This document shows, piece by piece, positions 1-64,000 of a DNA stretch of 64,000 bases (the stretch's first letter is position 1; every line of letters starts with the position of its first letter). This stretch comes from Paracidobacterium acidisoli (lineage in GTDB: Bacteria > Acidobacteriota > Terriglobia > Terriglobales > Acidobacteriaceae), in contig NZ_QVQT02000003.1 in NCBI RefSeq assembly GCF_003428625.2, positions 751,017 through 815,016 on the forward strand, read 5' to 3'. Both the position numbers and the translations under genes were made by a program. The notes under the pieces were generated by a model. That model saw only the letters and a program-made list of their open reading frames with translations. It did no database searches and was not told the DNA's origin.

Positions 1-3000
1 GCTACTCTGAACTCGTCCGTCAATAACACGACGCAAAGCCAGGTGCTGAATGGCGGCGGCGCATCCACCAATGGCAACGCCGACCAGGACATCTCTTTCC
101 TCAGCTTCGGCGGCGGCTTCTTTGGAACCTCTGCATTCCTGCTGGATGGTATCTGGGACACGGCAGGCGACTGGGGAGGGGTGGTATACGTGCCTTCCGT
201 AGATTCCGTAGAGGAGTTCAAGGTTCAGAACAATTCCTTTACCGCGCAGTATGGATGGAGCACGGGCAACGTAATCAACGTCGTCACGAAGTCCGGCACA
301 AGCAAATTTCATGGAAGCGCATTTGAGTTCTACCGCAACTCGGCGCTGGATTCCAATCTCTACTTCGCCAATGCGCAGGGACTGGAGCGGCCCGATTTCC
401 ATCGCAACCAATTCGGATTTTCAGCCGGTGGCCCGCTCTATATTCCCCGGTTCTACAAACAGCGCGAAAAGACTTTCGTCTTCGGACTGTATGAGCACCT
501 CTACAGCAGCACTCCATCTGTCGCCACGAATACGGTGCCCACAGCCGGGTTTCTGGCAGGTGATTTCTCCGCGGCGCTTGGGAGCCAGCAGGGCGTCGAT
601 GCTCTCGGCCGTCCAATCCTTACCGGTCAGATCTACGATCCCTCCAGCGCCAGGCTTTTGACAGCGGGGCAGGTCGATCCGAAGACCGGACTTGTAGCCA
701 GATCGACGGGGTATATCCGCAATCCTGTGCCCGGCAATAATCTTGCCGCGTACACCACTTTGAATCCGCAGGCCGTCAGGATTCTCTCGTATTATCCCCA
801 TCCAACCTCGAATGGGCTCGTGAACAACTTCGCCGCCTCCGGCACGGCGCCCTCGGATTCAAACGAGTACACGATACGCATCGACCACAACTTCACTCAG
901 GCCTCGCGTATCTACGGCCGCTATTCGTATAAAAGCGAATACAAAACCGGCGCCCCGGAGTATTGGGGAGCGAGCGACCCGGCTGGTCCAGGAAACCTGC
1001 GCCCCAACAATCGTTATCAGCTCGTCCTGGGCTTCAACCACGTTTTCACGCCTACCTTCATGATGAATCTGACCGGTGGTTTCGAACACTGGGGCGAGGG
1101 CAGCAACAATCAGTCCAAAGGCTTTCATCCCTCGACGCTTGGGCTGCCCGGCTACCTTGATCAGAACAGCGCGGAGTTTCCCATCATCGCCGTCGGCGGC
1201 GGAAATGCCAGCATTCCAGCCGAAACGGCCCTTGGACCCACCGGCGGAGCAGAGAATACGGCTTATCGCCCCACGGGAAGCATAGGGGCCGACTTTAACA
1301 AAATTGTTGGTCACCACACGCTTTCCTTCGGATTTATGGGCGTGGAATCGCAGAACAACTTCAGCTCGCTCTACCAGACTCAGCTCAACTTCGGAGGAAC
1401 CTTCACGGATGGTCCCGATCCGGATGCACCCTCTTCAAACACCGGGAACGGTGTGGCGCAGGCACTCTTTGGCGTGATCGATGGCGGCAATACGGGAGTC
1501 GCCTTCAATCCCGCAATTTCAAAGAAATACAGCGGTCTCTATCTCCAGGATGACTGGGCCGCCACATCGAAGCTGACCCTGAATATCGGCGTTCGATACG
1601 AAACGCAGCTGGCGCCTACCTATCGTCACAACACCGCCTCGTTCTTCGATCCGGCTCTTCCGAACCCAATCGGCACCGCGATCCACCAAACCCTTCCCGG
1701 CGCCGTGGTCTTTACCGGCTCGAACCATCGCGGAACATACGATACCAACTGGACCAACATTGCACCCCGCCTGGGACTGTCTTATAGTCTGTTGCCGAAA
1801 TTAGCCGTGCGCGGCGGCTTTGGTCTCTTCTATCCGCCGTCGGCATATCTTGGCGGCGCAAGCACCAGCGGCTTTTCCACCAGCACCAACGTCATTCCTG
1901 CCGCTCCCGGCAGCCGCGTACCCGATCCATCTGTCACCATTTCAAACCCATGGCCGCAGGGACTTCGCAGCGTGACCGGCAATACCCTCGGACAGCTTCA
2001 GGACGTCGGCTTCAGCACTGCCTCTTACTGGCGCAGCAGGAAGTCCAGCTATGTCGAGCAGTGGATGTTCGGTATCCAGTACGGCTTCACCAAAAACGAT
2101 GTGCTGGATGTCACCTATGTCGGCAACCACGGTCTGCACATGCTGACCGGAGGTCTGGACGCAAGCCAGCTTGACCCTAAGTATCTCCCGATGGGAACAA
2201 CAGCGCTGAATAATCCAGTCTCTAACCCGTTCTACGGACAGATCACCAGCAGCGGCTGCAACCTGGGCCAGCCGACAGTATCGCAATCGCAGCTTCTGCA
2301 GCCATTCCCGCAGTTCTGCGGCGTTACGCAGAACGACGCGCCGGCAGGGTTTTCCAACTACAACGCGCTGCAGGTGAACTACAACCGCCGTTTCTCTCAG
2401 GGACTGAATCTGCTCGTCTCTTACACGTTCTCGAAGTTTATCGACAACGTTGAGGGCACGAACAGCTGGGCCTATACGAGCAATGCCGGCCCCGCCAACA
2501 ATTACAATCTCGCCGCGGAACGCAGCGTGGATTCGGGAGACATTCCTCATTCGCTGGTTGTGAACTATATCTACGAGCTGCCGGTGGGGCGTGGTAAGAA
2601 GGTGGGCTCGCATTTCAATCGCACCACGAATGCCGTGCTGGGCGGTTGGCAGGTCTCCGGCATCACAACGGCCAAGTCCGGAATTCCGCTCGGCATCACG
2701 GGCAGCAATATCAACTCCTATGGCGGCAACCCGCGTCCTGATGTCACTGGTAACGTACACCTGCAGCACAAGACCATTCAGGAATGGTTCAACACAAACG
2801 CGTTTGCATTGGCGCCCTATGGAACATTCGGCACGGCACCGAGAAACTTCTCGGACCTGCGCGGCCCCGGCTACCAGAACTGGGATTTATCCATCATGAA
2901 GAACTGGAATTTCACCGAAGATACCAGGCTCCAGTTCCGGGCGGAAATGTACAACGCCTTTAACCATGCAAACTTCTATACGCCGAATACCGGTCTGGGG

Positions 3001-3075
3001 TCCGGCTCGTTCGGAGTGATCACCAATACCTTCCCTGCTCGCGATATCCAGCTGGCGATGAAGTTCTATTGGTAA
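1..3075 (+). CDS. TonB-dependent receptor, Oar/carboxypeptidase-regulatory type (5' truncated)
   Basis: The reading frame is open from base 1, so the gene starts upstream of the window and the signal peptide, carboxypeptidase-like domain and most of the plug are missing. What remains starts within the plug, then shows the typical sequence NSFTAQYGWSTGNVINVVTKSG, an FHGSAFEFYRNSALD stretch, and a long beta-barrel rich in aromatic and Asn/Gly residues. It ends in a C-terminal Phe-Tyr-Trp, a usual outer-membrane-barrel terminus. Such receptors import oligosaccharides or other large substrates across the outer membrane using TonB energy. The next genes are a GH31 glycosidase and a TPR protein on the same strand, so a carbohydrate ligand is likely. 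The family call is secure; the substrate is inference. Confidence 0.93.
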   Translation, partial: ATLNSSVNNTTQSQVLNGGGASTNGNADQDISFLSFGGGFFGTSAFLLDGIWDTAGDWGGVVYVPSVDSVEEFKVQNNSFTAQYGWSTGNVINVVTKSGTSKFHGSAFEFYRNSALDSNLYFANAQGLERPDFHRNQFGFSAGGPLYIPRFYKQREKTFVFGLYEHLYSSTPSVATNTVPTAGFLAGDFSAALGSQQGVDALGRPILTGQIYDPSSARLLTAGQVDPKTGLVARSTGYIRNPVPGNNLAAYTTLNPQAVRILSYYPHPTSNGLVNNFAASGTAPSDSNEYTIRIDHNFTQASRIYGRYSYKSEYKTGAPEYWGASDPAGPGNLRPNNRYQLVLGFNHVFTPTFMMNLTGGFEHWGEGSNNQSKGFHPSTLGLPGYLDQNSAEFPIIAVGGGNASIPAETALGPTGGAENTAYRPTGSIGADFNKIVGHHTLSFGFMGVESQNNFSSLYQTQLNFGGTFTDGPDPDAPSSNTGNGVAQALFGVIDGGNTGVAFNPAISKKYSGLYLQDDWAATSKLTLNIGVRYETQLAPTYRHNTASFFDPALPNPIGTAIHQTLPGAVVFTGSNHRGTYDTNWTNIAPRLGLSYSLLPKLAVRGGFGLFYPPSAYLGGASTSGFSTSTNVIPAAPGSRVPDPSVTISNPWPQGLRSVTGNTLGQLQDVGFSTASYWRSRKSSYVEQWMFGIQYGFTKNDVLDVTYVGNHGLHMLTGGLDASQLDPKYLPMGTTALNNPVSNPFYGQITSSGCNLGQPTVSQSQLLQPFPQFCGVTQNDAPAGFSNYNALQVNYNRRFSQGLNLLVSYTFSKFIDNVEGTNSWAYTSNAGPANNYNLAAERSVDSGDIPHSLVVNYIYELPVGRGKKVGSHFNRTTNAVLGGWQVSGITTAKSGIPLGITGSNINSYGGNPRPDVTGNVHLQHKTIQEWFNTNAFALAPYGTFGTAPRNFSDLRGPGYQNWDLSIMKNWNFTEDTRLQFRAEMYNAFNHANFYTPNTGLGSGSFGVITNTFPARDIQLAMKFYW

Positions 3076-3117
3076 CGGACACTCTCGCCGCCTGATACGG
3101 GCGAGAACTATATCCCG

Positions 3118-3174
3118 CCAGCCGCTTTGCACTTCACCGGGCCGCATTCCGGCCTGGAAGTGCCGGGCGGCTGG
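3118..3174. other. Three-tier stem-loop after the first receptor gene
   Basis: The sequence folds into nested stems: an 8-bp outer stem (3118-3125 with 3167-3174), a 7-bp middle stem (3129-3135 with 3157-3163) and a 5-bp inner stem (3140-3144 with 3150-3154) around a 5-nt loop. A smaller hairpin (TCTCGCC with GGCGAGA, about 3084-3107) precedes it. There is no T-run, so it is not a canonical intrinsic terminator. It could be a processing site, a Rho-related 3' end or a REP-like element between the receptor and GH31 genes. Confidence 0.6.
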
Positions 3175-3221
3175 AATAACAGCCTCTCACCCTCTCAGAT
3201 CTATAAACTCCGGAGTGAAGA

Positions 3222-5564
3222 TTGCAATTCTTTCATGTGTCTGCGAGGCTTCGCCGCGCGCTCGCCGAATCGATGATGTGGTTCCTTCTGCTGCCCATGC
3301 TTGCGGCTCCGTGCCTGGCACAAAGTGAGCTGACTTCCACTGCCGGCAAAACCGGAATCGTCATCGCAACCAAAACCGACACGTTACGTATCGAGGTGTG
3401 TGGCGCATCGATACTTCACATCATCGCGTCGCCGCATCCCGGCAAATCAGAAGCTCTCTCCCCGACTCCCTGGATCACAGGTGGATGTGATCCTGCTCCG
3501 TACCATCTGAGCGAAACCGGCACGTCCAGGATTCTCACCACCGCAAATATCCGTCTCGAGATATTTCCTGATGGCTCGATGACATTCAGCGACAGTCGCG
3601 GAAATACTCTCTTAAAAGAGCTGGGTGGACGCACCTATGACCAGGTTCCCTCAGAAAGCGCGGGTATCTATCACACGCGGTCCTTCTTTCAGCCGTCAGA
3701 CGATGAGGCCATATACGGTCTGGGCCAGCATCAGTCCGGAATGTTCAATTACAGAGGATCATCCGTCTACTTATCGCAGACAAATACAGATGTAGCGGTT
3801 CCGCTCTTTCTCTCCACAAAGGGCTATGGCGTGCTTTGGAATACGGCCTCTTCCACCCTTTTCGACAATCGCACGCCACATATGCTCATTATGGACACGA
3901 CCGCAGAGCGCTCGATTGATTATTACTTCATCGCGGGACCTGAGCCTGATCAGATCATCCACGGATACCGTACCCTCACCGGATCTGCGCCCATGTTCGG
4001 CAAATGGGCCTATGGACTTTTTCAGTCGAAAGACCGGTATAAATCCCAGGACGAGTTACTCCATGTGGCGCAGGAGTATCGCAGCAAAGGCCTGCCGCTG
4101 GATACATTGGTTCAGGACTGGCATTGGTGGACCACCCAGGGCTCCGCCGAGTTCAATGCGGAGTATCCCGACCCGAAAGGGATGTTCGCAGCCCTGCATG
4201 CGCTGCATCTGCACGTCATGCTTTCTATATGGCCCACATTTGATTCTGCAGCTCCGATCGACGCCGAGATGCGAGCGAAGACCTGGATGCTCGGTAATAC
4301 CGATGCCTACGACGCGACCAATCCTGAAGCGCAGAATCTCTACTGGAAGCGGCTTGCAGGGCCGTTGCTACGTGAGGGCGTGGACGCCTTCTGGCTCGAT
4401 GCCACCGAGCCGGAACTATCGGCAACGGAGCATGGCATTCCGCCAGGAGGTGATCTTTACCTCGGACGGAGCGCTCTCTTCTCGAATATCTATCCCTATT
4501 CGGATTCGGCCGGCATCTACCGGAACTGGCGGGCGACGACCCAGGAAAAGCGCGCCTTCATCCTCACCCGTTCCGGCTTTTCAGGCCAGCAGCACAACGC
4601 TGCTGCTACCTGGTCGGGCGACGTTTACAGCACCTTCTGGTCGCTCGAGCGGCAGATTCCAGCCGGGCTTAACTTCTCCATCTCCGGCATACCGTACTGG
4701 ACGACAGACATTGGTGGATACGGATATCCGAGCTTTAAATCAACCGAAGATCCAGCCTTTCGCGAGCTGGTGACGCGGTGGTTTGAGTTCGCCACATTCT
4801 GCCCGTTGTTCCGCATGCATGGCCATCGGGAGAATAACCAGAATGAGCTGTGGAGTTTCGGCGATGACTCCAGGATTCTCGCTGTCTACGATCGCCTGCG
4901 CTATCGCATGCTTCCTTATATCTATTCATTGGCCTGGAAGGTCACGAGTGAAGACTACACTCTCATGCGCCCGCTCGTGATGGACTGGCGTTCCGATCGG
5001 GCTACATGGGAGATTGGGGACGAATATATGTTTGGCCCTTCACTGCTGGTGGCGCCGGTAACAAAATCTCACGCAACCAGCCGTTCTCTCTATCTGCCTT
5101 CGTCGCCACGCTGGTACGACTTCTGGACCGGAGCAGAGGTGGCCGCCGGCCATCATGTTGCGGATGCTCCGCTGGACCGTATTCCGCTGTACGTGCCAGC
5201 CGGTACAATTTTACCGCTCGGTCCGGAAGTTCAATACGCCGCGCAGGATCAAGACGCGCCGCTTGAGCTGCGTATCTATCCCGGCGCCAACGGGGATTTC
5301 AGGTTGTACGAGGATGCCGGAGACGGTTACGGATATGAGCATGGAGAGCGTGCGATCATCCCGCTTCGCTGGGACGACGCGCACTTTACTTTGACGATTG
5401 GCGCGCGCGAAGGAGCCTATCCGGGGATGGCGAAGTCGCGGCAGTTTCGCATCATTCTTGTCCGCCCCGGCCATGGCACGGGAGAAGAAGTGACCACAAC
5501 CGCAGAGCAGGAGGTTTCCTACTCGGGTGCACCTGTCGAGGTTCACATAAGACGACGCAATTAA
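3222..5564 (+). CDS. Exported GH31 family glycosidase (alpha-glucosidase/alpha-xylosidase type)
   Basis: A 780-residue protein. The start is TTG at 3222, chosen because GGAG lies 7 nt upstream; a hydrophobic signal segment ends near CLAQ at residues 31-34. GH31 landmarks are in order: the N-terminal beta-sandwich with YGLGQHQ (about 165), the barrel with WHWW (300-303), the nucleophile Asp393 in FWLDATEP, LTRSGFSGQQ (449-457), and the probable acid/base Asp467 in WSGDVYS, followed by C-terminal beta domains. GH31 enzymes hydrolyse or transfer alpha-linked glucose, xylose or galactose residues. The gene lies 146 bp after the TBDR and 69 bp before the TPR gene, so it probably processes what that receptor imports. 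The family is clear; the exact specificity cannot be read from sequence alone. Confidence 0.93.
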   Translation: MQFFHVSARLRRALAESMMWFLLLPMLAAPCLAQSELTSTAGKTGIVIATKTDTLRIEVCGASILHIIASPHPGKSEALSPTPWITGGCDPAPYHLSETGTSRILTTANIRLEIFPDGSMTFSDSRGNTLLKELGGRTYDQVPSESAGIYHTRSFFQPSDDEAIYGLGQHQSGMFNYRGSSVYLSQTNTDVAVPLFLSTKGYGVLWNTASSTLFDNRTPHMLIMDTTAERSIDYYFIAGPEPDQIIHGYRTLTGSAPMFGKWAYGLFQSKDRYKSQDELLHVAQEYRSKGLPLDTLVQDWHWWTTQGSAEFNAEYPDPKGMFAALHALHLHVMLSIWPTFDSAAPIDAEMRAKTWMLGNTDAYDATNPEAQNLYWKRLAGPLLREGVDAFWLDATEPELSATEHGIPPGGDLYLGRSALFSNIYPYSDSAGIYRNWRATTQEKRAFILTRSGFSGQQHNAAATWSGDVYSTFWSLERQIPAGLNFSISGIPYWTTDIGGYGYPSFKSTEDPAFRELVTRWFEFATFCPLFRMHGHRENNQNELWSFGDDSRILAVYDRLRYRMLPYIYSLAWKVTSEDYTLMRPLVMDWRSDRATWEIGDEYMFGPSLLVAPVTKSHATSRSLYLPSSPRWYDFWTGAEVAAGHHVADAPLDRIPLYVPAGTILPLGPEVQYAAQDQDAPLELRIYPGANGDFRLYEDAGDGYGYEHGERAIIPLRWDDAHFTLTIGAREGAYPGMAKSRQFRIILVRPGHGTGEEVTTTAEQEVSYSGAPVEVHIRRRN

Positions 5565-5633
5565 CTCAACATTACTGAAATGCTGCTTGTGCAGGAACGC
5601 ATCGCCGAAAGCTCATTTCTCATGGAGTGGAAG

Positions 5634-7607
5634 ATGGCGTGTGCGAAAAGCTCTCAGGAATCTGGCTGGAATACGTATCGCAGCGTTTGCCACAGACTCT
5701 TCCGGTGTAGCCTTCTTGCGGGCATGCTTCTATTCGGATGGCAACAGAGCCGTCCTCAAAGCACGGGATCGGAAGATATCAGCACATGGATGGATGCGGC
5801 GCGCACTGCGCAACAGGCGCAGGACTACTCCGCGGCCGCATCTGCTTACCGGAAAGCGGTGCGCCTTGAACCGCAAGTCGCCGAGCTGTGGGCCAATCTC
5901 GGCATCATGGAGTATCAGGCTGGACAGGATCAGCCGGCCGCCCGCGACCTCGCCAAAGCGCTGGCGTTAAAGCCGTCCCTGTTCTCAGCCAATCTCTTTC
6001 TGGGGCTGGAACAGCTGCGGCTGGATGCTCCCCGGAGCGCCCTCCGATATTTGTCCTCAGCCGAGCGTCTGAATGCGTCGGACCCCCAGGTATGGATTGC
6101 CACAGCGCGAGCCTACAAAGCGTTGCATGACTACTGGAAGGCAACCTCTTCTTATCGTCAGGCCCTGCAAATCGATCCAGCCAACAGCTCTGCCTGGCTG
6201 GGGCTTGGAATGACGTATCTGGCCCATGTTGAGAGCGATTCAAGAGTCCTCACGGACACTGCGCCCTCTTCCGGATATACGTATGCTCTCTTTGCCGAAA
6301 TGCTCGTTCGTCAGGGGCGTCTGCTGCAGGCTGTCTCAGAATATCGCTCTGCCATCAACCATGCCGATCATCCTCCATGTCTTCCCCCGGCTCTCAGCCT
6401 GGTATATATCCAGCTGGGCAAGCTGCAGGACGCTGCGAACACACTGGCGTCTGACGAGGACCGTCAGTCTGAGTGCCCGCTTACAGATCTGGCGCAGGCA
6501 GCAGCTAAAGCGCACGAAGAAAATTACCCTGATGCGGTGGCTATGCTTAATCAGGCATGGAGCACCGACGACGGATACACAGAGGCCAATCTGGTCAGGG
6601 CGCTCAGCGCTCTTCCTTCAGCCAACCGCGATCGCCTTACCGCTGAATTAAGTCAGGGAGCACAAAACGGCAGCGTCTCTGCGAAGAAACTGCTCGCGGT
6701 TTTGCAGGGTAATGCAATGCAGCAGGAACATCAGCCGGCCTCCCGAACTCTGGAGCCCGGCCCATTCCGGGAGAGCGACGTTCGCAGAGCCTTTCTGCGG
6801 GGACACTTCTCACGCTGTGCTGAGCTTGCAACCCTGGCAGAGAGACCACCGGCTCCTTCTTTGCAGCTTTTATCAGCGGAGTGCAACTATCTCAGCGGCA
6901 ATTACTCTGAAGCTTCTGCTGAGCTCAACAGGATTTCATCACGATCGGACGCAGTCGTCCTGTACTGGACGATCAAGGTCAATCAATATTTGTCGAGGGA
7001 AGCGCTCAATCACTTTCAGCAGCTCGCGCCTGACTCCCCGGAAACACACATCCTGCTCGGAGATGTGGAACGTCAGCAGCAACGGTATGACATCGCCATA
7101 TCCGAATACAAAGTGGCGTTGGCGAAAAGCCCCAAAGACTCCGCGGCACTCGAGGGACTTGCGGCCGCATATTTTATGAATTCCAACCTGAGTGAAGCCA
7201 TTGAAACGGCAAAGACCGCGCTGACGATATGGCCGAACAACCCGGAAGTAAGTCTTGTTTTGGGAGAGGCCCTGCTGAGCCAGCATAACTATGATGCAGC
7301 TGAATCGCCCCTGCTCCAGGCGCTTAACGGCAAGCCTCAAACACTGCCACATGTCCATGCGCTTCTGGGAAGAGTCTGCGAGGCCCAAAGCAGGGATGAA
7401 GAAGCCATCACACATCTCAAGCTCGCATTGAGCTCCGATGAAGATGGCAGCATCCACTATCAGCTGGCTCGGCTTTACCGGAAGCGGGGTAATAAGGCAG
7501 AGGCCGACAAGATGCTGGCACGTACTCTTCAGCTTGAGGCGGAGAGCCGGGCGCATGCCGTGGTCGCCTTTCAGAAAGGTACAACGGTTCATGATCCGGA
7601 GCGGTGA
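5634..7607 (+). CDS. Exported tetratricopeptide (TPR) repeat protein
   Basis: About 657 residues. The start at ATG 5634 is preferred because GGAG sits 6 nt upstream; in-frame upstream ATGs at 5580 and 5622 lack this. After a basic N-terminus there is a hydrophobic stretch (CSLLAGMLLFGW), then helical TPR units beginning with AARTAQQAQDYSAAASAYRKAV and recurring throughout, with a second dense block at the C-terminus. TPR domains are scaffolds for protein contacts; no catalytic motif is visible. The position directly behind the TBDR and GH31 genes suggests a periplasmic accessory or assembly role in that uptake locus, which is inference. Acidobacterial receptor loci often carry such proteins. 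Confidence 0.85.
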   Translation: MACAKSSQESGWNTYRSVCHRLFRCSLLAGMLLFGWQQSRPQSTGSEDISTWMDAARTAQQAQDYSAAASAYRKAVRLEPQVAELWANLGIMEYQAGQDQPAARDLAKALALKPSLFSANLFLGLEQLRLDAPRSALRYLSSAERLNASDPQVWIATARAYKALHDYWKATSSYRQALQIDPANSSAWLGLGMTYLAHVESDSRVLTDTAPSSGYTYALFAEMLVRQGRLLQAVSEYRSAINHADHPPCLPPALSLVYIQLGKLQDAANTLASDEDRQSECPLTDLAQAAAKAHEENYPDAVAMLNQAWSTDDGYTEANLVRALSALPSANRDRLTAELSQGAQNGSVSAKKLLAVLQGNAMQQEHQPASRTLEPGPFRESDVRRAFLRGHFSRCAELATLAERPPAPSLQLLSAECNYLSGNYSEASAELNRISSRSDAVVLYWTIKVNQYLSREALNHFQQLAPDSPETHILLGDVERQQQRYDIAISEYKVALAKSPKDSAALEGLAAAYFMNSNLSEAIETAKTALTIWPNNPEVSLVLGEALLSQHNYDAAESPLLQALNGKPQTLPHVHALLGRVCEAQSRDEEAITHLKLALSSDEDGSIHYQLARLYRKRGNKAEADKMLARTLQLEAESRAHAVVAFQKGTTVHDPER

Positions 7608-7803
7608 ACCGCGGCCGGGGGAAATTCGCTTTCCCATTTCGAGGCCGTAGCCAAACCAGGATGCAGACACTTCTCGCATCAGGGAACGGAGGGCTGGACG
7701 ATTGTATTGTCACGCCCAACGACTGCGGCGGTCAGGCCGGCAATTTACCAGGTGCGAGGTCGTCACCATGGGACATCTTCCTGCGGAAGAGGGCAGGGCA
7801 CGA

Positions 7804-9132
7804 TTAAAGTGCGACCCGGGAAAGACGATGACAGGCCACCACATCGAAGGTATTAAGAGACGAAGCCATGGTATTTACGCGCAGTAATATTTCAAACTGG
7901 GCATTGCGATCGTAAACATTCAGGCCATGCTCATGAAGCACCTGAACAATGGAATCCACGTCGGTGGCCAGCCTGTAGGCCGCTTCGGTAGCGACAGAGT
8001 TGGAGCCCGCCAGAATCAGAATGTGTCCTGTCTGGTTCTCATTCGCCAGTAACGCGATAATCGCAAACGCCTCGCCGGTTCCCCACCCGGGCGTGGTGGG
8101 AACATAGACTGGTGCTTCTCCATGCTCGGCATGCCGGTTGTAAATAATCTCTCCATGCCGCGCCGGATCGTACTGGAAGTAGAAATCGAGCTGGTCCTGG
8201 AAGAGGGACACCCAGGGATTCGATAAAGGGCTGCCGAGCAGTATAAAGTTGTCCTCGGTCTTAAAGTCCTGGGATTGAAGAACTCTGGCGCGATACATTT
8301 CGATTGGGCTCGAAGGGAGTAAACCCCTGACTCCGAGGGCGAATCTGGCATCAATAACAGGAACGTTGTTGCCTTTAAAAAGACGTTCGATGACTCTGGA
8401 GGGATGATCAAGCAGTTGTTGCTCCGGTACATAATGATGACCTGCATAGTCCGAGAGCGAAATTTCATTCCCGACTACTCCTTCAAGAGCAACAATATCG
8501 GGATCACTCAATACGATCTTTAGTTCTCCTCGACGCGGCAGCATGACCGACCACGGCAGACGGTCCGTTTTGGCTGACTGCATCCGGTAGTGATAAACAA
8601 CGGGCAAAAGCCCCAGCACTGTCAAAGCCGCCGCAATCAGCAAAAAGCGGCGCCAGACGGAGCGCTTCGGAGCCGGCTGACTCAGGGCTTCTGCAGGCTG
8701 GGATGGTGAAGGCGGATCGATCACCTCCGGAGCCCTTGATTCGGCAGCCTGCTCGATCAGCTCAATGATGTATGACCCGGGCTGCAGTTCAAGACGGATG
8801 CCTGTTTCGACTCCGTCATAGAAGCGCTTCAGCCGTCTTCGGACATCGGTTGCCGTAACGCGTACGATCGCATCCTCGCCCGTATCGTAGGAGGGATCAC
8901 GACCGAACAACTGCATACCGATCATCCGTTCTTTCAATTCATCAAGCTCACCTGCCAGTGTCTTGTCCACGAGATGTTGCAGAAACTCACAACTCCTGCG
9001 GCTTCTGTTAAACGCCCGGCTTGCGAAGATCTGATAGACGTGATGCCGAACCTCATTCTCGCGAGAAACGAGCGATTCGGTCCTGAGGGCAAATGGCTCC
9101 TCATCCAACTGACCCGATTGCATCGATTTCAC
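7804..9132 (-). CDS. Membrane-anchored regulator, N-terminal DNA-binding-like domain plus periplasmic sensor (paralogue 1)
   Basis: A 442-residue protein (GTG at 9132; ATG at 9123 is an alternative, neither with a clear ribosome site). Residues about 25-125 form a domain seen widely in acidobacteria: SCEFLQHLVDKTLAGELDELKE, then IGMQLFGRDPSYD, AIVRVTATDVRRRL, and LQPGSYIIEL, which resembles the winged-helix end of CadC/OmpR-type proteins. A single membrane segment (FLLIAAALTVLGLLPVV, about 170) leads to a roughly 250-residue presumed periplasmic domain with ILLGSPLSNPW and LILAGSNSVATEAA. The same architecture recurs in the gene at 40177. Divergent transcription from the receptor at 9313 suggests control of that locus in response to a periplasmic signal. 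DNA binding is inferred from resemblance, not shown. Confidence 0.7.
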   Translation of the reverse strand: MKSMQSGQLDEEPFALRTESLVSRENEVRHHVYQIFASRAFNRSRRSCEFLQHLVDKTLAGELDELKERMIGMQLFGRDPSYDTGEDAIVRVTATDVRRRLKRFYDGVETGIRLELQPGSYIIELIEQAAESRAPEVIDPPSPSQPAEALSQPAPKRSVWRRFLLIAAALTVLGLLPVVYHYRMQSAKTDRLPWSVMLPRRGELKIVLSDPDIVALEGVVGNEISLSDYAGHHYVPEQQLLDHPSRVIERLFKGNNVPVIDARFALGVRGLLPSSPIEMYRARVLQSQDFKTEDNFILLGSPLSNPWVSLFQDQLDFYFQYDPARHGEIIYNRHAEHGEAPVYVPTTPGWGTGEAFAIIALLANENQTGHILILAGSNSVATEAAYRLATDVDSIVQVLHEHGLNVYDRNAQFEILLRVNTMASSLNTFDVVACHRLSRVAL

Positions 9133-9176
9133 ATGTTGAACATACCAAACCCGTCATTCGGGACTGTTAAAAAACG

Positions 9177-9239
9177 CCGTTAGGGAATAAACGACGTATT
9201 TGCAATAACATACTAAACCGTTAGGAATCCCGTCCTAAC
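9177..9239. promoter_or_regulatory. GTTAGGA repeats: probable operator region between regulator 1 and receptor
   Basis: The 180-bp divergent intergenic region holds a direct repeat CCGTTAGGGA (9177-9186) and CCGTTAGGAA (9218-9227), 41 bp apart, about four helical turns. A perfect inverted repeat GTTAGGA (9220-9226) and TCCTAAC (9233-9239) has a 6-bp spacer. AACCGTT at 9216-9222 is shared with intergenic regions of the second regulator locus. The spacing and the divergent regulator suggest binding sites; this is inference. Confidence 0.45.
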
Positions 9240-9312
9240 TACCGGACCGACCGGACTACGTGTGTAGATAAAGGAGGAGTGCAGACGTTCCTGGCGATAT
9301 CGGGAGAGTACA

Positions 9313-12300
9313 GTGAAGCGAAGCGGGCAGAGGTTTCGGAACATCAGTTGGGTACTGATTTGCTTAATAGGCACGTGTTTGCACGTGTATGCGCAATCGG
9401 ACACCAGTTCGATTGCGGGTTTCGTCAAAGACCAGTCAGGTGCAGTCATTCCTCACGCGCAGGTCACGGTGACATCTGAGGCGACCCAGGAGAGCCACAC
9501 GGTCACGACAGATAACAAGGGATACTACTCGCTTTCGAGTCTGCCGGCCGGCTTCTATACGGTCGCTGTTCGGATGCAGGGGTTCAAACTCTTTGAGAGC
9601 GTCCACGACAAACTGGACGCGGTGTCAACGTTATCCATCAATGCAACGTTAACAATTGGAGTGTCAAATGAATCTGTAAAGGTGATCTCGAGCGCCGATT
9701 TAATTCAGACCGATTCCGGAGCGGTTCAGCACCAGATCACCGAAGAGCAGATTCAGCACCAGGAGCTCAATGGCAGAAATCCTGTGTACATGGCTGAGCT
9801 GTTGCCTGGTGTGATCACGGGAGCCACGCTTGGCGATTTCAATTTCAGCGTAAGCAAGCCGGGCTTCTCGATCAATGGCGCGCGATCGACAGATACGACT
9901 GTAACGATTGACGGTGCGCCAGCGGTGCGCACTCGCGCAAACACATATGTGATTGGCGTGCCGAACGTGGACTCAACCGAAGAAATGCAGGTGCTCACGG
10001 CGGCATACGCAGCCGAATACGGCGGGGCTGGAGGCGGCCAGGTCCGCATGGTCAGCAAAAGTGGAACGACCGACTTCCATGGAACGGCATATGAATATTT
10101 ACGAAATTCGGCACTGAATGCGAATACCTGGTCGCGCAACGAAAGTCCGTCAACACGGTTTGCCTCGCCCTTCCGTTACAACGACTTCGGTTTTGCCGCA
10201 GGGGGGCCGGTGTGGATTCCCGGTCTGCCGCCGGTCCTGCGGAGAAAGCTCTTCTGGTTCGTTGCCCAGGACTGGATACGGTACCGGTATACCGATACCG
10301 TATTTCAAACCGTACCCACAGCCCTTATGCGCGCAGGCAATTTCAGCGAATTGCTGGGTCCCAACCCGTTTTACAGCTCCCCGGTGATCCTTCGCAATCC
10401 ATTTGACTGCACAACCACCAATGGGAAAAAGACCTGCGCTCCGCTTCCGGGAAATACAATCCCGCAAAATCTGCTGAGCTCCAATGGAACGGCTCTCCTG
10501 AACGCTTATCCTGCGCCAATTCCCGGTCTGCTGGTCAACGGAAATCAGAACTGGGAAGCCGTTGCTCCTCATCCGATCAACCAGCGAAAGGGCTCTTACA
10601 ATTTCGATTTTGTTTTGAACGACAGGCACCGCATCTCATTCCGGCGAACAGACCTTTCCTACAACGAGTACTCGGCACTTGACCAGGGATCGGGACTGAC
10701 AGGGAAGTACAAGACGTGGCCGAACCAGACGAACACGCTTGCCTGGAGCTGGACGATCACCCCAACAATCGTTAATGAAATGAACGGAACACTCAGCATC
10801 GACAGGGTGGCGAATCCAGTCAATGATGCACTGCCGGGGTTTCATCGAACACAGCTTGGAATTAACTATAACTATATAGTTCCCGGTGGTAAGGACGTCG
10901 ATAAGATCCCCAGTCTCAGTCTGTCAAAACCTTTCTACAGCCTGAGTGGCGGGCCATATCCATCCCACTCCGGTGGTCCGATTTATACATTCAGCGACAG
11001 CCTGTCGAAAGCAGCCGGGAATCATATGCTGAAGTTCGGCTTCCAGTTTGATTACCGGGGCGAGAATGATGATGATCAGATCAACATCACAACTGTTCCT
11101 GGAGGCAGCAATAATCAGAACGGAACATTTACCCTTACTGACTCCTATGCCAATGGTAGTGGTTTGGGTATCGCCAACCTGGCCCTGGGATTGGCTGACA
11201 GTTATACCGAAATAGGACCGCGGGCTTACACGATCTGGCGCGGAGCCATGTATGAATGGTTCGCTCAGGATTCGTGGCAGATCACCTCAAGATTGCACCT
11301 CGATTATGGATTGCGCGATACGCTTGTTTTCCCATTTCATGCGCTTTGGGGTAACTCCGTCTATTTCGATCCCGAGCTGTATGATCCGGCGCAGGCAATC
11401 AGCGTCAATCCGGCCACAGGTCTGGTTGCCCTGGGCACTGGCAATCAATATAACGGCATGGTCATTCCCGGGCTCTCCGGCTTCCCCAGCGGCGCTGCGA
11501 AGCATGGAGTCTATCAGGCCAACTTTCCCAGTACCTATGCCGCACTGTTCGACAAAAGTTTGCCCCGCGGCCTGATGGATGCCCAGAACGCCTTTCAGCC
11601 GCGGCTTGGCATTGCATATCAGTTCAAAGATAAGACGGTGATTCGCGCCGGTGGCGGCCGGTTCCTTACCCGAATGGGATTACTGGACAATATCTTCCCA
11701 GGAGGGAACTCTCCATTCCAGCCTTTTGTCACTGTGACGAATATTTCGGTGGACAATCCGGGAGCCGGTTTGACTTCTGTCACGACACCCACGCTGACTG
11801 TGACAACGTTAGACCGCCATATGAAACAGCCGGAGGCATGGAACTGGAATGTTACGGTGGAGAAACAGCTTCCCGGGCATTCAGTGCTGTCCGTCGCTTA
11901 CGTTGGCCGCCGCGGACTGCATCTTTGGTATTCAGAGGATGCCAATCAGGTACCTGCCGGAACCACGTATGCAAATCCTCATGTCAACATAGCGGCTCTG
12001 GTTCCCTATAAAGGGTTTTCTCAGATACTGACGGAATTGAGCCGCGCCAGTTCCAAATACAATTCGCTGCAGGTCTTCTGGAGCCGCCGCTTTACCAATG
12101 GTCTGGACTTTTCGGCCGCTTATACACTGGCCAAAAGCATGGACAACAGCTCCAGTTACAGCGACATTGTCCCGGATACTTACAACACAAGTAATCTTTG
12201 GGGTCCCTCCACTTTTGATGTTCGTCATGCGTTTGTTGCTACGTCTACGTATGACCTGCCGTTCTTGAGAGAGCAGCAGCATCTTGCCGGAAAGATATTC

Positions 12301-12789
12301 GGAGGCTGGCAGCTCAGCGGCACGGCTCAATATTTGAGCGGTGCACCTGGAAGCGTCTACAGCACGAACACCGATTATGCGGGGACGGGGGAACCGGGCC
12401 TGCCTCAATTCTGGGTGATGCACGGGCGGGCAACGTATCCGCGTCAATTTTCCCGCGGCGCCTCGAGCTCGACCACTTACTTCAATACGACTACATCAAA
12501 CGGCGATCCGCTGTTTACCGCACCCCCGCAGGGGACATTCAACCTGCAGCACGGGATTCGAGATTCGATCTACGGTCCCGGCTTCCAGGACTGGAATGCG
12601 GGACTATTTAAGAAGTTTGCCATCGACGAGCGGAATGTCTTTGAATTCCGAGCCGAAGCTTACGACGTTTTCAACCATCCCAACTGGTCCAGCCCTAACT
12701 TCACTCCCGGGACTTCTACCTTCGGCAAAGTTACCGGCAAAACTGATCTTTCGCGACAGCTCCAGTTATCGCTGCGTTACTCGTTCTAA
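9313..12789 (+). CDS. TonB-dependent receptor with N-terminal carboxypeptidase-regulatory-like domain
   Basis: A complete 1158-residue receptor. The GTG start at 9313 follows GGGAGAG at 9302-9308. A signal peptide ending at VYAQ precedes a carboxypeptidase-regulatory-like beta-sandwich (SIAGFVKDQSGAVIPHAQVTV, then YYSLSSLPAGFYTV), the plug (ITEEQIQHQELNGRNPVYMAELLPG; GGGQVRMVSKSGTTDFHG) and a large barrel ending in LRYSF. This is the Oar-like receptor type expanded in acidobacteria. It is followed by phosphoesterase, multicopper oxidase and mannosidase genes on the same strand and preceded by a divergent anchored regulator, which suggests a regulated uptake locus. The ligand is unknown. Confidence in the family is high. 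Confidence 0.95.
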   Translation: MKRSGQRFRNISWVLICLIGTCLHVYAQSDTSSIAGFVKDQSGAVIPHAQVTVTSEATQESHTVTTDNKGYYSLSSLPAGFYTVAVRMQGFKLFESVHDKLDAVSTLSINATLTIGVSNESVKVISSADLIQTDSGAVQHQITEEQIQHQELNGRNPVYMAELLPGVITGATLGDFNFSVSKPGFSINGARSTDTTVTIDGAPAVRTRANTYVIGVPNVDSTEEMQVLTAAYAAEYGGAGGGQVRMVSKSGTTDFHGTAYEYLRNSALNANTWSRNESPSTRFASPFRYNDFGFAAGGPVWIPGLPPVLRRKLFWFVAQDWIRYRYTDTVFQTVPTALMRAGNFSELLGPNPFYSSPVILRNPFDCTTTNGKKTCAPLPGNTIPQNLLSSNGTALLNAYPAPIPGLLVNGNQNWEAVAPHPINQRKGSYNFDFVLNDRHRISFRRTDLSYNEYSALDQGSGLTGKYKTWPNQTNTLAWSWTITPTIVNEMNGTLSIDRVANPVNDALPGFHRTQLGINYNYIVPGGKDVDKIPSLSLSKPFYSLSGGPYPSHSGGPIYTFSDSLSKAAGNHMLKFGFQFDYRGENDDDQINITTVPGGSNNQNGTFTLTDSYANGSGLGIANLALGLADSYTEIGPRAYTIWRGAMYEWFAQDSWQITSRLHLDYGLRDTLVFPFHALWGNSVYFDPELYDPAQAISVNPATGLVALGTGNQYNGMVIPGLSGFPSGAAKHGVYQANFPSTYAALFDKSLPRGLMDAQNAFQPRLGIAYQFKDKTVIRAGGGRFLTRMGLLDNIFPGGNSPFQPFVTVTNISVDNPGAGLTSVTTPTLTVTTLDRHMKQPEAWNWNVTVEKQLPGHSVLSVAYVGRRGLHLWYSEDANQVPAGTTYANPHVNIAALVPYKGFSQILTELSRASSKYNSLQVFWSRRFTNGLDFSAAYTLAKSMDNSSSYSDIVPDTYNTSNLWGPSTFDVRHAFVATSTYDLPFLREQQHLAGKIFGGWQLSGTAQYLSGAPGSVYSTNTDYAGTGEPGLPQFWVMHGRATYPRQFSRGASSSTTYFNTTTSNGDPLFTAPPQGTFNLQHGIRDSIYGPGFQDWNAGLFKKFAIDERNVFEFRAEAYDVFNHPNWSSPNFTPGTSTFGKVTGKTDLSRQLQLSLRYSF

Positions 12790-12828
12790 GGAAACAGGGA
12801 GACGGCGTTCCTTCCGTCTTCCTGTTCC
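12790..12828 (+). terminator. Stem-loop after receptor gene, probable attenuator
   Basis: Bases 12790-12805 pair with 12814-12828 (about 14 bp with one bulged A and one G-T pair) around an 8-nt loop, directly after the receptor stop codon. It is followed by the pyrimidine-rich TTCTTC rather than a clean T-run. Because the next gene starts only about 30 bp further on, the hairpin may reduce read-through or protect the receptor mRNA end. Confidence 0.5.
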
Positions 12829-12859
12829 TTCTTCACGTCCGATCCGGAGGAATATAAAC

Positions 12860-14263
12860 TTGTTTCGATCGTTGTTGCGCTATGCTGTCCTCCTGCTGTT
12901 CTTTGCGGTTCCCCTGAGCCCTCTGCAGTCAGCTGCCGCCCAGGCGCCGCCGAAGCCTCCGTTGTTGCCTTTGTCCGAATCAATTCTGGCGCGTATTCCG
13001 GCTGATTACCGTGCCGAGGCAAAGGCGCAGATCAGGCAGACGGAAGAGAATCAGCTACAGGCCGAGAACATGCCGGACGGGGATCTCGTCGCAACTGTGC
13101 TTCATCTTCTTGGCGACATTCCCTCGGAATCGACTTTCCTGCTCGACCGGCTGGAAAAAGAACCCTCTGCGGCGCTTCGCATTGACCTCATCCAGGCGCT
13201 GGAGAAGCATTGGCTTGGCAGCAGCCAGGACCTGCCGGCCCTCGAGAAGCATGCGTCGTCGGACCCTGATGTAACTGTCTCTGTTGCCGCCGTCAAAATG
13301 CTTAAAGAGGTTGGGATTAACTCCCTGAACTCACTGCTGAAGAGCAGGCTCGGAGTTGCGCTTGCCGCCGGCGATGTGCACAGTGCCGGCCTGGTGCTGG
13401 ACGAGCAGAAGCTGCTGCTGCAGGCACACTATGGCATCACTCTTCCATCATTCATGCGTATTCCGCCGCCACAGTTTTCCGTGGTCCCGGCGGGCAGGGC
13501 AATTCGCGTGCTGGCGTTTGGTGATTTTGGAACCGGTTCGGCCGCGCAGAAACAGACCGCAGCAGCGATGGTGGCGTATCAAAAGATCCATCCCTTCGAT
13601 TTCGGTTTAACTCTTGGCGACAACTTTTACCCGCGAGGTATGAAAAGCCCCGACGACCCCCGCTGGCAGACGCAGTGGGAACAGCTTTATGGCGTGATGC
13701 ACATCCCGTTCTATGCCGTACTGGGCAATCACGACTGGAGCGGCGCCGACAGTCCGGCGGCAGAGATTCTCTACTCGGCCAGGAGCCAGAGCTGGCACAT
13801 GCCTTCTCCGTATTACACGTTCACTGCCGGTTCCGTACAGTTTTTTGCCTTCGATACGCCGGCGATGGACGAAGCGGAGTTGAAATGGCTCGATGAGGAA
13901 CTGATCAGAAGCACTGCGCGGTGGAAGGTGGTCTTTGGCCACTACCATATTTATTCGGCGACGCGCGGCGACAATAAAGAGCTTATCGCGCGGCTTCTGC
14001 CCATTCTTAAAAAGGATCATGTCGATGTATATCTGGACGGCCACGACCATAACCTCCAGGAACTGAAGCCCGAGGGAGGCGTCCATTTCTTTGTCAGCGG
14101 CGGAGGCGGAGCCGGTCTCTACGAGATGAATCCATACGACCGCTCCGTTTTCCGGCAAAAGATCAACGGCTTCACAGTTCTTGAGGCCGACGACAAGACC
14201 CTTGCGATCAGCTTTGTAGGCACGGATGGAAGTGAAATCTATCGTCGAACCCTCACAAAATAG
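12860..14263 (+). CDS. Exported purple-acid-phosphatase-like metallophosphoesterase
   Basis: The start is TTG at 12860, preceded by GGAGG and followed by a clear signal peptide (LLRYAVLLLFFAVPLSPLQSAAAQ); longer upstream frames run inside the receptor gene and are not used. The product is about 467 residues. After a helical N-terminal region of about 200 residues come the calcineurin-type metal motifs: FGDFGTGS, LGDNFYPRG, GNHDW, FGHYHIYS and GHDHNLQ, the order found in tartrate-resistant/purple acid phosphatases. Such enzymes release phosphate from esters outside the cytoplasm. The gene overlaps the next one by 38 bp, so the two are almost certainly co-transcribed. The natural substrate is not evident. 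Confidence 0.88.
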   Translation: MFRSLLRYAVLLLFFAVPLSPLQSAAAQAPPKPPLLPLSESILARIPADYRAEAKAQIRQTEENQLQAENMPDGDLVATVLHLLGDIPSESTFLLDRLEKEPSAALRIDLIQALEKHWLGSSQDLPALEKHASSDPDVTVSVAAVKMLKEVGINSLNSLLKSRLGVALAAGDVHSAGLVLDEQKLLLQAHYGITLPSFMRIPPPQFSVVPAGRAIRVLAFGDFGTGSAAQKQTAAAMVAYQKIHPFDFGLTLGDNFYPRGMKSPDDPRWQTQWEQLYGVMHIPFYAVLGNHDWSGADSPAAEILYSARSQSWHMPSPYYTFTAGSVQFFAFDTPAMDEAELKWLDEELIRSTARWKVVFGHYHIYSATRGDNKELIARLLPILKKDHVDVYLDGHDHNLQELKPEGGVHFFVSGGGGAGLYEMNPYDRSVFRQKINGFTVLEADDKTLAISFVGTDGSEIYRRTLTK

Positions 14264-15686
14264 CGGGCTCCTGCATGGCGGATCGCTGACGCGCCGCGGC
14301 TTTCTCTCGGGAGCCGCGGCAGCGCTCACGGAACTTGCTGCGAACCCGGCATGGGCAGCGCTGCCAGGACACAGCATGCCGGCAGATGTAACTCTGCGGA
14401 TCGGTCCGGTGGCTGTCGATGTTGCTCCCGGAAAGACGGTCCACACTACGGGCTACAACGGCGGCGCGCCAGGACCGCCGATTCGTCTGCGCGAAGGTAT
14501 TCCTGTCACCGTGGATCTCTTCAATGACACCGACATTCCGGAGTATGTGCATTGGCATGGCTTTCCTTTCGCCGCAGCCATCGATGGCACGCAGGACGAG
14601 AAGAGTTTGTCTGTGCCGCCGCATGGGCATCTCCGCTATCGCATGACGCCGCGTCCCGCCGGCTCGCGCTGGGTGCATTCACATGTAATGACGATGGACG
14701 ATCTCACCGTTGGTATGTACAGCGGACAGTTTGGATTCGCGTATGTCGAACCTGAAGCCGATCCCGGCCGTTACGACCAGGAGATTTTTCTTGCGACCCA
14801 TGAGTGGGAGCCCTTCTTCATCGATATGGACGACGATGACAACCCATCTGCCGTGGAAGAGTTTGGAGAAACCGACTGGGGCCCCGGGATGGTCGAGATC
14901 GGCTATCGCATCGCCTCGATCAACGGCAAAGCCCTTGGTCACGGCGAACCTATTCGCGTCAAAGAAGGCCAGCGCGTTTTGTTCCACATCCTGAATGCGA
15001 GCGCGACGGAAAATATTCAGCTTGCTCTTCCCGGCCACGAATTTCTTGTCACCGCGCTGGATGGAAATCCCGTTCCGCGGCCTTGCAGGGTTCCTTCGCT
15101 CGATTTGGGAGCTGCCGAACGCATCGATGCAATCGTTGAGATGAGCCATCCGGGTGTGTGGGTTCTCGGCTCTACCGACAACGACACACGCGGTGCAGGT
15201 CTGGGGATACTGGTAGAGTATGCGGGTCACAGCGGCGTCGAGATAAACGCGCGCTCTGCCATTGCGCCGTGGGATTATGCACAGTTCGGTTTACCGCAGC
15301 CACAGCAGCCCGCCGATGTAACGCTGCCGATGGTCATTACGCGCATCCCAGCGGGGGAGAATGGTTTTGAGCGATGGGAGATCAACGGCAGGAGCTATCG
15401 CGCGCAGGACCCTCCCGTGGTGTTGCGCAAAGACATGCGCTATCGCTTCGCATTCCACAACACCAGCTCCGATGCGCATCCGCTGCATCTGCATCGCAGT
15501 TCATTTGAACTGACGCGCATTGACGGCAGAGCCACGAGCGGCCTGTTGAAGGATGTTGTGCTCATCGGCGCCGGGCAGCGAATGGAAGTCGATTTTACGC
15601 CCAGGCAGGATGGCCTGATGCTCTTTCATTGCCACAATCAATTCCACATGGAACGTGGATTTCAGATGCTGTTTGACGTGAGGTAA
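14226..15686 (+). CDS. Tat-exported multicopper oxidase, laccase-like
   Basis: A 486-residue protein starting at ATG 14226, inside the preceding gene. The N-terminus has a twin-arginine signal (LTRRGFLSGAAAAL). All four copper clusters are visible: HWH at 109-111, HSH at 151-153, HPLHLH near 418-423 and H468-C469-H470 with H474. The residue at the type 1 axial position, five after H474, is Phe479 rather than the Met of CueO-like enzymes; a non-coordinating axial residue is linked to high redox potential in laccases. These enzymes oxidise phenols or metal ions with reduction of O2 to water. Overlap with the phosphatase gene suggests translational coupling. The substrate is unknown. Confidence 0.92.
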   Translation: MEVKSIVEPSQNSGLLHGGSLTRRGFLSGAAAALTELAANPAWAALPGHSMPADVTLRIGPVAVDVAPGKTVHTTGYNGGAPGPPIRLREGIPVTVDLFNDTDIPEYVHWHGFPFAAAIDGTQDEKSLSVPPHGHLRYRMTPRPAGSRWVHSHVMTMDDLTVGMYSGQFGFAYVEPEADPGRYDQEIFLATHEWEPFFIDMDDDDNPSAVEEFGETDWGPGMVEIGYRIASINGKALGHGEPIRVKEGQRVLFHILNASATENIQLALPGHEFLVTALDGNPVPRPCRVPSLDLGAAERIDAIVEMSHPGVWVLGSTDNDTRGAGLGILVEYAGHSGVEINARSAIAPWDYAQFGLPQPQQPADVTLPMVITRIPAGENGFERWEINGRSYRAQDPPVVLRKDMRYRFAFHNTSSDAHPLHLHRSSFELTRIDGRATSGLLKDVVLIGAGQRMEVDFTPRQDGLMLFHCHNQFHMERGFQMLFDVR

Positions 15687-15793
15687 GGCGAAAGCCGGAT
15701 CTGCGCAGCTTTTATGCGCAAATCGACCGGCGCGTCGCGCCGATTTCGCATTACAGATTCTTCTTAAGCAGGTTGTCCAGGGAGAGATTCAGA

Positions 15794-18700
15794 ATGATAG
15801 TTGCTTTCCGTGCCGTTCGCGCTGTTATCCGGCGCAGTCTGCGATTCGTTACAACCATAGCGGCGATGCTCGCCCTGGTAACTGCCGTGGACGGCCAGAC
15901 AATGGCCACACCGGACATCACAAAGACTCCCACGCTCTTCGTCGTTCCTTACGCGCATCTGGACACGCAATGGAGATGGGAGTTTCCGCAGACCATCAAT
16001 GAATTTCTGCTCAAGACGATGCGGGTGAACTTCGAGTATATGGATAAGTACCCGCACTATGTCTTTAACTGGACCGGTGCAAACCGCTATCGTCTGATGA
16101 AGGAGTACTTTCCTGCCGATTACGCGCGAATCAAGGGATACGTCGCGCGTGGACAATGGTTTCCCGCAGGCTCTTCCGTGGAAGAGGGAGACGTGAATCT
16201 GCCCGGCGCTGAAGGAATTTTTCGCCAGATACTGTACGGGAATATGTATTTCCGCCATGAGTTCGGCAAGGCAAGTAACGAATTCATGCTGCCCGACAGT
16301 TTTGGATTTCCTGCTTCGTTGCCCACGATTCTTGCTCATGCCGGGCTCAAAGGATTCTCGACACAGAAGCTTGGTGGGCGCTGGCCTGCGGGACCGGAAG
16401 CGGGAGGGCCCGGCTCGCCCGAGCAGACACCGGATGGCGTACCTTTCAATGTCGGGGTGTGGACGGGGCCGGACGGCGAAAGTGTGATAGCAGCGCTGCA
16501 TCCTGGAGCGTATGGCAGCAGCGTCTATACCGATCTGAGCGAAGCGCCTGGTACGTCTATGGAGCAGACGCTCCTGAGCAGCGCGCAAAAACCACCGCTC
16601 ACGCCGGAACAGGCCAGCGCACTTCGCGGCCTTGTTGCTCTCGATACAGATTGGGTGAAGCGCATCGATCTCGATGGCAAAGCATCGGGCGTATTTGCCG
16701 ATTACCGCTATGTGGGCACGGGAGATACGGGAGGAGCGGCGCGCGAGTCCACTGTCAAACTGCTCGAAGCCATCGTGACGAAGAGCGACACCATACTCCC
16801 ATCGCTGCCAAAGCTGAAAGGCGAGCCGTCATTTCCTGCGCAGTCGGTAACCGTGCGCGCAGGAGAAGGCCCGGTGCACGTGATTGAATCCTCTGCCGAT
16901 CAAATGTTCAACTCCATCACGCCGGAGATGGCCGCGCATATGCCGCGCTACGAAGGCGACCTGGAACTGACCGACCACTCCGCCGGTTCGCTCACGTCGC
17001 AGGCCTATCACAAACGCTGGATTATCAGGGATGAGAATCTTGCCGATGCTGCGGAGAAGGCTTCGATCGCCGCGCAATGGCTTGGCGCGCGCGCCTATCC
17101 GCAGCAGCGACTGAATGACGCATGGATGCTCGCGCTCGCCGGACATTTTCATGACACGGGCGCGGGAACATCGACGCCGCGCGCCTATCAATACGCATGG
17201 AATGACGATGTGATCGCGGCCAATCAGTTTGCTGCCGTGCTTACCAATGCAAGTGCCGTTATTGCTTCGGGCCTCGATACGCGCACGCATGGTGTGCCGG
17301 TGGTTGTCTACAATCCGCTCAATATCGCTCGACAGGATATGGTCGAAGCTGCCGTTGTCTTTCCCGGCGGCGCTTCCAGGGCTGTACGGGTCTATGGCCC
17401 CGACGGGCAGGAGACGCCGGCGCAGTGGGAAGACGGCAAGGTAGTCTTTCTGGCGCGCATGCCATCTGTCGGCTATGCTGTCTTCGACGTACGTCCGGCT
17501 GCACGACCAATGGCGAACGACATGCTGCAGGTCTCCGGCCGTTCACTCGAAAATCAGCGTTATCGAGTATTGCTTAATGGGGACGGCGACGTATCGAGTA
17601 TTTATGACAAGAGGCTCGGCAGGGAGCTGCTCTCCGCGCCTCTCAGGCTGGCAATCTCCACCGATGTGCCTCGTAATTACCCGGCCTGGAACATGGATTT
17701 CGCGCAGGAGCAGGCCGCCCCGCGTGCTTTTGTCAGCGGACCCGCAAAAATTCGTATCAGCGAGAATGGTCCGGCGCGTGTCTCGCTCGAAGTGACACGG
17801 CAAACCGAAGGTTCCCGGTTTGTGCAAACCGTTAGCCTTGCTGCGGGCGATGCCGGCAACCGCGTCGATCTCCATTATGCAATCGACTGGAAGACCGGAG
17901 GCTCCAATCTCAAAGCGGCCTTTTCGCTGAGCGCTTCGAATCCGAAAGCGACTTACAGCTGGGACATTGGCACCGTCGAGCGGGGGAATGCGCAGCCGCG
18001 GCAGTATGAGGTGGGCTCGCATCGCTGGATCGATCTGACCGACAAGAGTGGCAGCTATGGCGTAACGTTGCTGACCGATGTGAAGAACGGCTCCGATAAA
18101 CGCAGCGATCAGATGATTCGCGTGACGCTGTTGCGTTCTCCCGGAGCGAAGCCGACGGCGGATGGACACCCGGGCAGCTTCAGCGATCAGACAACGCAGG
18201 ACTGGGGTCATCACGAGATCGAACTCGGCCTTGCCGGTCATTCGGGCGACTGGCGTCAGGAGCAAACAGTGTGGCAGGCATACCGTGTGAATGATCCGCT
18301 GATCTCGTTTACCACGGAAAAGCATACGGGCAGGCTCGGCAGGAGCTTCTCACTCGTGCACGTCAGCAATCCTGCTATCCGCGTGCTTGCGCTCAAGAAG
18401 GCTGAGGAGAGCGACGAGATCATTCTCCGCATGGTGGAGCTGAACGGCAAATCCGCGCAGAACACGCGTGTATCATTTGCCGCGCCGATTACATCGGCGC
18501 GTGAGGTCAACGCGCAGGAGGAACCGATTGGGCCGGCGAAAATGAATCACGGCGACCTGATTGCGTCCTTCACACAATATCAGCCACGCACCTTTGCTCT
18601 GCGCCTCGCACCGCAGCAGGCTCTGCTCGCTCGCCCTCATGCGCAGGGCGTCGCATTGCACTACGACCTTGCCGTAGCCAGCAACGACGATACGAAGACC

Positions 18701-19369
18701 GGCGGCGGCGGCATCGACGGCAAAGGAAATGCGATTCCCGCAGAGATGCTTCCGACTCAGATCCATTTTGGTGCAATAAAATTCGAGCTTGCCACGTCCA
18801 AAACCGATGTCCCGAATGCTGTCACGGCCAGAGGCCAAACGCTTGCCCTGCCTGCCGGCCGGTTCAATCGCATTTATCTGCTGGCCGCAGCGTCGTCTGC
18901 GGAGGATCAGAAGGCGCTCTTTCGCGTTGGAGATCGAGCCACAGAGCTGAACATTCAATCGTGGACAGGCTGGATCGGCCAGTGGGACACGCGCATCTGG
19001 AAAAATGCTTCGGACCGTGACTGGGCTGTTTCCGCCAATCACTCCGTGTGGCCTCCGCTCAACACATCGAACGAGTCCGGACCAGCATGGCGCTATCCGG
19101 ACGACTACGTCGGATTGAAGCCCGGATATGTCAAGCAGGCTGCACTGGGTTGGTATGCGTCTCACCACCATACGGCGGAGGGACTCAACGAGCCGTACCA
19201 GTATTCCTATCTCTTCGTATACTCACTGGACCTGCCCAGTGGTGTTTGTACGCTTACTCTGCCGAACAACGACAAGATCCGCATTTTGTCAGCCTCCGTT
19301 GTCAACGACAATCCGTCATTGATCCCGGCGGCACCGCTGTTTGACACGCTGGGACGAGCGGAGCCCTGA
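15794..19369 (+). CDS. Exported GH38 alpha-mannosidase
   Basis: About 1191 residues. ATG 15794 is preferred over TTG 15773 because GGAGAG lies 7 nt upstream. A signal peptide (LRFVTTIAAMLALVTAVDGQ) is followed by the GH38 zinc motif PYAHLDTQWRW (His55, Asp57), and by the probable nucleophile Asp168 in LPDSFGFPASLP. A zinc-ligand His is likely in HFHDTGAG, and a large beta-rich C-terminal region follows, as usual for GH38 (about 900-1200 residues). GH38 enzymes cleave alpha-mannosyl linkages of N-glycans or mannans. The gene is 107 bp behind the multicopper oxidase on the same strand, so it may belong to the same uptake locus. Family assignment is firm; the linkage preference is not readable. 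Confidence 0.92.
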   Translation: MIVAFRAVRAVIRRSLRFVTTIAAMLALVTAVDGQTMATPDITKTPTLFVVPYAHLDTQWRWEFPQTINEFLLKTMRVNFEYMDKYPHYVFNWTGANRYRLMKEYFPADYARIKGYVARGQWFPAGSSVEEGDVNLPGAEGIFRQILYGNMYFRHEFGKASNEFMLPDSFGFPASLPTILAHAGLKGFSTQKLGGRWPAGPEAGGPGSPEQTPDGVPFNVGVWTGPDGESVIAALHPGAYGSSVYTDLSEAPGTSMEQTLLSSAQKPPLTPEQASALRGLVALDTDWVKRIDLDGKASGVFADYRYVGTGDTGGAARESTVKLLEAIVTKSDTILPSLPKLKGEPSFPAQSVTVRAGEGPVHVIESSADQMFNSITPEMAAHMPRYEGDLELTDHSAGSLTSQAYHKRWIIRDENLADAAEKASIAAQWLGARAYPQQRLNDAWMLALAGHFHDTGAGTSTPRAYQYAWNDDVIAANQFAAVLTNASAVIASGLDTRTHGVPVVVYNPLNIARQDMVEAAVVFPGGASRAVRVYGPDGQETPAQWEDGKVVFLARMPSVGYAVFDVRPAARPMANDMLQVSGRSLENQRYRVLLNGDGDVSSIYDKRLGRELLSAPLRLAISTDVPRNYPAWNMDFAQEQAAPRAFVSGPAKIRISENGPARVSLEVTRQTEGSRFVQTVSLAAGDAGNRVDLHYAIDWKTGGSNLKAAFSLSASNPKATYSWDIGTVERGNAQPRQYEVGSHRWIDLTDKSGSYGVTLLTDVKNGSDKRSDQMIRVTLLRSPGAKPTADGHPGSFSDQTTQDWGHHEIELGLAGHSGDWRQEQTVWQAYRVNDPLISFTTEKHTGRLGRSFSLVHVSNPAIRVLALKKAEESDEIILRMVELNGKSAQNTRVSFAAPITSAREVNAQEEPIGPAKMNHGDLIASFTQYQPRTFALRLAPQQALLARPHAQGVALHYDLAVASNDDTKTGGGGIDGKGNAIPAEMLPTQIHFGAIKFELATSKTDVPNAVTARGQTLALPAGRFNRIYLLAAASSAEDQKALFRVGDRATELNIQSWTGWIGQWDTRIWKNASDRDWAVSANHSVWPPLNTSNESGPAWRYPDDYVGLKPGYVKQAALGWYASHHHTAEGLNEPYQYSYLFVYSLDLPSGVCTLTLPNNDKIRILSASVVNDNPSLIPAAPLFDTLGRAEP

Positions 19370-19469
19370 GACGAGCTCCGTCCGGTCGAGTTTAATAACC
19401 GCATGCCCAAAAGAATCCAGCGCGCACTCAAGTCCTTTGGAGGCTGCTTGAATCAGGGCCGAGGATTCG

Positions 19470-22184
19470 CTATTCCGCGGGGTCGTAGTTGAGGTTCGGG
19501 CCGAGCCAGCGCTCGATTTCGCCGAGACTCATGCCTTTGCGCTGGTGATAGTCGGCGACCTGGTCGCGGTCGATTTTTCCGAGGCTGAAATAGCGCGACT
19601 GCGGGTGAGCGAAGTAGAGCCCGCTTACGCTCGAGCCAGGCCACATGGCAAAGGACTCGGTAAGCTGGATTCCGGTATTTGCCTGCACGTCGAGCAGGCG
19701 CCAGATCGCGCCCTTTTCGGTGTGGTCGGGGCATGCCGGATAACCGGGAGCCGGGCGGATTCCGCGATACTTCTCCTCGATAAGTTCATTGTTGCTCAGG
19801 TGTTCCTGGCAGCCGTAGCCCCATTCGCCGCGAACCCGCTTGTGCAGGCATTCGGCGAAGGCTTCAGCGAGGCGATCGGCAATGGCCTCCGCCATGATTG
19901 CGTTGTAGTCGTCATGCGCGGCGCGGAAGCTTTCGCAGAGATCCTTCAGACCGACTCCGCTGGTGACGGCGAAGGCGCCGATGTGATCGGGGAGACCCGT
20001 CTCCTTTGGAGCGATGAAGTCGACGAGTGATCGGCACGGTTCACTGCCTTCCCGATTGGCCTGCTGGCGCAGGAAGTGGAGCTGATCCAGTATGCCGCTG
20101 CGTGTGTTGTCCGTGTACAGCTCGACGTCGTCGCCGATTGCGCCGGCGGGAAAGAGGCCATAGACTCCGCGCGCGGTGAGCAGCTTTTCTTCGATGATTC
20201 TGTCGAGCAGGGCATTGGCCTCAGCGAAGATCTGACGCGCCTGCGCGCCCTGTTTTTCGTCATCAAGAATGCGGGGATAGACGCCCTTCAGCTCCCAGGT
20301 GTGGAAGAACGGCGTCCAGTCGATGAACTCGCGCAGTGTGGCGAGAGGGAAGCCGTCGAGCACGCGCACGCCGGTGAATGCGGGCTGCGGGATATCTTCC
20401 GCGCGCCACTCGATCGGGGTTCGCCGGGAGCGCGCCTCTTCGAGTGAGACGGTCTGCTGGCGCGGAGCGGAATGTGCCTTGCGCACAGCCTCATATTCGG
20501 CGCGGTGCTGCGCCACGAAGTCCGCCTTGCCTTCTTCGCTCAGCAGGCTGGTGGTGACCGGCACGGCGCGGCTGGCATCGAGAACATGCACGACCGGCTC
20601 GCTGTAATGCGGCGCAATTTTGATGGCCGTGTGTGCGCGGCTGGTGGTGGCTCCGCCGATGAGCAGAGGCAGATTGAACTTCTGGCGCTCCATCTCGCGG
20701 GCGACGTGCACCATCTCGTCGAGGGAGGGCGTAATCAGCCCGCTGAGGCCGATGATGTCGGCCCGGACTTCGCGGGCGCGCTCGAGGATTTTTTCGGCGG
20801 GGACCATGACACCCATGTCGATGACCTCGTAGTTATTGCAGGCCAGGACGACGCCGACGATATTTTTCCCGATGTCGTGAACATCACCCTTCACGGTGGC
20901 GAGCACGATTTTGCCCTGCGTCCTGATCTCCAGTCCGGCGGCGGCCATCGCCGCTTTTTCGGCTTCCATAAAGGGCGTGAGCCAGGCCACTGCTTTTTTC
21001 ATCACGCGGGCGGATTTCACGACCTGGGGAAGAAACATCTTGCCGGCGCCGAAGAGATCGCCGACGACGCCCATGCCATCCATCAGCGGGCCTTCAATGA
21101 CGGCGAGCGGGCGGCCGAGTTTAACGCGGGCTTCTTCCGTGTCGATATCAATCCAGGCGTCAATGCCCCTGACCAGAGCGTGCGAGATACGCTCTTCAAC
21201 GGTGCCGTTGCGCCATTCTTCGGCTTTCTTCTCGCTTGCCGTTGTGCCTGCGCCAGCGGCCTTCAGGGCTTCGCCGAAATCAACCAGGCGCTCGGTTGCG
21301 TCGGGACGGCGATTGAGCAGCACATCCTCGACCATCACTTTCAGCTCGGGCTCAATCTCCTCATAGATCTCAAGCTGGCCGGCATTGACGATGCCCATGT
21401 CCAGCCCGGCGGAGATGGCGTGATAGAGAAAGGCGGAGTGCATGGCCTCGCGCACTTTGTTGTTGCCGCGAAAGCTGAACGAGATATTCGAGACGCCGCC
21501 GCTTACCTTTGCATGCGGCAGATTCGCCTTGATCCAGCGGGTGGCGTGAATGAAGTCGACGGCGTAGTTGTTGTGCTCCTCCATGCCGGTGGCAACGGTG
21601 AGGATGTTGGGATCGAAGATGATGTCTTCGGCGGGGAAGCCCACCTCATCGACCAGAATCCGGTAGGCGCGCTCACAGATACGGGTTCGATCTTCATAGG
21701 TAGCGGCCTGTCCCTGCTCATCGAAGGCCATCACGACAACGGCCGCACCATATTTAAGGACGGTGGCGGCGCTGCTGCGGAATTTCTCTTCGCCTTCCTT
21801 GAGCGAAATGGAGTTGACGATGCCTTTGCCCTGCAGGCACTTGAGCCCGGCCTGGATGACCTCCCATTTAGAGGAGTCCACCATGAAGGGGACTTTGGCG
21901 ACTTCGGGCTCACTGGCCAGCAGTTGCAGGAAGCGCGACATGGCGGCGACGCCGTCGATCATGCCTTCGTCCATGCAGATATCGATGACGTTTGCGCCGT
22001 TCTCGACCTGCTGCCGGGCGATGCTGACGGCTTCTTCGTATTTACCGTCGCGGATCAGCTTTGCGAACTTCGGCGAGCCGGCGACATTGGTGCGCTCGCC
22101 GATCATGATGAAGACACCGGGCTGCTGAGTGAATGGCTGCGAACCCGACAGACGAAGAGGCTTTGTCTCGGTCACTGTGCTCAT
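19470..22184 (-). CDS. metH: Methionine synthase, pterin, cobalamin and activation modules (MetH C-terminal part)
   Basis: A 904-residue protein carrying MetH modules two to four. The pterin-binding domain starts at [12 protein letters not shown] (29-40). The cobalamin domain has DVHDIGK with the axial ligand His436 (D434-x-H436-x-x-G439) and [11 protein letters not shown]. The C-terminal AdoMet activation domain has [18 protein letters not shown]. Together with the upstream gene it transfers the methyl group of methyl-tetrahydrofolate to homocysteine. The start ATG overlaps the stop of the upstream gene as ATGA (22181-22184), so the two halves are translationally coupled. In E. coli all modules form one chain; here homocysteine binding is separate, which is not rare outside Proteobacteria. 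Confidence 0.95.
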
Positions 22185-23296
22185 GCGTGGCTCTCGCTGT
22201 GGTGGGCCAGTGCTGCGCCGAACTCCCGCGGGTGACGGCCTTCGAGCGCTTTGGCGATCGCCGCGATGTGCTCGGGCGTATTGCCGCAGCAGCCGCCGGC
22301 GATATTGATAAGTCCGCCGCGCGCAAAGTCATCCAGATACCGCGCCATGTCGGCCGGCTCGAGATCGAATCCCGTTGGAGAGAGCGGGTTTGGCAGGCCG
22401 GCATTGGGGTATGCGGAGATCGCGACGTCGGCCTTTTCCGCGAGCTCTTCGAGGAAGGGATACATCAGATCGGGACCGAGAGAGCAGTTGAGTCCGACCG
22501 ACAGAGGCTTCGCATGCTCGACGGCGGTCCAGAAGGCTTCCACGGTTTGTGCCGAGATCATGGTCTCACCGCCGCGTCCGACGGCTGCGGAGATCATGAC
22601 CGGGAGCTCCTTTCCATCCTCGTCAAATACCTCGCGGATGGCGACGAGCGCGGCCTTCGCATTCAGTGAATCGAAGATGGTCTCGACCAGAAGCAGATCG
22701 GAGCCGCCGGCGATGAGAGCGCGCACCTGCTGCGCGTAGGCGATCCTGACCTGATCGAAGGTGACCACGCGGAAGCCTGGATCGTCGGCATCGGGCGAGT
22801 TCGAGAGAGAGACGGTCAGCGGTCCGATGGCTCCCGCCACGAAGCGCTGGCGTCCTGTGTCGTTTGCTACGCGGTCGGCCCATTCGCGGCACTGACGCGA
22901 CGACTGCTCATTGATCTCCCAGGCCAGATCTGCGAGAGACGGATCATCGATGATCTTCTGATAGAACGCCGGGTCTTTGCGTCCGCCGTGCTCGCGTGGA
23001 TCGTCGACGAAGAACTCGCTCTGCGAAATGCTGGTTGCGCCGAAGGTGTTGGTTTCGATGATGTCGGCTCCGGCTTCGAGAAAGCGGCGATGAATGTCGC
23101 CGATCATCTCAGGCTGCGTGAGAGAGAAGAGGTCGCCGTTGTTCAGCAGGTCTTTCTTCGAGTTCCTGAAGCGGTCTCCGCGGATGTCGGCCTCTTTCAT
23201 GCCGTAGGTGCGGATCGTCGTCCCCATCGCGCCATCGATGATGGCGATTCGCTGCTCAAGGATTTTCTGAAGAGGGTGCTGGTGAGGTGTCGTCAT
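22181..23296 (-). CDS. metH: Homocysteine S-methyltransferase module (MetH N-terminal part)
   Basis: About 371 residues from ATG 23296 ([10 protein letters not shown]), which matches the usual family start; an in-frame ATG at 23317 would add seven residues. The fold is the homocysteine-binding barrel: [10 protein letters not shown] at the N-terminus, ETNTFGAT, and the three zinc cysteines in GLNCSLG and [11 protein letters not shown]. It binds and activates homocysteine for methylation by the cobalamin module of the following gene, to which it is joined by a 4-bp overlap. It lies about 290 bp after the beta-hydroxyacid dehydrogenase gene on the same strand; a structured leader at 23411-23456 suggests it has its own transcript start. 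Confidence 0.94.
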
Positions 23297-23410
23297 ATCT
23301 CCCCGATGGCCGTGCATGCGGCAAAGTTGGCAAGAGCAGGTATTTTATGGATCGTGATGTGCAACTCCACACAGATGCAGGGGATGTGGAGAAAGTTTCG
23401 GATGGGACCA

Positions 23411-23456
23411 GGATGGGCGCAGAGACTTTCTGCGTCATTCGGGCCGCTGACCATCC
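23411..23456 (-). promoter_or_regulatory. Structured 5' leader upstream of the metH pair
   Basis: On the minus strand an outer GGATGG/CCATCC stem (23451-23456 with 23411-23416) encloses a perfect 6-bp CGCAGA/TCTGCG hairpin with a 5-nt loop (23418-23434). A second CATCC copy at about 23400-23404 could pair alternatively with GGATGG. I do not recognise the conserved cores of SAM-I, SAM-II, SAH or cobalamin riboswitches. Its position about 115 bp before metH makes a regulatory leader plausible, but it could be an incidental fold. Confidence 0.35.
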
Positions 23457-23607
23457 TTATCTGATTATCTCATCCGGATTTGGGGGCTTTCGAGAGAGGC
23501 CGGGAGGGTCGGCAGAAGAGAGCCCGGCGGATCGAGCGCGCCACGCCACAGGAAGCCGCCGAAACGGCTTCCTGCGATTGCGGAGAGGTGGGAACGGGGA
23601 GGGGTGG

Positions 23608-24480
23608 TCAGGATTTGCGAAAGGTTTCGACGACGGCGGAGATATCCTCGTCGCCGTGCCCTGCATCGATGGCAGCGCTGTAATCGCGGAGCGCGCTGCC
23701 GGCTGTGGACAGCTCGAGCGAACAGGCCTTTCCGAGGCTAATGGCATAAGTAAGGTCTTTTGCCATGAGCCGGGCGGCAAAGTTCGGCTGATAATCGCGG
23801 GCCATCATGCGGGCGCTGAGGGTTTTAACGAGCGGGCTGCCTGGAGCGCCTTCGGTAAGCACCTGGAGGGCCTGGTCCGCATTCAGACCGCTGCGCTCGA
23901 TCAGGCCAATGGCTTCGGCCAGCGAGGCCGCCTGGACGCCGCAGAGAAAGTTGTTGATCAGCTTCATGCGGGCGCCGCTTCCGATGGGGCCGAGATGCAG
24001 GACACCGCGGCCCATTGTCTGAAGCAGCGGCGTGACGCGATGGATCGCGGAGGCCGACCCGCCGGCCAGAAAGAGAAGCTGACCGGAGGCGGCCTGCGGC
24101 TTACTTCCGGTCACGGGCGCGTCGATGAGATCGAGTGAGCGCCGGCGCGCGGAGGCATCGAGCTCGTCGATCCAGGCGGGAGTCAGCGTGCTGCACTCAA
24201 TAAGTATTGTTCCTGCAGCAGCGGCCGCGAGCGCGCCGTCCCTGCCCAGCCAGATCTCCCGCGAGACGTTGTCGTCGGAGACCATACTGATGATGACCTG
24301 CGCGCCGGCCGCGGCTTCGGCGGGAGTCTTTGCCACGCGCGCTCCCTTTGCAGCCAGCGGCTGAGCCTTCTCCGGCGTCCGGTTGTACACGGTGAGGGGG
24401 TATCCGGCCGCGAGCAGGTTTCCAGCCATGCCGCCGCCCATCAGCCCCAGTCCCAGAATTGCCACATGTGTCTGTTCCAT
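23608..24480 (-). CDS. Beta-hydroxyacid dehydrogenase (3-hydroxyisobutyrate/tartronate-semialdehyde reductase family)
   Basis: A 290-residue protein from ATG 24480, with GGAGAAG just upstream. The NAD(P)-binding motif is GLGLMGGGMAGNLL at the N-terminus, the substrate loop is DAPVTGSK, and the catalytic Lys lies in RMKLINNF, all diagnostic of the family. Members reversibly oxidise short 3-hydroxy acids such as 3-hydroxyisobutyrate, glycerate/tartronate semialdehyde or 4-hydroxybutyrate. It follows the FAH-family gene by 14 bp and is the last catabolic gene before metH, so it likely handles a product of the sugar-acid pathway encoded upstream. The exact substrate is open. A second paralogue lies at 61340. 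Confidence 0.88.
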   Translation of the reverse strand: MEQTHVAILGLGLMGGGMAGNLLAAGYPLTVYNRTPEKAQPLAAKGARVAKTPAEAAAGAQVIISMVSDDNVSREIWLGRDGALAAAAAGTILIECSTLTPAWIDELDASARRRSLDLIDAPVTGSKPQAASGQLLFLAGGSASAIHRVTPLLQTMGRGVLHLGPIGSGARMKLINNFLCGVQAASLAEAIGLIERSGLNADQALQVLTEGAPGSPLVKTLSARMMARDYQPNFAARLMAKDLTYAISLGKACSLELSTAGSALRDYSAAIDAGHGDEDISAVVETFRKS

Positions 24481-24494
24481 ATCTTCTCCGCAGA

Positions 24495-25493
24495 TTAAAT
24501 CAGAGGCCGCACTTCGATGGATGTGTTTGCATCCTTCATTGTCTTTACAGGATTGCGAAGCGGGCGTCCGAAGTGTTCAAACACGACTTCCATGATGTCT
24601 CCGTCCTGCAGGGCGACTCCATGACCGAAGCTGAGCGAGTGAGCGCCGAGGAAGTGAATGTGCACGTCGCCGGGGTTGCGATGCTGCGCGAATTTGAAGT
24701 GGTGATGCTCGAGGTTGCGCAGGCTGTGACACATCTCCTGCTCGCCGGTGGCGATGGGCTGCGACCACAAAACGTGGCTGCCGCGCCGGATCGTCACCGT
24801 ACCGGGAACGGTGTCGAATGACGGGTCGATGGTGAGCTCCGGACCGATGGAGCAGGTGCGGAGCTTGGAGCCGGCCAGATTGAGGTAGTTTCTCTTTTCG
24901 AAGAGATGATCGGAGAACTCATTGCCGGTGACCATACCGATGCGGTACGGCTGACCGTCGGCGCCAATCAGGCAGACGATTGCAACTTCGGCCTCTTCGC
25001 CGCCATCCTCGGCATACGGCGGCACGAGCAGAGGATCGTTCGAGGCCTGCACGATGAGGCCGTTGCCCTTGTAGAACCACTCCGGGGCGATGCCGATGGA
25101 ACCTTGGACGGGGCGGCCGGCCTCGACTCCCCAGCGGAACATCTTCATGCTGTCGGTTTCCTGTTCTTTTTGGGCGAGGTGCATCGACTGCCGGTCTCGC
25201 GCGCTGCCGAGATGCGTCAACCCTGTGCCGGAGACCAGGCATCGTGAAGGCTCTTCCGGATGATCGACGGGCGGAAGCAGCTTCCATTCGCTCTCGCCGT
25301 TGTAGATGGGGTCATAGTCGAGATGTTCTCCGGTGAGATGCTCCTTCACCAGATCGGTAAGCCTGCCGCCGTCTGCGATTGCAGCCTGGGCAAGAGCAAA
25401 GACCGAATCGAAGCCGTGAATGAGGCGCAGCTTCGGCTCCTCCACCAGCGCGACGCGGCGGATTCCACCGGTTTTCAGTTGTACGAGTCGCAT
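24495..25493 (-). CDS. FAH-superfamily AraD1/GguC-like protein, sugar-acid catabolism
   Basis: A 332-residue protein of the fumarylacetoacetate hydrolase superfamily. An AraD1/GguC-like N-terminus (MRLVQLKTGG) is followed by the metal-site region around DGGEEAEVA, then GNEFSDHLFEKRNYL and GPELTIDPSF. FAH-family members act on keto acids: they hydrolyse 2,4-diketo-3-deoxy sugar acids in the non-phosphorylating rhamnose/fucose routes, or dehydrate 2-keto-3-deoxy pentonates in Weimberg-type routes. The RhmD-like dehydratase gene immediately upstream (36-bp gap) would make exactly such a 2-keto-3-deoxy acid, so this enzyme probably acts on that product or its oxidised form. Choice between hydrolase and dehydratase is not possible from sequence. 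Confidence 0.82.
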   Translation of the reverse strand: MRLVQLKTGGIRRVALVEEPKLRLIHGFDSVFALAQAAIADGGRLTDLVKEHLTGEHLDYDPIYNGESEWKLLPPVDHPEEPSRCLVSGTGLTHLGSARDRQSMHLAQKEQETDSMKMFRWGVEAGRPVQGSIGIAPEWFYKGNGLIVQASNDPLLVPPYAEDGGEEAEVAIVCLIGADGQPYRIGMVTGNEFSDHLFEKRNYLNLAGSKLRTCSIGPELTIDPSFDTVPGTVTIRRGSHVLWSQPIATGEQEMCHSLRNLEHHHFKFAQHRNPGDVHIHFLGAHSLSFGHGVALQDGDIMEVVFEHFGRPLRNPVKTMKDANTSIEVRPLI

Positions 25494-25529
25494 CGTGCGT
25501 TCTCCTGTGTTCGTCTGGGTGGCATTCGA

Positions 25530-26702
25530 TTACTCGATGACCTGAAATTCTTTGAGGCGTTCTTCATTGATCGTCAGGCCGAGGCCGGGCACGTCTTCGG
25601 GGAGATCGATGAAGCCGTCTTTCGGTCGGGGCTCGCCGTCGAAGATGTACCAGAAAAGCTCGTTGCCCACTTCCACATCCACGGGCGGGAAGAACTCGGC
25701 CATCGGCGAGTTAATGCTCGCCATCACAATGTGGTAGTTGTGCATCTGGCCGGCGTGCGGGATCACCGGAACGGAAAAGGCCTCAGCCATGGCGGAGATT
25801 TTTCTTGCCTGGCTGATGCCGCCGACGCGATTGGTGTCGAACTGAATGTAGTCGAGAGCGTGGGTTTCGAGCAGGTTCCGGAAGCCGTAGATGGTGAACT
25901 CGTGCTCTCCTCCGGCGATCGGGATGCGGCCGGCGGCCTTCAGCTCGGCATATCCGCAGGTATCGTCGGGAATGACCGGTTCTTCGAGCCAGCGCAGATG
26001 GAAGGGCTCGAGCAGCGGAAGCATGCGCTTCGCATAGTCGAGCGTCCAGCCCATGTAGGCATCGGCCATCACGTCGATCTCATTCCCCACGGTGTTGCGG
26101 ACCGTGCGCACCAGATCGACATTGCGCTGCATGCCCTCTGCGCCATCGACGGGGCCCCATCCGAAGCGCAGCTTCATGGCGCGGTAGCCCTGATCTTTAT
26201 AGGCTTTGGCTTCGGAGGCGAGCTGTTCGAGACCGACCGAGTAGAGACGGCTCGCATAGACTGGAATGCGCGGTTTGGTTCTGCCGCCGAGAAGACGATA
26301 GACCGGCTGCTTCGCGGCTTTGCCGAGAAGATCCCACAGCGCGATGTCCACGGCGCTGATAGCGGTCATGCCGATGCCTTTGCGGCCAAAGGCCATGGTG
26401 TGACGGTACATGTGCTGCCAGAGAAATTCGACGTCCCATGGATTTTGCCCGATGAGCAGCGGCTTCAGATAATGGTCGATGAGCTGTTTGGTCACCACGG
26501 GAGCGAGTGCCGCATTGCCGATCCCGACCAGGCCGTCGTCGGAGACGACTTCGACGACCAGCCAGCCATGAAAGGTAAAGGTCTTCATGGTGGTCTTCGT
26601 CAGCGACAGCAGATCCATGGGATTGGTGCAGAAATGCGGCGGCAGCGGCGTGGTTTCCCCCGACCATTGAACGACGCGTGTGCGAACCTCTCGTATCTTC
26701 AT
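25530..26702 (-). CDS. Enolase-superfamily sugar-acid dehydratase, L-rhamnonate dehydratase-like
   Basis: A 390-residue member of the mandelate racemase/muconate lactonising group. Metal ligands are Asp in DVMADAYMGW, Glu in WLEEPV and Glu in AGGEHE. The catalytic His is in VIPHAGQMHNYH. The stretch MKLRFGWGPVDGAEG matches the pattern around KMPTHWGPHDGDAG of E. coli RhmD as I recall it, which favours the rhamnonate-dehydratase subgroup over mandelate racemase or galactonate dehydratase. It converts an aldonic acid to a 2-keto-3-deoxy acid. Its start overlaps the stop of the MFS transporter gene by ATGA (26699-26702). Related substrates such as L-fuconate, L-lyxonate or L-mannonate remain possible. 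Confidence 0.85.
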   Translation of the reverse strand: MKIREVRTRVVQWSGETTPLPPHFCTNPMDLLSLTKTTMKTFTFHGWLVVEVVSDDGLVGIGNAALAPVVTKQLIDHYLKPLLIGQNPWDVEFLWQHMYRHTMAFGRKGIGMTAISAVDIALWDLLGKAAKQPVYRLLGGRTKPRIPVYASRLYSVGLEQLASEAKAYKDQGYRAMKLRFGWGPVDGAEGMQRNVDLVRTVRNTVGNEIDVMADAYMGWTLDYAKRMLPLLEPFHLRWLEEPVIPDDTCGYAELKAAGRIPIAGGEHEFTIYGFRNLLETHALDYIQFDTNRVGGISQARKISAMAEAFSVPVIPHAGQMHNYHIVMASINSPMAEFFPPVDVEVGNELFWYIFDGEPRPKDGFIDLPEDVPGLGLTINEERLKEFQVIE

Positions 26703-27952
26703 AATGAAACCAGGTTTCCTTGTCCTTGAGATGTATTCGTTTCCGGCGCGCGCAAAACGCCGGAGGTAAGAAGAAGAATGATGAATGCTACAGCGTGAAG
26801 ACTGCCCACGATGGCGAAGATGGTTCCGTAACCGGCGCCGTAGGTGAGCAACTGCCCCGCGCAGAGATTGAAGATCGCCCCGCCCAGCGCTCCTCCGAAG
26901 CCGATCAGCCCGGCCACCGAGCCGACGGAGCTGACAGGGAAGATATCTGTAGGCAGGGTCATGATGAGGCCCGACCAGGATTGCTGACCGAAGAATGCAA
27001 TGCTGAAGAGCAGAAGCGCGAAGCTTACAGGCACATGGGGCACGAAAATGACTGCGGGCATCAGCCCGGCGCTGAGACCAAGCGCCAGCTTTCTCGAAAA
27101 ATTGAGAGAGCGGCCGGAGCGGAGGAGCCGGCTCGAAAACCAGCCGCCCAGGAAGCTTCCGATACCGGATGCCGCGTAGGGAATCCAGGCATAATAGCTG
27201 ACACTTTTGATATCGAAGCCGCGGGCGTCATAGAGATATTTGGGCAGCCAGAAGAGGCAGAAGTACCAGGCGGAGTCGCTGAGGAATTTGGCCGTGACCA
27301 TGCCGAGTACTTTGCGCGAAGAAAGCAGGCGCAGCCAGGGGATGGATACCTGACTCATAACAGAAGACTGGCTTTCGACGCCTGCCTCCTGCGGTCCTCT
27401 GTAGAGCGTCCACCAGCTTATGGCCCATGCCATACCTATGGTGCCGGCGAAGAAGAAGACATAGCGCCAGTTTCCGGTGAGCAGAATGAGACCGATCAAA
27501 GGCGGCGCCAGCACGGAGCCGAATGCGGTGCCGGCGTTGATGAGTCCCATGGCCGTGGCTCGCTGGGTTGCAGGAAGCCATTCGGCGATGACGCGTGTTG
27601 CCGCGGGAAAGCCCGCGCCTTCTCCCATGCCGAGCAGCAGACGCGCGGCGATGAGCATGGTCAGCCCCTGCGCGAAGCCATGCAGCGCGCAGGCCAGCGA
27701 CCACCAGGCCATGCTGAGAGCGAATCCCTTCCTGGTGCCGATCGCGTCCAGGAGCTTTCCGCCGCCGGCGTAGAGAAGAGCATAGGTCGCCAGGAAGGCC
27801 GACTGCAGCAGGGCGAACTGAGCGTTGGAGACCGGAATATTCCGCTGAATGGCGGCGATTGCGACAGGAAGCGCCTGACGGTCGAAGTAGCTGATACCGA
27901 TCGCAGCCGTGACCAGCGCAACGAAGAACCACGGCCTGGATATCCTGCGCAA
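26699..27952 (-). CDS. MFS sugar-acid transporter, anion:cation symporter (ACS) family
   Basis: About 417 residues with 12 predicted membrane segments. TTG 27952 is preferred as start because AGGAGAGAG lies a few bases upstream and the first helix (WFFVALVTAAIGISYFDRQ) follows directly; ATG 28036 is a longer, weaker option. ACS signatures are the YFDRQALPVAI helix-1 end, LLLGMGEGAGFPAATRVIAEW in helices 4-5, and a conserved central loop. The family carries hexuronates, glucarate and other organic anions with H+ or Na+ into the cytoplasm. Overlap with the dehydratase gene and proximity to a GH39 gene point to uptake of a sugar acid or its precursor. Confidence 0.88.
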   Translation of the reverse strand: MRRISRPWFFVALVTAAIGISYFDRQALPVAIAAIQRNIPVSNAQFALLQSAFLATYALLYAGGGKLLDAIGTRKGFALSMAWWSLACALHGFAQGLTMLIAARLLLGMGEGAGFPAATRVIAEWLPATQRATAMGLINAGTAFGSVLAPPLIGLILLTGNWRYVFFFAGTIGMAWAISWWTLYRGPQEAGVESQSSVMSQVSIPWLRLLSSRKVLGMVTAKFLSDSAWYFCLFWLPKYLYDARGFDIKSVSYYAWIPYAASGIGSFLGGWFSSRLLRSGRSLNFSRKLALGLSAGLMPAVIFVPHVPVSFALLLFSIAFFGQQSWSGLIMTLPTDIFPVSSVGSVAGLIGFGGALGGAIFNLCAGQLLTYGAGYGTIFAIVGSLHAVAFIILLLTSGVLRAPETNTSQGQGNLVSL

Positions 27953-28044
27953 AGTGTCTCTCTCCTGGAAGGGTTTTTCAGCATTCACAACGATGCTTTG
28001 CCCGCGACACTTTGGGAAATGCCGCGGGAGGCGCATCGTTCTGT

Positions 28045-29772
28045 CTATTCGGCGGCGCTGCTTTCCGTATGGTGCGTGTCATGGTTGTCGGGCCATGTTA
28101 TGCGTAACAGAGAGACGGCCTGACGCGGAAGCTCTACGCTGAGTTTGATCTCTCCGTGGTCCGGAGTGATCCACTGCGGAGAGCTGAGCAGCTCAAGCTG
28201 GCCCGCTGCCTGCAGCTTTGCGTATTGCTCGTCGGTGGGATTCTGCGGTGAGCCCATCGCCTTCCAGACGGTGTAGGCATTGCTGTGATCGTTGTCGATG
28301 CGATAGTGCTGGAGAAGCACGCGATGCGCGGTGGCGGGCAGTCCCCTGATGGAGACTGCGACGGTGGCGCCGGGCGCGGGAATATCCTCATCCTGATAGT
28401 TCCATAACATCACGGCTGCATGGCTCGAATCGGTTGTGGCAAGGGTATCGATGTCCGGCTGCTGCTTCACGCCCGATTTCAGAATGGTGTCGAGCGGTAA
28501 GGCTCCGCTGCTGGTGGCCTCGACCCTTGAGCCGCTCATGAGCCCGGCCATGCGGAAGAAGTTCAGCACCGGCTTGTCGACCCCGTTGGTCGCCAGCGTT
28601 CGATAGCCTTCGAAGTAGGGCTTGTCCTCAAACTCAAAGGCCCAGGTCAGCATGCCGATGAGGTTGACGTGGTAGCGGTCCTTCAGCTCGAAGAGACCTT
28701 TCATTGCCGCTGCGGTGTAGCAGGGATAGAGCGGGCCGTTGCGATAGTTATTCGGCGGATACAGTTTTGCCGAGCATGCCGCGCAGCCTTCCGGATCGGC
28801 TTCGGTGAGAATGATGGGCAATTTGGCGAGCCGCGGGAAGGAATTGACGATGGCGAATCCATCGGCGGCGTTCATCATTTCGCGGTCGAGGCCCATCTGC
28901 ACGTGATTGCTGATTACGCTGGGACGGCCCTTGATGTGAAACGAGATGAAATCAAGCGGAATGGTTCCGCCGGTGGCTGCGCTTTTGTCTTTGGCGCAGT
29001 GTTCGAGAAAAGAACGAAGATATTCCGACGCGTTGCCTTCGGGGCCGGGGCCGGTTGTGGCGGGACCGCCCACATGAGCTCCGGGAAGAGCCGCCTGTAC
29101 ACCGGCGACGGCATAGTCGTAGAGCTTGTTGTATTCGGCCTCTGTGCCTTTCCAGTAATACTTACCATTCGGCTCGTTCCATATTTCCCAGTACCAGGTG
29201 GAGACGGTTTCGGCGCCGTACCGCTTGACCATATGGGCTGCCACCTGGCGGGTGAGCTCTTCCCACTTCTTATAGTCTTTCGGCGGATACGACCAGCCCT
29301 CTGTTTCACCCGGCTTCAGCGGCCAGCCGATGTGGTACGGCTCCGGATGGCTGGAGAGCGCTTCGGGCATGAATCCCAGCTCTACCAAAGGGCGCACGTG
29401 AGCGGCGGCATAGGTGTCGAAGATTTTATCGAGGATGGTCCAGCTGTAGACCGGATTGCCGCCGGCATCTTCGGTATACACATTGGACGAGCTGAATTTG
29501 AGTACCGGCTTTCCGTCGCCGCTGGCCAGCAGGAAGTGCGCGCGGATGTAGACCGGGACGGGGCTGAGATCGTGCAGCTGATGCAGCAACGCCTCTCCGT
29601 GCGGAGCCATGGTGTAGTCCGACTCGTCGTAACCGAACCAGCTGTAGAGGGACGTATATGGTCCTGATTTCTGATTCAGGTTTACGTTGACCGTGACGGG
29701 AGCCTGAGCGAGGCAGCCGGCCGCCGCGAACAGGGAGCAAACGAGCGCGATGATTCTGGATAGAGTGTTCAC
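28045..29772 (-). CDS. Exported GH39 glycosidase (beta-xylosidase type)
   Basis: A 575-residue protein with a signal peptide (LVCSLFAAAGCLAQ; the AAGC also fits a lipobox). Clan GH-A landmarks are present: the acid/base Glu200 in WEIWNEPN and the probable nucleophile Glu324 in ILTEADPEG, each in the right relation to a TIM barrel, followed by a C-terminal beta domain. GH39 contains beta-xylosidases, alpha-L-iduronidases and exopolysaccharide hydrolases. It starts 14 bp after the receptor gene and precedes the transporter, so it likely trims imported oligosaccharides in the periplasm. The linkage cleaved is not readable; a uronic-acid or deoxy-sugar glycan would fit the downstream dehydratase. 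Confidence 0.9.
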   Translation of the reverse strand: MNTLSRIIALVCSLFAAAGCLAQAPVTVNVNLNQKSGPYTSLYSWFGYDESDYTMAPHGEALLHQLHDLSPVPVYIRAHFLLASGDGKPVLKFSSSNVYTEDAGGNPVYSWTILDKIFDTYAAAHVRPLVELGFMPEALSSHPEPYHIGWPLKPGETEGWSYPPKDYKKWEELTRQVAAHMVKRYGAETVSTWYWEIWNEPNGKYYWKGTEAEYNKLYDYAVAGVQAALPGAHVGGPATTGPGPEGNASEYLRSFLEHCAKDKSAATGGTIPLDFISFHIKGRPSVISNHVQMGLDREMMNAADGFAIVNSFPRLAKLPIILTEADPEGCAACSAKLYPPNNYRNGPLYPCYTAAAMKGLFELKDRYHVNLIGMLTWAFEFEDKPYFEGYRTLATNGVDKPVLNFFRMAGLMSGSRVEATSSGALPLDTILKSGVKQQPDIDTLATTDSSHAAVMLWNYQDEDIPAPGATVAVSIRGLPATAHRVLLQHYRIDNDHSNAYTVWKAMGSPQNPTDEQYAKLQAAGQLELLSSPQWITPDHGEIKLSVELPRQAVSLLRITWPDNHDTHHTESSAAE

Positions 29773-29786
29773 AATCTCTCCGTCAT

Positions 29787-32700
29787 TCAGAAGTAGTATT
29801 TCAGGGCAAACTGAATCTGCCGCGGGTTGGTGGAGGTGCTTAATATTTTGGCTCCGGAGGCTGTATCGATGGTTGCGGAAGGAGCCGCTGTGGAGTTTGC
29901 CGAGAACGACGGAGGATTGAAGCTGGTCACGTTGGGAAGGTTGAAGAACTCAGCGCGAAACTGCATGTTCGTGCCTTCGGTTATCTGGAAGGACTTGAAG
30001 ACGGAGACATCATACTGGCGGTACATATCGCCTTCGAGGATGAATGCCTTTGATGTGCCATAGGTGTATTGAGCAGGCACTTCGAAGGCGCTCTGATTAA
30101 ACCATTTGGAAAGGGTGGGGTGCTGGGCTTTGCCGCTTCCGATCTGAATGGGGCGCTGGCTGCCGACACCGGTATTTGCTACGTCGCGGGAGATGATGGG
30201 CGTAAACGGAAGCCCGCTGCGCAGAACCGTAATGTTCTGCACCTGCCAGCCGCCCAGGGCAGCGTCCATCAGTCGGCCTGGATGGTTCATGAACTGCTTG
30301 TTTTTACCGAAGGGGAGCTCATAGCTCATGCTGAATGCGAAGTTCTGCGGGATATTGAACTGAGCGATCGACTTCTCATATCCGTTATTACCGCCCAGAG
30401 CCGGCGACGGATTGCTCTGCATGAACTTCGACCAGGTGTATGCAGCCAGGAAGGTCAGGCCGTTGTGCAGGCGCTCGTCGATTTTTGCCTGGAGCGAGTT
30501 GTAGGTGGTGCCGATCTCGGAGCTGAAGAGCGTAATGCCGCCGAAGATGGGATACGGACGGCGCGATGCAACGGCGCCGGGGCCTGCAGGAGGATCGTTC
30601 AGATCCTGCGAGCCCTGAAGATGTACTCCGTGATTGCCGACATAGCCGATGTCCGCCACCATGGTCTTCGTCAGCTGTTGCTGTACGTCGAAGCTCCAGT
30701 GCTGGTCGTAGCCCATCTTTAAATGAACCGGACTCGAAGCAATCGTCGGCTGCGTGGTGGATGTGCCCAGCGGCGCGCCGAGGAAAAAGTCCGCCAGGGT
30801 GCGGTTGGGAACGGCGTTCGCCGTGTTGAAAGCTGTCTCAGCCAGTTTGTAGGGAAGGATGTTGTAGTTATCGCGATTTCCGTTTTCCGGCTCGTAGAAG
30901 ATTCCATAGCCTCCGCGAAAGACGGTGTTGTCTCCGAGGGGCTGCCAGGAGAATCCGATACGGGGCGCGAACTGCGTTCTGTCGGTCGCGGTGATGTTAT
31001 AGGGAATGCCCGCCTGGTGAGACGTCTGAATGTATTGCCCGAAATGCTGATAGGCAACGGGCGCGGCATACTGCGAGGTGAGATCGACGGTGTCTCCGTG
31101 GCCGCTGACGATGATGGGCTTCGCCTGCGAAGGATCAAAGGTTCCCATCTGATTTTTGTAGGGCGAGAGCCACGGCGTGTATTCATAACGCAGTCCAAGG
31201 TTGAGAGTCAGACGGCTGGAGAGCCGGAAATCGTCCTGCCCGAAGAACTGGTAATACGCATTCTGGCCGCCGAAGAAGTTTGCCGGATAGGCGCGCTGCA
31301 CGTTGGCGGGATAGCCAAGCATCCAGTCGGCAAAGGCATCGCCGGTTCCGGTTGGCGAAGCGGGATTTTGCGTGTTGATGCCGCTCATCGTCCATACGCC
31401 GACATACTGCTCGCTGTCGTAGCCCAGCCACTGGTAATAGCGAACCAGGGCGCCGAACTTTATGGTGTTCTTTCCGCGGATGATGGTCAGGTTCCAGGTC
31501 GGTTCCCATACTTTGCGGTTTTGTCCCTTGGGGCGCTGATCGAAGGCCGAGCCGCTGATGCCGCCGTAGCCGCTCCAGGAGTAGTCGGGGAAGCTGCCTC
31601 CGGTGCCCGGGCGCAGAGTATCTTCAAAGCCAGCCACACCGGCTTCGTTGTTGATGTCCTGCCCCTGCAGAAATGCGTTTAGGCGAATTCTGCTGAAGAG
31701 GTAGTGGGCGCGGACCTCCGAAACCATGTTGGTGCCGATATTGGTCGTCAGGCCGACGGCGATGTCTTCTCCCTGCGAATGCAGTGGCGCGGTGCCGAGC
31801 AGAGGCGAGGAGTTCGGATCGGACTCGCGATTGTTGTCGAAGCTCCAGCGCAGGAAGAGGCGGTTCGAGGCGTTGATCTGATCGTCGAAGCGCAATGTGA
31901 ACTGATCGAGATCGATGGACTGCGTGGGGTTATAGGAAAACGTTCCGGAGTTTGTGTTGGGCAGAGGGATGTATTTGTTGAGGAACTGCGCCTGTGTGGA
32001 GAGTTCATCGGGCGGAATGATATTAGGGGTTCCGTTGTACTCGAACTGCGCACGTGTGGGGTTCGTGCCGGAGGTGGTGGTCGTTGGATCGAAGATTTTA
32101 TTCAGGCCGGGAGCGCTGAAATCACCATTCCGCTGGGCGGCGGTGGGAACGACGGAGTTTTCGACAAGGCCCTGGCGTAAACGTTGTCCCTCGTAGCTGC
32201 CAAAAAAGAAGGTCCGGTTTTTGCCGCTGTAAAGATGCGGAATGGACAGCGGTCCTCCCAGAGTGCCGCCGAACTGATTGCGCTTCAGAGGCTCGCGATT
32301 CAGAGCGAAGAAATTTCTCGCGTCGAGCGCGTCGTTGCGGAGGAACTCGAAGAGATCGCCGTGGATGTGGTTCGTGCCGGATTTGGTGGTTGCGTTGAAG
32401 AAGCCGCCTCCGCGATTGAATTCCGCCGAATAGGGGTTCTGCTGCACGCTGAACTCCTGCAGCGCGTCGATCGATGTCTGGATAAATGTGCCGCCCTGGT
32501 GCTGCTCGCTGATATCCACTCCATCCAGAAGGAAGGACAATGCCGACCCTCGTATACCGCTAATGGTATTACCATCAATGGACTCCGGTCGAATGGGAAC
32601 GGAATTTCCGGTTGCCGGGAGAAGCGCCGCTCCGGGAGTGAGCTGGGCGAGCTGGAAGAAGCCGCGCCCGTTGAGGGGCAGATTCACGATCTGCGTATTG

Positions 32701-33128
32701 GTGACGACCTGGCCGACGGTTGCGGTATCGGTATTCAGCAGCGGCGGCGCTCCGGTGACTTCGACGGTGGAGCTGGATGCGCCGATCTGCATGTTGAAGT
32801 CCTCGCGCGCGATCTGTCCTACCTGAATCTCGATGCCGGTCCTTACCATGGTTTCAAAGCCGTTGGCTTTGACCGAAATGTTATAGGTGCCGGGATTTAC
32901 AGGGGTCACGACATAATCGCCCTGGCTGCCGGAGACGGCTTTTTGCGTAACGTTGGTCGAGGTGTTGGTAACGGTGATGGCCGCGGCGGGGATCACCGCT
33001 TTGTTTGGATCGTAGATGGTGCCGACGACGCGTCCTGACTGGACCTGGGCGACTGCGGCCGTCATCGGGAGAAGTAACGCACACGCGATAAGGGTCCTGC
33101 ATGCCCGTATTCGAAGAGTCTCAGACAT
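29787..33128 (-). CDS. TonB-dependent receptor with carboxypeptidase-regulatory-like domain, first gene of sugar-acid operon
   Basis: About 1113 residues. ATG 33128 is chosen because GGAG precedes it; GTG 33149 is a longer option. A signal peptide ends at AAVAQ. The carboxypeptidase-like domain (GRVVGTIYDPNKAVIPAAAITV), plug (LPLNGRGFFQLAQLTPG; GGGFFNATTKSGTNHIHG) and barrel follow, ending in LKYYF. It is the first gene of a colinear run that continues with GH39, MFS transporter, dehydratase, FAH-family protein and dehydrogenase. A promoter with a palindromic operator lies just upstream, next to a divergent FadR-type repressor gene. It likely imports the oligosaccharide degraded by this operon. 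Confidence 0.95.
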   Translation of the reverse strand: MSETLRIRACRTLIACALLLPMTAAVAQVQSGRVVGTIYDPNKAVIPAAAITVTNTSTNVTQKAVSGSQGDYVVTPVNPGTYNISVKANGFETMVRTGIEIQVGQIAREDFNMQIGASSSTVEVTGAPPLLNTDTATVGQVVTNTQIVNLPLNGRGFFQLAQLTPGAALLPATGNSVPIRPESIDGNTISGIRGSALSFLLDGVDISEQHQGGTFIQTSIDALQEFSVQQNPYSAEFNRGGGFFNATTKSGTNHIHGDLFEFLRNDALDARNFFALNREPLKRNQFGGTLGGPLSIPHLYSGKNRTFFFGSYEGQRLRQGLVENSVVPTAAQRNGDFSAPGLNKIFDPTTTTSGTNPTRAQFEYNGTPNIIPPDELSTQAQFLNKYIPLPNTNSGTFSYNPTQSIDLDQFTLRFDDQINASNRLFLRWSFDNNRESDPNSSPLLGTAPLHSQGEDIAVGLTTNIGTNMVSEVRAHYLFSRIRLNAFLQGQDINNEAGVAGFEDTLRPGTGGSFPDYSWSGYGGISGSAFDQRPKGQNRKVWEPTWNLTIIRGKNTIKFGALVRYYQWLGYDSEQYVGVWTMSGINTQNPASPTGTGDAFADWMLGYPANVQRAYPANFFGGQNAYYQFFGQDDFRLSSRLTLNLGLRYEYTPWLSPYKNQMGTFDPSQAKPIIVSGHGDTVDLTSQYAAPVAYQHFGQYIQTSHQAGIPYNITATDRTQFAPRIGFSWQPLGDNTVFRGGYGIFYEPENGNRDNYNILPYKLAETAFNTANAVPNRTLADFFLGAPLGTSTTQPTIASSPVHLKMGYDQHWSFDVQQQLTKTMVADIGYVGNHGVHLQGSQDLNDPPAGPGAVASRRPYPIFGGITLFSSEIGTTYNSLQAKIDERLHNGLTFLAAYTWSKFMQSNPSPALGGNNGYEKSIAQFNIPQNFAFSMSYELPFGKNKQFMNHPGRLMDAALGGWQVQNITVLRSGLPFTPIISRDVANTGVGSQRPIQIGSGKAQHPTLSKWFNQSAFEVPAQYTYGTSKAFILEGDMYRQYDVSVFKSFQITEGTNMQFRAEFFNLPNVTSFNPPSFSANSTAAPSATIDTASGAKILSTSTNPRQIQFALKYYF

Positions 33129-33186
33129 ATAACTCCATTTCCGCCTCACTGGTGAGCCATAAAGTGCATCATCCCAGGCGGTGCGA

Positions 33187-33216
33187 ATGGTAGTACCAAT
33201 AAAGAATTACTGTCAA
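33187..33216 (-). promoter_or_regulatory. Sigma70-like promoter with FadR/GntR-type operator
   Basis: On the minus strand TTGACA (33211-33216) and TACCAT (33187-33192) are separated by 18 bp, a good housekeeping promoter for the receptor operon. A perfect palindrome TGGTAGTACCA (33188-33198) overlaps the -10. It has the TGGT-N3-ACCA form bound by FCD-type GntR regulators such as LldR or ExuR/UxuR. A regulator gene of that type starts 104 bp away in the opposite direction, so repression by occlusion is the simplest reading. Confidence 0.7.
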
Positions 33217-33301
33217 GCCGTCGTTTGCGCCTTTCCTTTATCGATTTTGTGAAACAGGAATAAAAAATCAGCTACAGTGAAAATTATCAGGACTGTTTAC
33301 C

Positions 33302-34117
33302 ATGGCGCCGAAAGCTCCGAAAGCTGATGCGGACAAGAGCGATTTAACCGACTGGCTGATTCTGCGATTCAAGCAGCTCATCAGCGAAGGAACACTGACG
33401 CCCGGATACAAGCTGCCGTCTGAACGGGAATTGTCGCTGCACTTCGGCGTGAGCCGCACATCGCTGCGTCCGGTGATGAAGGTACTCAGCATGATGGGCG
33501 TGGTCACGCAGCGGGTGGGCGACGGCACGTATCTGAGCAGCGACGCATCCTCGGTGCTCGCCGAGCCGATGGAGTTTCTCTTTTTGCTGGATGAGACTTC
33601 ATCCAAAGAGCTGATCGAAGCGCGATTCATGGTGGAGCCGGCGCTGGCGGCGAAGGCCGCGGAGCAGGCTACGCCGGAGCTTCTGCTGATCATGCGGCAG
33701 ACCATTGCCGAGATTGAAGCGGCAGGAACCGATCAGTTCCGGATCATCGAGGCCGATCTTCTCTTTCATCGCACGATTCATCAGTGCGCCGGCAATCGCC
33801 TGTTCAGCCGGCTTTTTCAGGTGATTCATCGCTCGATGATGAACATGATGATGCTGACCTCGCAGATGGTGGACCGCGATCACACTCTGGCCTTTCACCA
33901 GGCGATCTACGAAGCCATTGCGCGCGGCAACGGGGCGGAAGCGGCGCGGCACATGCGGGATCATCTTATCGATGCGCGGGCGTTGCTGATGCAGGCCAGT
34001 CAGGCGCACGCGGACGAGCGGCTGCGCAGGCGGATCAGCTCGGTGACGCGCACGACGGGGACGAAGAAGCGAGCCGCCACAGGCACAGGCCGCGCCGGGC
34101 GTACCGGAAAATCCTGA
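33302..34117 (+). CDS. FadR-subfamily (GntR, FCD domain) transcriptional repressor
   Basis: A 271-residue regulator. The winged-helix domain is at residues 15-80 (LPSERELSLHFGVSRTSLRPVMKVL; then VVTQRVGDGTYLS). The all-helical FCD effector domain follows, with metal/ligand residues in EADLLFHRTIH, FHQAIYEAI and ARHMRDHL. FCD repressors respond to sugar acids, lactate or fatty acids. The gene is divergent from the receptor-led operon, and a matching palindrome sits over that operon's promoter. The inducer is probably the sugar acid or keto-deoxy acid made in this pathway. The basic tail (about 250-271) is rich in Arg/Lys and Thr. It converges on the M28 peptidase gene, 23 bp away. Confidence 0.9.
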   Translation: MAPKAPKADADKSDLTDWLILRFKQLISEGTLTPGYKLPSERELSLHFGVSRTSLRPVMKVLSMMGVVTQRVGDGTYLSSDASSVLAEPMEFLFLLDETSSKELIEARFMVEPALAAKAAEQATPELLLIMRQTIAEIEAAGTDQFRIIEADLLFHRTIHQCAGNRLFSRLFQVIHRSMMNMMMLTSQMVDRDHTLAFHQAIYEAIARGNGAEAARHMRDHLIDARALLMQASQAHADERLRRRISSVTRTTGTKKRAATGTGRAGRTGKS

Positions 34118-34140
34118 TAAGAGATCTGTGCCGTCTGGAA

Positions 34141-35628
34141 TCAGCGGCGCTGCGAATCGGGCACCGGCATAACCGCCGGGCTGCAGTGGCCTTTGGTGTC
34201 GCAGGAGCGGACGCCGAAGATGACATTGTCTTTGGAGACGGGAACGGTCACGGTGTGATCACTGCCGGTGACGGCCTCGTGATAAGGCGAGGCTTTGCCG
34301 GCATATTGCCAGTCCGATGCATCGGTTTCGCGCCATACGATCTGGTACCACGTATCCGCGGGCGCGCCGTCGGGTGGCTGCCAGAGAATGACGGAATCGT
34401 TGTCGAGGTTGTGCGTCGACATACGCACATCCTGGGGCGTGCCGGGTGCGCTGGCCAGGGTTGCCAGCGTGGCGGTATTCAGCCGCGCGACTTTGGCGAT
34501 GTAGCTGAAATCGTCGTACTGGATGAGATCGCCGTACTGGACGCCATTTTCCGTGCGCACGGTCTGGTGCTGGTGGTGGAAGTCCTCGCGCCATTCGGTC
34601 ACACGCACGGCGGGAAAGCCCGCTTCGTTGAAGGAGCGATGATCGCCGCCGCGCAGGTAGCGGTCGAGCCGCAGGATCATGATCGGCTTCAGCGTGGCGG
34701 ATGAGGCGGAGGCAGGCAGATATGTGCGGCCGGCATCGAGGACTTCGCGGGCAAGCTCACGCGATGGCGAGTCGCTGTCGGCGCCGAGCGAGAGAAGGCG
34801 GTGCAGCTCCTGATCGGAGACAACGGAGGAGATGCCTTCGGAGAAGATGCGAACGCGGGTTTTGCTCTGCAGCGTATCGCCGGGAGTGGTGTTGCCTCCG
34901 ACAATGTCGTTGTTCAGAACGCCTTCGAGCTGCCATCCGTTCTGCTTCGCCAGAGCAGCGAGATGCGCGCTGCCATACAGGCCCTGTTCCTCGCCGGCAA
35001 CGGCGACGAAGACCAGGGTGGCGGGAAATTTGTGCCGGCTGAGGACGCGCGCGGATTCCAGGCTGACGGCGGTGCCGCTGGAATCGTCATTAGCGCCGGG
35101 AGCAAAGAGCCGCGGGTCCATCACGTCACTGGCGCGGGTGTCGTAGTGGCCGGTGATCAGGTACATGCGCGCGGCCTGCGCGGGATCGGTGCCCTTGAGG
35201 ATGGCGTAGACGTTTGTCAGCCGGGTGGGCGTGCTGATGCGCGGAGTGGTGCCCTCGAAGCCGACCTTTGGCGGCGGCTGCATAAAGACGTCTTCTTTGA
35301 CTTCGAGGCATCCGCCGCATTCTTTCGAGTACTCCTCGAACTGAGAGCGTATCCATTCGGCAGCGGTGTTGATGCCGGTACCGGGAGGCAGATCGGAGAC
35401 CATGCTGGAGAGCGTGTTGCGTGTTCGGAAGCTGACGAGCTTCTCGATGTTCTGGTGAATTCTCTCCTGCGAGATGGATCGCAGCGCCGAGACGATCTGC
35501 GGGTCGGCGGGCGCGGCAGGAAGCGGCGCTCCCGTTGCGCGGAAATCGACGGACTGCGAGGGAGCGGGGCATGTGCCGGTGGCAAGTATGAGTCCGGTGA
35601 CAACGGCTCCGAGGAAGGGCTTCAGCAT
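34141..35628 (-). CDS. Exported M28-family zinc aminopeptidase with C-terminal beta domain
   Basis: ATG 35628 has GGAGAG upstream and starts a signal peptide (LKPFLGAVVTGLILATG); a longer upstream frame has no support. The product is about 495 residues. Di-zinc ligands of M28 are visible in order: GHYDTR, GANDDSSGTA, the catalytic pair in AGEEQGLYGS, NNDIVGG, and a His in DHRSF or FHHQH. The last 110 residues (VRMSTHNLDNDSVILWQPPD onwards) look like a fibronectin type III-like beta-sandwich. M28 enzymes release N-terminal amino acids from peptides outside the cytoplasm. It is a single gene between convergent and divergent neighbours; no operon partner is evident. Confidence 0.92.
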   Translation of the reverse strand: MLKPFLGAVVTGLILATGTCPAPSQSVDFRATGAPLPAAPADPQIVSALRSISQERIHQNIEKLVSFRTRNTLSSMVSDLPPGTGINTAAEWIRSQFEEYSKECGGCLEVKEDVFMQPPPKVGFEGTTPRISTPTRLTNVYAILKGTDPAQAARMYLITGHYDTRASDVMDPRLFAPGANDDSSGTAVSLESARVLSRHKFPATLVFVAVAGEEQGLYGSAHLAALAKQNGWQLEGVLNNDIVGGNTTPGDTLQSKTRVRIFSEGISSVVSDQELHRLLSLGADSDSPSRELAREVLDAGRTYLPASASSATLKPIMILRLDRYLRGGDHRSFNEAGFPAVRVTEWREDFHHQHQTVRTENGVQYGDLIQYDDFSYIAKVARLNTATLATLASAPGTPQDVRMSTHNLDNDSVILWQPPDGAPADTWYQIVWRETDASDWQYAGKASPYHEAVTGSDHTVTVPVSKDNVIFGVRSCDTKGHCSPAVMPVPDSQRR

Positions 35629-35830
35629 GGTCTCTCCTGATCGGTGCGGCGAGGAAGGTGTTGCCGCATGTGCGATATCTCCGGCTGCAATGGAGAAGGA
35701 TGCGTCTGCATGGTGGTATAGCACACGCGGGTGGCACGCCGGGCGGTTTCTTACGCCCATGCCGCGTGCACGAAGGTTTGGCGGATGTGCCGGAGTTTGC
35801 GACGATACGAGAAGGGAGCGTCGAGCGAAG

Positions 35831-36616
35831 ATGAGCAGAGATACAGGCGTGGCGGTGGTGACGGGCGGAGCGCAGGGGATTGGCCGCAGGACGGCGGAGC
35901 TGCTGGCGGAGCGAGGCTGCCGCGTTGCCATTATGGATCTGCGTGAGCCGGCGGAGACGATACAGGCCATCGCCGCCGCGGGAGGCGAGGCGTTTGCGTA
36001 TGCCGGCGATATTACCGATGAGGCTGCGGTGGAGCGGTTTGTGGAGCGGGTCTTTGAGCGGTACGGGCGCGCCGATGTGCTGGTAAACAATGCCGGGGTG
36101 AGCCTGATTACTCCGGCGGAGCAGACGGAGGCGGTCGATTACCGCCGCGTGCTGGAGGTGAATCTGGTGGCGCCGTTTCTGCTGGCGAAGGCCTTTGGTG
36201 GAAAGATGCTGGCGGCGGGCAGCGGATCGATTGTGAATGTGGCGTCGGTCGCGGGGCTGCTGGGGATCTCGGACCGGGCAGCCTATAACGCGTCGAAGCA
36301 TGGACTGATCGGGCTGACGCGCACGCTGGCGGCAGAGTGGGGAGGCCGCGGGGTGCGCGTGAATGCGGTCTGTCCGGGCTGGGTGAAGACGGAGATGGAC
36401 GTGGCGGACCAGGCGGGCGGAAGCTACAGCGATGCCGATATTGTGGGACGTGTGCCGATGGCGCGCTTTGCTTCAACCGACGATATTGCGCGGGCCATCG
36501 CCTTTCTTGCCGATGGAGCAGAGAGCGGCTTTGTGAACGGGCAGTGTCTTGCGGTGGACGGCGGATGGACTGCGGACGGTAGCTGGGAGACACTGCGGCT
36601 GCGGAAGCGCAATTGA
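35831..36616 (+). CDS. Short-chain dehydrogenase/reductase (classical SDR)
   Basis: A 261-residue protein from ATG 35831; the upstream open frame overlaps the divergent peptidase gene and is not used. The cofactor motif TGGAQGIG, NNAG near 86, the catalytic Ser of the SVAGLLG segment and YNASK give a complete classical SDR. It ends with the usual LAVDGGWTADGS. The Asp of IMDLRE after beta-2 suggests NAD(H) preference. SDRs oxidise sugars, sugar acids and hydroxy acids. In the oxidative rhamnose/fucose routes an SDR oxidises the 2-keto-3-deoxy acid, so this could complete the pathway at 24.5-26.7 kb, but it is 2.7 kb beyond that operon and separately transcribed. Confidence 0.9.
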   Translation: MSRDTGVAVVTGGAQGIGRRTAELLAERGCRVAIMDLREPAETIQAIAAAGGEAFAYAGDITDEAAVERFVERVFERYGRADVLVNNAGVSLITPAEQTEAVDYRRVLEVNLVAPFLLAKAFGGKMLAAGSGSIVNVASVAGLLGISDRAAYNASKHGLIGLTRTLAAEWGGRGVRVNAVCPGWVKTEMDVADQAGGSYSDADIVGRVPMARFASTDDIARAIAFLADGAESGFVNGQCLAVDGGWTADGSWETLRLRKRN

Positions 36617-36706
36617 CTGCGTCAAAAGACGTTAAGGCGTGACGGCGAAAAAGGTCACGATGAAGTCCAGCGAATCGGCATCCTACTTTCCCTGAGGAGG
36701 GAAGGG

Positions 36707-37336
36707 ATGCAGATGCGATATGCAGTGGGCTTTGCGGTGTGCGGCGCCATGCTGGCGATGGCTGGATGCCATAAGAACCAGGTGGACACGGGCGCTTTCA
36801 AAACAACGATGAACAGCTACTACAGCGGAAAACAGGACTGCGTGTGGCCGGACGCGGTGAAGTTTCCGGTACAGGCGGACAAGTCGAACGACGAGCAGAC
36901 CAAAGGCTTCGATGCGCTGACCGATGCGGGTTTGCTGCAGCGCACGCCGCAGGAGAAGAAGCGCTTTCTGATCGGCTCGAAGCAGGTGAACGATTACGAC
37001 CTGACGGACAAGGGCCGCTCGACGTGGACGGCCGATCCGTCGCAGCCGGGTTACGGCAACTTCTGCTTCGGCACGCGGTCGGTGACTTCGATCGACAGCT
37101 ACTCGCCGATGGACAATCCGGATGCGACCCAGTTCACGGTGAGCTTCCACTATGCGGTGACGAGCGCGCCGGACTGGGCGGCGTCGGCGGAGACGAAGAC
37201 GGCGTTTCCGAAGATTGCCTCCGATACCTCGGGGCAGCAGACGGGGTCGGCCACGCTGGTGAAGTCGGAGAACGGATGGCAGGTGAGCCAGGCGCAGCCT
37301 TCGGCCGGGGCTTCCTCATCGGGATTAGTACAGTAG
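36707..37336 (+). CDS. Small lipoprotein of unknown function
   Basis: A 209-residue protein with GGAGGG before ATG 36707. The signal has a clear lipobox LAMAGC (residues 16-21), so it should be lipid-anchored. The rest contains a Tyr/Lys-rich segment (MNSYYSGKQDCVWPDAVKFP), a charged middle part with two more cysteines (QDC; NFCFG) and a Ser/Gly-rich end. I recognise no domain. Many acidobacteria carry short lipoproteins of this look, with no assigned role. A downstream intrinsic terminator is not immediate; it lies about 200 bp away at 37538. Confidence 0.75.
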   Translation: MQMRYAVGFAVCGAMLAMAGCHKNQVDTGAFKTTMNSYYSGKQDCVWPDAVKFPVQADKSNDEQTKGFDALTDAGLLQRTPQEKKRFLIGSKQVNDYDLTDKGRSTWTADPSQPGYGNFCFGTRSVTSIDSYSPMDNPDATQFTVSFHYAVTSAPDWAASAETKTAFPKIASDTSGQQTGSATLVKSENGWQVSQAQPSAGASSSGLVQ

Positions 37337-37537
37337 TGTTTATTTATTGAGGGGTGGGCTCCACAAGTCGTTTATTTTCTGCTTTTTAGCCGAGGATTAC
37401 TTCGGTTATTCCCGGCTATCCTGCTGATTTTAAAGCAGGAGGGCATGAAGGCCGTCCGCTTCGTTCTGCGGCATGGTCTTATTCGCTCGTCTTATTCGCT
37501 CCATGGTCAGCGGTCATCGCTCTCCTTTCAAGGGAAA

Positions 37538-37565
37538 AGCCCGTCCGCGGCGGACGGGCTTTTTT
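37538..37565. terminator. Intrinsic terminator
   Basis: A perfect 10-bp GC-rich stem (AGCCCGTCCG at 37538-37547 with CGGACGGGCT at 37551-37560) with a 3-nt loop is followed on the plus strand by a run of six T. On the minus strand a T-run also follows, so it can act in both directions. It may end the lipoprotein transcript or a short RNA. Confidence 0.85.
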
Positions 37566-37625
37566 GTTCTCTGCTTTTATTGTAGCGATCGCGGCAAAAC
37601 GATATGCCAACTTTTTTTTCGCTGC

Positions 37626-37636
37626 GTAACCGTTAA
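37626..37636. promoter_or_regulatory. GTAACCGTTAA motif upstream of phosphoesterase gene
   Basis: An imperfect palindrome around a central C, about 77-87 bp before the start at 37713. It shares AACCGTT with motifs at 9216, 41689 and 43351, all in intergenic regions of the two anchored-regulator loci. It could be a site for either regulator; evidence is motif similarity only. Confidence 0.35.
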
Positions 37637-37712
37637 GAGCGGCGCGAAACCTGCCTTTCTTTGTGGGAGGTAGAAGATGCTGGGATGAAAGACGAGGACG
37701 GAGACGCACTTC

Positions 37713-40199
37713 ATGCTCAGGATGATGGCGAGAGCCTGTACTTACCGAATGGTTGTGGCTTTGTTTCTTATCGCATCCACTGCATCGGCGGCGGGCGCAC
37801 AGGAGAATCACGCAACCGCTCCGCGGCAGCCGGGGCCTGTTTCGGGGAGCGAAACGCTTCTGCCGAATGGGTGGAGTCTTTCTCCGGCCGGCGCGCAGGT
37901 GGCCACGGGAGGGTTTCCTCTGCATGTGATCGCCATTCCGCATACGCATCTGGTGGTGATGATGAGCAATGGATACGGCGAGCACTTTCTCTCTCTGATC
38001 GACAGTGCGACGGCCCGCGTGGTGCAGCGTGTGCCCATTCACGAAGGATGGATGGGGCTTGCGGTGAATGCGGCCGGAAGCCGCCTGTACGCTTCTTCCG
38101 GCGCGGGCGACAGCATTCTGATCTTCGATCTCACGAACCGGCAGCTGAAGGAAGAGGGCGCGATCGCTTTGCCCGCCGGCACGTTTCCGGCTGGAATCGT
38201 CCTGGGAGAGGGAGACAGGCTGCTGTATGTGGCGGGCAATCTGGCGAACAAATTACTGATTGTGGATACGGCGCAGAGGAAGGTCGTTGCTGAAGGGCCG
38301 ACGGGAAAGAAGCCCTATACCTGCGTGGTCGATTCGCTGCACGGGCACGTCTACGTCTCGAACTGGGGCGAGAACACGCTCTCGGTGCTGGATGCGTCGA
38401 GCGCAAAGCCGGTCGCCACGGTGAAGGTTCAGGAAAAGCCCGGAGACATGGTGATTTCTCCGGACAGGATGCGGGTCTTTGTGACGGACGGAGACCGCAA
38501 TCTGGTTTCGATGGTCAACACGGAGACGCAGCAGGCGGAGGAAGAGATCGATGTCTCGCTGAACCGCACGCCGCTGGCGGGGAGCACGCCGGATGGAGTG
38601 GCGCTGTCGGCGAATGGGCGCACGCTGTTTGTGGCCTGCGCCAACAATAACTCCGTCGCCGTGGTTGACGTGACGCGGAGGCGTCATGCGGCGGTGCCGG
38701 GATTTCTTCCGGTGGGTTGGTTTCCTTCGTCGCTGACGGTGCTGGGCACGGGCAGCGAGCAGAGGCTGGTGGTTGCCAATGCAAAGGGAGCCCACTCGTT
38801 CGAGAACGGTTCGAAGTTTGTGCTGAACAGCTCGGATCACATCAACAAAGGCTACGTGGGGCTGGTGCTGCAGGGCACGGTGTCGGTCATTCCCTTTCGA
38901 GAGCTGAAGCACCTGCCGGTCTATACACAGCAGGTACTGCGGAACAGTCCGTTTACGACACCGCAGGCATCGGCGGCGGCGCCCTTTGCTTTGGGGCGCA
39001 GAGGGCCGATTCAGCATGTGATCTACATCATTAAAGAGAACCGCACGTACGATCAGGTACTGGGCGATATGAAGGAGGGCAATGGCGAGGCCTCGTACGC
39101 GATTTTCGGCGAGCAGGTGACGCCGAATCAGCACGCGATGGCGCGCCAGTTCACGCTGTTCGACAACCTGTACCATAACGCCGAGGTGAGCGCGACGGGG
39201 CACTTCTGGACGGACAGCGCGATTGCGCCGGAGTATGTCGAAAAGCTGTGGCCGAGCACCTATTCCGGCCGCGGCGGCCATCGCATGGAATATCACGATG
39301 ACGATGACGACTACCCCGCGAGCGGCTTTCTGTGGGACCAGTGCGCGAAAAAAGGCATCAGCTACCGCAGCTACGGCGAGTTCGCCCGCGTGCTGGGCGC
39401 GGCGCCGGGCAAGGTGCGTCCCTTTACCCCGTCATTGCAGGGGCATATCAATCCGGATTATCGCGGGTCGGATGTGATCGCGACGGTGTCGGACACGGAG
39501 CGGTACGGCATCTGGCATCGCGAATTTATGCAGTTTGTCGAAGAGCGCTCGCTGCCGGCCTTCGAAGTGATCTCGCTGCCCGGCGATCACACGGTGGGGA
39601 CGCGCCCCGGAGCCCAGACGCCGCGCGCGATGGTGGCGGAGAACGATCTGATGCTGGCGAAGATGCTGGACGATATCTCGCACAGCATCTACTGGAAGAG
39701 CACGGCCGTGTTCGTGATCGAGGACGATGCGCAGAATGGTCCCGATCACATCGATTGTCATCGCACGACGGCTTTTGTGCTCAGTCCTTATATACGGAGG
39801 CATTTTGTGGATCACACGATGTATTCGTCGGCGAGCGTGGTGCGCACGATGGAGCTGCTGCTGGGGCTGCCGCCGATGACGCAGTACGATGCGTCCGCGG
39901 TGCCGATGTGGGCGAGCTTCCAGGCGGCTCCGGATATGACGCCTTTTTCGGCGGTGCCTGCGCGCATCCCGATCGAAGAGAAGAATACGCTTCAGTCGTA
40001 TGGCGCGGCCGAGTCGATGCGTATGCCGCTGGATGCCGCCGATCAGGCCGATGACGGCGAGCTGAACGAGATCTTATGGAAGAGCGTGCGCGGAGCCGGG
40101 TCGGAGCCGCCCTCGCGGCGTCTGAATGCCGCGCTGACGCTGCAGCAGATGCGGCAGCAAAGCGGGCAGAAGCACGCTACCACACCTTCCAGGCAATGA
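37713..40199 (+). CDS. Exported YncE-like beta-propeller fused to a phosphoesterase domain
   Basis: An 828-residue protein from ATG 37713, signal peptide ending AAGAQ. Residues about 45-370 form a YVTN-type beta-propeller (repeats such as VAGNLANKLLIVDTAQRKV, VYVSNWGENTLSVLDASSAK, LFVACANNNSVAVVDV). Residues about 420-760 are a phospholipase C/alkaline-phosphatase-superfamily domain starting with HVIYIIKENRTYDQVLGD, with metal-site stretches LPGDHT and FVIEDDAQNGPDHID. This propeller-phosphoesterase fusion is known in acidobacteria and relatives; the substrate is unknown but a phosphate ester or phospholipid is likely. It converges with the regulator gene at 40177, the 3' ends overlapping by 23 bp. 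Confidence 0.88.
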   Translation: MLRMMARACTYRMVVALFLIASTASAAGAQENHATAPRQPGPVSGSETLLPNGWSLSPAGAQVATGGFPLHVIAIPHTHLVVMMSNGYGEHFLSLIDSATARVVQRVPIHEGWMGLAVNAAGSRLYASSGAGDSILIFDLTNRQLKEEGAIALPAGTFPAGIVLGEGDRLLYVAGNLANKLLIVDTAQRKVVAEGPTGKKPYTCVVDSLHGHVYVSNWGENTLSVLDASSAKPVATVKVQEKPGDMVISPDRMRVFVTDGDRNLVSMVNTETQQAEEEIDVSLNRTPLAGSTPDGVALSANGRTLFVACANNNSVAVVDVTRRRHAAVPGFLPVGWFPSSLTVLGTGSEQRLVVANAKGAHSFENGSKFVLNSSDHINKGYVGLVLQGTVSVIPFRELKHLPVYTQQVLRNSPFTTPQASAAAPFALGRRGPIQHVIYIIKENRTYDQVLGDMKEGNGEASYAIFGEQVTPNQHAMARQFTLFDNLYHNAEVSATGHFWTDSAIAPEYVEKLWPSTYSGRGGHRMEYHDDDDDYPASGFLWDQCAKKGISYRSYGEFARVLGAAPGKVRPFTPSLQGHINPDYRGSDVIATVSDTERYGIWHREFMQFVEERSLPAFEVISLPGDHTVGTRPGAQTPRAMVAENDLMLAKMLDDISHSIYWKSTAVFVIEDDAQNGPDHIDCHRTTAFVLSPYIRRHFVDHTMYSSASVVRTMELLLGLPPMTQYDASAVPMWASFQAAPDMTPFSAVPARIPIEEKNTLQSYGAAESMRMPLDAADQADDGELNEILWKSVRGAGSEPPSRRLNAALTLQQMRQQSGQKHATTPSRQ

Positions 40200-41499
40200 T
40201 CTCGGGCGCTGTGGGCGCATCGTCGACGATTTTGGTCTTCAGCACGAACTGCATATTCTTCTTCGGCCAGTCGGCGGGCGCCTGATCGAGGGCCTTCGCG
40301 AGCAGCTCGGGACGGGTGAGAAAGTAGCCGGCGGCGCGGCTTCCGAAGCCGGAGATGCCGGCTGCGATGATGAGGAATTTTCCGGTCTCGGAGTCAGGGA
40401 GCCGGGAGACGATGGCGAAGTCCTCATTCGTTTTTCCGTCGGAGTGAAGCTGAGGCAGCGCCCATCTGCGATGCTGTCCTTCCTGCTCGTCGATTTCGCG
40501 TATCGAGTTGTGCTCGGCAAAGACGAAGGGAAGCTTATTGGTGCTGGAGATGGTCCAGCGATTGGAGAATCCTCCGATCAGGACGGTCGGTGCGTCGGAG
40601 ATTTCTCCGTAAGAGGTTTCATCGGAGAGACGGAACTCGGTGGCTTTGCCGAAGCGGCTGAAGAGAGCACTGAGCAGGACAGCGAGATTGGCGTCTCCGG
40701 CGCCGACGTATTGGTTTTTAACGGTAACGATGGCGCCGCCAGGGGTTTGGCCCTTCTGCGGCTCGATCTTCCATGCCAGCGCCACGCCGGGATCGATGCC
40801 GCTCTGCTTCGCATCCTCTTTGTGCCAGGCATGGGTGTAGGTATATGTCATGGGGCTGCCGATGCAGATCAGCACCGACTTTGAATCCGCGATGGCCGGG
40901 CCCCAGAAGCGCTCGAGCTGCTTCTCGTCATGATCGGCGGCGGCCTCAACGGGGCGTTTTTCAGGAGAACGGAAGGCCGCGAAGAGCAGAATGGTTACCA
41001 CGCCGGTGAGCAAAACCACGGCAGCGAGCCATCCGGCAACCCGCGGAGGGGGATGCAGCAACGGCTGCGGGGGCTGATCCGCGAGTGCCTGCGCCGGATC
41101 TGCGGGCTCGGCGGGAGCGGTGGTATCGACCATGCGGAACTGCGGCACGTAGGAGCCGGAGGGAATCTCGATGCGGCATTCGCCCGTATGCGGCTCAACC
41201 GCATAGTACTGGGAGAGACGCTTGCGGACCTCGGTGGCGCGAACACGGACCACGGAATCGGCTTCGGTCAGGTAGCTCGGCTTGCGGCCGAAGACCTCAA
41301 CGCCGATGATCCTTTCCTTCAGCGATTCGTGGCGGCCTTCGAGCGCGTTTTCAACCACAAACTGAAGAAACTGCCGGCACCGCGGGCTTGACCGGAAGGC
41401 TGAGCTTTCCAGTATCCGGCCCATCTCCGCTTTGATTTTCGTTCTCTGCTGCTCGGTTGCAGCCGTCACGCTGTCTGTCCTCTCCATGTACTCATGCAC
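40177..41499 (-). CDS. Membrane-anchored regulator, N-terminal DNA-binding-like domain plus periplasmic sensor (paralogue 2)
   Basis: A 440-residue paralogue of the protein at 7804. The N-terminal domain (CRQFLQFVVENALEGRHESLKE, IGVEVFGRKPSYL, DSVVRVRATEVRKRL, IPSGSYVPQF) lines up with that protein residue for residue in places. One membrane segment (VAGWLAAVVLLTGVVTILLFAAF, about 155-177) precedes a roughly 260-residue exported domain with the shared pattern LIGGFSNRWT and an ETGKFLIIAAGISGFGSRAA end. It diverges from the phospholipase-like gene at 41814 and overlaps the 3' end of the phosphoesterase gene. A role as one-component sensor of a periplasmic signal is inferred from architecture and gene position. 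Confidence 0.7.
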   Translation of the reverse strand: MHEYMERTDSVTAATEQQRTKIKAEMGRILESSAFRSSPRCRQFLQFVVENALEGRHESLKERIIGVEVFGRKPSYLTEADSVVRVRATEVRKRLSQYYAVEPHTGECRIEIPSGSYVPQFRMVDTTAPAEPADPAQALADQPPQPLLHPPPRVAGWLAAVVLLTGVVTILLFAAFRSPEKRPVEAAADHDEKQLERFWGPAIADSKSVLICIGSPMTYTYTHAWHKEDAKQSGIDPGVALAWKIEPQKGQTPGGAIVTVKNQYVGAGDANLAVLLSALFSRFGKATEFRLSDETSYGEISDAPTVLIGGFSNRWTISSTNKLPFVFAEHNSIREIDEQEGQHRRWALPQLHSDGKTNEDFAIVSRLPDSETGKFLIIAAGISGFGSRAAGYFLTRPELLAKALDQAPADWPKKNMQFVLKTKIVDDAPTAPEIIAWKVW

Positions 41500-41813
41500 C
41501 GCTGCATTGTCTTCAGCTGCGGCGCGGACGGCCGCGTCCGATGGCCGATGGCCGATGCTGCTTTCAGGATCGCCGGGTTCTGTAAAGGGCAGATGAATTC
41601 ATGAACGAGCGATGAATCACCAAAGAGGAGAGCCCATTTCGTGAGCTGAAAGCAAGCCCTTCAGAAGCAAAGAGATGAGAGCCCGCGTAACCGTTACGAA
41701 CCGCGTCAAGCCTGCCGTTGTTTCAGGGTTCGGACCATGCTGAGGCCAGTGTCTGAAGCCAGCGGCCGAAGCCGTTATCCGGATGCTGGATTTGCGATCA
41801 CCGAAGGACTGCG
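41500..41813. other. 314-bp divergent promoter region between regulator 2 and phospholipase gene
   Basis: No gene is seen. It contains a 7-bp GATGGCC repeat (2.5 copies, 41540-41557), a 10-bp palindrome ATGAATTCAT (41593-41602), and the 13-bp perfect palindrome CGTAACCGTTACG (41686-41698). Promoters for both divergent genes should lie here, but no strong -35/-10 pair stands out. Confidence 0.5.
41686..41698. promoter_or_regulatory. 13-bp palindrome CGTAACCGTTACG, candidate operator
   Basis: A perfect palindrome around a central C, 116 bp before the phospholipase-like gene and 187 bp before the regulator. The core AACCGTT recurs upstream of the phosphoesterase (37628), the receptor (43351) and the first regulator/receptor pair (9216). 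Perfect symmetry suits a dimeric regulator; the divergent anchored regulator is the obvious candidate. Confidence 0.5.
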
Positions 41814-43316
41814 ATGTACGGAAAGAAAGAAAAACGGAAGCAGCGCACAGAGAACCGGCTCCGCGCGCTCGGTTTGTTTCTGGGAACAGCGCTGGTGGGT
41901 CTCGCCGCGGTGCAGCGTCTGTTCGCGTGGGGAGGACTGCCGCACCAGTACATTACGGATGCCGCGCTTACGGCTCTGCCGGCCAGCGATGAGATATCGC
42001 TGCGGCTCGGCGGCGAGGCACGGCACCTGCGCGACACGGTGGAGATGGGCGACTGGATGAACTCCCTGATTACGGTCCAGGAAAACTGGCACGTGACCAC
42101 GGAAGATTTTCCGCAGACCAGCTCGGAGTATTTCGGCAACGATTACCTGCTCTTTCCGGGAGCGCCGCACTTCTTTCAGCACATGATGCCGCAGGTTCAC
42201 GAAACCTATGGTCCGTATTTTCTGCGCAACCTGCAGGCGCTGCGGACCGAAGACCAGGCGAATGCAGTTCGCTGGGTGGGAAGCCTTCTGCACTTCGTTA
42301 CCGATTCCGGGTCGCCGCCGCACACGATCGGCCTGAGCGGGCCCAACCACACGAAGATGGAGAACTGGCTCGACGCGAGCCATATCGATCTGCGCGGCTA
42401 TCATCCGCAACTGCTGGGAAGGACCGACGCCGAAGCCGTCGAAGGGCTGCGGAAGCGTATGGATGGCCTGATTGCGCGCAACGCGGTGATCGCGAGGCAT
42501 ATGGTTCCGTATGCGCAGGCCGATGACCGGCCGCATGTGGAGCCGCTGGCCCTGGACTGCGCCGAGGAGACTGCGCGGGTCGCGGCCGATGTGCTGCATA
42601 CACTGCTGGTGCTGTCGGCGGAGCAGGCCGATGGCCAGAGCGGCGCTTCCCTGACGGCGAGGGTTACGGCTCCGGCGCTGGCGGAGCATCCTTTGCTTCC
42701 GGCGAAGATCGTTCTTCTCGGCACCGACTTCAGCACGCTCAGCTCGCTGAACTATTCGCTGCCCGACCAGTATGCGGGCACGCTGCTGCTCAGGAATCTG
42801 CCGCCGGGAACGTATCGCGTGGCCATCGAACGGCCGGGCTCGCAGACGCTGTTTCCTTCTGCCATCGTTCTGCGCGCGAACGAACGCGCGAGCTTCGAGT
42901 GGCATCTGCGGGCTGCCTCCCCTGCGGGCAACGTGGTGCCCAATGCGGACTTTTCGCTGCGATGGGTCACGCCTTCGGCGCCGGACCACTGGCGGCATGA
43001 CGATGGCTGCCACTGCTGGCGCTCCGACAACATTCCGGTCGCGCACGGAAATATGTATCACGTGTACGTGACGGCAAAGGGCTCTGCAGCGCAGACCGTG
43101 ACTCTGGAGTGGATGGCGCAGCACTGGAAGCGGACCGATGACGCGCCCGTTCCCGTTGCGGCAGCACAGGGTTCCGCGAATGCGGAGCAGATCACAGCGC
43201 CGGCGACGGCCGTATACGCGCGCTTTGTCATTGCAGGCGACGCTCCACCGGAGAACGTACTGGATGGCGTCGCATTGTTGCCCGTTTCACAAGCCGGTTT
43301 CGTACAGCACAAATAA
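41814..43316 (+). CDS. Exported zinc phospholipase C/S1-P1 nuclease-like protein with C-terminal beta domains
   Basis: A 500-residue protein from ATG 41814 with AAGGA upstream. A basic N-terminus and hydrophobic segment form the signal; the mature protein starts near the characteristic Trp of AWGGLPHQYIT, as in zinc phospholipase C and S1/P1 nuclease, where the N-terminal Trp binds zinc. Further ligands are likely in HFFQHM and LLHFVTDSGSPPHT (HxxxD form). After about residue 270 come beta domains: one carboxypeptidase-regulatory-like (LRNLPPGTYRVAIERPG) and a C-terminal lectin-like part. Cleavage of phospholipid or nucleic acid phosphodiesters is the likely activity. The gene is followed by a receptor gene 96 bp away. 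Confidence 0.75.
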   Translation: MYGKKEKRKQRTENRLRALGLFLGTALVGLAAVQRLFAWGGLPHQYITDAALTALPASDEISLRLGGEARHLRDTVEMGDWMNSLITVQENWHVTTEDFPQTSSEYFGNDYLLFPGAPHFFQHMMPQVHETYGPYFLRNLQALRTEDQANAVRWVGSLLHFVTDSGSPPHTIGLSGPNHTKMENWLDASHIDLRGYHPQLLGRTDAEAVEGLRKRMDGLIARNAVIARHMVPYAQADDRPHVEPLALDCAEETARVAADVLHTLLVLSAEQADGQSGASLTARVTAPALAEHPLLPAKIVLLGTDFSTLSSLNYSLPDQYAGTLLLRNLPPGTYRVAIERPGSQTLFPSAIVLRANERASFEWHLRAASPAGNVVPNADFSLRWVTPSAPDHWRHDDGCHCWRSDNIPVAHGNMYHVYVTAKGSAAQTVTLEWMAQHWKRTDDAPVPVAAAQGSANAEQITAPATAVYARFVIAGDAPPENVLDGVALLPVSQAGFVQHK

Positions 43317-43340
43317 AAAGCTTCCCCAGGGGCAGGTACG

Positions 43341-43367
43341 GGCGCGAAGCAACCGTTGCAACGCGCC
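43341..43367. promoter_or_regulatory. 27-bp near-perfect palindrome before the fourth receptor gene
   Basis: GGCGCG-AA-GCAAC-C-GTTGC-AA-CGCGCC: both arms pair except an AA/AA mismatch. The inner GCAACCGTTGC (43349-43359) shares AACCGTT with three other intergenic sites. It sits 46-72 bp before the receptor start, so it may be an operator, or a hairpin that ends the phospholipase transcript or shapes the receptor leader. Confidence 0.5.
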
Positions 43368-43412
43368 TTCAACACCGCGAAAGAGAAACTGAAAGACTTT
43401 CAGGAGAAAAGA

Positions 43413-46400
43413 ATGAATTGCTTCCGTGATGCATGGCTTACCCGGATATGGCGCAAAGATCTTGTCAGAAAGCCGATGCTGGCCGCAGCGGTGCTGCTGC
43501 TGCTGTTATTCGCCAACCCGCCGGCGCTGCGGGCGCAGATCGATACGGGATCTGTCTCCGGCACCGTCACCGATCAGCAGAGCGCGGTCGTTCCCGGCGC
43601 CCGGGTCGAGATACGAAACGAGGCAACGGGCTATACGGACGCGCAGCCGAGCAAACAAAACGGGACCTATAACTTTCCGACGGTAAGGATCGGCGACTAC
43701 GTCGTGACCGTTACGGCGAACGGCTTCCGGAAGCAGATTCACGAGCACGTGACGGTGGCGATTCAGCAGCAGGTGGTGCTGAGCTTTCAGATGCAGCTTG
43801 CCTCGACCAGCAGCACCGTCGAAGTGACGACGGGGCAGAGCACTCTGCAGACCGAAAATGCGTCGGTCAGCCAGATTGTGGGCACGGAGGAGATTAACTC
43901 GCTGCCTTTGAACGGCCGTAACTACACGCTGCTGGCCCAGCTTGCGCCGGGCACCACGACGACGGTGTATGACAGCGGCCACGGCGAGGTCGAGAGCGGC
44001 ACGTTTACAGCAAACGGTCTGATCACGACCTTCAATAACTACATGCTCGACGGCATATCGGATAACAACGATACGGCCGACTGGGGAAACGGCACCTCTT
44101 ACGCGATCAAGCCGCCACCGGATGCGCTGGAGGAGTTCAAGGTAGAGACCGCGAATTACAGCGCCGAGTATGGCCGCTCCGGCGGAGCGGTGGTAAACGC
44201 GGTGACGCGCTCCGGCCAGAACCGTTTTTACGGCGATCTGTGGGAGTACAACCGCAACTCGTTTTTCGACTCGAACGATTACTTTCTGAATGCCGCACGC
44301 CAGCCGCGCCCGGCCTACAACCGCAACCAGTATGGCTTCAGCCTCGGCGGTCCTATTGTTCACGACAAGACATTTTTCTTCATGGACTATGAGGGCATTC
44401 GCCTGAAGCAGGGAGAGGCGTACACGTCGACGGTGCCGACCGCGCTGCAACGCTCCTCGGGATTTACGAACTTCAGCGAGCTGATCTCCTTTCAGAAAGG
44501 AACGCAAACCGATATTCTGGGCCGCACCACGCCGGTGGGAACGATCTTCGATCCGGCGAGCACGCGCTATCTGAGCTCGGGCACGGTGGACCCGGTGACG
44601 GGCAAGGCCGCGACCTCAACCGGTTATGTGCGCGACCCGTTTGCGGGAAACATCATTCCGGCGGGCCGGATCTCTCCGGTGGCCACGAAGCTGCTTTCGC
44701 TCTTTCCCGCGCCGAACACCGGAGCCGGCATTACGAACAACTACGCCGATGCTCCGCTGCTGCTGCAGAATTCGGACGCCTTCGACGTACGCGTCGATCA
44801 GAACTTCTCGTCGAAAGATCAGCTCTTCGCCCGCGGCAGCTATGCGCTGCAGCCTTATACGATTCCTCCGCCATGCGCTGCACCGGCGAACTGCGGTAAC
44901 TCGGCAACGGTGGGCACGCAGAACACCAACATCGAAGACTTTGCCGTGGGGGAAACGCACATCTTTTCGCCGAACCTGGTGAACGAGTTTCGTGTGGGCT
45001 ATAACCGCATTCACATGGACCGTGTGCAGCCCTTCGGCACGCAGGCCGGCTTAAACCAGCAGTATGGAATTCCGGGGATTCCGGATGCTGCGCCCAACGG
45101 CGGGCTGGCGCAGATCAAAATCACCGGCTACGCCGAGCTTGGCTCGCATAACAATGTTCCGCTGGATGAGATCGGCTCCGAGTCGCAGTACAACGACAGC
45201 GTCTCTCTGGTGAAAGGCAAGCACTCGATGCGTTTCGGCGGCGAGTTCGAGCGCATCAAAGACGCGATCAACAGCGGGCAGTTTCCGCACGGCGAGTTTG
45301 TCTTCGGAGGTAACTTCACTGATCAGCCGAACGGCAATGCGGCCAGCACCGGACCGGCGCAGTTTGTGATCGAGCCGGAAAACTCCACGGTTGCGAACTG
45401 CGCAGTGCTGAGCAATACGCAGGGGCCTCCGGGACCTGGATGCTTTACCTATAACTTTGTCGGTGGAGCGAACCAGATACAGGCTTCTCCGCTTTCGCAG
45501 GAAGACTTCCGCTGGCCGTACTTCGGCACATACTTCACCGACACGTGGAAGATACTGCCGCGCCTTACCCTCGACCTCGGTCTTCGCTATGAGTATTTCG
45601 CTGCATATTCAGACCATGCCGGACGCGGATCGAATTTTGTGCCGTCGTTCGCATCGAAGAACGGGCAGTCGCAGTTCCTGATCGACGACCGCGCGAAGAA
45701 TATTCCTCTTTCGCCCAGCTTTGTAAATCTGCTGGCTGCGCAGAATATCGCTCTGACTTATACAGGCAACCATGGGCTGCGGCATCTGAGCCCGTGGAAC
45801 TTTGGACCGCGCATCGGACTTTCTCTGCAGCTGACGCAGCGCGCCGTGTTACGCGCAGGTTATGGGATCTTCTATGCGGGTATTTATGCGCGCGGCGATG
45901 GATATAACATCGGCAATAACTATCCCTTCGCCTTCGCGGTCAATGTTACTCCGACAACGGCTGCCGGCCTGAGCAACGACGGCTCGATCGGTGGAATCGA
46001 CAAGGGCATGGCCGCCGTACCGCTCAATCCCTCCGTGGTGGTGGGCTCGCAGATTTCTCCGCGCGGACTGCAGTATTATGCGCGGGTTCCTGATGCGCAG
46101 GATATGAACCTGACGCTGCAGTATCAGCTTACCAATCGCCAGTACTTTGAAATCGGCTATGTGGGCACGCAGTCGCGGCATGTCGAGAGCAACATCGAGA
46201 GCAACCGGCCCAGCGTGCTGCTGCCTCCGGTGCTTCCGGCGGGCACTACGCTTGCGACCTATCTTCCTTACCCTGGACTGCCGACTGCAGGGTATTACAC
46301 GTGGAATGAGGGATCGAATAACTACAACTCTCTGCAGGTGAAGTATGAAAAGCTGCTGGGGCAGGGTGTGAACCTGATTGCCGATTACACGTGGAGCAAG

Positions 46401-47093
46401 TTTCTCGGCTACGGATCGGATTCGAACCTGTTCAGCTCGCTCGGTTATCGCGCGCCGTTCGTTCCAGGCTTTGGGATGAAAGGCGAGTACGGAAACATGG
46501 ACTTCGAATCGGCGAACGTGATCCATATGGGCGGAGGATGGCAGCTGCCCTTTGGAAAGGGACGCCGGTGGCTGAACCATGGCGCGGTGGTCGATGCGGT
46601 TGCGGGCGGCTGGAACCTGCAGGGCATCTTTACCTATCAGAGCGGGCAGCCCGTCACCATCAGCTGCAGCGTCACAACCGATACGGCTTCAGGATGCTAT
46701 GCGCTGGTCAACAAGGGAGCCATCTTCCAGGGGGCGCACACGCTGCAGCACTGGTTCAATGCGGCTGCGTTCTCGAATCCTGCGCCGGCCACGATGGTGG
46801 GGCAGAGCGATCTCTCTCCTCTGGGCGGCGCGCCTGCGCAGGCGTTCGGTCCGGCATTCCATCGCGGGGACCTGGGAGTCCAGAAGATCTTTCATCTGCC
46901 GGGCACGCATGAGCTGGAGGTGCGCGGCGAGGCATTCAACCTGACCAACACGCCGAATTTCGGGCAGCCGGGGACACTGAATCCGTCGTCGTCGGCGTTT
47001 GCGTCCATCACCAATACGCGCGACAGCCCGAGCGATGCTCGCGAATTTCAGTTCGCGGTCAAGTATCTCTTCGGAAACGGTCACCAGGAATAG
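43413..47093 (+). CDS. TonB-dependent receptor with carboxypeptidase-regulatory-like domain (fourth)
   Basis: About 1226 residues. ATG 43413 is chosen for AGGAG 6 nt upstream, with a signal peptide (MLAAAVLLLLLFANPPALRAQ). The carboxypeptidase-like domain (GSVSGTVTDQQSAVVPGARVEI), plug (LPLNGRNYTLLAQLAPG; GGAVVNAVTRSGQNRFYG) and barrel are complete; the barrel region ends VKYLFGNGHQE, with a short tail after the usual final Phe. It follows the phospholipase-like gene on the same strand, with a large palindrome between. The substrate may be a product of the secreted phosphoesterases, which is inference. A good terminator follows. Confidence 0.95.
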   Translation: MNCFRDAWLTRIWRKDLVRKPMLAAAVLLLLLFANPPALRAQIDTGSVSGTVTDQQSAVVPGARVEIRNEATGYTDAQPSKQNGTYNFPTVRIGDYVVTVTANGFRKQIHEHVTVAIQQQVVLSFQMQLASTSSTVEVTTGQSTLQTENASVSQIVGTEEINSLPLNGRNYTLLAQLAPGTTTTVYDSGHGEVESGTFTANGLITTFNNYMLDGISDNNDTADWGNGTSYAIKPPPDALEEFKVETANYSAEYGRSGGAVVNAVTRSGQNRFYGDLWEYNRNSFFDSNDYFLNAARQPRPAYNRNQYGFSLGGPIVHDKTFFFMDYEGIRLKQGEAYTSTVPTALQRSSGFTNFSELISFQKGTQTDILGRTTPVGTIFDPASTRYLSSGTVDPVTGKAATSTGYVRDPFAGNIIPAGRISPVATKLLSLFPAPNTGAGITNNYADAPLLLQNSDAFDVRVDQNFSSKDQLFARGSYALQPYTIPPPCAAPANCGNSATVGTQNTNIEDFAVGETHIFSPNLVNEFRVGYNRIHMDRVQPFGTQAGLNQQYGIPGIPDAAPNGGLAQIKITGYAELGSHNNVPLDEIGSESQYNDSVSLVKGKHSMRFGGEFERIKDAINSGQFPHGEFVFGGNFTDQPNGNAASTGPAQFVIEPENSTVANCAVLSNTQGPPGPGCFTYNFVGGANQIQASPLSQEDFRWPYFGTYFTDTWKILPRLTLDLGLRYEYFAAYSDHAGRGSNFVPSFASKNGQSQFLIDDRAKNIPLSPSFVNLLAAQNIALTYTGNHGLRHLSPWNFGPRIGLSLQLTQRAVLRAGYGIFYAGIYARGDGYNIGNNYPFAFAVNVTPTTAAGLSNDGSIGGIDKGMAAVPLNPSVVVGSQISPRGLQYYARVPDAQDMNLTLQYQLTNRQYFEIGYVGTQSRHVESNIESNRPSVLLPPVLPAGTTLATYLPYPGLPTAGYYTWNEGSNNYNSLQVKYEKLLGQGVNLIADYTWSKFLGYGSDSNLFSSLGYRAPFVPGFGMKGEYGNMDFESANVIHMGGGWQLPFGKGRRWLNHGAVVDAVAGGWNLQGIFTYQSGQPVTISCSVTTDTASGCYALVNKGAIFQGAHTLQHWFNAAAFSNPAPATMVGQSDLSPLGGAPAQAFGPAFHRGDLGVQKIFHLPGTHELEVRGEAFNLTNTPNFGQPGTLNPSSSAFASITNTRDSPSDAREFQFAVKYLFGNGHQE

Positions 47094-47130
47094 GCATTTA
47101 GTCCTGGCGCTCTGCCAGGTGTCTGCCGCG

Positions 47131-47165
47131 ACCGGCGATCCGAAGGGGTCGCCGGTTGTGCTTTT
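47131..47165 (+). terminator. Intrinsic terminator of the fourth receptor gene
   Basis: ACCGGCGA (47131-47138) pairs with TCGCCGGT (47149-47156), extendable to 11 bp with a GAAG tetraloop, followed by TGTGCTTTTC. It lies 38 bp after the stop codon. A smaller CCTGGC/GCCAGG hairpin precedes it. Confidence 0.75.
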
Positions 47166-47360
47166 CAGCTGTGGCCGCGGCAGCGGGCGGAGATGTCAGC
47201 GGGTATGCGTGGCGGCACTTTGCGGCGGGAAGAACGGCGGCTGTCCCGTATAGTCTCCTCAGGTTGAAACTGCATCTGTTCCTGTCAGATTCACTGGCTG
47301 GATAAACCAAAGAGCAGAGCGTCCGGAGGGTGCGGCCGGAGCGCGAGGAGGCGGCGAGCG

Positions 47361-48023
47361 ATGTGCTTTTCAGCGGCGGCGAACTTTGTGGGCAGCGGGG
47401 TTCTGGGAGCGATAGGCGTCGTTACGCTGACGAAGGTGCGGCACCGGCGCGAGCTGCTGTTTGCGGCGCTGCCGACGCTCTTCGCGGTACATCAGTTCAT
47501 CGAGGGGTTTGTATGGCTGGGGCTGGACGGGGTTCTGTCTCCTGCGGTCACGCACAATATGGGAGCGGCGTTCATGCTGTATGCGCAGGGGCTGCTGCCG
47601 TTTCTGCTGCCGCTGAGTGTGCTGCTCTTCGAGCCGGATGCGGCGAGCCGGCGGCGGATGGTGCCGTTTCTCGCAATCGGCACGGGGACGGCGCTGTATA
47701 CGCTGTGGGCGCTGATTGCGTATCCGCTCGAGGTGTATGTGCGCGGGAACAGCATCGTCTACGGCAATGCGGGGACGAACTACACGGCGCTGGGCGTGCT
47801 GTATGTGATCGCCACCTGCGGCCCGTTGTTCTTCTCAAAGATCAAAATGATGGTCGTCTTCGGCGCGGCGAATCTGGCGATTCTGCTGGCGGTGATGGCG
47901 ATCAAGCGGTACGCGTTCACGTCGGTATGGTGCGCCTACGCGGCAGCGGCGAGCCTGATTGTGCTGGTGTACTTCTGGAAGAGCATCGAGGATCGGCCCT
48001 TCCGGTATGCGGAGGTGATGTAG
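47361..48023 (+). CDS. Integral membrane protein, DUF6629-like
   Basis: A 220-residue, almost entirely hydrophobic protein with six or seven predicted helices. The N-terminus MCFSAAANFVGSGVLGAIG is a hallmark of the DUF6629 family, and helix 2 carries HQFIEGFVWLGLDG. A ribosome site (GAGGAGG) lies about 10 nt upstream. No function is known for the family; the conserved Cys2, His and Glu in or near membrane helices could bind a cofactor, but this is speculation. It has no evident operon partners, and its 3' end faces the nrdJ gene across a hairpin cluster. Confidence 0.75.
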   Translation: MCFSAAANFVGSGVLGAIGVVTLTKVRHRRELLFAALPTLFAVHQFIEGFVWLGLDGVLSPAVTHNMGAAFMLYAQGLLPFLLPLSVLLFEPDAASRRRMVPFLAIGTGTALYTLWALIAYPLEVYVRGNSIVYGNAGTNYTALGVLYVIATCGPLFFSKIKMMVVFGAANLAILLAVMAIKRYAFTSVWCAYAAAASLIVLVYFWKSIEDRPFRYAEVM

Positions 48024-48051
48024 GGGGGCAAGCTTTTCAAGCCGTATTATT

Positions 48052-48203
48052 CCCCGGGCTAAAGCCCGGGGCTTCTACCGGGCCTCGCGTTGCGAGGCTT
48101 TATGTATGCAGAGCCCGAACAGATCACCTCGCCCGGAGACTCATTGCCTTTCTGCAAATGAATCGAGCCGGGCTGAGGAAGTCTTTCTCCTCAGACCCGG
48201 CTC
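48052..48203. repeat. Cluster of three strong stem-loops between convergent genes
   Basis: The first is a 9-bp stem CCCCGGGCT/AGCCCGGGG (48052-48071). The second is a 7-bp stem GCCTCGC/GCGAGGC (48082-48098). The third is a 15-bp stem with one bulged A (48165-48179 with 48188-48203). None has a T-run. They separate the DUF6629 and nrdJ 3' ends. The arrangement recalls REP/BIME-like elements or Rho-independent 3'-end protection on both strands. Confidence 0.6.
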
Positions 48204-48250
48204 GCTATGCCTCGGACGGCGAGTCCGCCGCCGGAGGCAGGTTTGTTTGT

Positions 48251-51667
<3,417 letters not shown>

Positions 51668-52406
51668 GATGACTCCTCTCTGGAGAGATAAATTTTGGAT
51701 GCCTCCCCGTCCTGAGGCGGTGAGGCAGATCGTGTTCTGGGTCCGGCGCTCAAAAGGGCCGAAACAGGGCAAAGTCGCCCCGGAAGTGAAAGCGAATTGG
51801 AGAGCGTTCTTTTAAGTTCCTGAAAACCGCTGGCTTACCGTGCTGACCTTCCGTGGACCAAAAAATGCAGGTCGACCGGCCGGAATCCTCGGCAGATTTC
51901 AAAGACCGCAGAGGGGAAGGTAGCTCTGTTAATAGTGTGTGTCAAGCAGGAACCACAACATCTAGTATTTTAAATGCAAACAGGTACCTTCGTGACCTGA
52001 TCTCGAACATTTACCTGTGGAGAAATCGGGGAAGCGGCGCGGGCAGCGGATTTCAGCCTGGGTGGGGTGTGAGAGTGGAAAAAGGGCCGGAAAAGATCAC
52101 TTGCCGGAGCTTACGCCCGCGGTCTTTGGAGCCGCAAGGCGCAGGGGTGGTGCAACGGCTGTGGAGAGGTGTGGAAACGGTGGAGAACCGGTCCTTCCGC
52201 CGGGCGGCGGCCGGTCGTGCGCAGCGTGTCTGCCCGAGCCGGGTTCTCCTGTCGGGATTCCTGGGAGATTCCGGAGAAACCGCGTATGCTTGAAGTGAGG
52301 AAGGGATAGCCGTACCGGTCATCCGTCCCTTCCGCTCTCTCGGCCGCCTCGAAGATGAGTCCTGGCTTGGACCGATCTATCCTAACCGGAATGAAACGAG
52401 GCAACT
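51668..52406. other. 739-bp region between nrdJ and the RpoZ-like gene
   Basis: No convincing gene. The left part is the nrdJ promoter and a roughly 250-nt leader with a small GCCTC/GAGGC hairpin (51701-51718); I find no cobalamin-riboswitch core. The right part (about 52020-52400) is GC-rich with scattered open frames lacking ribosome sites or recognisable protein character. Confidence 0.5.
51917..51968 (-). promoter_or_regulatory. nrdJ promoter with two NrdR-box-like sites
   Basis: TTGACA (51940-51945) and TACCTT (51917-51922) are 17 bp apart on the minus strand. Two 16-bp sites resemble the NrdR box (ACACWATATATWGTGT): box 1 at 51953-51968 matches 12 of 16 and box 2 at 51923-51938 matches 11 of 16. 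They are 30 bp apart, close to three helical turns, as in known tandem NrdR boxes, and flank or overlap the -35. The leader from here to the nrdJ start is about 250 nt. The match is by eye. Confidence 0.5.
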
Positions 52407-52637
52407 ATGCGGTCAGAACTGGTGTATTCCGCCGGTCTTCAGGTAAAAAATCGCTTTCTGTTATCCACCATCGTGATCCATGCGGTGCGCAGGCTCCACA
52501 TCGATTCGACCCGCACCGAGGACACGGCAAACAGCGTGTTTTCCGAAGTGGCGCGGGGACGCTATGTGGATGTAACCATGGGGCCTGTGGCGCGGCCGGT
52601 GCCTATCGAGCCGGTTCTGGCCATTCCCGCCGCGTAG
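52407..52637 (+). CDS. RpoZ-like small protein, probable RNA polymerase omega paralogue
   Basis: A 76-residue protein beginning MRSELVY, followed by VKNRFLLSTIVIHAVRRLHIDSTRTEDTANSVFSEVARG. The MRSE(L/I)V start, the NR(F/Y)xL core and the TRxxDTxN segment recall acidobacterial RNA polymerase omega subunits as I know them. This copy looks diverged from the usual sequence (for example STIVIHAVRRLH where others have a lysine-rich KLASKATR type). Omega assists assembly of RNA polymerase and is involved in ppGpp response. The gene stands alone, without the usual gmk neighbour. It could be an rpoZ paralogue or the only copy; family membership is likely, not certain. Confidence 0.55.
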   Translation: MRSELVYSAGLQVKNRFLLSTIVIHAVRRLHIDSTRTEDTANSVFSEVARGRYVDVTMGPVARPVPIEPVLAIPAA

Positions 52638-52692
52638 GGCTGTATTCGTCCGGCGACCGGAAAAGATCTCAAAACTGAAGCTGCTTCCTGTT

Positions 52693-52801
52693 TTCGGCCC
52701 ATTTGCCGGGTTTTCGCCCGGTACATGGGCCGAATCCGTTATGTCCGGACTGTCGAAGCCGGCGAAGCCCTGAAAACGGGTATAACGCCGCAGACAGGGC
52801 T
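52693..52801. terminator. Two hairpins between convergent rpoZ-like and DUF4139 genes
   Basis: The first is a 42-nt structure (52693-52734): a 10-bp outer stem TTCGGCCCAT/ATGGGCCGAA, a symmetric 3-nt internal loop and a 5-bp inner stem. The second is a 7-bp AGCCCTG/CAGGGCT stem (52766-52801) with a 22-nt loop. T-rich bases lie just before the first on the plus strand, so on the minus strand it could end the DUF4139 transcript. Confidence 0.6.
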
Positions 52802-52815
52802 TACGCAGACGGAAC

Positions 52816-54312
52816 TTACCACGTGTAGTGGACGGTGTAGGTGAGCGTGGACTGGCCTTTCGACGGCACGGTGACGGGGAAGACGATGGTATCGCTGTCG
52901 CGCTTTGTAAAGTCACCCGACTTTTGCGTGATCTGCCAGTTGTTCCAGCGGTAGAGGTGCTCGACGACGTTGATGGTGACCGGCTGCTCCTTCTGGTTTT
53001 TGAGTGTGATCTCGAAGCTCTCGTCGATGGTGCCGGCGCGGGCGTCGATGTGGAAGTCGGTCTGTTTGCGCTCGCCCTTCAGATCGAAGGCGTTGCCGGT
53101 GGAGATCTGCACGGTTTCGTCGGAGGGGGTGTGGGAGATGGTGCTCTCGCCGACGAACTCCATCTGGCCGTCGGTGTCGCGGCGGTAGACACGGATCCGT
53201 CCGGCGGGCAGCGGGATGCCCAGGTGGTTGGCTTTGCTGTTTTTGATCGCCTGCACGATGCGGACCTGAGTGTTGCCGGCCTGCGCGCCGAAGTCGGCCT
53301 GCTCGTTGCGAAAGCCCGGGTAGAAGGTGCCGCTGCCGTCGTACTCATACGTGCGTTTCACGGTCACGTCAGAGGCTTCGAGGAACTGAACCTGTTTGGT
53401 TTCGCCGTCGCGCAGAGTGACGGTGCGGTGCAGGTCGTAGAGGTGGAAGTCGTCGAAGGCCTTCTGGGTGACCTCGGGCGCGGCACTAACAGCAACCATC
53501 TGATTCATGGCAAATGCTCTGGCTCGCGGATACTCCGGCGGCGTTAGTTTGGCGACATCGCCTGCCATGAGCTTGATGGCAGCCTGGGGAAATTCGGTGC
53601 CGCTGTTGTTGTGGATGGTGATCCAGCCGAGGACGTCGGCCTGGTCTTCGGTGCCGGCGCCGGTGCTTTCGGGAACGACGATGTTGTAGGTTGCCTCCCA
53701 GTTGAGGCCGTGGGTGATGTAGTCGAGCTCGGCGGGGAAGTGCTCGGCCCTTTCGGAGTGAATCTGCCAGCGGAGGGTCGGCTTCAGCAGCAGTCCGTCG
53801 GTGGTCGCGGGAAAGAGCGGCGTGCCGGGGAGCTGGAACTGCATCTTTCCGTTGACCTCGATCAGCGGCTGATCGCCGGCGCGGATGATTTTGCCGGAGA
53901 CGATCCGGTCGAAGAACTTTCCTGTGTCCTTATCGATGTAACTTCCGGCCTGGAAGTCGATGGTTCTGCCTTCGTACTTCTGGAGCAGCCACTGCTGATT
54001 GACGACGGCGGCATCGTAGTTCTGCTCGGAGACGGTGAAGGCATGTTTGCCGGAGGGATCGCGGAGGACGACGGAGTCGGGCTCGAGCTGGCGGGTGACG
54101 TCGGTGGTGGTGATCTCGGTCGAGCCGGGATTCAGGCTCAGATCGACGGTGGTGCGGGCGACGGCGAAGTCTCCGTTGTAGATGGTGAGCTGGGTGGGAG
54201 TGGCTTCGGCGCCCGGTGTGTCAGACTGCGCCGAGGCGAGAGCGGTGCTCAGTGTGCAGGCCAGCAGAGTGACGAAGATGCTGCGCATGAGAGGTTGTTT
54301 CGACGGACGCAC
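52816..54312 (-). CDS. Exported DUF4139-family protein
   Basis: About 498 residues. GTG 54312 is chosen because a strong AGGAGG lies 7 nt upstream; the ATG at 54288 lacks one. A signal peptide (MRSIFVTLLACTLSTALASAQ) is followed by a beta-rich body with the DUF4139 pattern: TTDVTRQLEPDSVVLRDP, DYITHGLNWEATYNIVVPE, WITIHNNSG, FPQAAIKLMAGDV, VTLRDGETKQVQFLEA and IKNSKANHLGIPLPAGRIRVYRRD. The function of the family is unknown. It is downstream of the patatin gene by 119 bp on the same strand; whether they share a role is unclear. Confidence 0.85.
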   Translation of the reverse strand: MRPSKQPLMRSIFVTLLACTLSTALASAQSDTPGAEATPTQLTIYNGDFAVARTTVDLSLNPGSTEITTTDVTRQLEPDSVVLRDPSGKHAFTVSEQNYDAAVVNQQWLLQKYEGRTIDFQAGSYIDKDTGKFFDRIVSGKIIRAGDQPLIEVNGKMQFQLPGTPLFPATTDGLLLKPTLRWQIHSERAEHFPAELDYITHGLNWEATYNIVVPESTGAGTEDQADVLGWITIHNNSGTEFPQAAIKLMAGDVAKLTPPEYPRARAFAMNQMVAVSAAPEVTQKAFDDFHLYDLHRTVTLRDGETKQVQFLEASDVTVKRTYEYDGSGTFYPGFRNEQADFGAQAGNTQVRIVQAIKNSKANHLGIPLPAGRIRVYRRDTDGQMEFVGESTISHTPSDETVQISTGNAFDLKGERKQTDFHIDARAGTIDESFEITLKNQKEQPVTINVVEHLYRWNNWQITQKSGDFTKRDSDTIVFPVTVPSKGQSTLTYTVHYTW

Positions 54313-54431
54313 GGGAAGTCCTCCTGCAGAAGTATTGTGCGGCTGAGACGGCGGTCCGTCCAGAGCGCATGCAGGGAGAGACGCAGGCGGGAGCGATTGG
54401 TCAGCATCGCCTGCGGCCGATCTGCCGGCCT

Positions 54432-57400
54432 CTATTCGATGTGCAGGGTGTTCTGTGCGAAGAGACGGAACTCGTCGACGTAGCTGGTTTTGTACTGTGT
54501 CCAGGCGTCGCGGACGAGGCTGACGCGGCTCCAGCGGCGGAAGACTTCGATCCAGCGGGTGGCGTGGGGCGAGGTCCGGTTGTCGGAGAAGGCGAGCTGC
54601 AGATTGTTGTAGACCATCCACATGAAATCGATGAGCGAGTTGGCGAACTGGCGGGCGTATTCGGCGGCGGCGGGGCTTTGCGCGTTCCAGGCGAGCTGCA
54701 TGCCGGCGGCATTGGCGGAGAAGAGCACGTCGGCGAGGCCCTGCAGCTCGGAGCGGGTGCGGAGCTCGCTGAGGATGAGCTCGTAGCGCTGGACGTGCTC
54801 GCTGAAGTGGGCCTGCATCTCGGGCGTGGGCGGATACCAGATCTGCAGAAGGTTGTTGAAGAGCTGCTTCATGTCTGCGCGGCAGGGCGAGGTGCAGGAC
54901 ATGGCCGGGTTGAGCACGGAGACGCCGATGTGGTGGCCGAGGCGGCGATAGCTCTCGAACTGCGATTCGGTGAACCACTGGTTGGAGGTCGGGTCCTGCG
55001 GGAAGGCCTGGTTTGCGTTTTTATAGGCGAGCAGGTCGCCGGGCTCGTCGCCGACGAGGCTGGCCTTGATATAGACGATGACGCCGCAGTAGCCGTCGTC
55101 GCCGGTGGGATTGTCGCGGCAGTCGGGCGAGGCGGCTCCGGGCGCAGTGGTTGCGGGCGGTGGATAGCGGATGGTGCCGACGACGCAGTGCGTTGCGGAG
55201 AAGGCGGTGTCCTTTTGTAACTGCAGCGGTCGCAAATCGAGATCGATCTCGGCTCCAAAGTCAATGCGGCAGTTACGAATTGCGCGGCCGATGCCGGAGA
55301 AGTGCATGTTCTCGTCCTGTTCGGCATCGCAGATGACGATGAACTTGCAGCGGCGGCGCACCAGCTCATAGAGGCCCATGTTTTCGAAGTGGCCGCCGTC
55401 GGTGAGCAGCACGAACTGCGAGGTGTCGTCGACGGCTCCGACGAGCTCGCGGACGAGCGAGCTCATGGCGCAGACGGGGCTGGGACGGGTGATGCGAATC
55501 CAGGGGAAGAGCTTCCAGCGGCGCTCCTGCTCGCGGGTATGGCGCGGGTTCCAGATCCACCAGCCGAGGCGGACGTTGAAGAGCGTCATAAGGAAGGCGA
55601 CGGCGGGGAGGGTGTTGTAGCCCTGGTTGGGATTCATGGCGGCGCCGGAGACGGCCACGGCGGTTTCGAGAGAGACGCCGCGGTCGCCGGTGTACTTCCA
55701 CGAGTCGGTGTAGCCGTTGAAGCGGAGGTGCTGCTGGGTGCGGGCGGCGGTCCAGCCGACGTGATAGCCGGAGTAGAGCGGGGTGAAGGCGAAGCTGGCG
55801 CCTTTGCGCTCCTGCCAGGCGAGGTCCTGGCCGAAGGTGAGGTTGATGGTGCTGCAGAAGATGGGGAATGGTCCCTGATAGGGCCGCGTGTTTTCGCGCG
55901 TGGTGAGGGAGTGGCCGGGGAGCGGCTTCCAGCGCTCGGGCAGGAGATTGCGGACGTAGAGCGGCTTTCTGTTCTGGTAGATGCTGCCCTCGGTGGACTC
56001 GGCGCGGATCTCGGCGGCGGAGGGCATGAGCTCGTCGTTGTTGTCGAATCCGGTGAAGGGGTCGGGGCGGCGCGTGGGGTTGGTGGCTCCCAGATAGCAG
56101 CGGGCGAGGCGATTGCGATAGAAGGCGTGCATCGAGAAGATGTTGACGTCGATGCGAAGGCCGAGCGTGGCCTGCACGAAGAGGCAGGCGAAGAGAAGGA
56201 GCAGGACGGCACTGAGCCATGCGGGAAGGAATGTCCACTGCCGGCTGAGGATTTCAAGCTGGCTGCCGGCCTTTTCGATGATGGTGGAGCAGGCGAGCAG
56301 GATGCCGAGGATGGCGAGGGGCGAAGCGATCCAGGCGATAACGTCCATGGGCTTGAGGCCGAAGAAGCTGGCGGGCGAAGGCTTGCCGTCTCCTTTGCTG
56401 CTGCTGCCGGCGACGAGCGCGGCGATGTGGGAGACGACGTAGCCGGCGATGGCGGTAACGGGGCCTTTCTGAAAGAGGTAAGAGCCGGCGTAAGGGCCGA
56501 GCAGGGCAGCTCCGGCAAAGAGCACCCAGAGCCCGGCAAAGAGAAGGTTCCAGGCGCGGAAGCGCGCGAGCCATTCGCGGCAGGCCTCGGGGTAGTCGGC
56601 GCCGAGAAAGCCGCTGAGGAAGATCAGCGCGAAGTACGGCGTGCCGAGATAGAGCGGCGGCAGCAGGACCAGCTTGACGCGCCAGGGATCGAGGATAAGC
56701 GGAATGGATTTTGGGAAGCAGCAGAGCCAGCGGGCGTGCGAGCTCTGCGGCGGCGGAATGAGCGGCAGCAGGCAGGAGATCCAGTGGCTGACTTTGCAGA
56801 GCAGCGGCACGAGGAGCGTGGCGGCTCCGGCGCTGAGCAGGCATGCGGGCACGATGAGGAAGGTGGCGACGAGGATGGTGAACAGACGCCGCCGCTCCTT
56901 CCATTTCAGGTGGCGGGGCAGCCGGAGATGAAGGCAGTCGAGGCAGCCGCCGGCGAAGGCGAGCCAGATGGCGGCGATGGAAAAGAGCACGCCGATGACG
57001 ACCCAGGTGAGCCAGTTGCGGCTGAAGAAGCCGTCCTGCGCGAAGCGATCGGTCTCAAGCCAGCAGTTGAGCCAGACGGCGCAGGCGAGCAGAGGCACGA
57101 TGAGCTGGCGCCGCACAGCGTCGTTGGTGAGTAGCTTCGGCTCGTCCTGCGTAGCCGGCGGCGTGTTGCGCATGCGGCGAAAGTTGCCGGCCATGCGCCA
57201 GATGACAAAAAGAAAGATGAGACAGGCCGCGGCATTGCCCGCATAGAAAAAGGTGTTGAGGCCGGTGCTGCTGATGGGCAGGATCACGGCGGTTTTACCG
57301 GGCTGGAAGCCCATGGTGAGCAGATGGGGCAGGGCGAAGATCATGCCCAGGACGGTGAAGAGAACGATCTGGTTCAGAAGCGTATTGCGGAACCAGACGG

Positions 57401-58244
57401 CGACGATGACCCAGAGGTCGGCGGAGAAGAGTCCGCGGCGCGGCGTGAGGTAGCTGGCGTAGCGGCGCAGCCAGCGGATGGGCTCGGCGGAGGCTGGCGT
57501 GCAGTTGTCTTCCGGCTGCGGAACGAGCTGCTTGCGGACATGCTCGAGGTCGCTGCTGCGCTTGATCCAGGCGGCGAGCCACTGATGAATGTAGCCGCCG
57601 CCGGAGACGGTGGAGAGGTAATCGAAGTGAGGAAGCAGATTGAGCTCGGCGAGCGCCTGCAGAATGCCGAGATTGAAGGTCGCGCTGCGAATGCCTCCAC
57701 CGGAGAAGCAGAGACCGAGCAGCGACTGGCGGGCGGCGTAGTCGTAGACATCGCCCTTGTCCGGCGACCAGGAGTCGGGATCGTACGGCGGAGGCTGGGT
57801 CTCGGGCGGCGGCGGCGTGCGCGAGGCCATCTCCTGCTCGAGGAGCCAGCGTGCCGGCGTGTAATACGTGATGGCCGAGAGCTGCGCCTGGAGATGCGGG
57901 CGCTCCTGCAGATAGTGGTGCAAAGCTTTGCGGGAGGGCGCCTGTATAAAGGATGCCGGGCTTGTGGTGAAGACCTGCGCGAGGGCGCGGGGCGAGAGCG
58001 GCTCTCCGGCTGCGTTGCGAAAGGTGGCGAGGGTCTGCACCTCGCAGCTTTTGAGGATGATTTTCAGCTCGCCGGGAAGATCGCGGAAGCGGCTGTGGCT
58101 GAGGTCGTAGGGGTCTTCTCTCTTCTGCGCTCTGGATTCAACTGTGTGGGTGGGCGGTTTTCCGGCGTGCAGCAGGCGGAGAAGCTCCTGGAGTCTCTGC
58201 TCGAGGGTTACATCGGTGAGTCGCGCGACGAACGGGTCTTCCAC
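54432..58244 (-). CDS. Patatin-like phospholipase split by a multi-pass membrane domain
   Basis: About 1270 residues from GTG 58244 (GGACAGG upstream; TTG 58280 is a longer option). An N-terminal helical region of about 180 residues is followed by the first patatin half: the oxyanion loop SGGGIRSATF (about 181-190) and nucleophile Ser214 in TVSGGGY. About 8 membrane segments occupy roughly 285-700. The second half brings the catalytic Asp949 in LLTDGGHFENMGL and FIVICDAEQDENM, so the Ser-Asp dyad is separated by about 735 residues. Patatins hydrolyse acyl esters of lipids. The insertion would anchor the active site to the membrane. Similar large patatins occur in other bacteria, but I cannot judge how common this exact layout is. 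Confidence 0.85.
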   Translation of the reverse strand: MEDPFVARLTDVTLEQRLQELLRLLHAGKPPTHTVESRAQKREDPYDLSHSRFRDLPGELKIILKSCEVQTLATFRNAAGEPLSPRALAQVFTTSPASFIQAPSRKALHHYLQERPHLQAQLSAITYYTPARWLLEQEMASRTPPPPETQPPPYDPDSWSPDKGDVYDYAARQSLLGLCFSGGGIRSATFNLGILQALAELNLLPHFDYLSTVSGGGYIHQWLAAWIKRSSDLEHVRKQLVPQPEDNCTPASAEPIRWLRRYASYLTPRRGLFSADLWVIVAVWFRNTLLNQIVLFTVLGMIFALPHLLTMGFQPGKTAVILPISSTGLNTFFYAGNAAACLIFLFVIWRMAGNFRRMRNTPPATQDEPKLLTNDAVRRQLIVPLLACAVWLNCWLETDRFAQDGFFSRNWLTWVVIGVLFSIAAIWLAFAGGCLDCLHLRLPRHLKWKERRRLFTILVATFLIVPACLLSAGAATLLVPLLCKVSHWISCLLPLIPPPQSSHARWLCCFPKSIPLILDPWRVKLVLLPPLYLGTPYFALIFLSGFLGADYPEACREWLARFRAWNLLFAGLWVLFAGAALLGPYAGSYLFQKGPVTAIAGYVVSHIAALVAGSSSKGDGKPSPASFFGLKPMDVIAWIASPLAILGILLACSTIIEKAGSQLEILSRQWTFLPAWLSAVLLLLFACLFVQATLGLRIDVNIFSMHAFYRNRLARCYLGATNPTRRPDPFTGFDNNDELMPSAAEIRAESTEGSIYQNRKPLYVRNLLPERWKPLPGHSLTTRENTRPYQGPFPIFCSTINLTFGQDLAWQERKGASFAFTPLYSGYHVGWTAARTQQHLRFNGYTDSWKYTGDRGVSLETAVAVSGAAMNPNQGYNTLPAVAFLMTLFNVRLGWWIWNPRHTREQERRWKLFPWIRITRPSPVCAMSSLVRELVGAVDDTSQFVLLTDGGHFENMGLYELVRRRCKFIVICDAEQDENMHFSGIGRAIRNCRIDFGAEIDLDLRPLQLQKDTAFSATHCVVGTIRYPPPATTAPGAASPDCRDNPTGDDGYCGVIVYIKASLVGDEPGDLLAYKNANQAFPQDPTSNQWFTESQFESYRRLGHHIGVSVLNPAMSCTSPCRADMKQLFNNLLQIWYPPTPEMQAHFSEHVQRYELILSELRTRSELQGLADVLFSANAAGMQLAWNAQSPAAAEYARQFANSLIDFMWMVYNNLQLAFSDNRTSPHATRWIEVFRRWSRVSLVRDAWTQYKTSYVDEFRLFAQNTLHIE

Positions 58245-58440
58245 GGGCCTGTCCTTACGGAGATTCGTTCTCGACCACAATGCCGAGATCCGTACCAGGG
58301 GGCTGCTTCGGAAACCGGGGCCATGTCAGCTGTTTCCGCACGGACCGCAGGCAATTACTTGTGACAGGGGAGGGGAAAACGTATCAGGTCCATAACGGAG
58401 ACAGGCAAAAGGGATCGAAAGGGTAACGCGGAGGGCGTAT

Positions 58441-59043
58441 TTATCGCGGCAGGAACGGAGAGGGTTTGAAGCCGAAGAGGCGAAGGCTGTCGGTCTTGAG
58501 GACCTCGCGGAAGGCAAGGATGAAGCGCAGCTCGTAGTCGTATTCGGGCGGCCATGCTCCGGCTTTGGCGCGCCATTCGATGGGGAAGTGGGAGAAGATG
58601 AGCGCGGAGCGGGGAATATGATACGGCGCGGTTACAATTTCGGCCGAGCTCCAGCCGTGGGCGCGGAGGATGGCCACGGAGTAGTACGCGTTCTGAATGG
58701 TGTCCTGCGCCTGGCGCTCTTCGAGAATGGCGGAGGCGGGAATGCCCTGCGATTCGGCGAAGGCGGCCATCACATCGGCTTCGACGAAGCGGTTGTGCGC
58801 GGGGCCTCCGGTGAAGAGGAGACGGGGCGCGACTCCGGCGCGGTATTCACGAATGCCGGCGAGGACGCGGGAGCGGGCATCGTCGGAGATGGAGCCGTCG
58901 CTGTTGGCGGTATAGCCGAGGACGATGATGGCGTCGAAGTGCGTGCGGCGGGTGTTCGAGAGCGGAACGCCGCGATCGATCTGCACCAGGATGGCGAGAG
59001 AGATGACGGCAGCGCAGAAGCAGAGTGGCAGCAGGGTTTTCAC
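58441..59043 (-). CDS. YdcF/SanA-like DUF218 protein
   Basis: A 200-residue protein with an N-terminal membrane segment (LPLCFCAAVISLAILVQIDRG) and the DUF218 core: DAIIVLGYTANSDGSISDDARSRVLAGI, LLFTGGPAHNRFVEADVM, ILEERQAQDTIQNAYYSV and VTAPYHIPRS. The family includes SanA, ElyC and YdcF of E. coli, which act in envelope or cell-wall precursor homeostasis, though the chemistry is not settled. The start is GTG 59043 without a strong ribosome site, so it is uncertain. Its neighbours are the patatin gene (-) and the nitroreductase gene (-), each separated by 100-200 bp. Confidence 0.88.
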   Translation of the reverse strand: MKTLLPLCFCAAVISLAILVQIDRGVPLSNTRRTHFDAIIVLGYTANSDGSISDDARSRVLAGIREYRAGVAPRLLFTGGPAHNRFVEADVMAAFAESQGIPASAILEERQAQDTIQNAYYSVAILRAHGWSSAEIVTAPYHIPRSALIFSHFPIEWRAKAGAWPPEYDYELRFILAFREVLKTDSLRLFGFKPSPFLPR

Positions 59044-59141
59044 GGTGTACGTTTGCCCGCGGAGCTGTCTGTCGAACGGTGGGGAAGAGAAGGCGCACGC
59101 GCGCCTTCCCGCAGGTCAGAGAGCCGGATCAGCGAGCCCGG

Positions 59142-59759
59142 TCAAAGCGTGGCCGGATGGTCGAACTCGGCAAAGACGAATTCGCTGAGCGGCCTGCGCT
59201 CGCGCGGTGCCAGCTCGCGCTCCTTCATCTGGCCAGGGAGCTGATCGGGATCGCCGAAGTAGCCGGCCGCGGTGACGGCGCCCATGTCGTAGTCCGATGG
59301 AATGGCAAAGAGGCCGCGGGCCTTCTGCTGGTCGTATCCGGCCATGGAGTGGGTGTGAAAGCCGAGCGCCGTCGCGGCGAGCGCGAGCGTGGCGGTGGCC
59401 GCGCCGGTATCGTGCAGGGCGAAGGCGTTCGGCGCGCCGTTGTGGCTGAAGGTCTTTTTGGCGATGGAGAGGATGAGCACGGGCGCGGACTTTGTCCAGG
59501 ACTGATTGAACTCCATCAGCGAATCGAAGATCTTCTTCCAGGTGGGATCGTTGCGGCGGCCGACGAAGAAGCGCCAGGGCTGCTCGTTGAAGGAAGAAGC
59601 GGCCCAGTGCGCGGCCTCGAAGATTTTCGTCAGATCCTCGGAGGAGATGTCGCGGCCGGAGAAGGCGCGCGGGCTCCAGCGGCGGAGGATGAGGTCGGGA
59701 ATGCCGGGGATGGCGGGGGCGTGTTTCAGCTTCTCGATATCGTCACTGGACAGCGGCAT
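59142..59759 (-). CDS. Nitroreductase-family FMN oxidoreductase
   Basis: A 205-residue protein from ATG 59759 with AGGAG upstream. The FMN-binding start RRWSPRAFSGRDIS and AHWAASSFNEQPWRFFVGRR, and the later DTGAATATLALAATALGFHTHSMAGYD, fit the NfsA/NfsB-like nitroreductase superfamily. Such enzymes use NAD(P)H and FMN to reduce nitroaromatics, quinones or other electron acceptors. The substrate cannot be assigned. The gene is probably single; the next gene on the other side is divergent. Confidence 0.9.
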   Translation of the reverse strand: MPLSSDDIEKLKHAPAIPGIPDLILRRWSPRAFSGRDISSEDLTKIFEAAHWAASSFNEQPWRFFVGRRNDPTWKKIFDSLMEFNQSWTKSAPVLILSIAKKTFSHNGAPNAFALHDTGAATATLALAATALGFHTHSMAGYDQQKARGLFAIPSDYDMGAVTAAGYFGDPDQLPGQMKERELAPRERRPLSEFVFAEFDHPATL

Positions 59760-59944
59760 GGGGTGGCTCCTGTGAATGGATCGGACACCTTTATTTTAGA
59801 GGGCGGAGGGATGCAGCGTCAGCGTCAGAACGGTGAATACGATACGAAAAGACTATTGACGGCACTATGGAGACTGATACTATCTTGCCTGCTCCCCGGG
59901 CCGCTTTCTCCGCCGATGGAGCTTCGAAACAGCAGGAGCCGCTC

Positions 59945-60925
59945 ATGAACGCCAGGAGTGAGGCTGTATTCACGATAAGCATTCCGCGCATGTTTCGCCT
60001 TGCAGCGCCGGTCCTGGGACTGGCCGCGGCGCTGACACTGACGACGGCGTGCAAAACATCAGAAGATGCCGCGGCTGCGGCTTCGCAGATGACCACGACG
60101 GCCAGGGACCTTGCCGGCTACTACGCGCGGATGGACACCGTAGTGGTGGACACGATCGAGCTGAACCGGCTGCAGAGCGTGCTGCTGGGAACCACATTCA
60201 ATGACCAGGATGTGGCGCAGCTGAAGCAGACCGAGCAGGAGATCGGCAAGCGCGAGGACCTGGCGAGAAATCTGCGGGATCTGTCGGCGAGCTTTACGAA
60301 GCTGACGGGCGCGACGAGCGCGAAGGAAGTTGCGACGGCGAGCAACCGGCTGGGCTCGGCGCTGTCGTCGATCAGCTCGCTGCCGGGCGGCTCGGCCCTG
60401 CCTGCCGCGCTCGCGACCGCAGGCAAAGAGGTGGAAGCGCTGGCGCAGGAGCACAGGGAGCGCGAGGCGGGGAAGGCTCTGGATGCAACGGCGTCGGCGG
60501 TCTCGGAGCTCTTTCGGCAGGAGCAGCCGGCGTACGATGCGCTCTTTATGCAGAACCTGGTGCTGGCGCAGAGCCTGGCGGCCGAGCTGCTGAAGAGGGG
60601 CTGGGTCAATGAGGGAGAGCTGCTGAGTCCGATCCTGCAGCCGTTTCATCTGGCTCCGCCGCAGTCTTCGCCGGAGATTCATCAGAAGCTGATGCCGTAT
60701 GCGCAGCAGCAGCTGGCGACGCAGATGGCGGCACTGACGGCCGCGGAGAAGAAGGCGACGGACGGCATGACGAAGGCGCTGGATGAGATGTCGGAGCGGA
60801 TTCACCAGCTGGCGAGCGACAAGGCGATGGATAAGCGGAGCACGCCGCTGACCCTGGCCGATGTGGAGAAGTGGATCGATACGGCGACGTCGGCGGTGGG
60901 TTCGAACGCAACGGATCAGAATTAG
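59945..60925 (+). CDS. Helical lipoprotein of unknown function
   Basis: About 326 residues from ATG 59945 (AGGAG upstream). The signal ends in LTLTTAC, a slightly atypical lipobox. The mature part is long alpha-helical, rich in Ala, Leu, Gln and Glu with heptad-like spacing, and almost without aromatic residues; segments such as LKQTEQEIGKREDLARNLRDLSASF and QLATQMAALTAAEKKATDGMTKALDEM suggest coiled coils. I recognise no domain. It is followed after only 9 bp by a small helical protein, and the pair shares a terminator, so the two are likely one unit. Function unknown. Confidence 0.75.
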   Translation: MNARSEAVFTISIPRMFRLAAPVLGLAAALTLTTACKTSEDAAAAASQMTTTARDLAGYYARMDTVVVDTIELNRLQSVLLGTTFNDQDVAQLKQTEQEIGKREDLARNLRDLSASFTKLTGATSAKEVATASNRLGSALSSISSLPGGSALPAALATAGKEVEALAQEHREREAGKALDATASAVSELFRQEQPAYDALFMQNLVLAQSLAAELLKRGWVNEGELLSPILQPFHLAPPQSSPEIHQKLMPYAQQQLATQMAALTAAEKKATDGMTKALDEMSERIHQLASDKAMDKRSTPLTLADVEKWIDTATSAVGSNATDQN

Positions 60926-60934
60926 GAGAGCATC

Positions 60935-61258
60935 ATGGGAAGCTCGCTGCAGGCACTGCAGGATCAGTACTTTTTTCTGACGCAGAACCTTTCGGATATG
61001 CTGGCGGCCTGCGAGACGCAGGCACAGCGCGATGCGCTGCAGGCGCAGTATGTGACGGCGCGGCGCAATTTCTTCAACTGCATCAACAAGACGCTGCACG
61101 ATGACGATCCGGCGGCGGCGGCGCTGGTGCAGCAGATGAAGACGGAGCAGGAAAATCTGAAGAAAGCGGTCACCGACCTGAGCAAAATTGCCACGGTGAT
61201 TAGCGTCATCACCGACGCGGTAAAGGTGGGGACGGCTCTGGCCAGCCTGGCCGGATAA
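60935..61258 (+). CDS. Small helical protein, partner of the preceding lipoprotein
   Basis: A 107-residue protein, ATG 60935 with TAGGAGAG upstream. It has no signal peptide. The body is a likely coiled coil (QALQDQYFFLTQNLSDMLAACE; QQMKTEQENLKKAVTDLSKI), ending in a hydrophobic amphipathic helix (IATVISVITDAVKVGTALASLAG) that could insert into or lie on a membrane. Two cysteines (Cys27 and Cys51) lie in the helical part. It is in one transcript with the lipoprotein gene and closes with a strong terminator. I recognise no family; a cytoplasmic or membrane-surface partner of the lipoprotein is possible but not supported by direct evidence. Confidence 0.65.
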   Translation: MGSSLQALQDQYFFLTQNLSDMLAACETQAQRDALQAQYVTARRNFFNCINKTLHDDDPAAAALVQQMKTEQENLKKAVTDLSKIATVISVITDAVKVGTALASLAG

Positions 61259-61276
61259 AGCGTCTCAGACAAGCAG

Positions 61277-61311
61277 GGCCGGGGACAGAGATGCGTATCT
61301 GTCTCCCGGCC
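61277..61311. terminator. Intrinsic terminator after lipoprotein/small protein pair
   Basis: GGCCGGG plus GACAGA (61277-61289) pair with TCTGTC and CCCGGCC (61298-61303, 61305-61311), 13 bp with one bulged T and an 8-nt loop, followed by TGTATTGTTTG. It lies 18 bp after the stop codon, between convergent genes, and could serve both. Confidence 0.75.
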
Positions 61312-61339
61312 TGTATTGTTTGTGATGGCTGCGCGGCGC

Positions 61340-62239
61340 TTATTCTTTCGGCCTGGCGGCGACGGTGGTGCCGGTGATGTCCTCGAGCACGCGAATGGAG
61401 CCGCAGATATCGTCTTCGCCGTAGCCTTTGGCGATGGCGGCCTGCAGAAGCTGCTTCGAGATGGCGGTGAGCGGTGCGGGCACGTTGAGCTCGGCGGCCG
61501 ATTCGAGCATCAGCTCCAGATCCTTTTCCAGCCACTTCACGGAGAAGTTGGTGGTGAAGTTGCGCGCGAAGACCATGGGCGCCTTGATGGAGATAAAGCC
61601 GGAGCGCGCGGCGCTGTTGTTGAGAATGTCGAGCATCAGCTCGGGGTCGACGCCGGCTTTGGTGCTGAGGACGAGGCTTTCGTTGAAGGCCTGCAGCAGG
61701 CTGCCGAGGATCATGTTCTGCGAGAGCTTGGCGTGCAGGCCCATGCCGATGCCGCCGCAGTAGTAGAGCAGTTTTCCCATGGTCTCAAACCAGGGGCGGA
61801 CTTTTTCGAAGGTCTCTTTGGGGCCTCCCACCATAAAGGTGAGCGAGGCGCCTTCGGCTCCGGCTTTTGAGCCGGTGCAGGGCGCGTCGAGGAAGCCGAC
61901 GCCTTTTTCCGCGAGCTTTGCGGCGATGCGGCGGGCGGCGCTGGGCGAAATGGTGCTGCAGTCGACGACAAGCGTTCCTTCGGCCGCGCCCTCGATCAGG
62001 CCGTCCTGGCCGAGGATGACTTCACGCGACATCTCCGTATTGCCGACGCAGAGGAAGGTACACTCACTGTGCTTTGCGACCTCGGCGGGCGTGGCGCAGG
62101 CGATGCCGCCCTTTTCCGCCAGGGCGGCGACCTTGTTTTTGCTGTGCGACCAGATGGCGACCTCGTGACCGGCCTTGATCAGATTCAGCCCCATAGGGCC
62201 GCCCATGATGCCCAGTCCGATAAATCCCAGTTTCGACAT
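61340..62239 (-). CDS. Beta-hydroxyacid dehydrogenase (paralogue 2)
   Basis: A 299-residue protein. GLGIMGGPMGLNLI binds the cofactor, the substrate loop is DAPCTGSK and the catalytic Lys lies in HAKLSQNM, as in 3-hydroxyisobutyrate and tartronate-semialdehyde reductases. It is more similar to GlxR/GarR-like forms than the paralogue at 23608 in the IWSHSKNKV and FLCVGNTEMSREVILG segments, though I cannot rank this without alignment. It diverges from the glycosidase-like gene at 62442. The physiological substrate is not evident from its neighbours. Confidence 0.88.
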   Translation of the reverse strand: MSKLGFIGLGIMGGPMGLNLIKAGHEVAIWSHSKNKVAALAEKGGIACATPAEVAKHSECTFLCVGNTEMSREVILGQDGLIEGAAEGTLVVDCSTISPSAARRIAAKLAEKGVGFLDAPCTGSKAGAEGASLTFMVGGPKETFEKVRPWFETMGKLLYYCGGIGMGLHAKLSQNMILGSLLQAFNESLVLSTKAGVDPELMLDILNNSAARSGFISIKAPMVFARNFTTNFSVKWLEKDLELMLESAAELNVPAPLTAISKQLLQAAIAKGYGEDDICGSIRVLEDITGTTVAARPKE

Positions 62240-62441
62240 AGGTTTCGATGCTCCTCTCAGATGTGTTGGAAGTGAAGGATATTTGTTGGGAGCAGAGCGG
62301 GAAGGCCCGGGCTGCCGGTTCGCGGTGCGCTATGCTTTTTAAGCGTAAAACGAAAGTGCTGCACATGCTCAGGCTGCGGAGCCGGAATCCCGCTCGGCGG
62401 TATGGCATGAGAGAAGGCAATCGATACAGGAGAGCGAGCCA

Positions 62442-64000
62442 ATGAGCAGTACCAGAAGAGAATTTGTAAAACAGACGGCGGCCATTACAGCGGCGAGTTT
62501 TCTGCGCTCGGGCGCCGGAAACAGTTTATACGCCGAGAGCAGTGCTGTTGAAGCGAAGCCGGCAGCGAAGGGCGAGGGCTCCTGGTATGGACGGCCGATG
62601 CGCTGGGCGCAGCTGGCCTTTGTGGCCGACGATCCTGGAAATTACGATCAGGCCTTCTGGCTCGATTACTTTCGCAGAGTGCACGCGGATGCGGCATGTC
62701 TGAGCGCGGGCGGAGTGGTGGCGTTTTATCCGACGGAGATTCCGCTGCACTACCGCAGCCCGTGGCTGGGCAATCGCGACACCTTCGGCGATCTGATGGC
62801 AGGATGCCGCAAAATGCAGATGAATATTGTTGCGAGGACGGACTCGCATGCCTGCCATCAGGATGTATATGATGCGCATCCGGACTGGATCATGGTGGAT
62901 GCGAGCGGGAACAGGCGGCGGCATCCGTCAGACCCTTCGCTCTGGCTGACCTGCGCGCTGGGGCCGTACAACTTCGACTTCATGACCTCGGTTCATGAGG
63001 AGATCATGCAGAAGTACCGGCCGGACGGGATCTTCACGAACCGGTGGGCGGGCAGCGGGATGTGTTACTGCGAGCACTGCGTGAAGAACTTTCACGACTT
63101 TTCAGGACTGAGCCTGCCCCGCACCCGCGATCCGCAGGACCCGGCGAGAAAACAGTACATTCAGTGGCGGCAGAAGCAGCTCTTCGATCTGTGGCGGCTG
63201 TGGAACGAGAAGATTCGTGCGATCCACCCGGATGCGAGCTATATTGCCAATGCCGGAGGCGGCGCGCTGAGCGATCTGGATATGAAGACGATCGGCGAGC
63301 TGGCGCCGACGCTGTTTGCCGACCGGCAGAGCCGGAATGGACTGATGCCGCCGTGGACGAACGGCAAAAACGGCAAGGAGTATCGCGCGACGCTGGGACA
63401 GAAGGCCATTGCCGGCCTCTTCAGCGTGGGCTTCGAGGATTCGCACCGCTGGAAGGATTCGGTGCTGAACGGCGATGAGATTCGCATGTGGGTCGCGGAC
63501 GGGATGGCGCAGGGTCTGCGTCCGTGGTTCACGAAGTTCAATGCGAAGCCGATCGATCGCCGCTGGCTGCCGGTGGTGGAGGAGATCTATCAGTGGCAGT
63601 ACGCAAACGAGGCCTATCTGAGAAACATTCGGCCGCTGGCGCGGGTGGGGCTGGTGTATTCGCAGCAGAGCGCGTGGTACTACGGCGGCGAAGAGGCGCA
63701 TGAAAAGATCGAAGACCCGGGACTGGGATATTACCAGGCGCTGATCGAGGGACGGGTTCCGTTCGAGATGGTGCATGACCGGCTGCTGGACGAGGAGCAT
63801 CTTGCGCAATACAAGACGCTGATCCTTCCGAATATCGCGGCGCTGTCGGACGAACAGTGCAGGCAGCTGCAGGCCTTTGTGGAGCGCGGCGGGGGAGTGG
63901 TGGCGACGTATGAGACGTCGCTTTACGACGAGTGGGGCGTGCGGCGGAAGGACTTTGGACTGGCGGGGCTGTTCGGCGCGTCGTGGACTGGGAAGGTGCA
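62442..64000 (+). CDS. Tat-exported TIM-barrel glycosidase-like protein (3' truncated)
   Basis: The frame runs from ATG 62442 (AGGAG upstream) past the end of the window without a stop, about 519 codons visible. A twin-arginine type signal (STRREFVKQTAAITAASFLRSG) opens it. The following region looks like a barrel (RMQMN-type strands; DGIFTNRWAGSGMCYCEHCVKNF with a CxxC pair). From about 400 a flavodoxin-like segment (LIEGRVPFEMVHDRLL, then LILPNIAALSDEQCRQLQAFVERGGGVVATYE) fits the GH42 trimerisation/amidotransferase-like domain seen in beta-galactosidases. The specific family and the catalytic residues cannot be fixed from this fragment. Confidence 0.75.
   Translation, partial: MSSTRREFVKQTAAITAASFLRSGAGNSLYAESSAVEAKPAAKGEGSWYGRPMRWAQLAFVADDPGNYDQAFWLDYFRRVHADAACLSAGGVVAFYPTEIPLHYRSPWLGNRDTFGDLMAGCRKMQMNIVARTDSHACHQDVYDAHPDWIMVDASGNRRRHPSDPSLWLTCALGPYNFDFMTSVHEEIMQKYRPDGIFTNRWAGSGMCYCEHCVKNFHDFSGLSLPRTRDPQDPARKQYIQWRQKQLFDLWRLWNEKIRAIHPDASYIANAGGGALSDLDMKTIGELAPTLFADRQSRNGLMPPWTNGKNGKEYRATLGQKAIAGLFSVGFEDSHRWKDSVLNGDEIRMWVADGMAQGLRPWFTKFNAKPIDRRWLPVVEEIYQWQYANEAYLRNIRPLARVGLVYSQQSAWYYGGEEAHEKIEDPGLGYYQALIEGRVPFEMVHDRLLDEEHLAQYKTLILPNIAALSDEQCRQLQAFVERGGGVVATYETSLYDEWGVRRKDFGLAGLFGASWTGKV

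Follow-up and report, generated by a model that had tools for sequence, protein, structure and literature searches.

A family of regulators with a predicted periplasmic sensor domain beside TonB-dependent receptors and hydrolase genes in Acidobacteria

Acidobacteria are abundant in soil and their substrates are hard to assign. Two gene groups (modules 1 and 2) in a 64,000-nucleotide stretch of the Paracidobacterium acidisoli genome, which is the window analysed here, raise the question of what a membrane-anchored regulator, a TonB-dependent receptor and a phosphoesterase-like enzyme do side by side. A sequence-only reading of the window had proposed an outer-membrane system for phosphate esters that is controlled by a one-component membrane sensor. 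As outlined below, the repeated combination of membrane regulator, TonB receptor and secreted enzymes was recovered, but phosphate esters are not supported as its general theme and fit only a part of one regulator subfamily.

Two regulators and their neighbours

The features of the window are the following (strand in brackets).

1..3075 (+): receptor of a third module (gene call, profile match)
3273..5564 (+): GH31 glycoside hydrolase of the third module (PF01055, PF21365)
7804..9132 (-): regulator 1, subfamily II (BLASTP, paralogue alignment, AlphaFold model)
9313..12789, start 9313 or 9385 (+): Oar-type TonB-dependent receptor, divergent from regulator 1 (PF13620, PF07715 (Plug), PF25183; gene call)
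12875..14263, ORF open from 12596 (+): purple/tartrate-resistant acid phosphatase homologue, P0004 (PF00149; 1qhw)
14226..15686 (+): multicopper oxidase (PF07731/PF07732/PF00394)
15866..19369 (+): GH38 alpha-mannosidase, the next gene on the same strand (PF01074, PF07748, PF17677)
37749..40199, ORF open from 37713 (+): fusion of a YncE-like beta-propeller and a PF04185 phosphoesterase, P0008 (Pfam, gene call)
40177..41499 (-): regulator 2, subfamily I (BLASTP, paralogue alignment, AlphaFold model)
41814..43316 (+): possible zinc phospholipase C-like protein, on weak evidence, divergent from regulator 2, P0006
43413..47093 (+): Oar-type TonB-dependent receptor of module 2 (PF13620, PF07715, PF25183; gene call)

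The gene models come from a simple gene caller, and regulator 1 was taken from its ORF because the caller's version was too short. Regulator 1 consists of a winged-helix-like domain (residues ~25-127), a membrane helix (~157-189) and a periplasmic domain (~192-442). Regulator 2 has the same order, with the membrane helix starting at about residue 158 (440-residue numbering). Each protein has a single hydrophobic peak (2.15 and 2.7; runner-up 1.22 and 1.31) and both models contain a long helix; one membrane helix followed by a periplasmic domain is the topology predicted for both. BLASTP aligns 142 residues of the two regulators at 39% identity (E 5e-24), the similarity being confined to the N-terminal part. 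Between the periplasmic parts no pairwise BLASTP similarity was detected (remaining fragments E >= 0.08). Their proposed kinship is visible in an alignment of 12 paralogues and in a C-domain HMM built from it, which matches 45 ORFs in the fetched loci, 44 of them also carrying the N domain. The two regulators fall into separate subfamilies. Neither matches any Pfam (E 0.01) or NCBIfam model, including PF00486 (Trans_reg_C), whose 17 matches in the genome exclude both loci, and no convincing sequence relative of the regulator was found in the PDB.

The AlphaFold models of the two C domains, which might have proved unrelated, share one alpha/beta fold. It is the fold of the flavodoxin-like domain of BcsB (6yg8_D; Z 11.5 and 11.3 with 163 and 167 residues aligned), of an archaeal S-layer wall anchor (11.1/8.4) and of the N-terminal domains of GH67 (10.4/8.9), GH84 (9.7/8.7) and GH115 enzymes. 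Z ranges from 8.4 to 11.5 at an identity of 8-20%, and the best Foldseek E was just 2.4e-3. This fold also serves structural and enzyme-accessory roles, and a common fold does not mean a common function. For the N domain, the top structure matches were the DNA-binding domains of SaeR (Z 6.9, 84 residues), ArlR (5.7, 82) and CadC (5.5, 89), all below the safe level of the tool (Z 8); other winged helices such as ScpB also reach 5.5. DNA binding is presumed for this domain.

The gene content described for module 1 was also found. The receptor gene diverges from regulator 1, and P0004 matches PDB entry 1qhw in two stretches (E 3.2e-30). P0004 is probably exported because a start at 12875 yields an N-terminus that resembles a signal peptide by eye. 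Module 1 extends past the phosphatase to the multicopper oxidase, which matches the Tat-signal model TIGR01409 weakly (E 0.068), and to the GH38 alpha-mannosidase. In module 2, the 3' end of the propeller-phosphoesterase fusion overlaps the 3' end of regulator 2, and a homologue of the fusion (L053:14309-16966) adjoins another regulator of the same kind. Regulator 2 diverges from the P0006 gene and a receptor lies close by, as had been stated. The phospholipase C-like assignment of P0006 held in part: the aligned stretch retains an H..D..H..H..E pattern, but the matches to phospholipase C chains were below significance (E 0.31-0.44), and neither a Pfam enzyme family nor PF00882 was matched. 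We take the residues of this pattern to be zinc ligands. The third module spans the left edge of the window, its regulator being located just outside (L019:11945-13381; contig 748.8-750.3 kb).

Receptors and enzymes beside the regulator family

The 5.0 Mb genome encodes 14 regulator paralogues, and 11 of them have an Oar-type TonB receptor no more than 4 kb away (P 6e-8). At random positions 13% would be expected, a value that rests on 65 scored of 104 receptor candidates and may be too low. For comparison, 5 of the 17 OmpR-type (PF00486) regulators are near a receptor. In other genomes, a receptor was present within 5 kb of 83/95 two-domain regulators versus 7/17 regulators with the N domain only (P 1e-4), counting receptors on the fetched stretches around the loci; the other 12 two-domain regulators have none within 5 kb on their stretch. 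L013 is tallied as N-only, its stretch being split between L018 and L019, and the C domain of L017 is too divergent for both subfamily HMMs. The pairing recurs across genera. High C-domain scores were sampled first, and the sample therefore leans to subfamily II. The control receptors were picked away from regulators, so that the lack of an N domain beside them is no evidence. Among the papers listed by PMC searches on the subject, none describes such a regulator family in its title or opening abstract lines.

Near two-domain regulators, the encoded enzymes range from hemicellulases, GH31 and GH92 to sulfatases and phosphoesterases. In subfamily I, glycoside hydrolases occur in 12/18 modules and phosphoesterases in 0/18. 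In subfamily II, phosphoesterase-type genes were counted in 19/64 modules versus 4/40 control receptors (P 0.03); glycoside hydrolases were equally frequent (19/64), and 31/64 modules match no cargo seed. CehA/McbA proteins were entered as phosphoesterase-type because of their PHP-like fold, although their activity here may not be on phosphate; when they are left out, the counts become 15/64 and 3/40 (P 0.06). These counts omit the 12 regulators lacking a nearby receptor, and at L114, where two regulators have one receptor in common, that receptor enters them once. Control cargo was counted by seed searches, not by Pfam; among 30 control proteins, with the best 25 Pfam families of each, one GDPD was seen, and weaker phosphoesterases could be hidden.

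The regulator phylogeny predicts the cargo: regulators that are close in the tree tend to be paired with similar enzymes. Mapping the cargo of 63 labelled rows onto the regulator tree required 8 changes, whereas shuffled labels required 21.2 on average and at least 15 (0/1000 as low). Without the P. acidisoli genome there were 6 changes versus 17.8 (minimum 12), and without rows labelled by CehA/McbA only, and with two near-copies dropped, 8 versus 16.9 (minimum 9). Some of the labelling was manual and some relied on phmmer seeds drawn from these very modules, the labels take in a few modules whose receptor lies beyond 5 kb (L130, L149), and the near-copies L121/L123, L150/L152 and L153/L155 inflate the clustering. 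For each of the two window regulators, the near relatives that were classified have glycoside hydrolases as cargo. For module 1, we would guess at an alpha-mannoside bearing phosphate as the substrate because of the GH38 enzyme, the phosphatase and the GH92-linked relatives. The enzymes near regulator P0002 disagree with the clade of that regulator.

Candidate regulatory sites

A clade-specific site is located upstream of the receptor in the clade with xylan-type cargo (GH43/GH10/GH3). The sequence CTGACNGTCAG (at most one mismatch) was found in 6/6 members of this clade, in 1/85 other linked receptors and in 0/47 control receptors. A longer 23-base pattern has a single exact occurrence in each of three clade genomes and a one-mismatch occurrence in P. 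acidisoli, always at the clade receptor; four more one-mismatch matches lie elsewhere, and a reversed control pattern matches once. In the clade-wise motif search only the xylan-type set clearly stood out (6/6; at most 4 in six shuffles). The CehA/McbA set (4/6) and the NAGLU set (4/5) also gave motifs, single shuffles equalling these numbers with fewer motifs, and the PI-PLC clade remained at the shuffled level. Two patterns were chosen after looking at the sequences: TTCACNGTGAA (at most one mismatch) in 12/69 distinct subfamily II upstream regions versus 1/47 controls (P 0.014), and an 11-bp tandem of CNGTNA in 7/91 versus 2/47. Palindromes showed no overall enrichment over controls. An operator common to all modules was rejected, since dyads in 25 intergenic regions were about as frequent as in shuffles (own genome 4 versus 4-5; all 6 versus 5). 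The dyad and clade-wise motif searches yielded no operator for either window module.

Possible functions and comparison with known systems

We infer, with a probability of roughly 0.7, that the modules are nutrient-scavenging loci similar to PULs and CUT loci, each with its own one-component membrane sensor. Hydrolases, most of them presumably secreted or exposed on the surface, would cut a polymer, often a glycan and sometimes one bearing phosphate or sulfate. The Oar-type receptor would bring the hydrolysis product into the periplasm, where the inner-membrane regulator would bind it via its periplasmic alpha/beta domain. The cytoplasmic winged helix would then switch the adjacent receptor and enzyme genes, presumably by activation rather than repression. 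The ligand of the sensors is probably glycan-derived.

It is highly improbable that the neighbourhood is a coincidence, arising because large acidobacterial genomes are rich in regulators and receptors alike. Receptors are indeed common, since the genome has at least 65 of them, but the departure from random positions, the association across genera, the correlation of clade and cargo and the conserved site all argue against chance. It is also rather unlikely that the C domain, instead of recognising an imported ligand, senses the state of the envelope or has a wall polymer or the receptor as its binding partner. Such a role would fit the structural similarity to an S-layer wall-anchoring domain and to BcsB, a protein that forms a semicircle in the periplasm, whereas the clade-specific cargo suggests a ligand that varies with the substrate. 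Slightly less probable still is a sensor of phosphate esters, or of phosphate starvation, with a phosphoesterase and a receptor under its control. In its favour, 5 of the 12 two-domain regulators of P. acidisoli have a phosphoesterase-family gene beside them (P0001, P0002, L013 with PF01663, L021 with PAP2, L022 with PI-PLC), two more (L023, L024) have CehA/McbA metallohydrolases, and subfamily II elsewhere exceeds the controls. The proposed enrichment across genomes is borne out in total: 9/144 PF04185, PF00149 or PF01663 genes in eight genomes lie within 8 kb of a two-domain regulator (expected 2.2, P 4e-4). However, the excess comes mostly from the P. acidisoli genome, from which the idea arose (5/21), and it is weak in the seven others (4/123, expected 1.4, P 0.05). 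GH92, too, was chosen after it was seen, and 4/11 GH92 genes were found near two-domain regulators against about 0.17 expected. Moreover, one of the three families occurs within 5 kb of 2/14 linked and 3/51 unlinked P. acidisoli receptors (P 0.29), glycoside hydrolases are as common in subfamily II, and the subfamily II excess shrinks without CehA/McbA. A general phosphoesterase theme was therefore dropped for subfamily I, where none was counted, and kept in part for subfamily II.

A variant in which part of subfamily II senses phosphodiester- or sulfate-bearing glycans, such as GPI-like glycans, phosphomannan or GAG-like polymers, is more plausible than a phosphate-ester sensor, but we hold it tentatively. 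In L022, L041, L121, L123 and L126, the regulator and receptor are accompanied by PI-PLC and GH92 genes, and other clades have NAGLU, HGSNAT and NagX-like genes (L139, L148) or sulfatases (L150, L156, L161, L162). Yet L121, L123 and L126 belong to one genus and are partly near-copies, and the enzyme names are family-based and the substrate putative.

Returning to scavenging loci with their own sensors, we lean slightly towards the view that these transmembrane one-component regulators make up a class of glycan sensors, most of those seen here belonging to one acidobacterial family, and an acidobacterial counterpart of SusR and HTCS. A domain similar to BcsB and the S-layer anchor would have become a ligand-binding input. 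In each locus the sensor would have diverged in step with the hydrolases, so that its sequence would predict the substrate. The sites bound would differ from clade to clade and be approximately palindromic or tandem, with TGACNGTCA for the xylan-type clade and TCACNGTGA-like sequences for subfamily II. If the sensor clade predicts the cargo, testable substrate hypotheses follow for uncharacterised loci and enzymes (CehA/McbA, PI-PLC with GH92, NAGLU with HGSNAT), and the specific regulator offers an induction assay. The repertoire of one-component regulators would also gain a sensor fold.

The combination that marks PULs and CUT loci, a TonB-type receptor, adjacent carbohydrate-active enzymes and a regulator, is present in the family. 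Bacteroidetes PULs, with SusR-like, HTCS or ECF sigma/anti-sigma regulators, share the outer-membrane TonB-type importer, the exported enzymes and the dedicated regulator; SusR is reported to sit in the membrane, to bind maltose on the periplasmic side and to have a C-terminal DNA-binding domain, whereas the winged-helix-like domain of the window regulators is N-terminal (PMC3878776). The acidobacterial modules differ in their PF25183-type receptor and BcsB-like sensor domain, and the neighbours scanned, a part of all, include no SusD-like family. Xanthomonas CUT loci likewise combine a TonB receptor, carbohydrate enzymes and a sugar-related regulator in genomes with very many receptors, and also include an inner-membrane transporter; the sux locus has the repressor SuxR, in contrast to a membrane-anchored regulator (PMC1790865). 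Regulators of the CadC/ToxR type share the order of DNA-binding domain, single membrane helix and periplasmic sensor (PMC5430869). For regulator 1, the structural alignment of the N domain with that of CadC stays below the safe Z level. The window regulators differ in lacking PF00486 and in their BcsB-like sensor. This fold belongs to a synthase in the case of BcsB, to enzymes in GH67, GH115 and GH84 and to a wall anchor in the S-layer, whereas here it forms the predicted input domain of a regulator.

Domain architecture and spread of the regulators

The host genome of the window (G000:C9:751017-815016) comprises 5.0 Mb; its gene content and its relatives (Bryocella, Terracidiphilus, Granulicella) suggest that it belongs to the Acidobacteriaceae. 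Both regulators described in the sequence-only reading are present and are listed here with two neighbours of regulator 2:

7804-9132 (-): regulator 1, assigned to subfamily II by two C-domain HMMs
40177-41499 (-): regulator 2, assigned to subfamily I
37749-40199: P0008, YncE-like propeller with PF04185
41814-43316: P0006, putative zinc phospholipase C-like protein

Neither regulator matched a family in Pfam (E 0.01) or NCBIfam (E 0.1). Pairwise BLAST aligned them over an N-terminal stretch only (39% identity over 142 residues). A second common domain, located after the membrane helix, is visible in an alignment of 12 paralogues, and an HMM of this C domain matched 45 ORFs of the fetched loci; the N domain is present in 44 of these as well. 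The alignment and the HMM, rather than pairwise BLAST, thus bear out the proposed relatedness of the periplasmic parts. AlphaFold models of both proteins (mean pLDDT 81 and 82) show a helical N domain with a terminal beta hairpin, followed by a single long helix and then a C domain of alpha/beta type. Using VIA-align, the two modelled C domains matched the same folds, namely the periplasmic domain of BcsB (Z 11.5 and 11.3), the cell-wall anchor of a Methanococcus S-layer protein (11.1 and 8.4), GH67 (10.4 and 8.9), GH115 (10.0 and 8.4) and GH84 (9.7 and 8.7), which argues against the regulators being structurally unrelated. Foldseek alone gave weak matches (best E 2.4e-3). The N domains resembled the DNA-binding domains of SaeR (Z 6.9), ArlR (5.7) and CadC (5.5), all below the advised Z of 8. 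The structural comparison of the modelled C domain makes a glycan ligand plausible.

A profile search identified 14 N-domain paralogues in the genome, and in two of them (L008 and L009) the common C domain appears by eye to be replaced by a beta-propeller-like C-terminus. Five of the 14 lie on contig C9 within 66 kb (G000:C9:726.8-792.5 kb), each with a receptor nearby, and this stretch is a cluster of feeding loci. The N domain occurs in 18 of 31 genomes (own included; one per genus drawn from the family). In a draw of 247 genomes across the phylum, 25 had the C domain, of which 20 belong to the same family, 1 to another part of the class and 4 to other parts of the phylum. The N domain alone was also matched in Rhizobium, Roseomonas, Desulfosarcina and Gemmatimonadaceae. 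Among loci L027-L049, this domain, for which the window proteins gave no Pfam match, was seen in Alphaproteobacteria, Gemmatimonadaceae and Desulfosarcina.

Pairing with TonB receptors and enzymes

An Oar-type receptor (PF25183) lies within 2.5, 4 and 8.5 kb of 9, 11 and all 14 of the 14 paralogues, respectively, as compared to 10, 13 and 21% of random positions (P 1.5e-6, 6e-8 and 3e-10), an expectation that rests on 65 of 104 receptor candidates and may be too low. For the PF00486 regulators of the same genome, the counts were 4, 5 and 8 of 17. In an initial set of 48 N-domain proteins from other genomes, 25/33 with the C domain but only 3/15 without it have the receptor as immediate neighbour (P 4e-4). 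Within 5 kb, 83/95 two-domain and 7/17 N-only proteins have a receptor (P 1e-4), counts that include 60 further stretches picked by C-domain score alone. Four of the two-domain proteins came from named records (L025, L026, L041, L043) and the rest from the same family. The proposed architecture of regulator, TonB receptor and enzyme was right, and the module is real and recurs across genomes.

Enzymes at further regulator loci of the own genome
L015: GH10, GH43, GH28-like
L016: GH92, GH95, GDSL
L017: BNR protein; phospholipase C, located some 3 kb past the regulator
L018: GH28-like
L019: PF01663
L021: PAP2
L022: PI-PLC and GH92
L023, L024: CehA/McbA metallohydrolases
Window 1-5564: third module, with the receptor at the left edge, GH31 from 3273 and the regulator just outside (L019:11945-13381)

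Beside the regulator, L017:3366-9118 encodes a phospholipase C (PF04185 and PF05506) and an MFS transporter, and genes in this region resemble, by eye only, those for phosphonate breakdown. In other genomes, the cargo comprises GH3, GH31, GH43, amylase, 3-keto-disaccharide hydrolase, TPR proteins, PF04185, PI-PLC, GDPD, sulfatases, rhamnosidase- and lyase-like proteins, NAGLU, HGSNAT and 2H-phosphodiesterase; several of the first downstream genes that were scanned matched no family. PI-PLC (PF16670 or a homologue) and GH92 accompany regulator and receptor at L022, at L041 (Acidobacteriaceae RYN_15) and at L121, L123 and L126, which come from three genomes of one other genus; this pairing points to GPI-like glycans or mannoproteins as the material consumed. 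Regulators adjoin NAGLU, HGSNAT or NagX-like genes at L139 and L148 and sulfatases at L150, L156, L161 and L162, gene sets reminiscent of glycosaminoglycan breakdown. P0006 has kept an H-D-H-H-E pattern like that of zinc phospholipase C and matches no enzyme family in Pfam; it may represent an undescribed branch. The window also contains, at 25530-34117, a receptor gene (29787-33065) and, diverging from it, the gene of a GntR/FCD regulator, together with genes for a GH39 enzyme and an enolase-superfamily protein; this is a sugar locus under another regulatory type.

Phosphate esters versus glycans as the common theme

The sequence-only reading had suggested phosphate esters as the target of the modules. 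In eight genomes, 9 of 144 genes of three phosphoesterase Pfams have a two-domain regulator within 8 kb (2.2 expected, P 4e-4), 5/21 in the own genome (0.75 expected) and 4/123 in the seven others (1.4 expected, P 0.05). For GH92, a family chosen after being seen, the count was 4/11 (about 0.17 expected, P 1.5e-5). Cargo was also compared by subfamily in other genomes, each receptor being counted once. Phosphoesterase-type seeds matched 0/18 modules of subfamily I, 19/64 of subfamily II and 4/40 control receptors located away from regulators (II versus I, P 0.009; II versus controls, P 0.03); once the CehA/McbA seeds were dropped, subfamily II retained 15/64, as compared to 0/18 (P 0.03) and 3/40 controls (P 0.06). 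GH seeds matched 12/18, 19/64 and 5/40, respectively (versus controls, P 7e-5 for I and 0.06 for II). As the seeds derive from these same modules, and 31/64 subfamily II modules matched none, the counts are relative and incomplete. Further scans of part of the unmatched modules revealed GDPD and 2H-phosphodiesterase, but also sulfatases and glycosidases. Phosphoesterase enrichment is thus partly borne out for subfamily II and fails for subfamily I. Outside the own genome it is weak (4/123), and a phosphate-ester role for all modules is not borne out.

When 105 two-domain regulators were placed in a tree, a branch with an SH-aLRT support of 99% separated subfamily I (25 rows) from the others. 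The cargo tends to follow the regulator clade: GH43/GH10/GH3, GH31, PI-PLC/GH92, CehA/McbA (with GH92, PF01663 and PI-PLC in places), the NAGLU sister pair (L139, L148) and sulfatase. For 63 labelled rows (30 phosphoesterase-type, 33 GH only), 8 changes were required, as compared to a mean of 21.2 and a minimum of 15 in shuffles. Leaving out the own genome gave 6 (17.8, 12), leaving out rows labelled by CehA/McbA alone gave 8 (18.0, 12), and additionally removing two near-copies gave 8 (16.9, 9); without the CehA/McbA-only rows, none of 1000 shuffles was as low as observed, with or without the near-copies. Regulator 1 belongs to a clade of seven (100%). The cargo of those clade members that were classified is GH92, GH95, GH3 or pectate-lyase-like proteins, and the module of regulator 1 itself runs on into GH38; on this basis, our guess for the substrate is an alpha-mannoside bearing phosphate. 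Regulator 2 lies within subfamily I, with GH31-linked and cytochrome/TPR-linked regulators as putative nearest relatives, and its phospholipase-like and phosphoesterase neighbours are unusual for that subfamily. Another such regulator, L053, also has a PF04185-propeller homologue of P0008 beside it, but belongs to subfamily II.

Candidate control site and comparison with known systems

All loci of the GH43/GH10/GH3 clade (6/6, from six genomes) have a common 10-mer family upstream of the receptor; six shuffles reached at most 4. With up to one mismatch, CTGACNGTCAG occurs in 6/6 clade loci, in 1/85 other distinct linked upstream regions and in 0/47 controls. By eye, the motif extends into a second half, with GACNGTC recurring after about 10 bp, and winged helices that bind in tandem use sites with such a repeated half. 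In six whole genomes, perfect matches to the 23-base pattern were confined to the cognate receptor in G017, G077 and G157; the cognate receptor of the own genome had a match with a single mismatch, and G019 had none. Four further one-mismatch matches occur elsewhere; the reversed control pattern matched once. The upstream signal of subfamily II is weaker and post hoc, and no site was found for the window's own modules. That these regulators bind DNA, which ligand they sense and whether they activate or repress their genes are inferences.

Among the articles that searches of PMC listed, none described such regulators in its title or the opening of its abstract, preprints and subscription journals not being part of that collection. 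The modules are a novel variant of TonB-receptor loci that are each specific for a substrate and carry a dedicated membrane sensor. They would work like the polysaccharide utilization loci (PULs) of Bacteroidetes (PMC3878776) and the CUT loci of Xanthomonas (PMC1790865). From both they differ in the type of receptor, the architecture of the regulator and the fold of the sensor.
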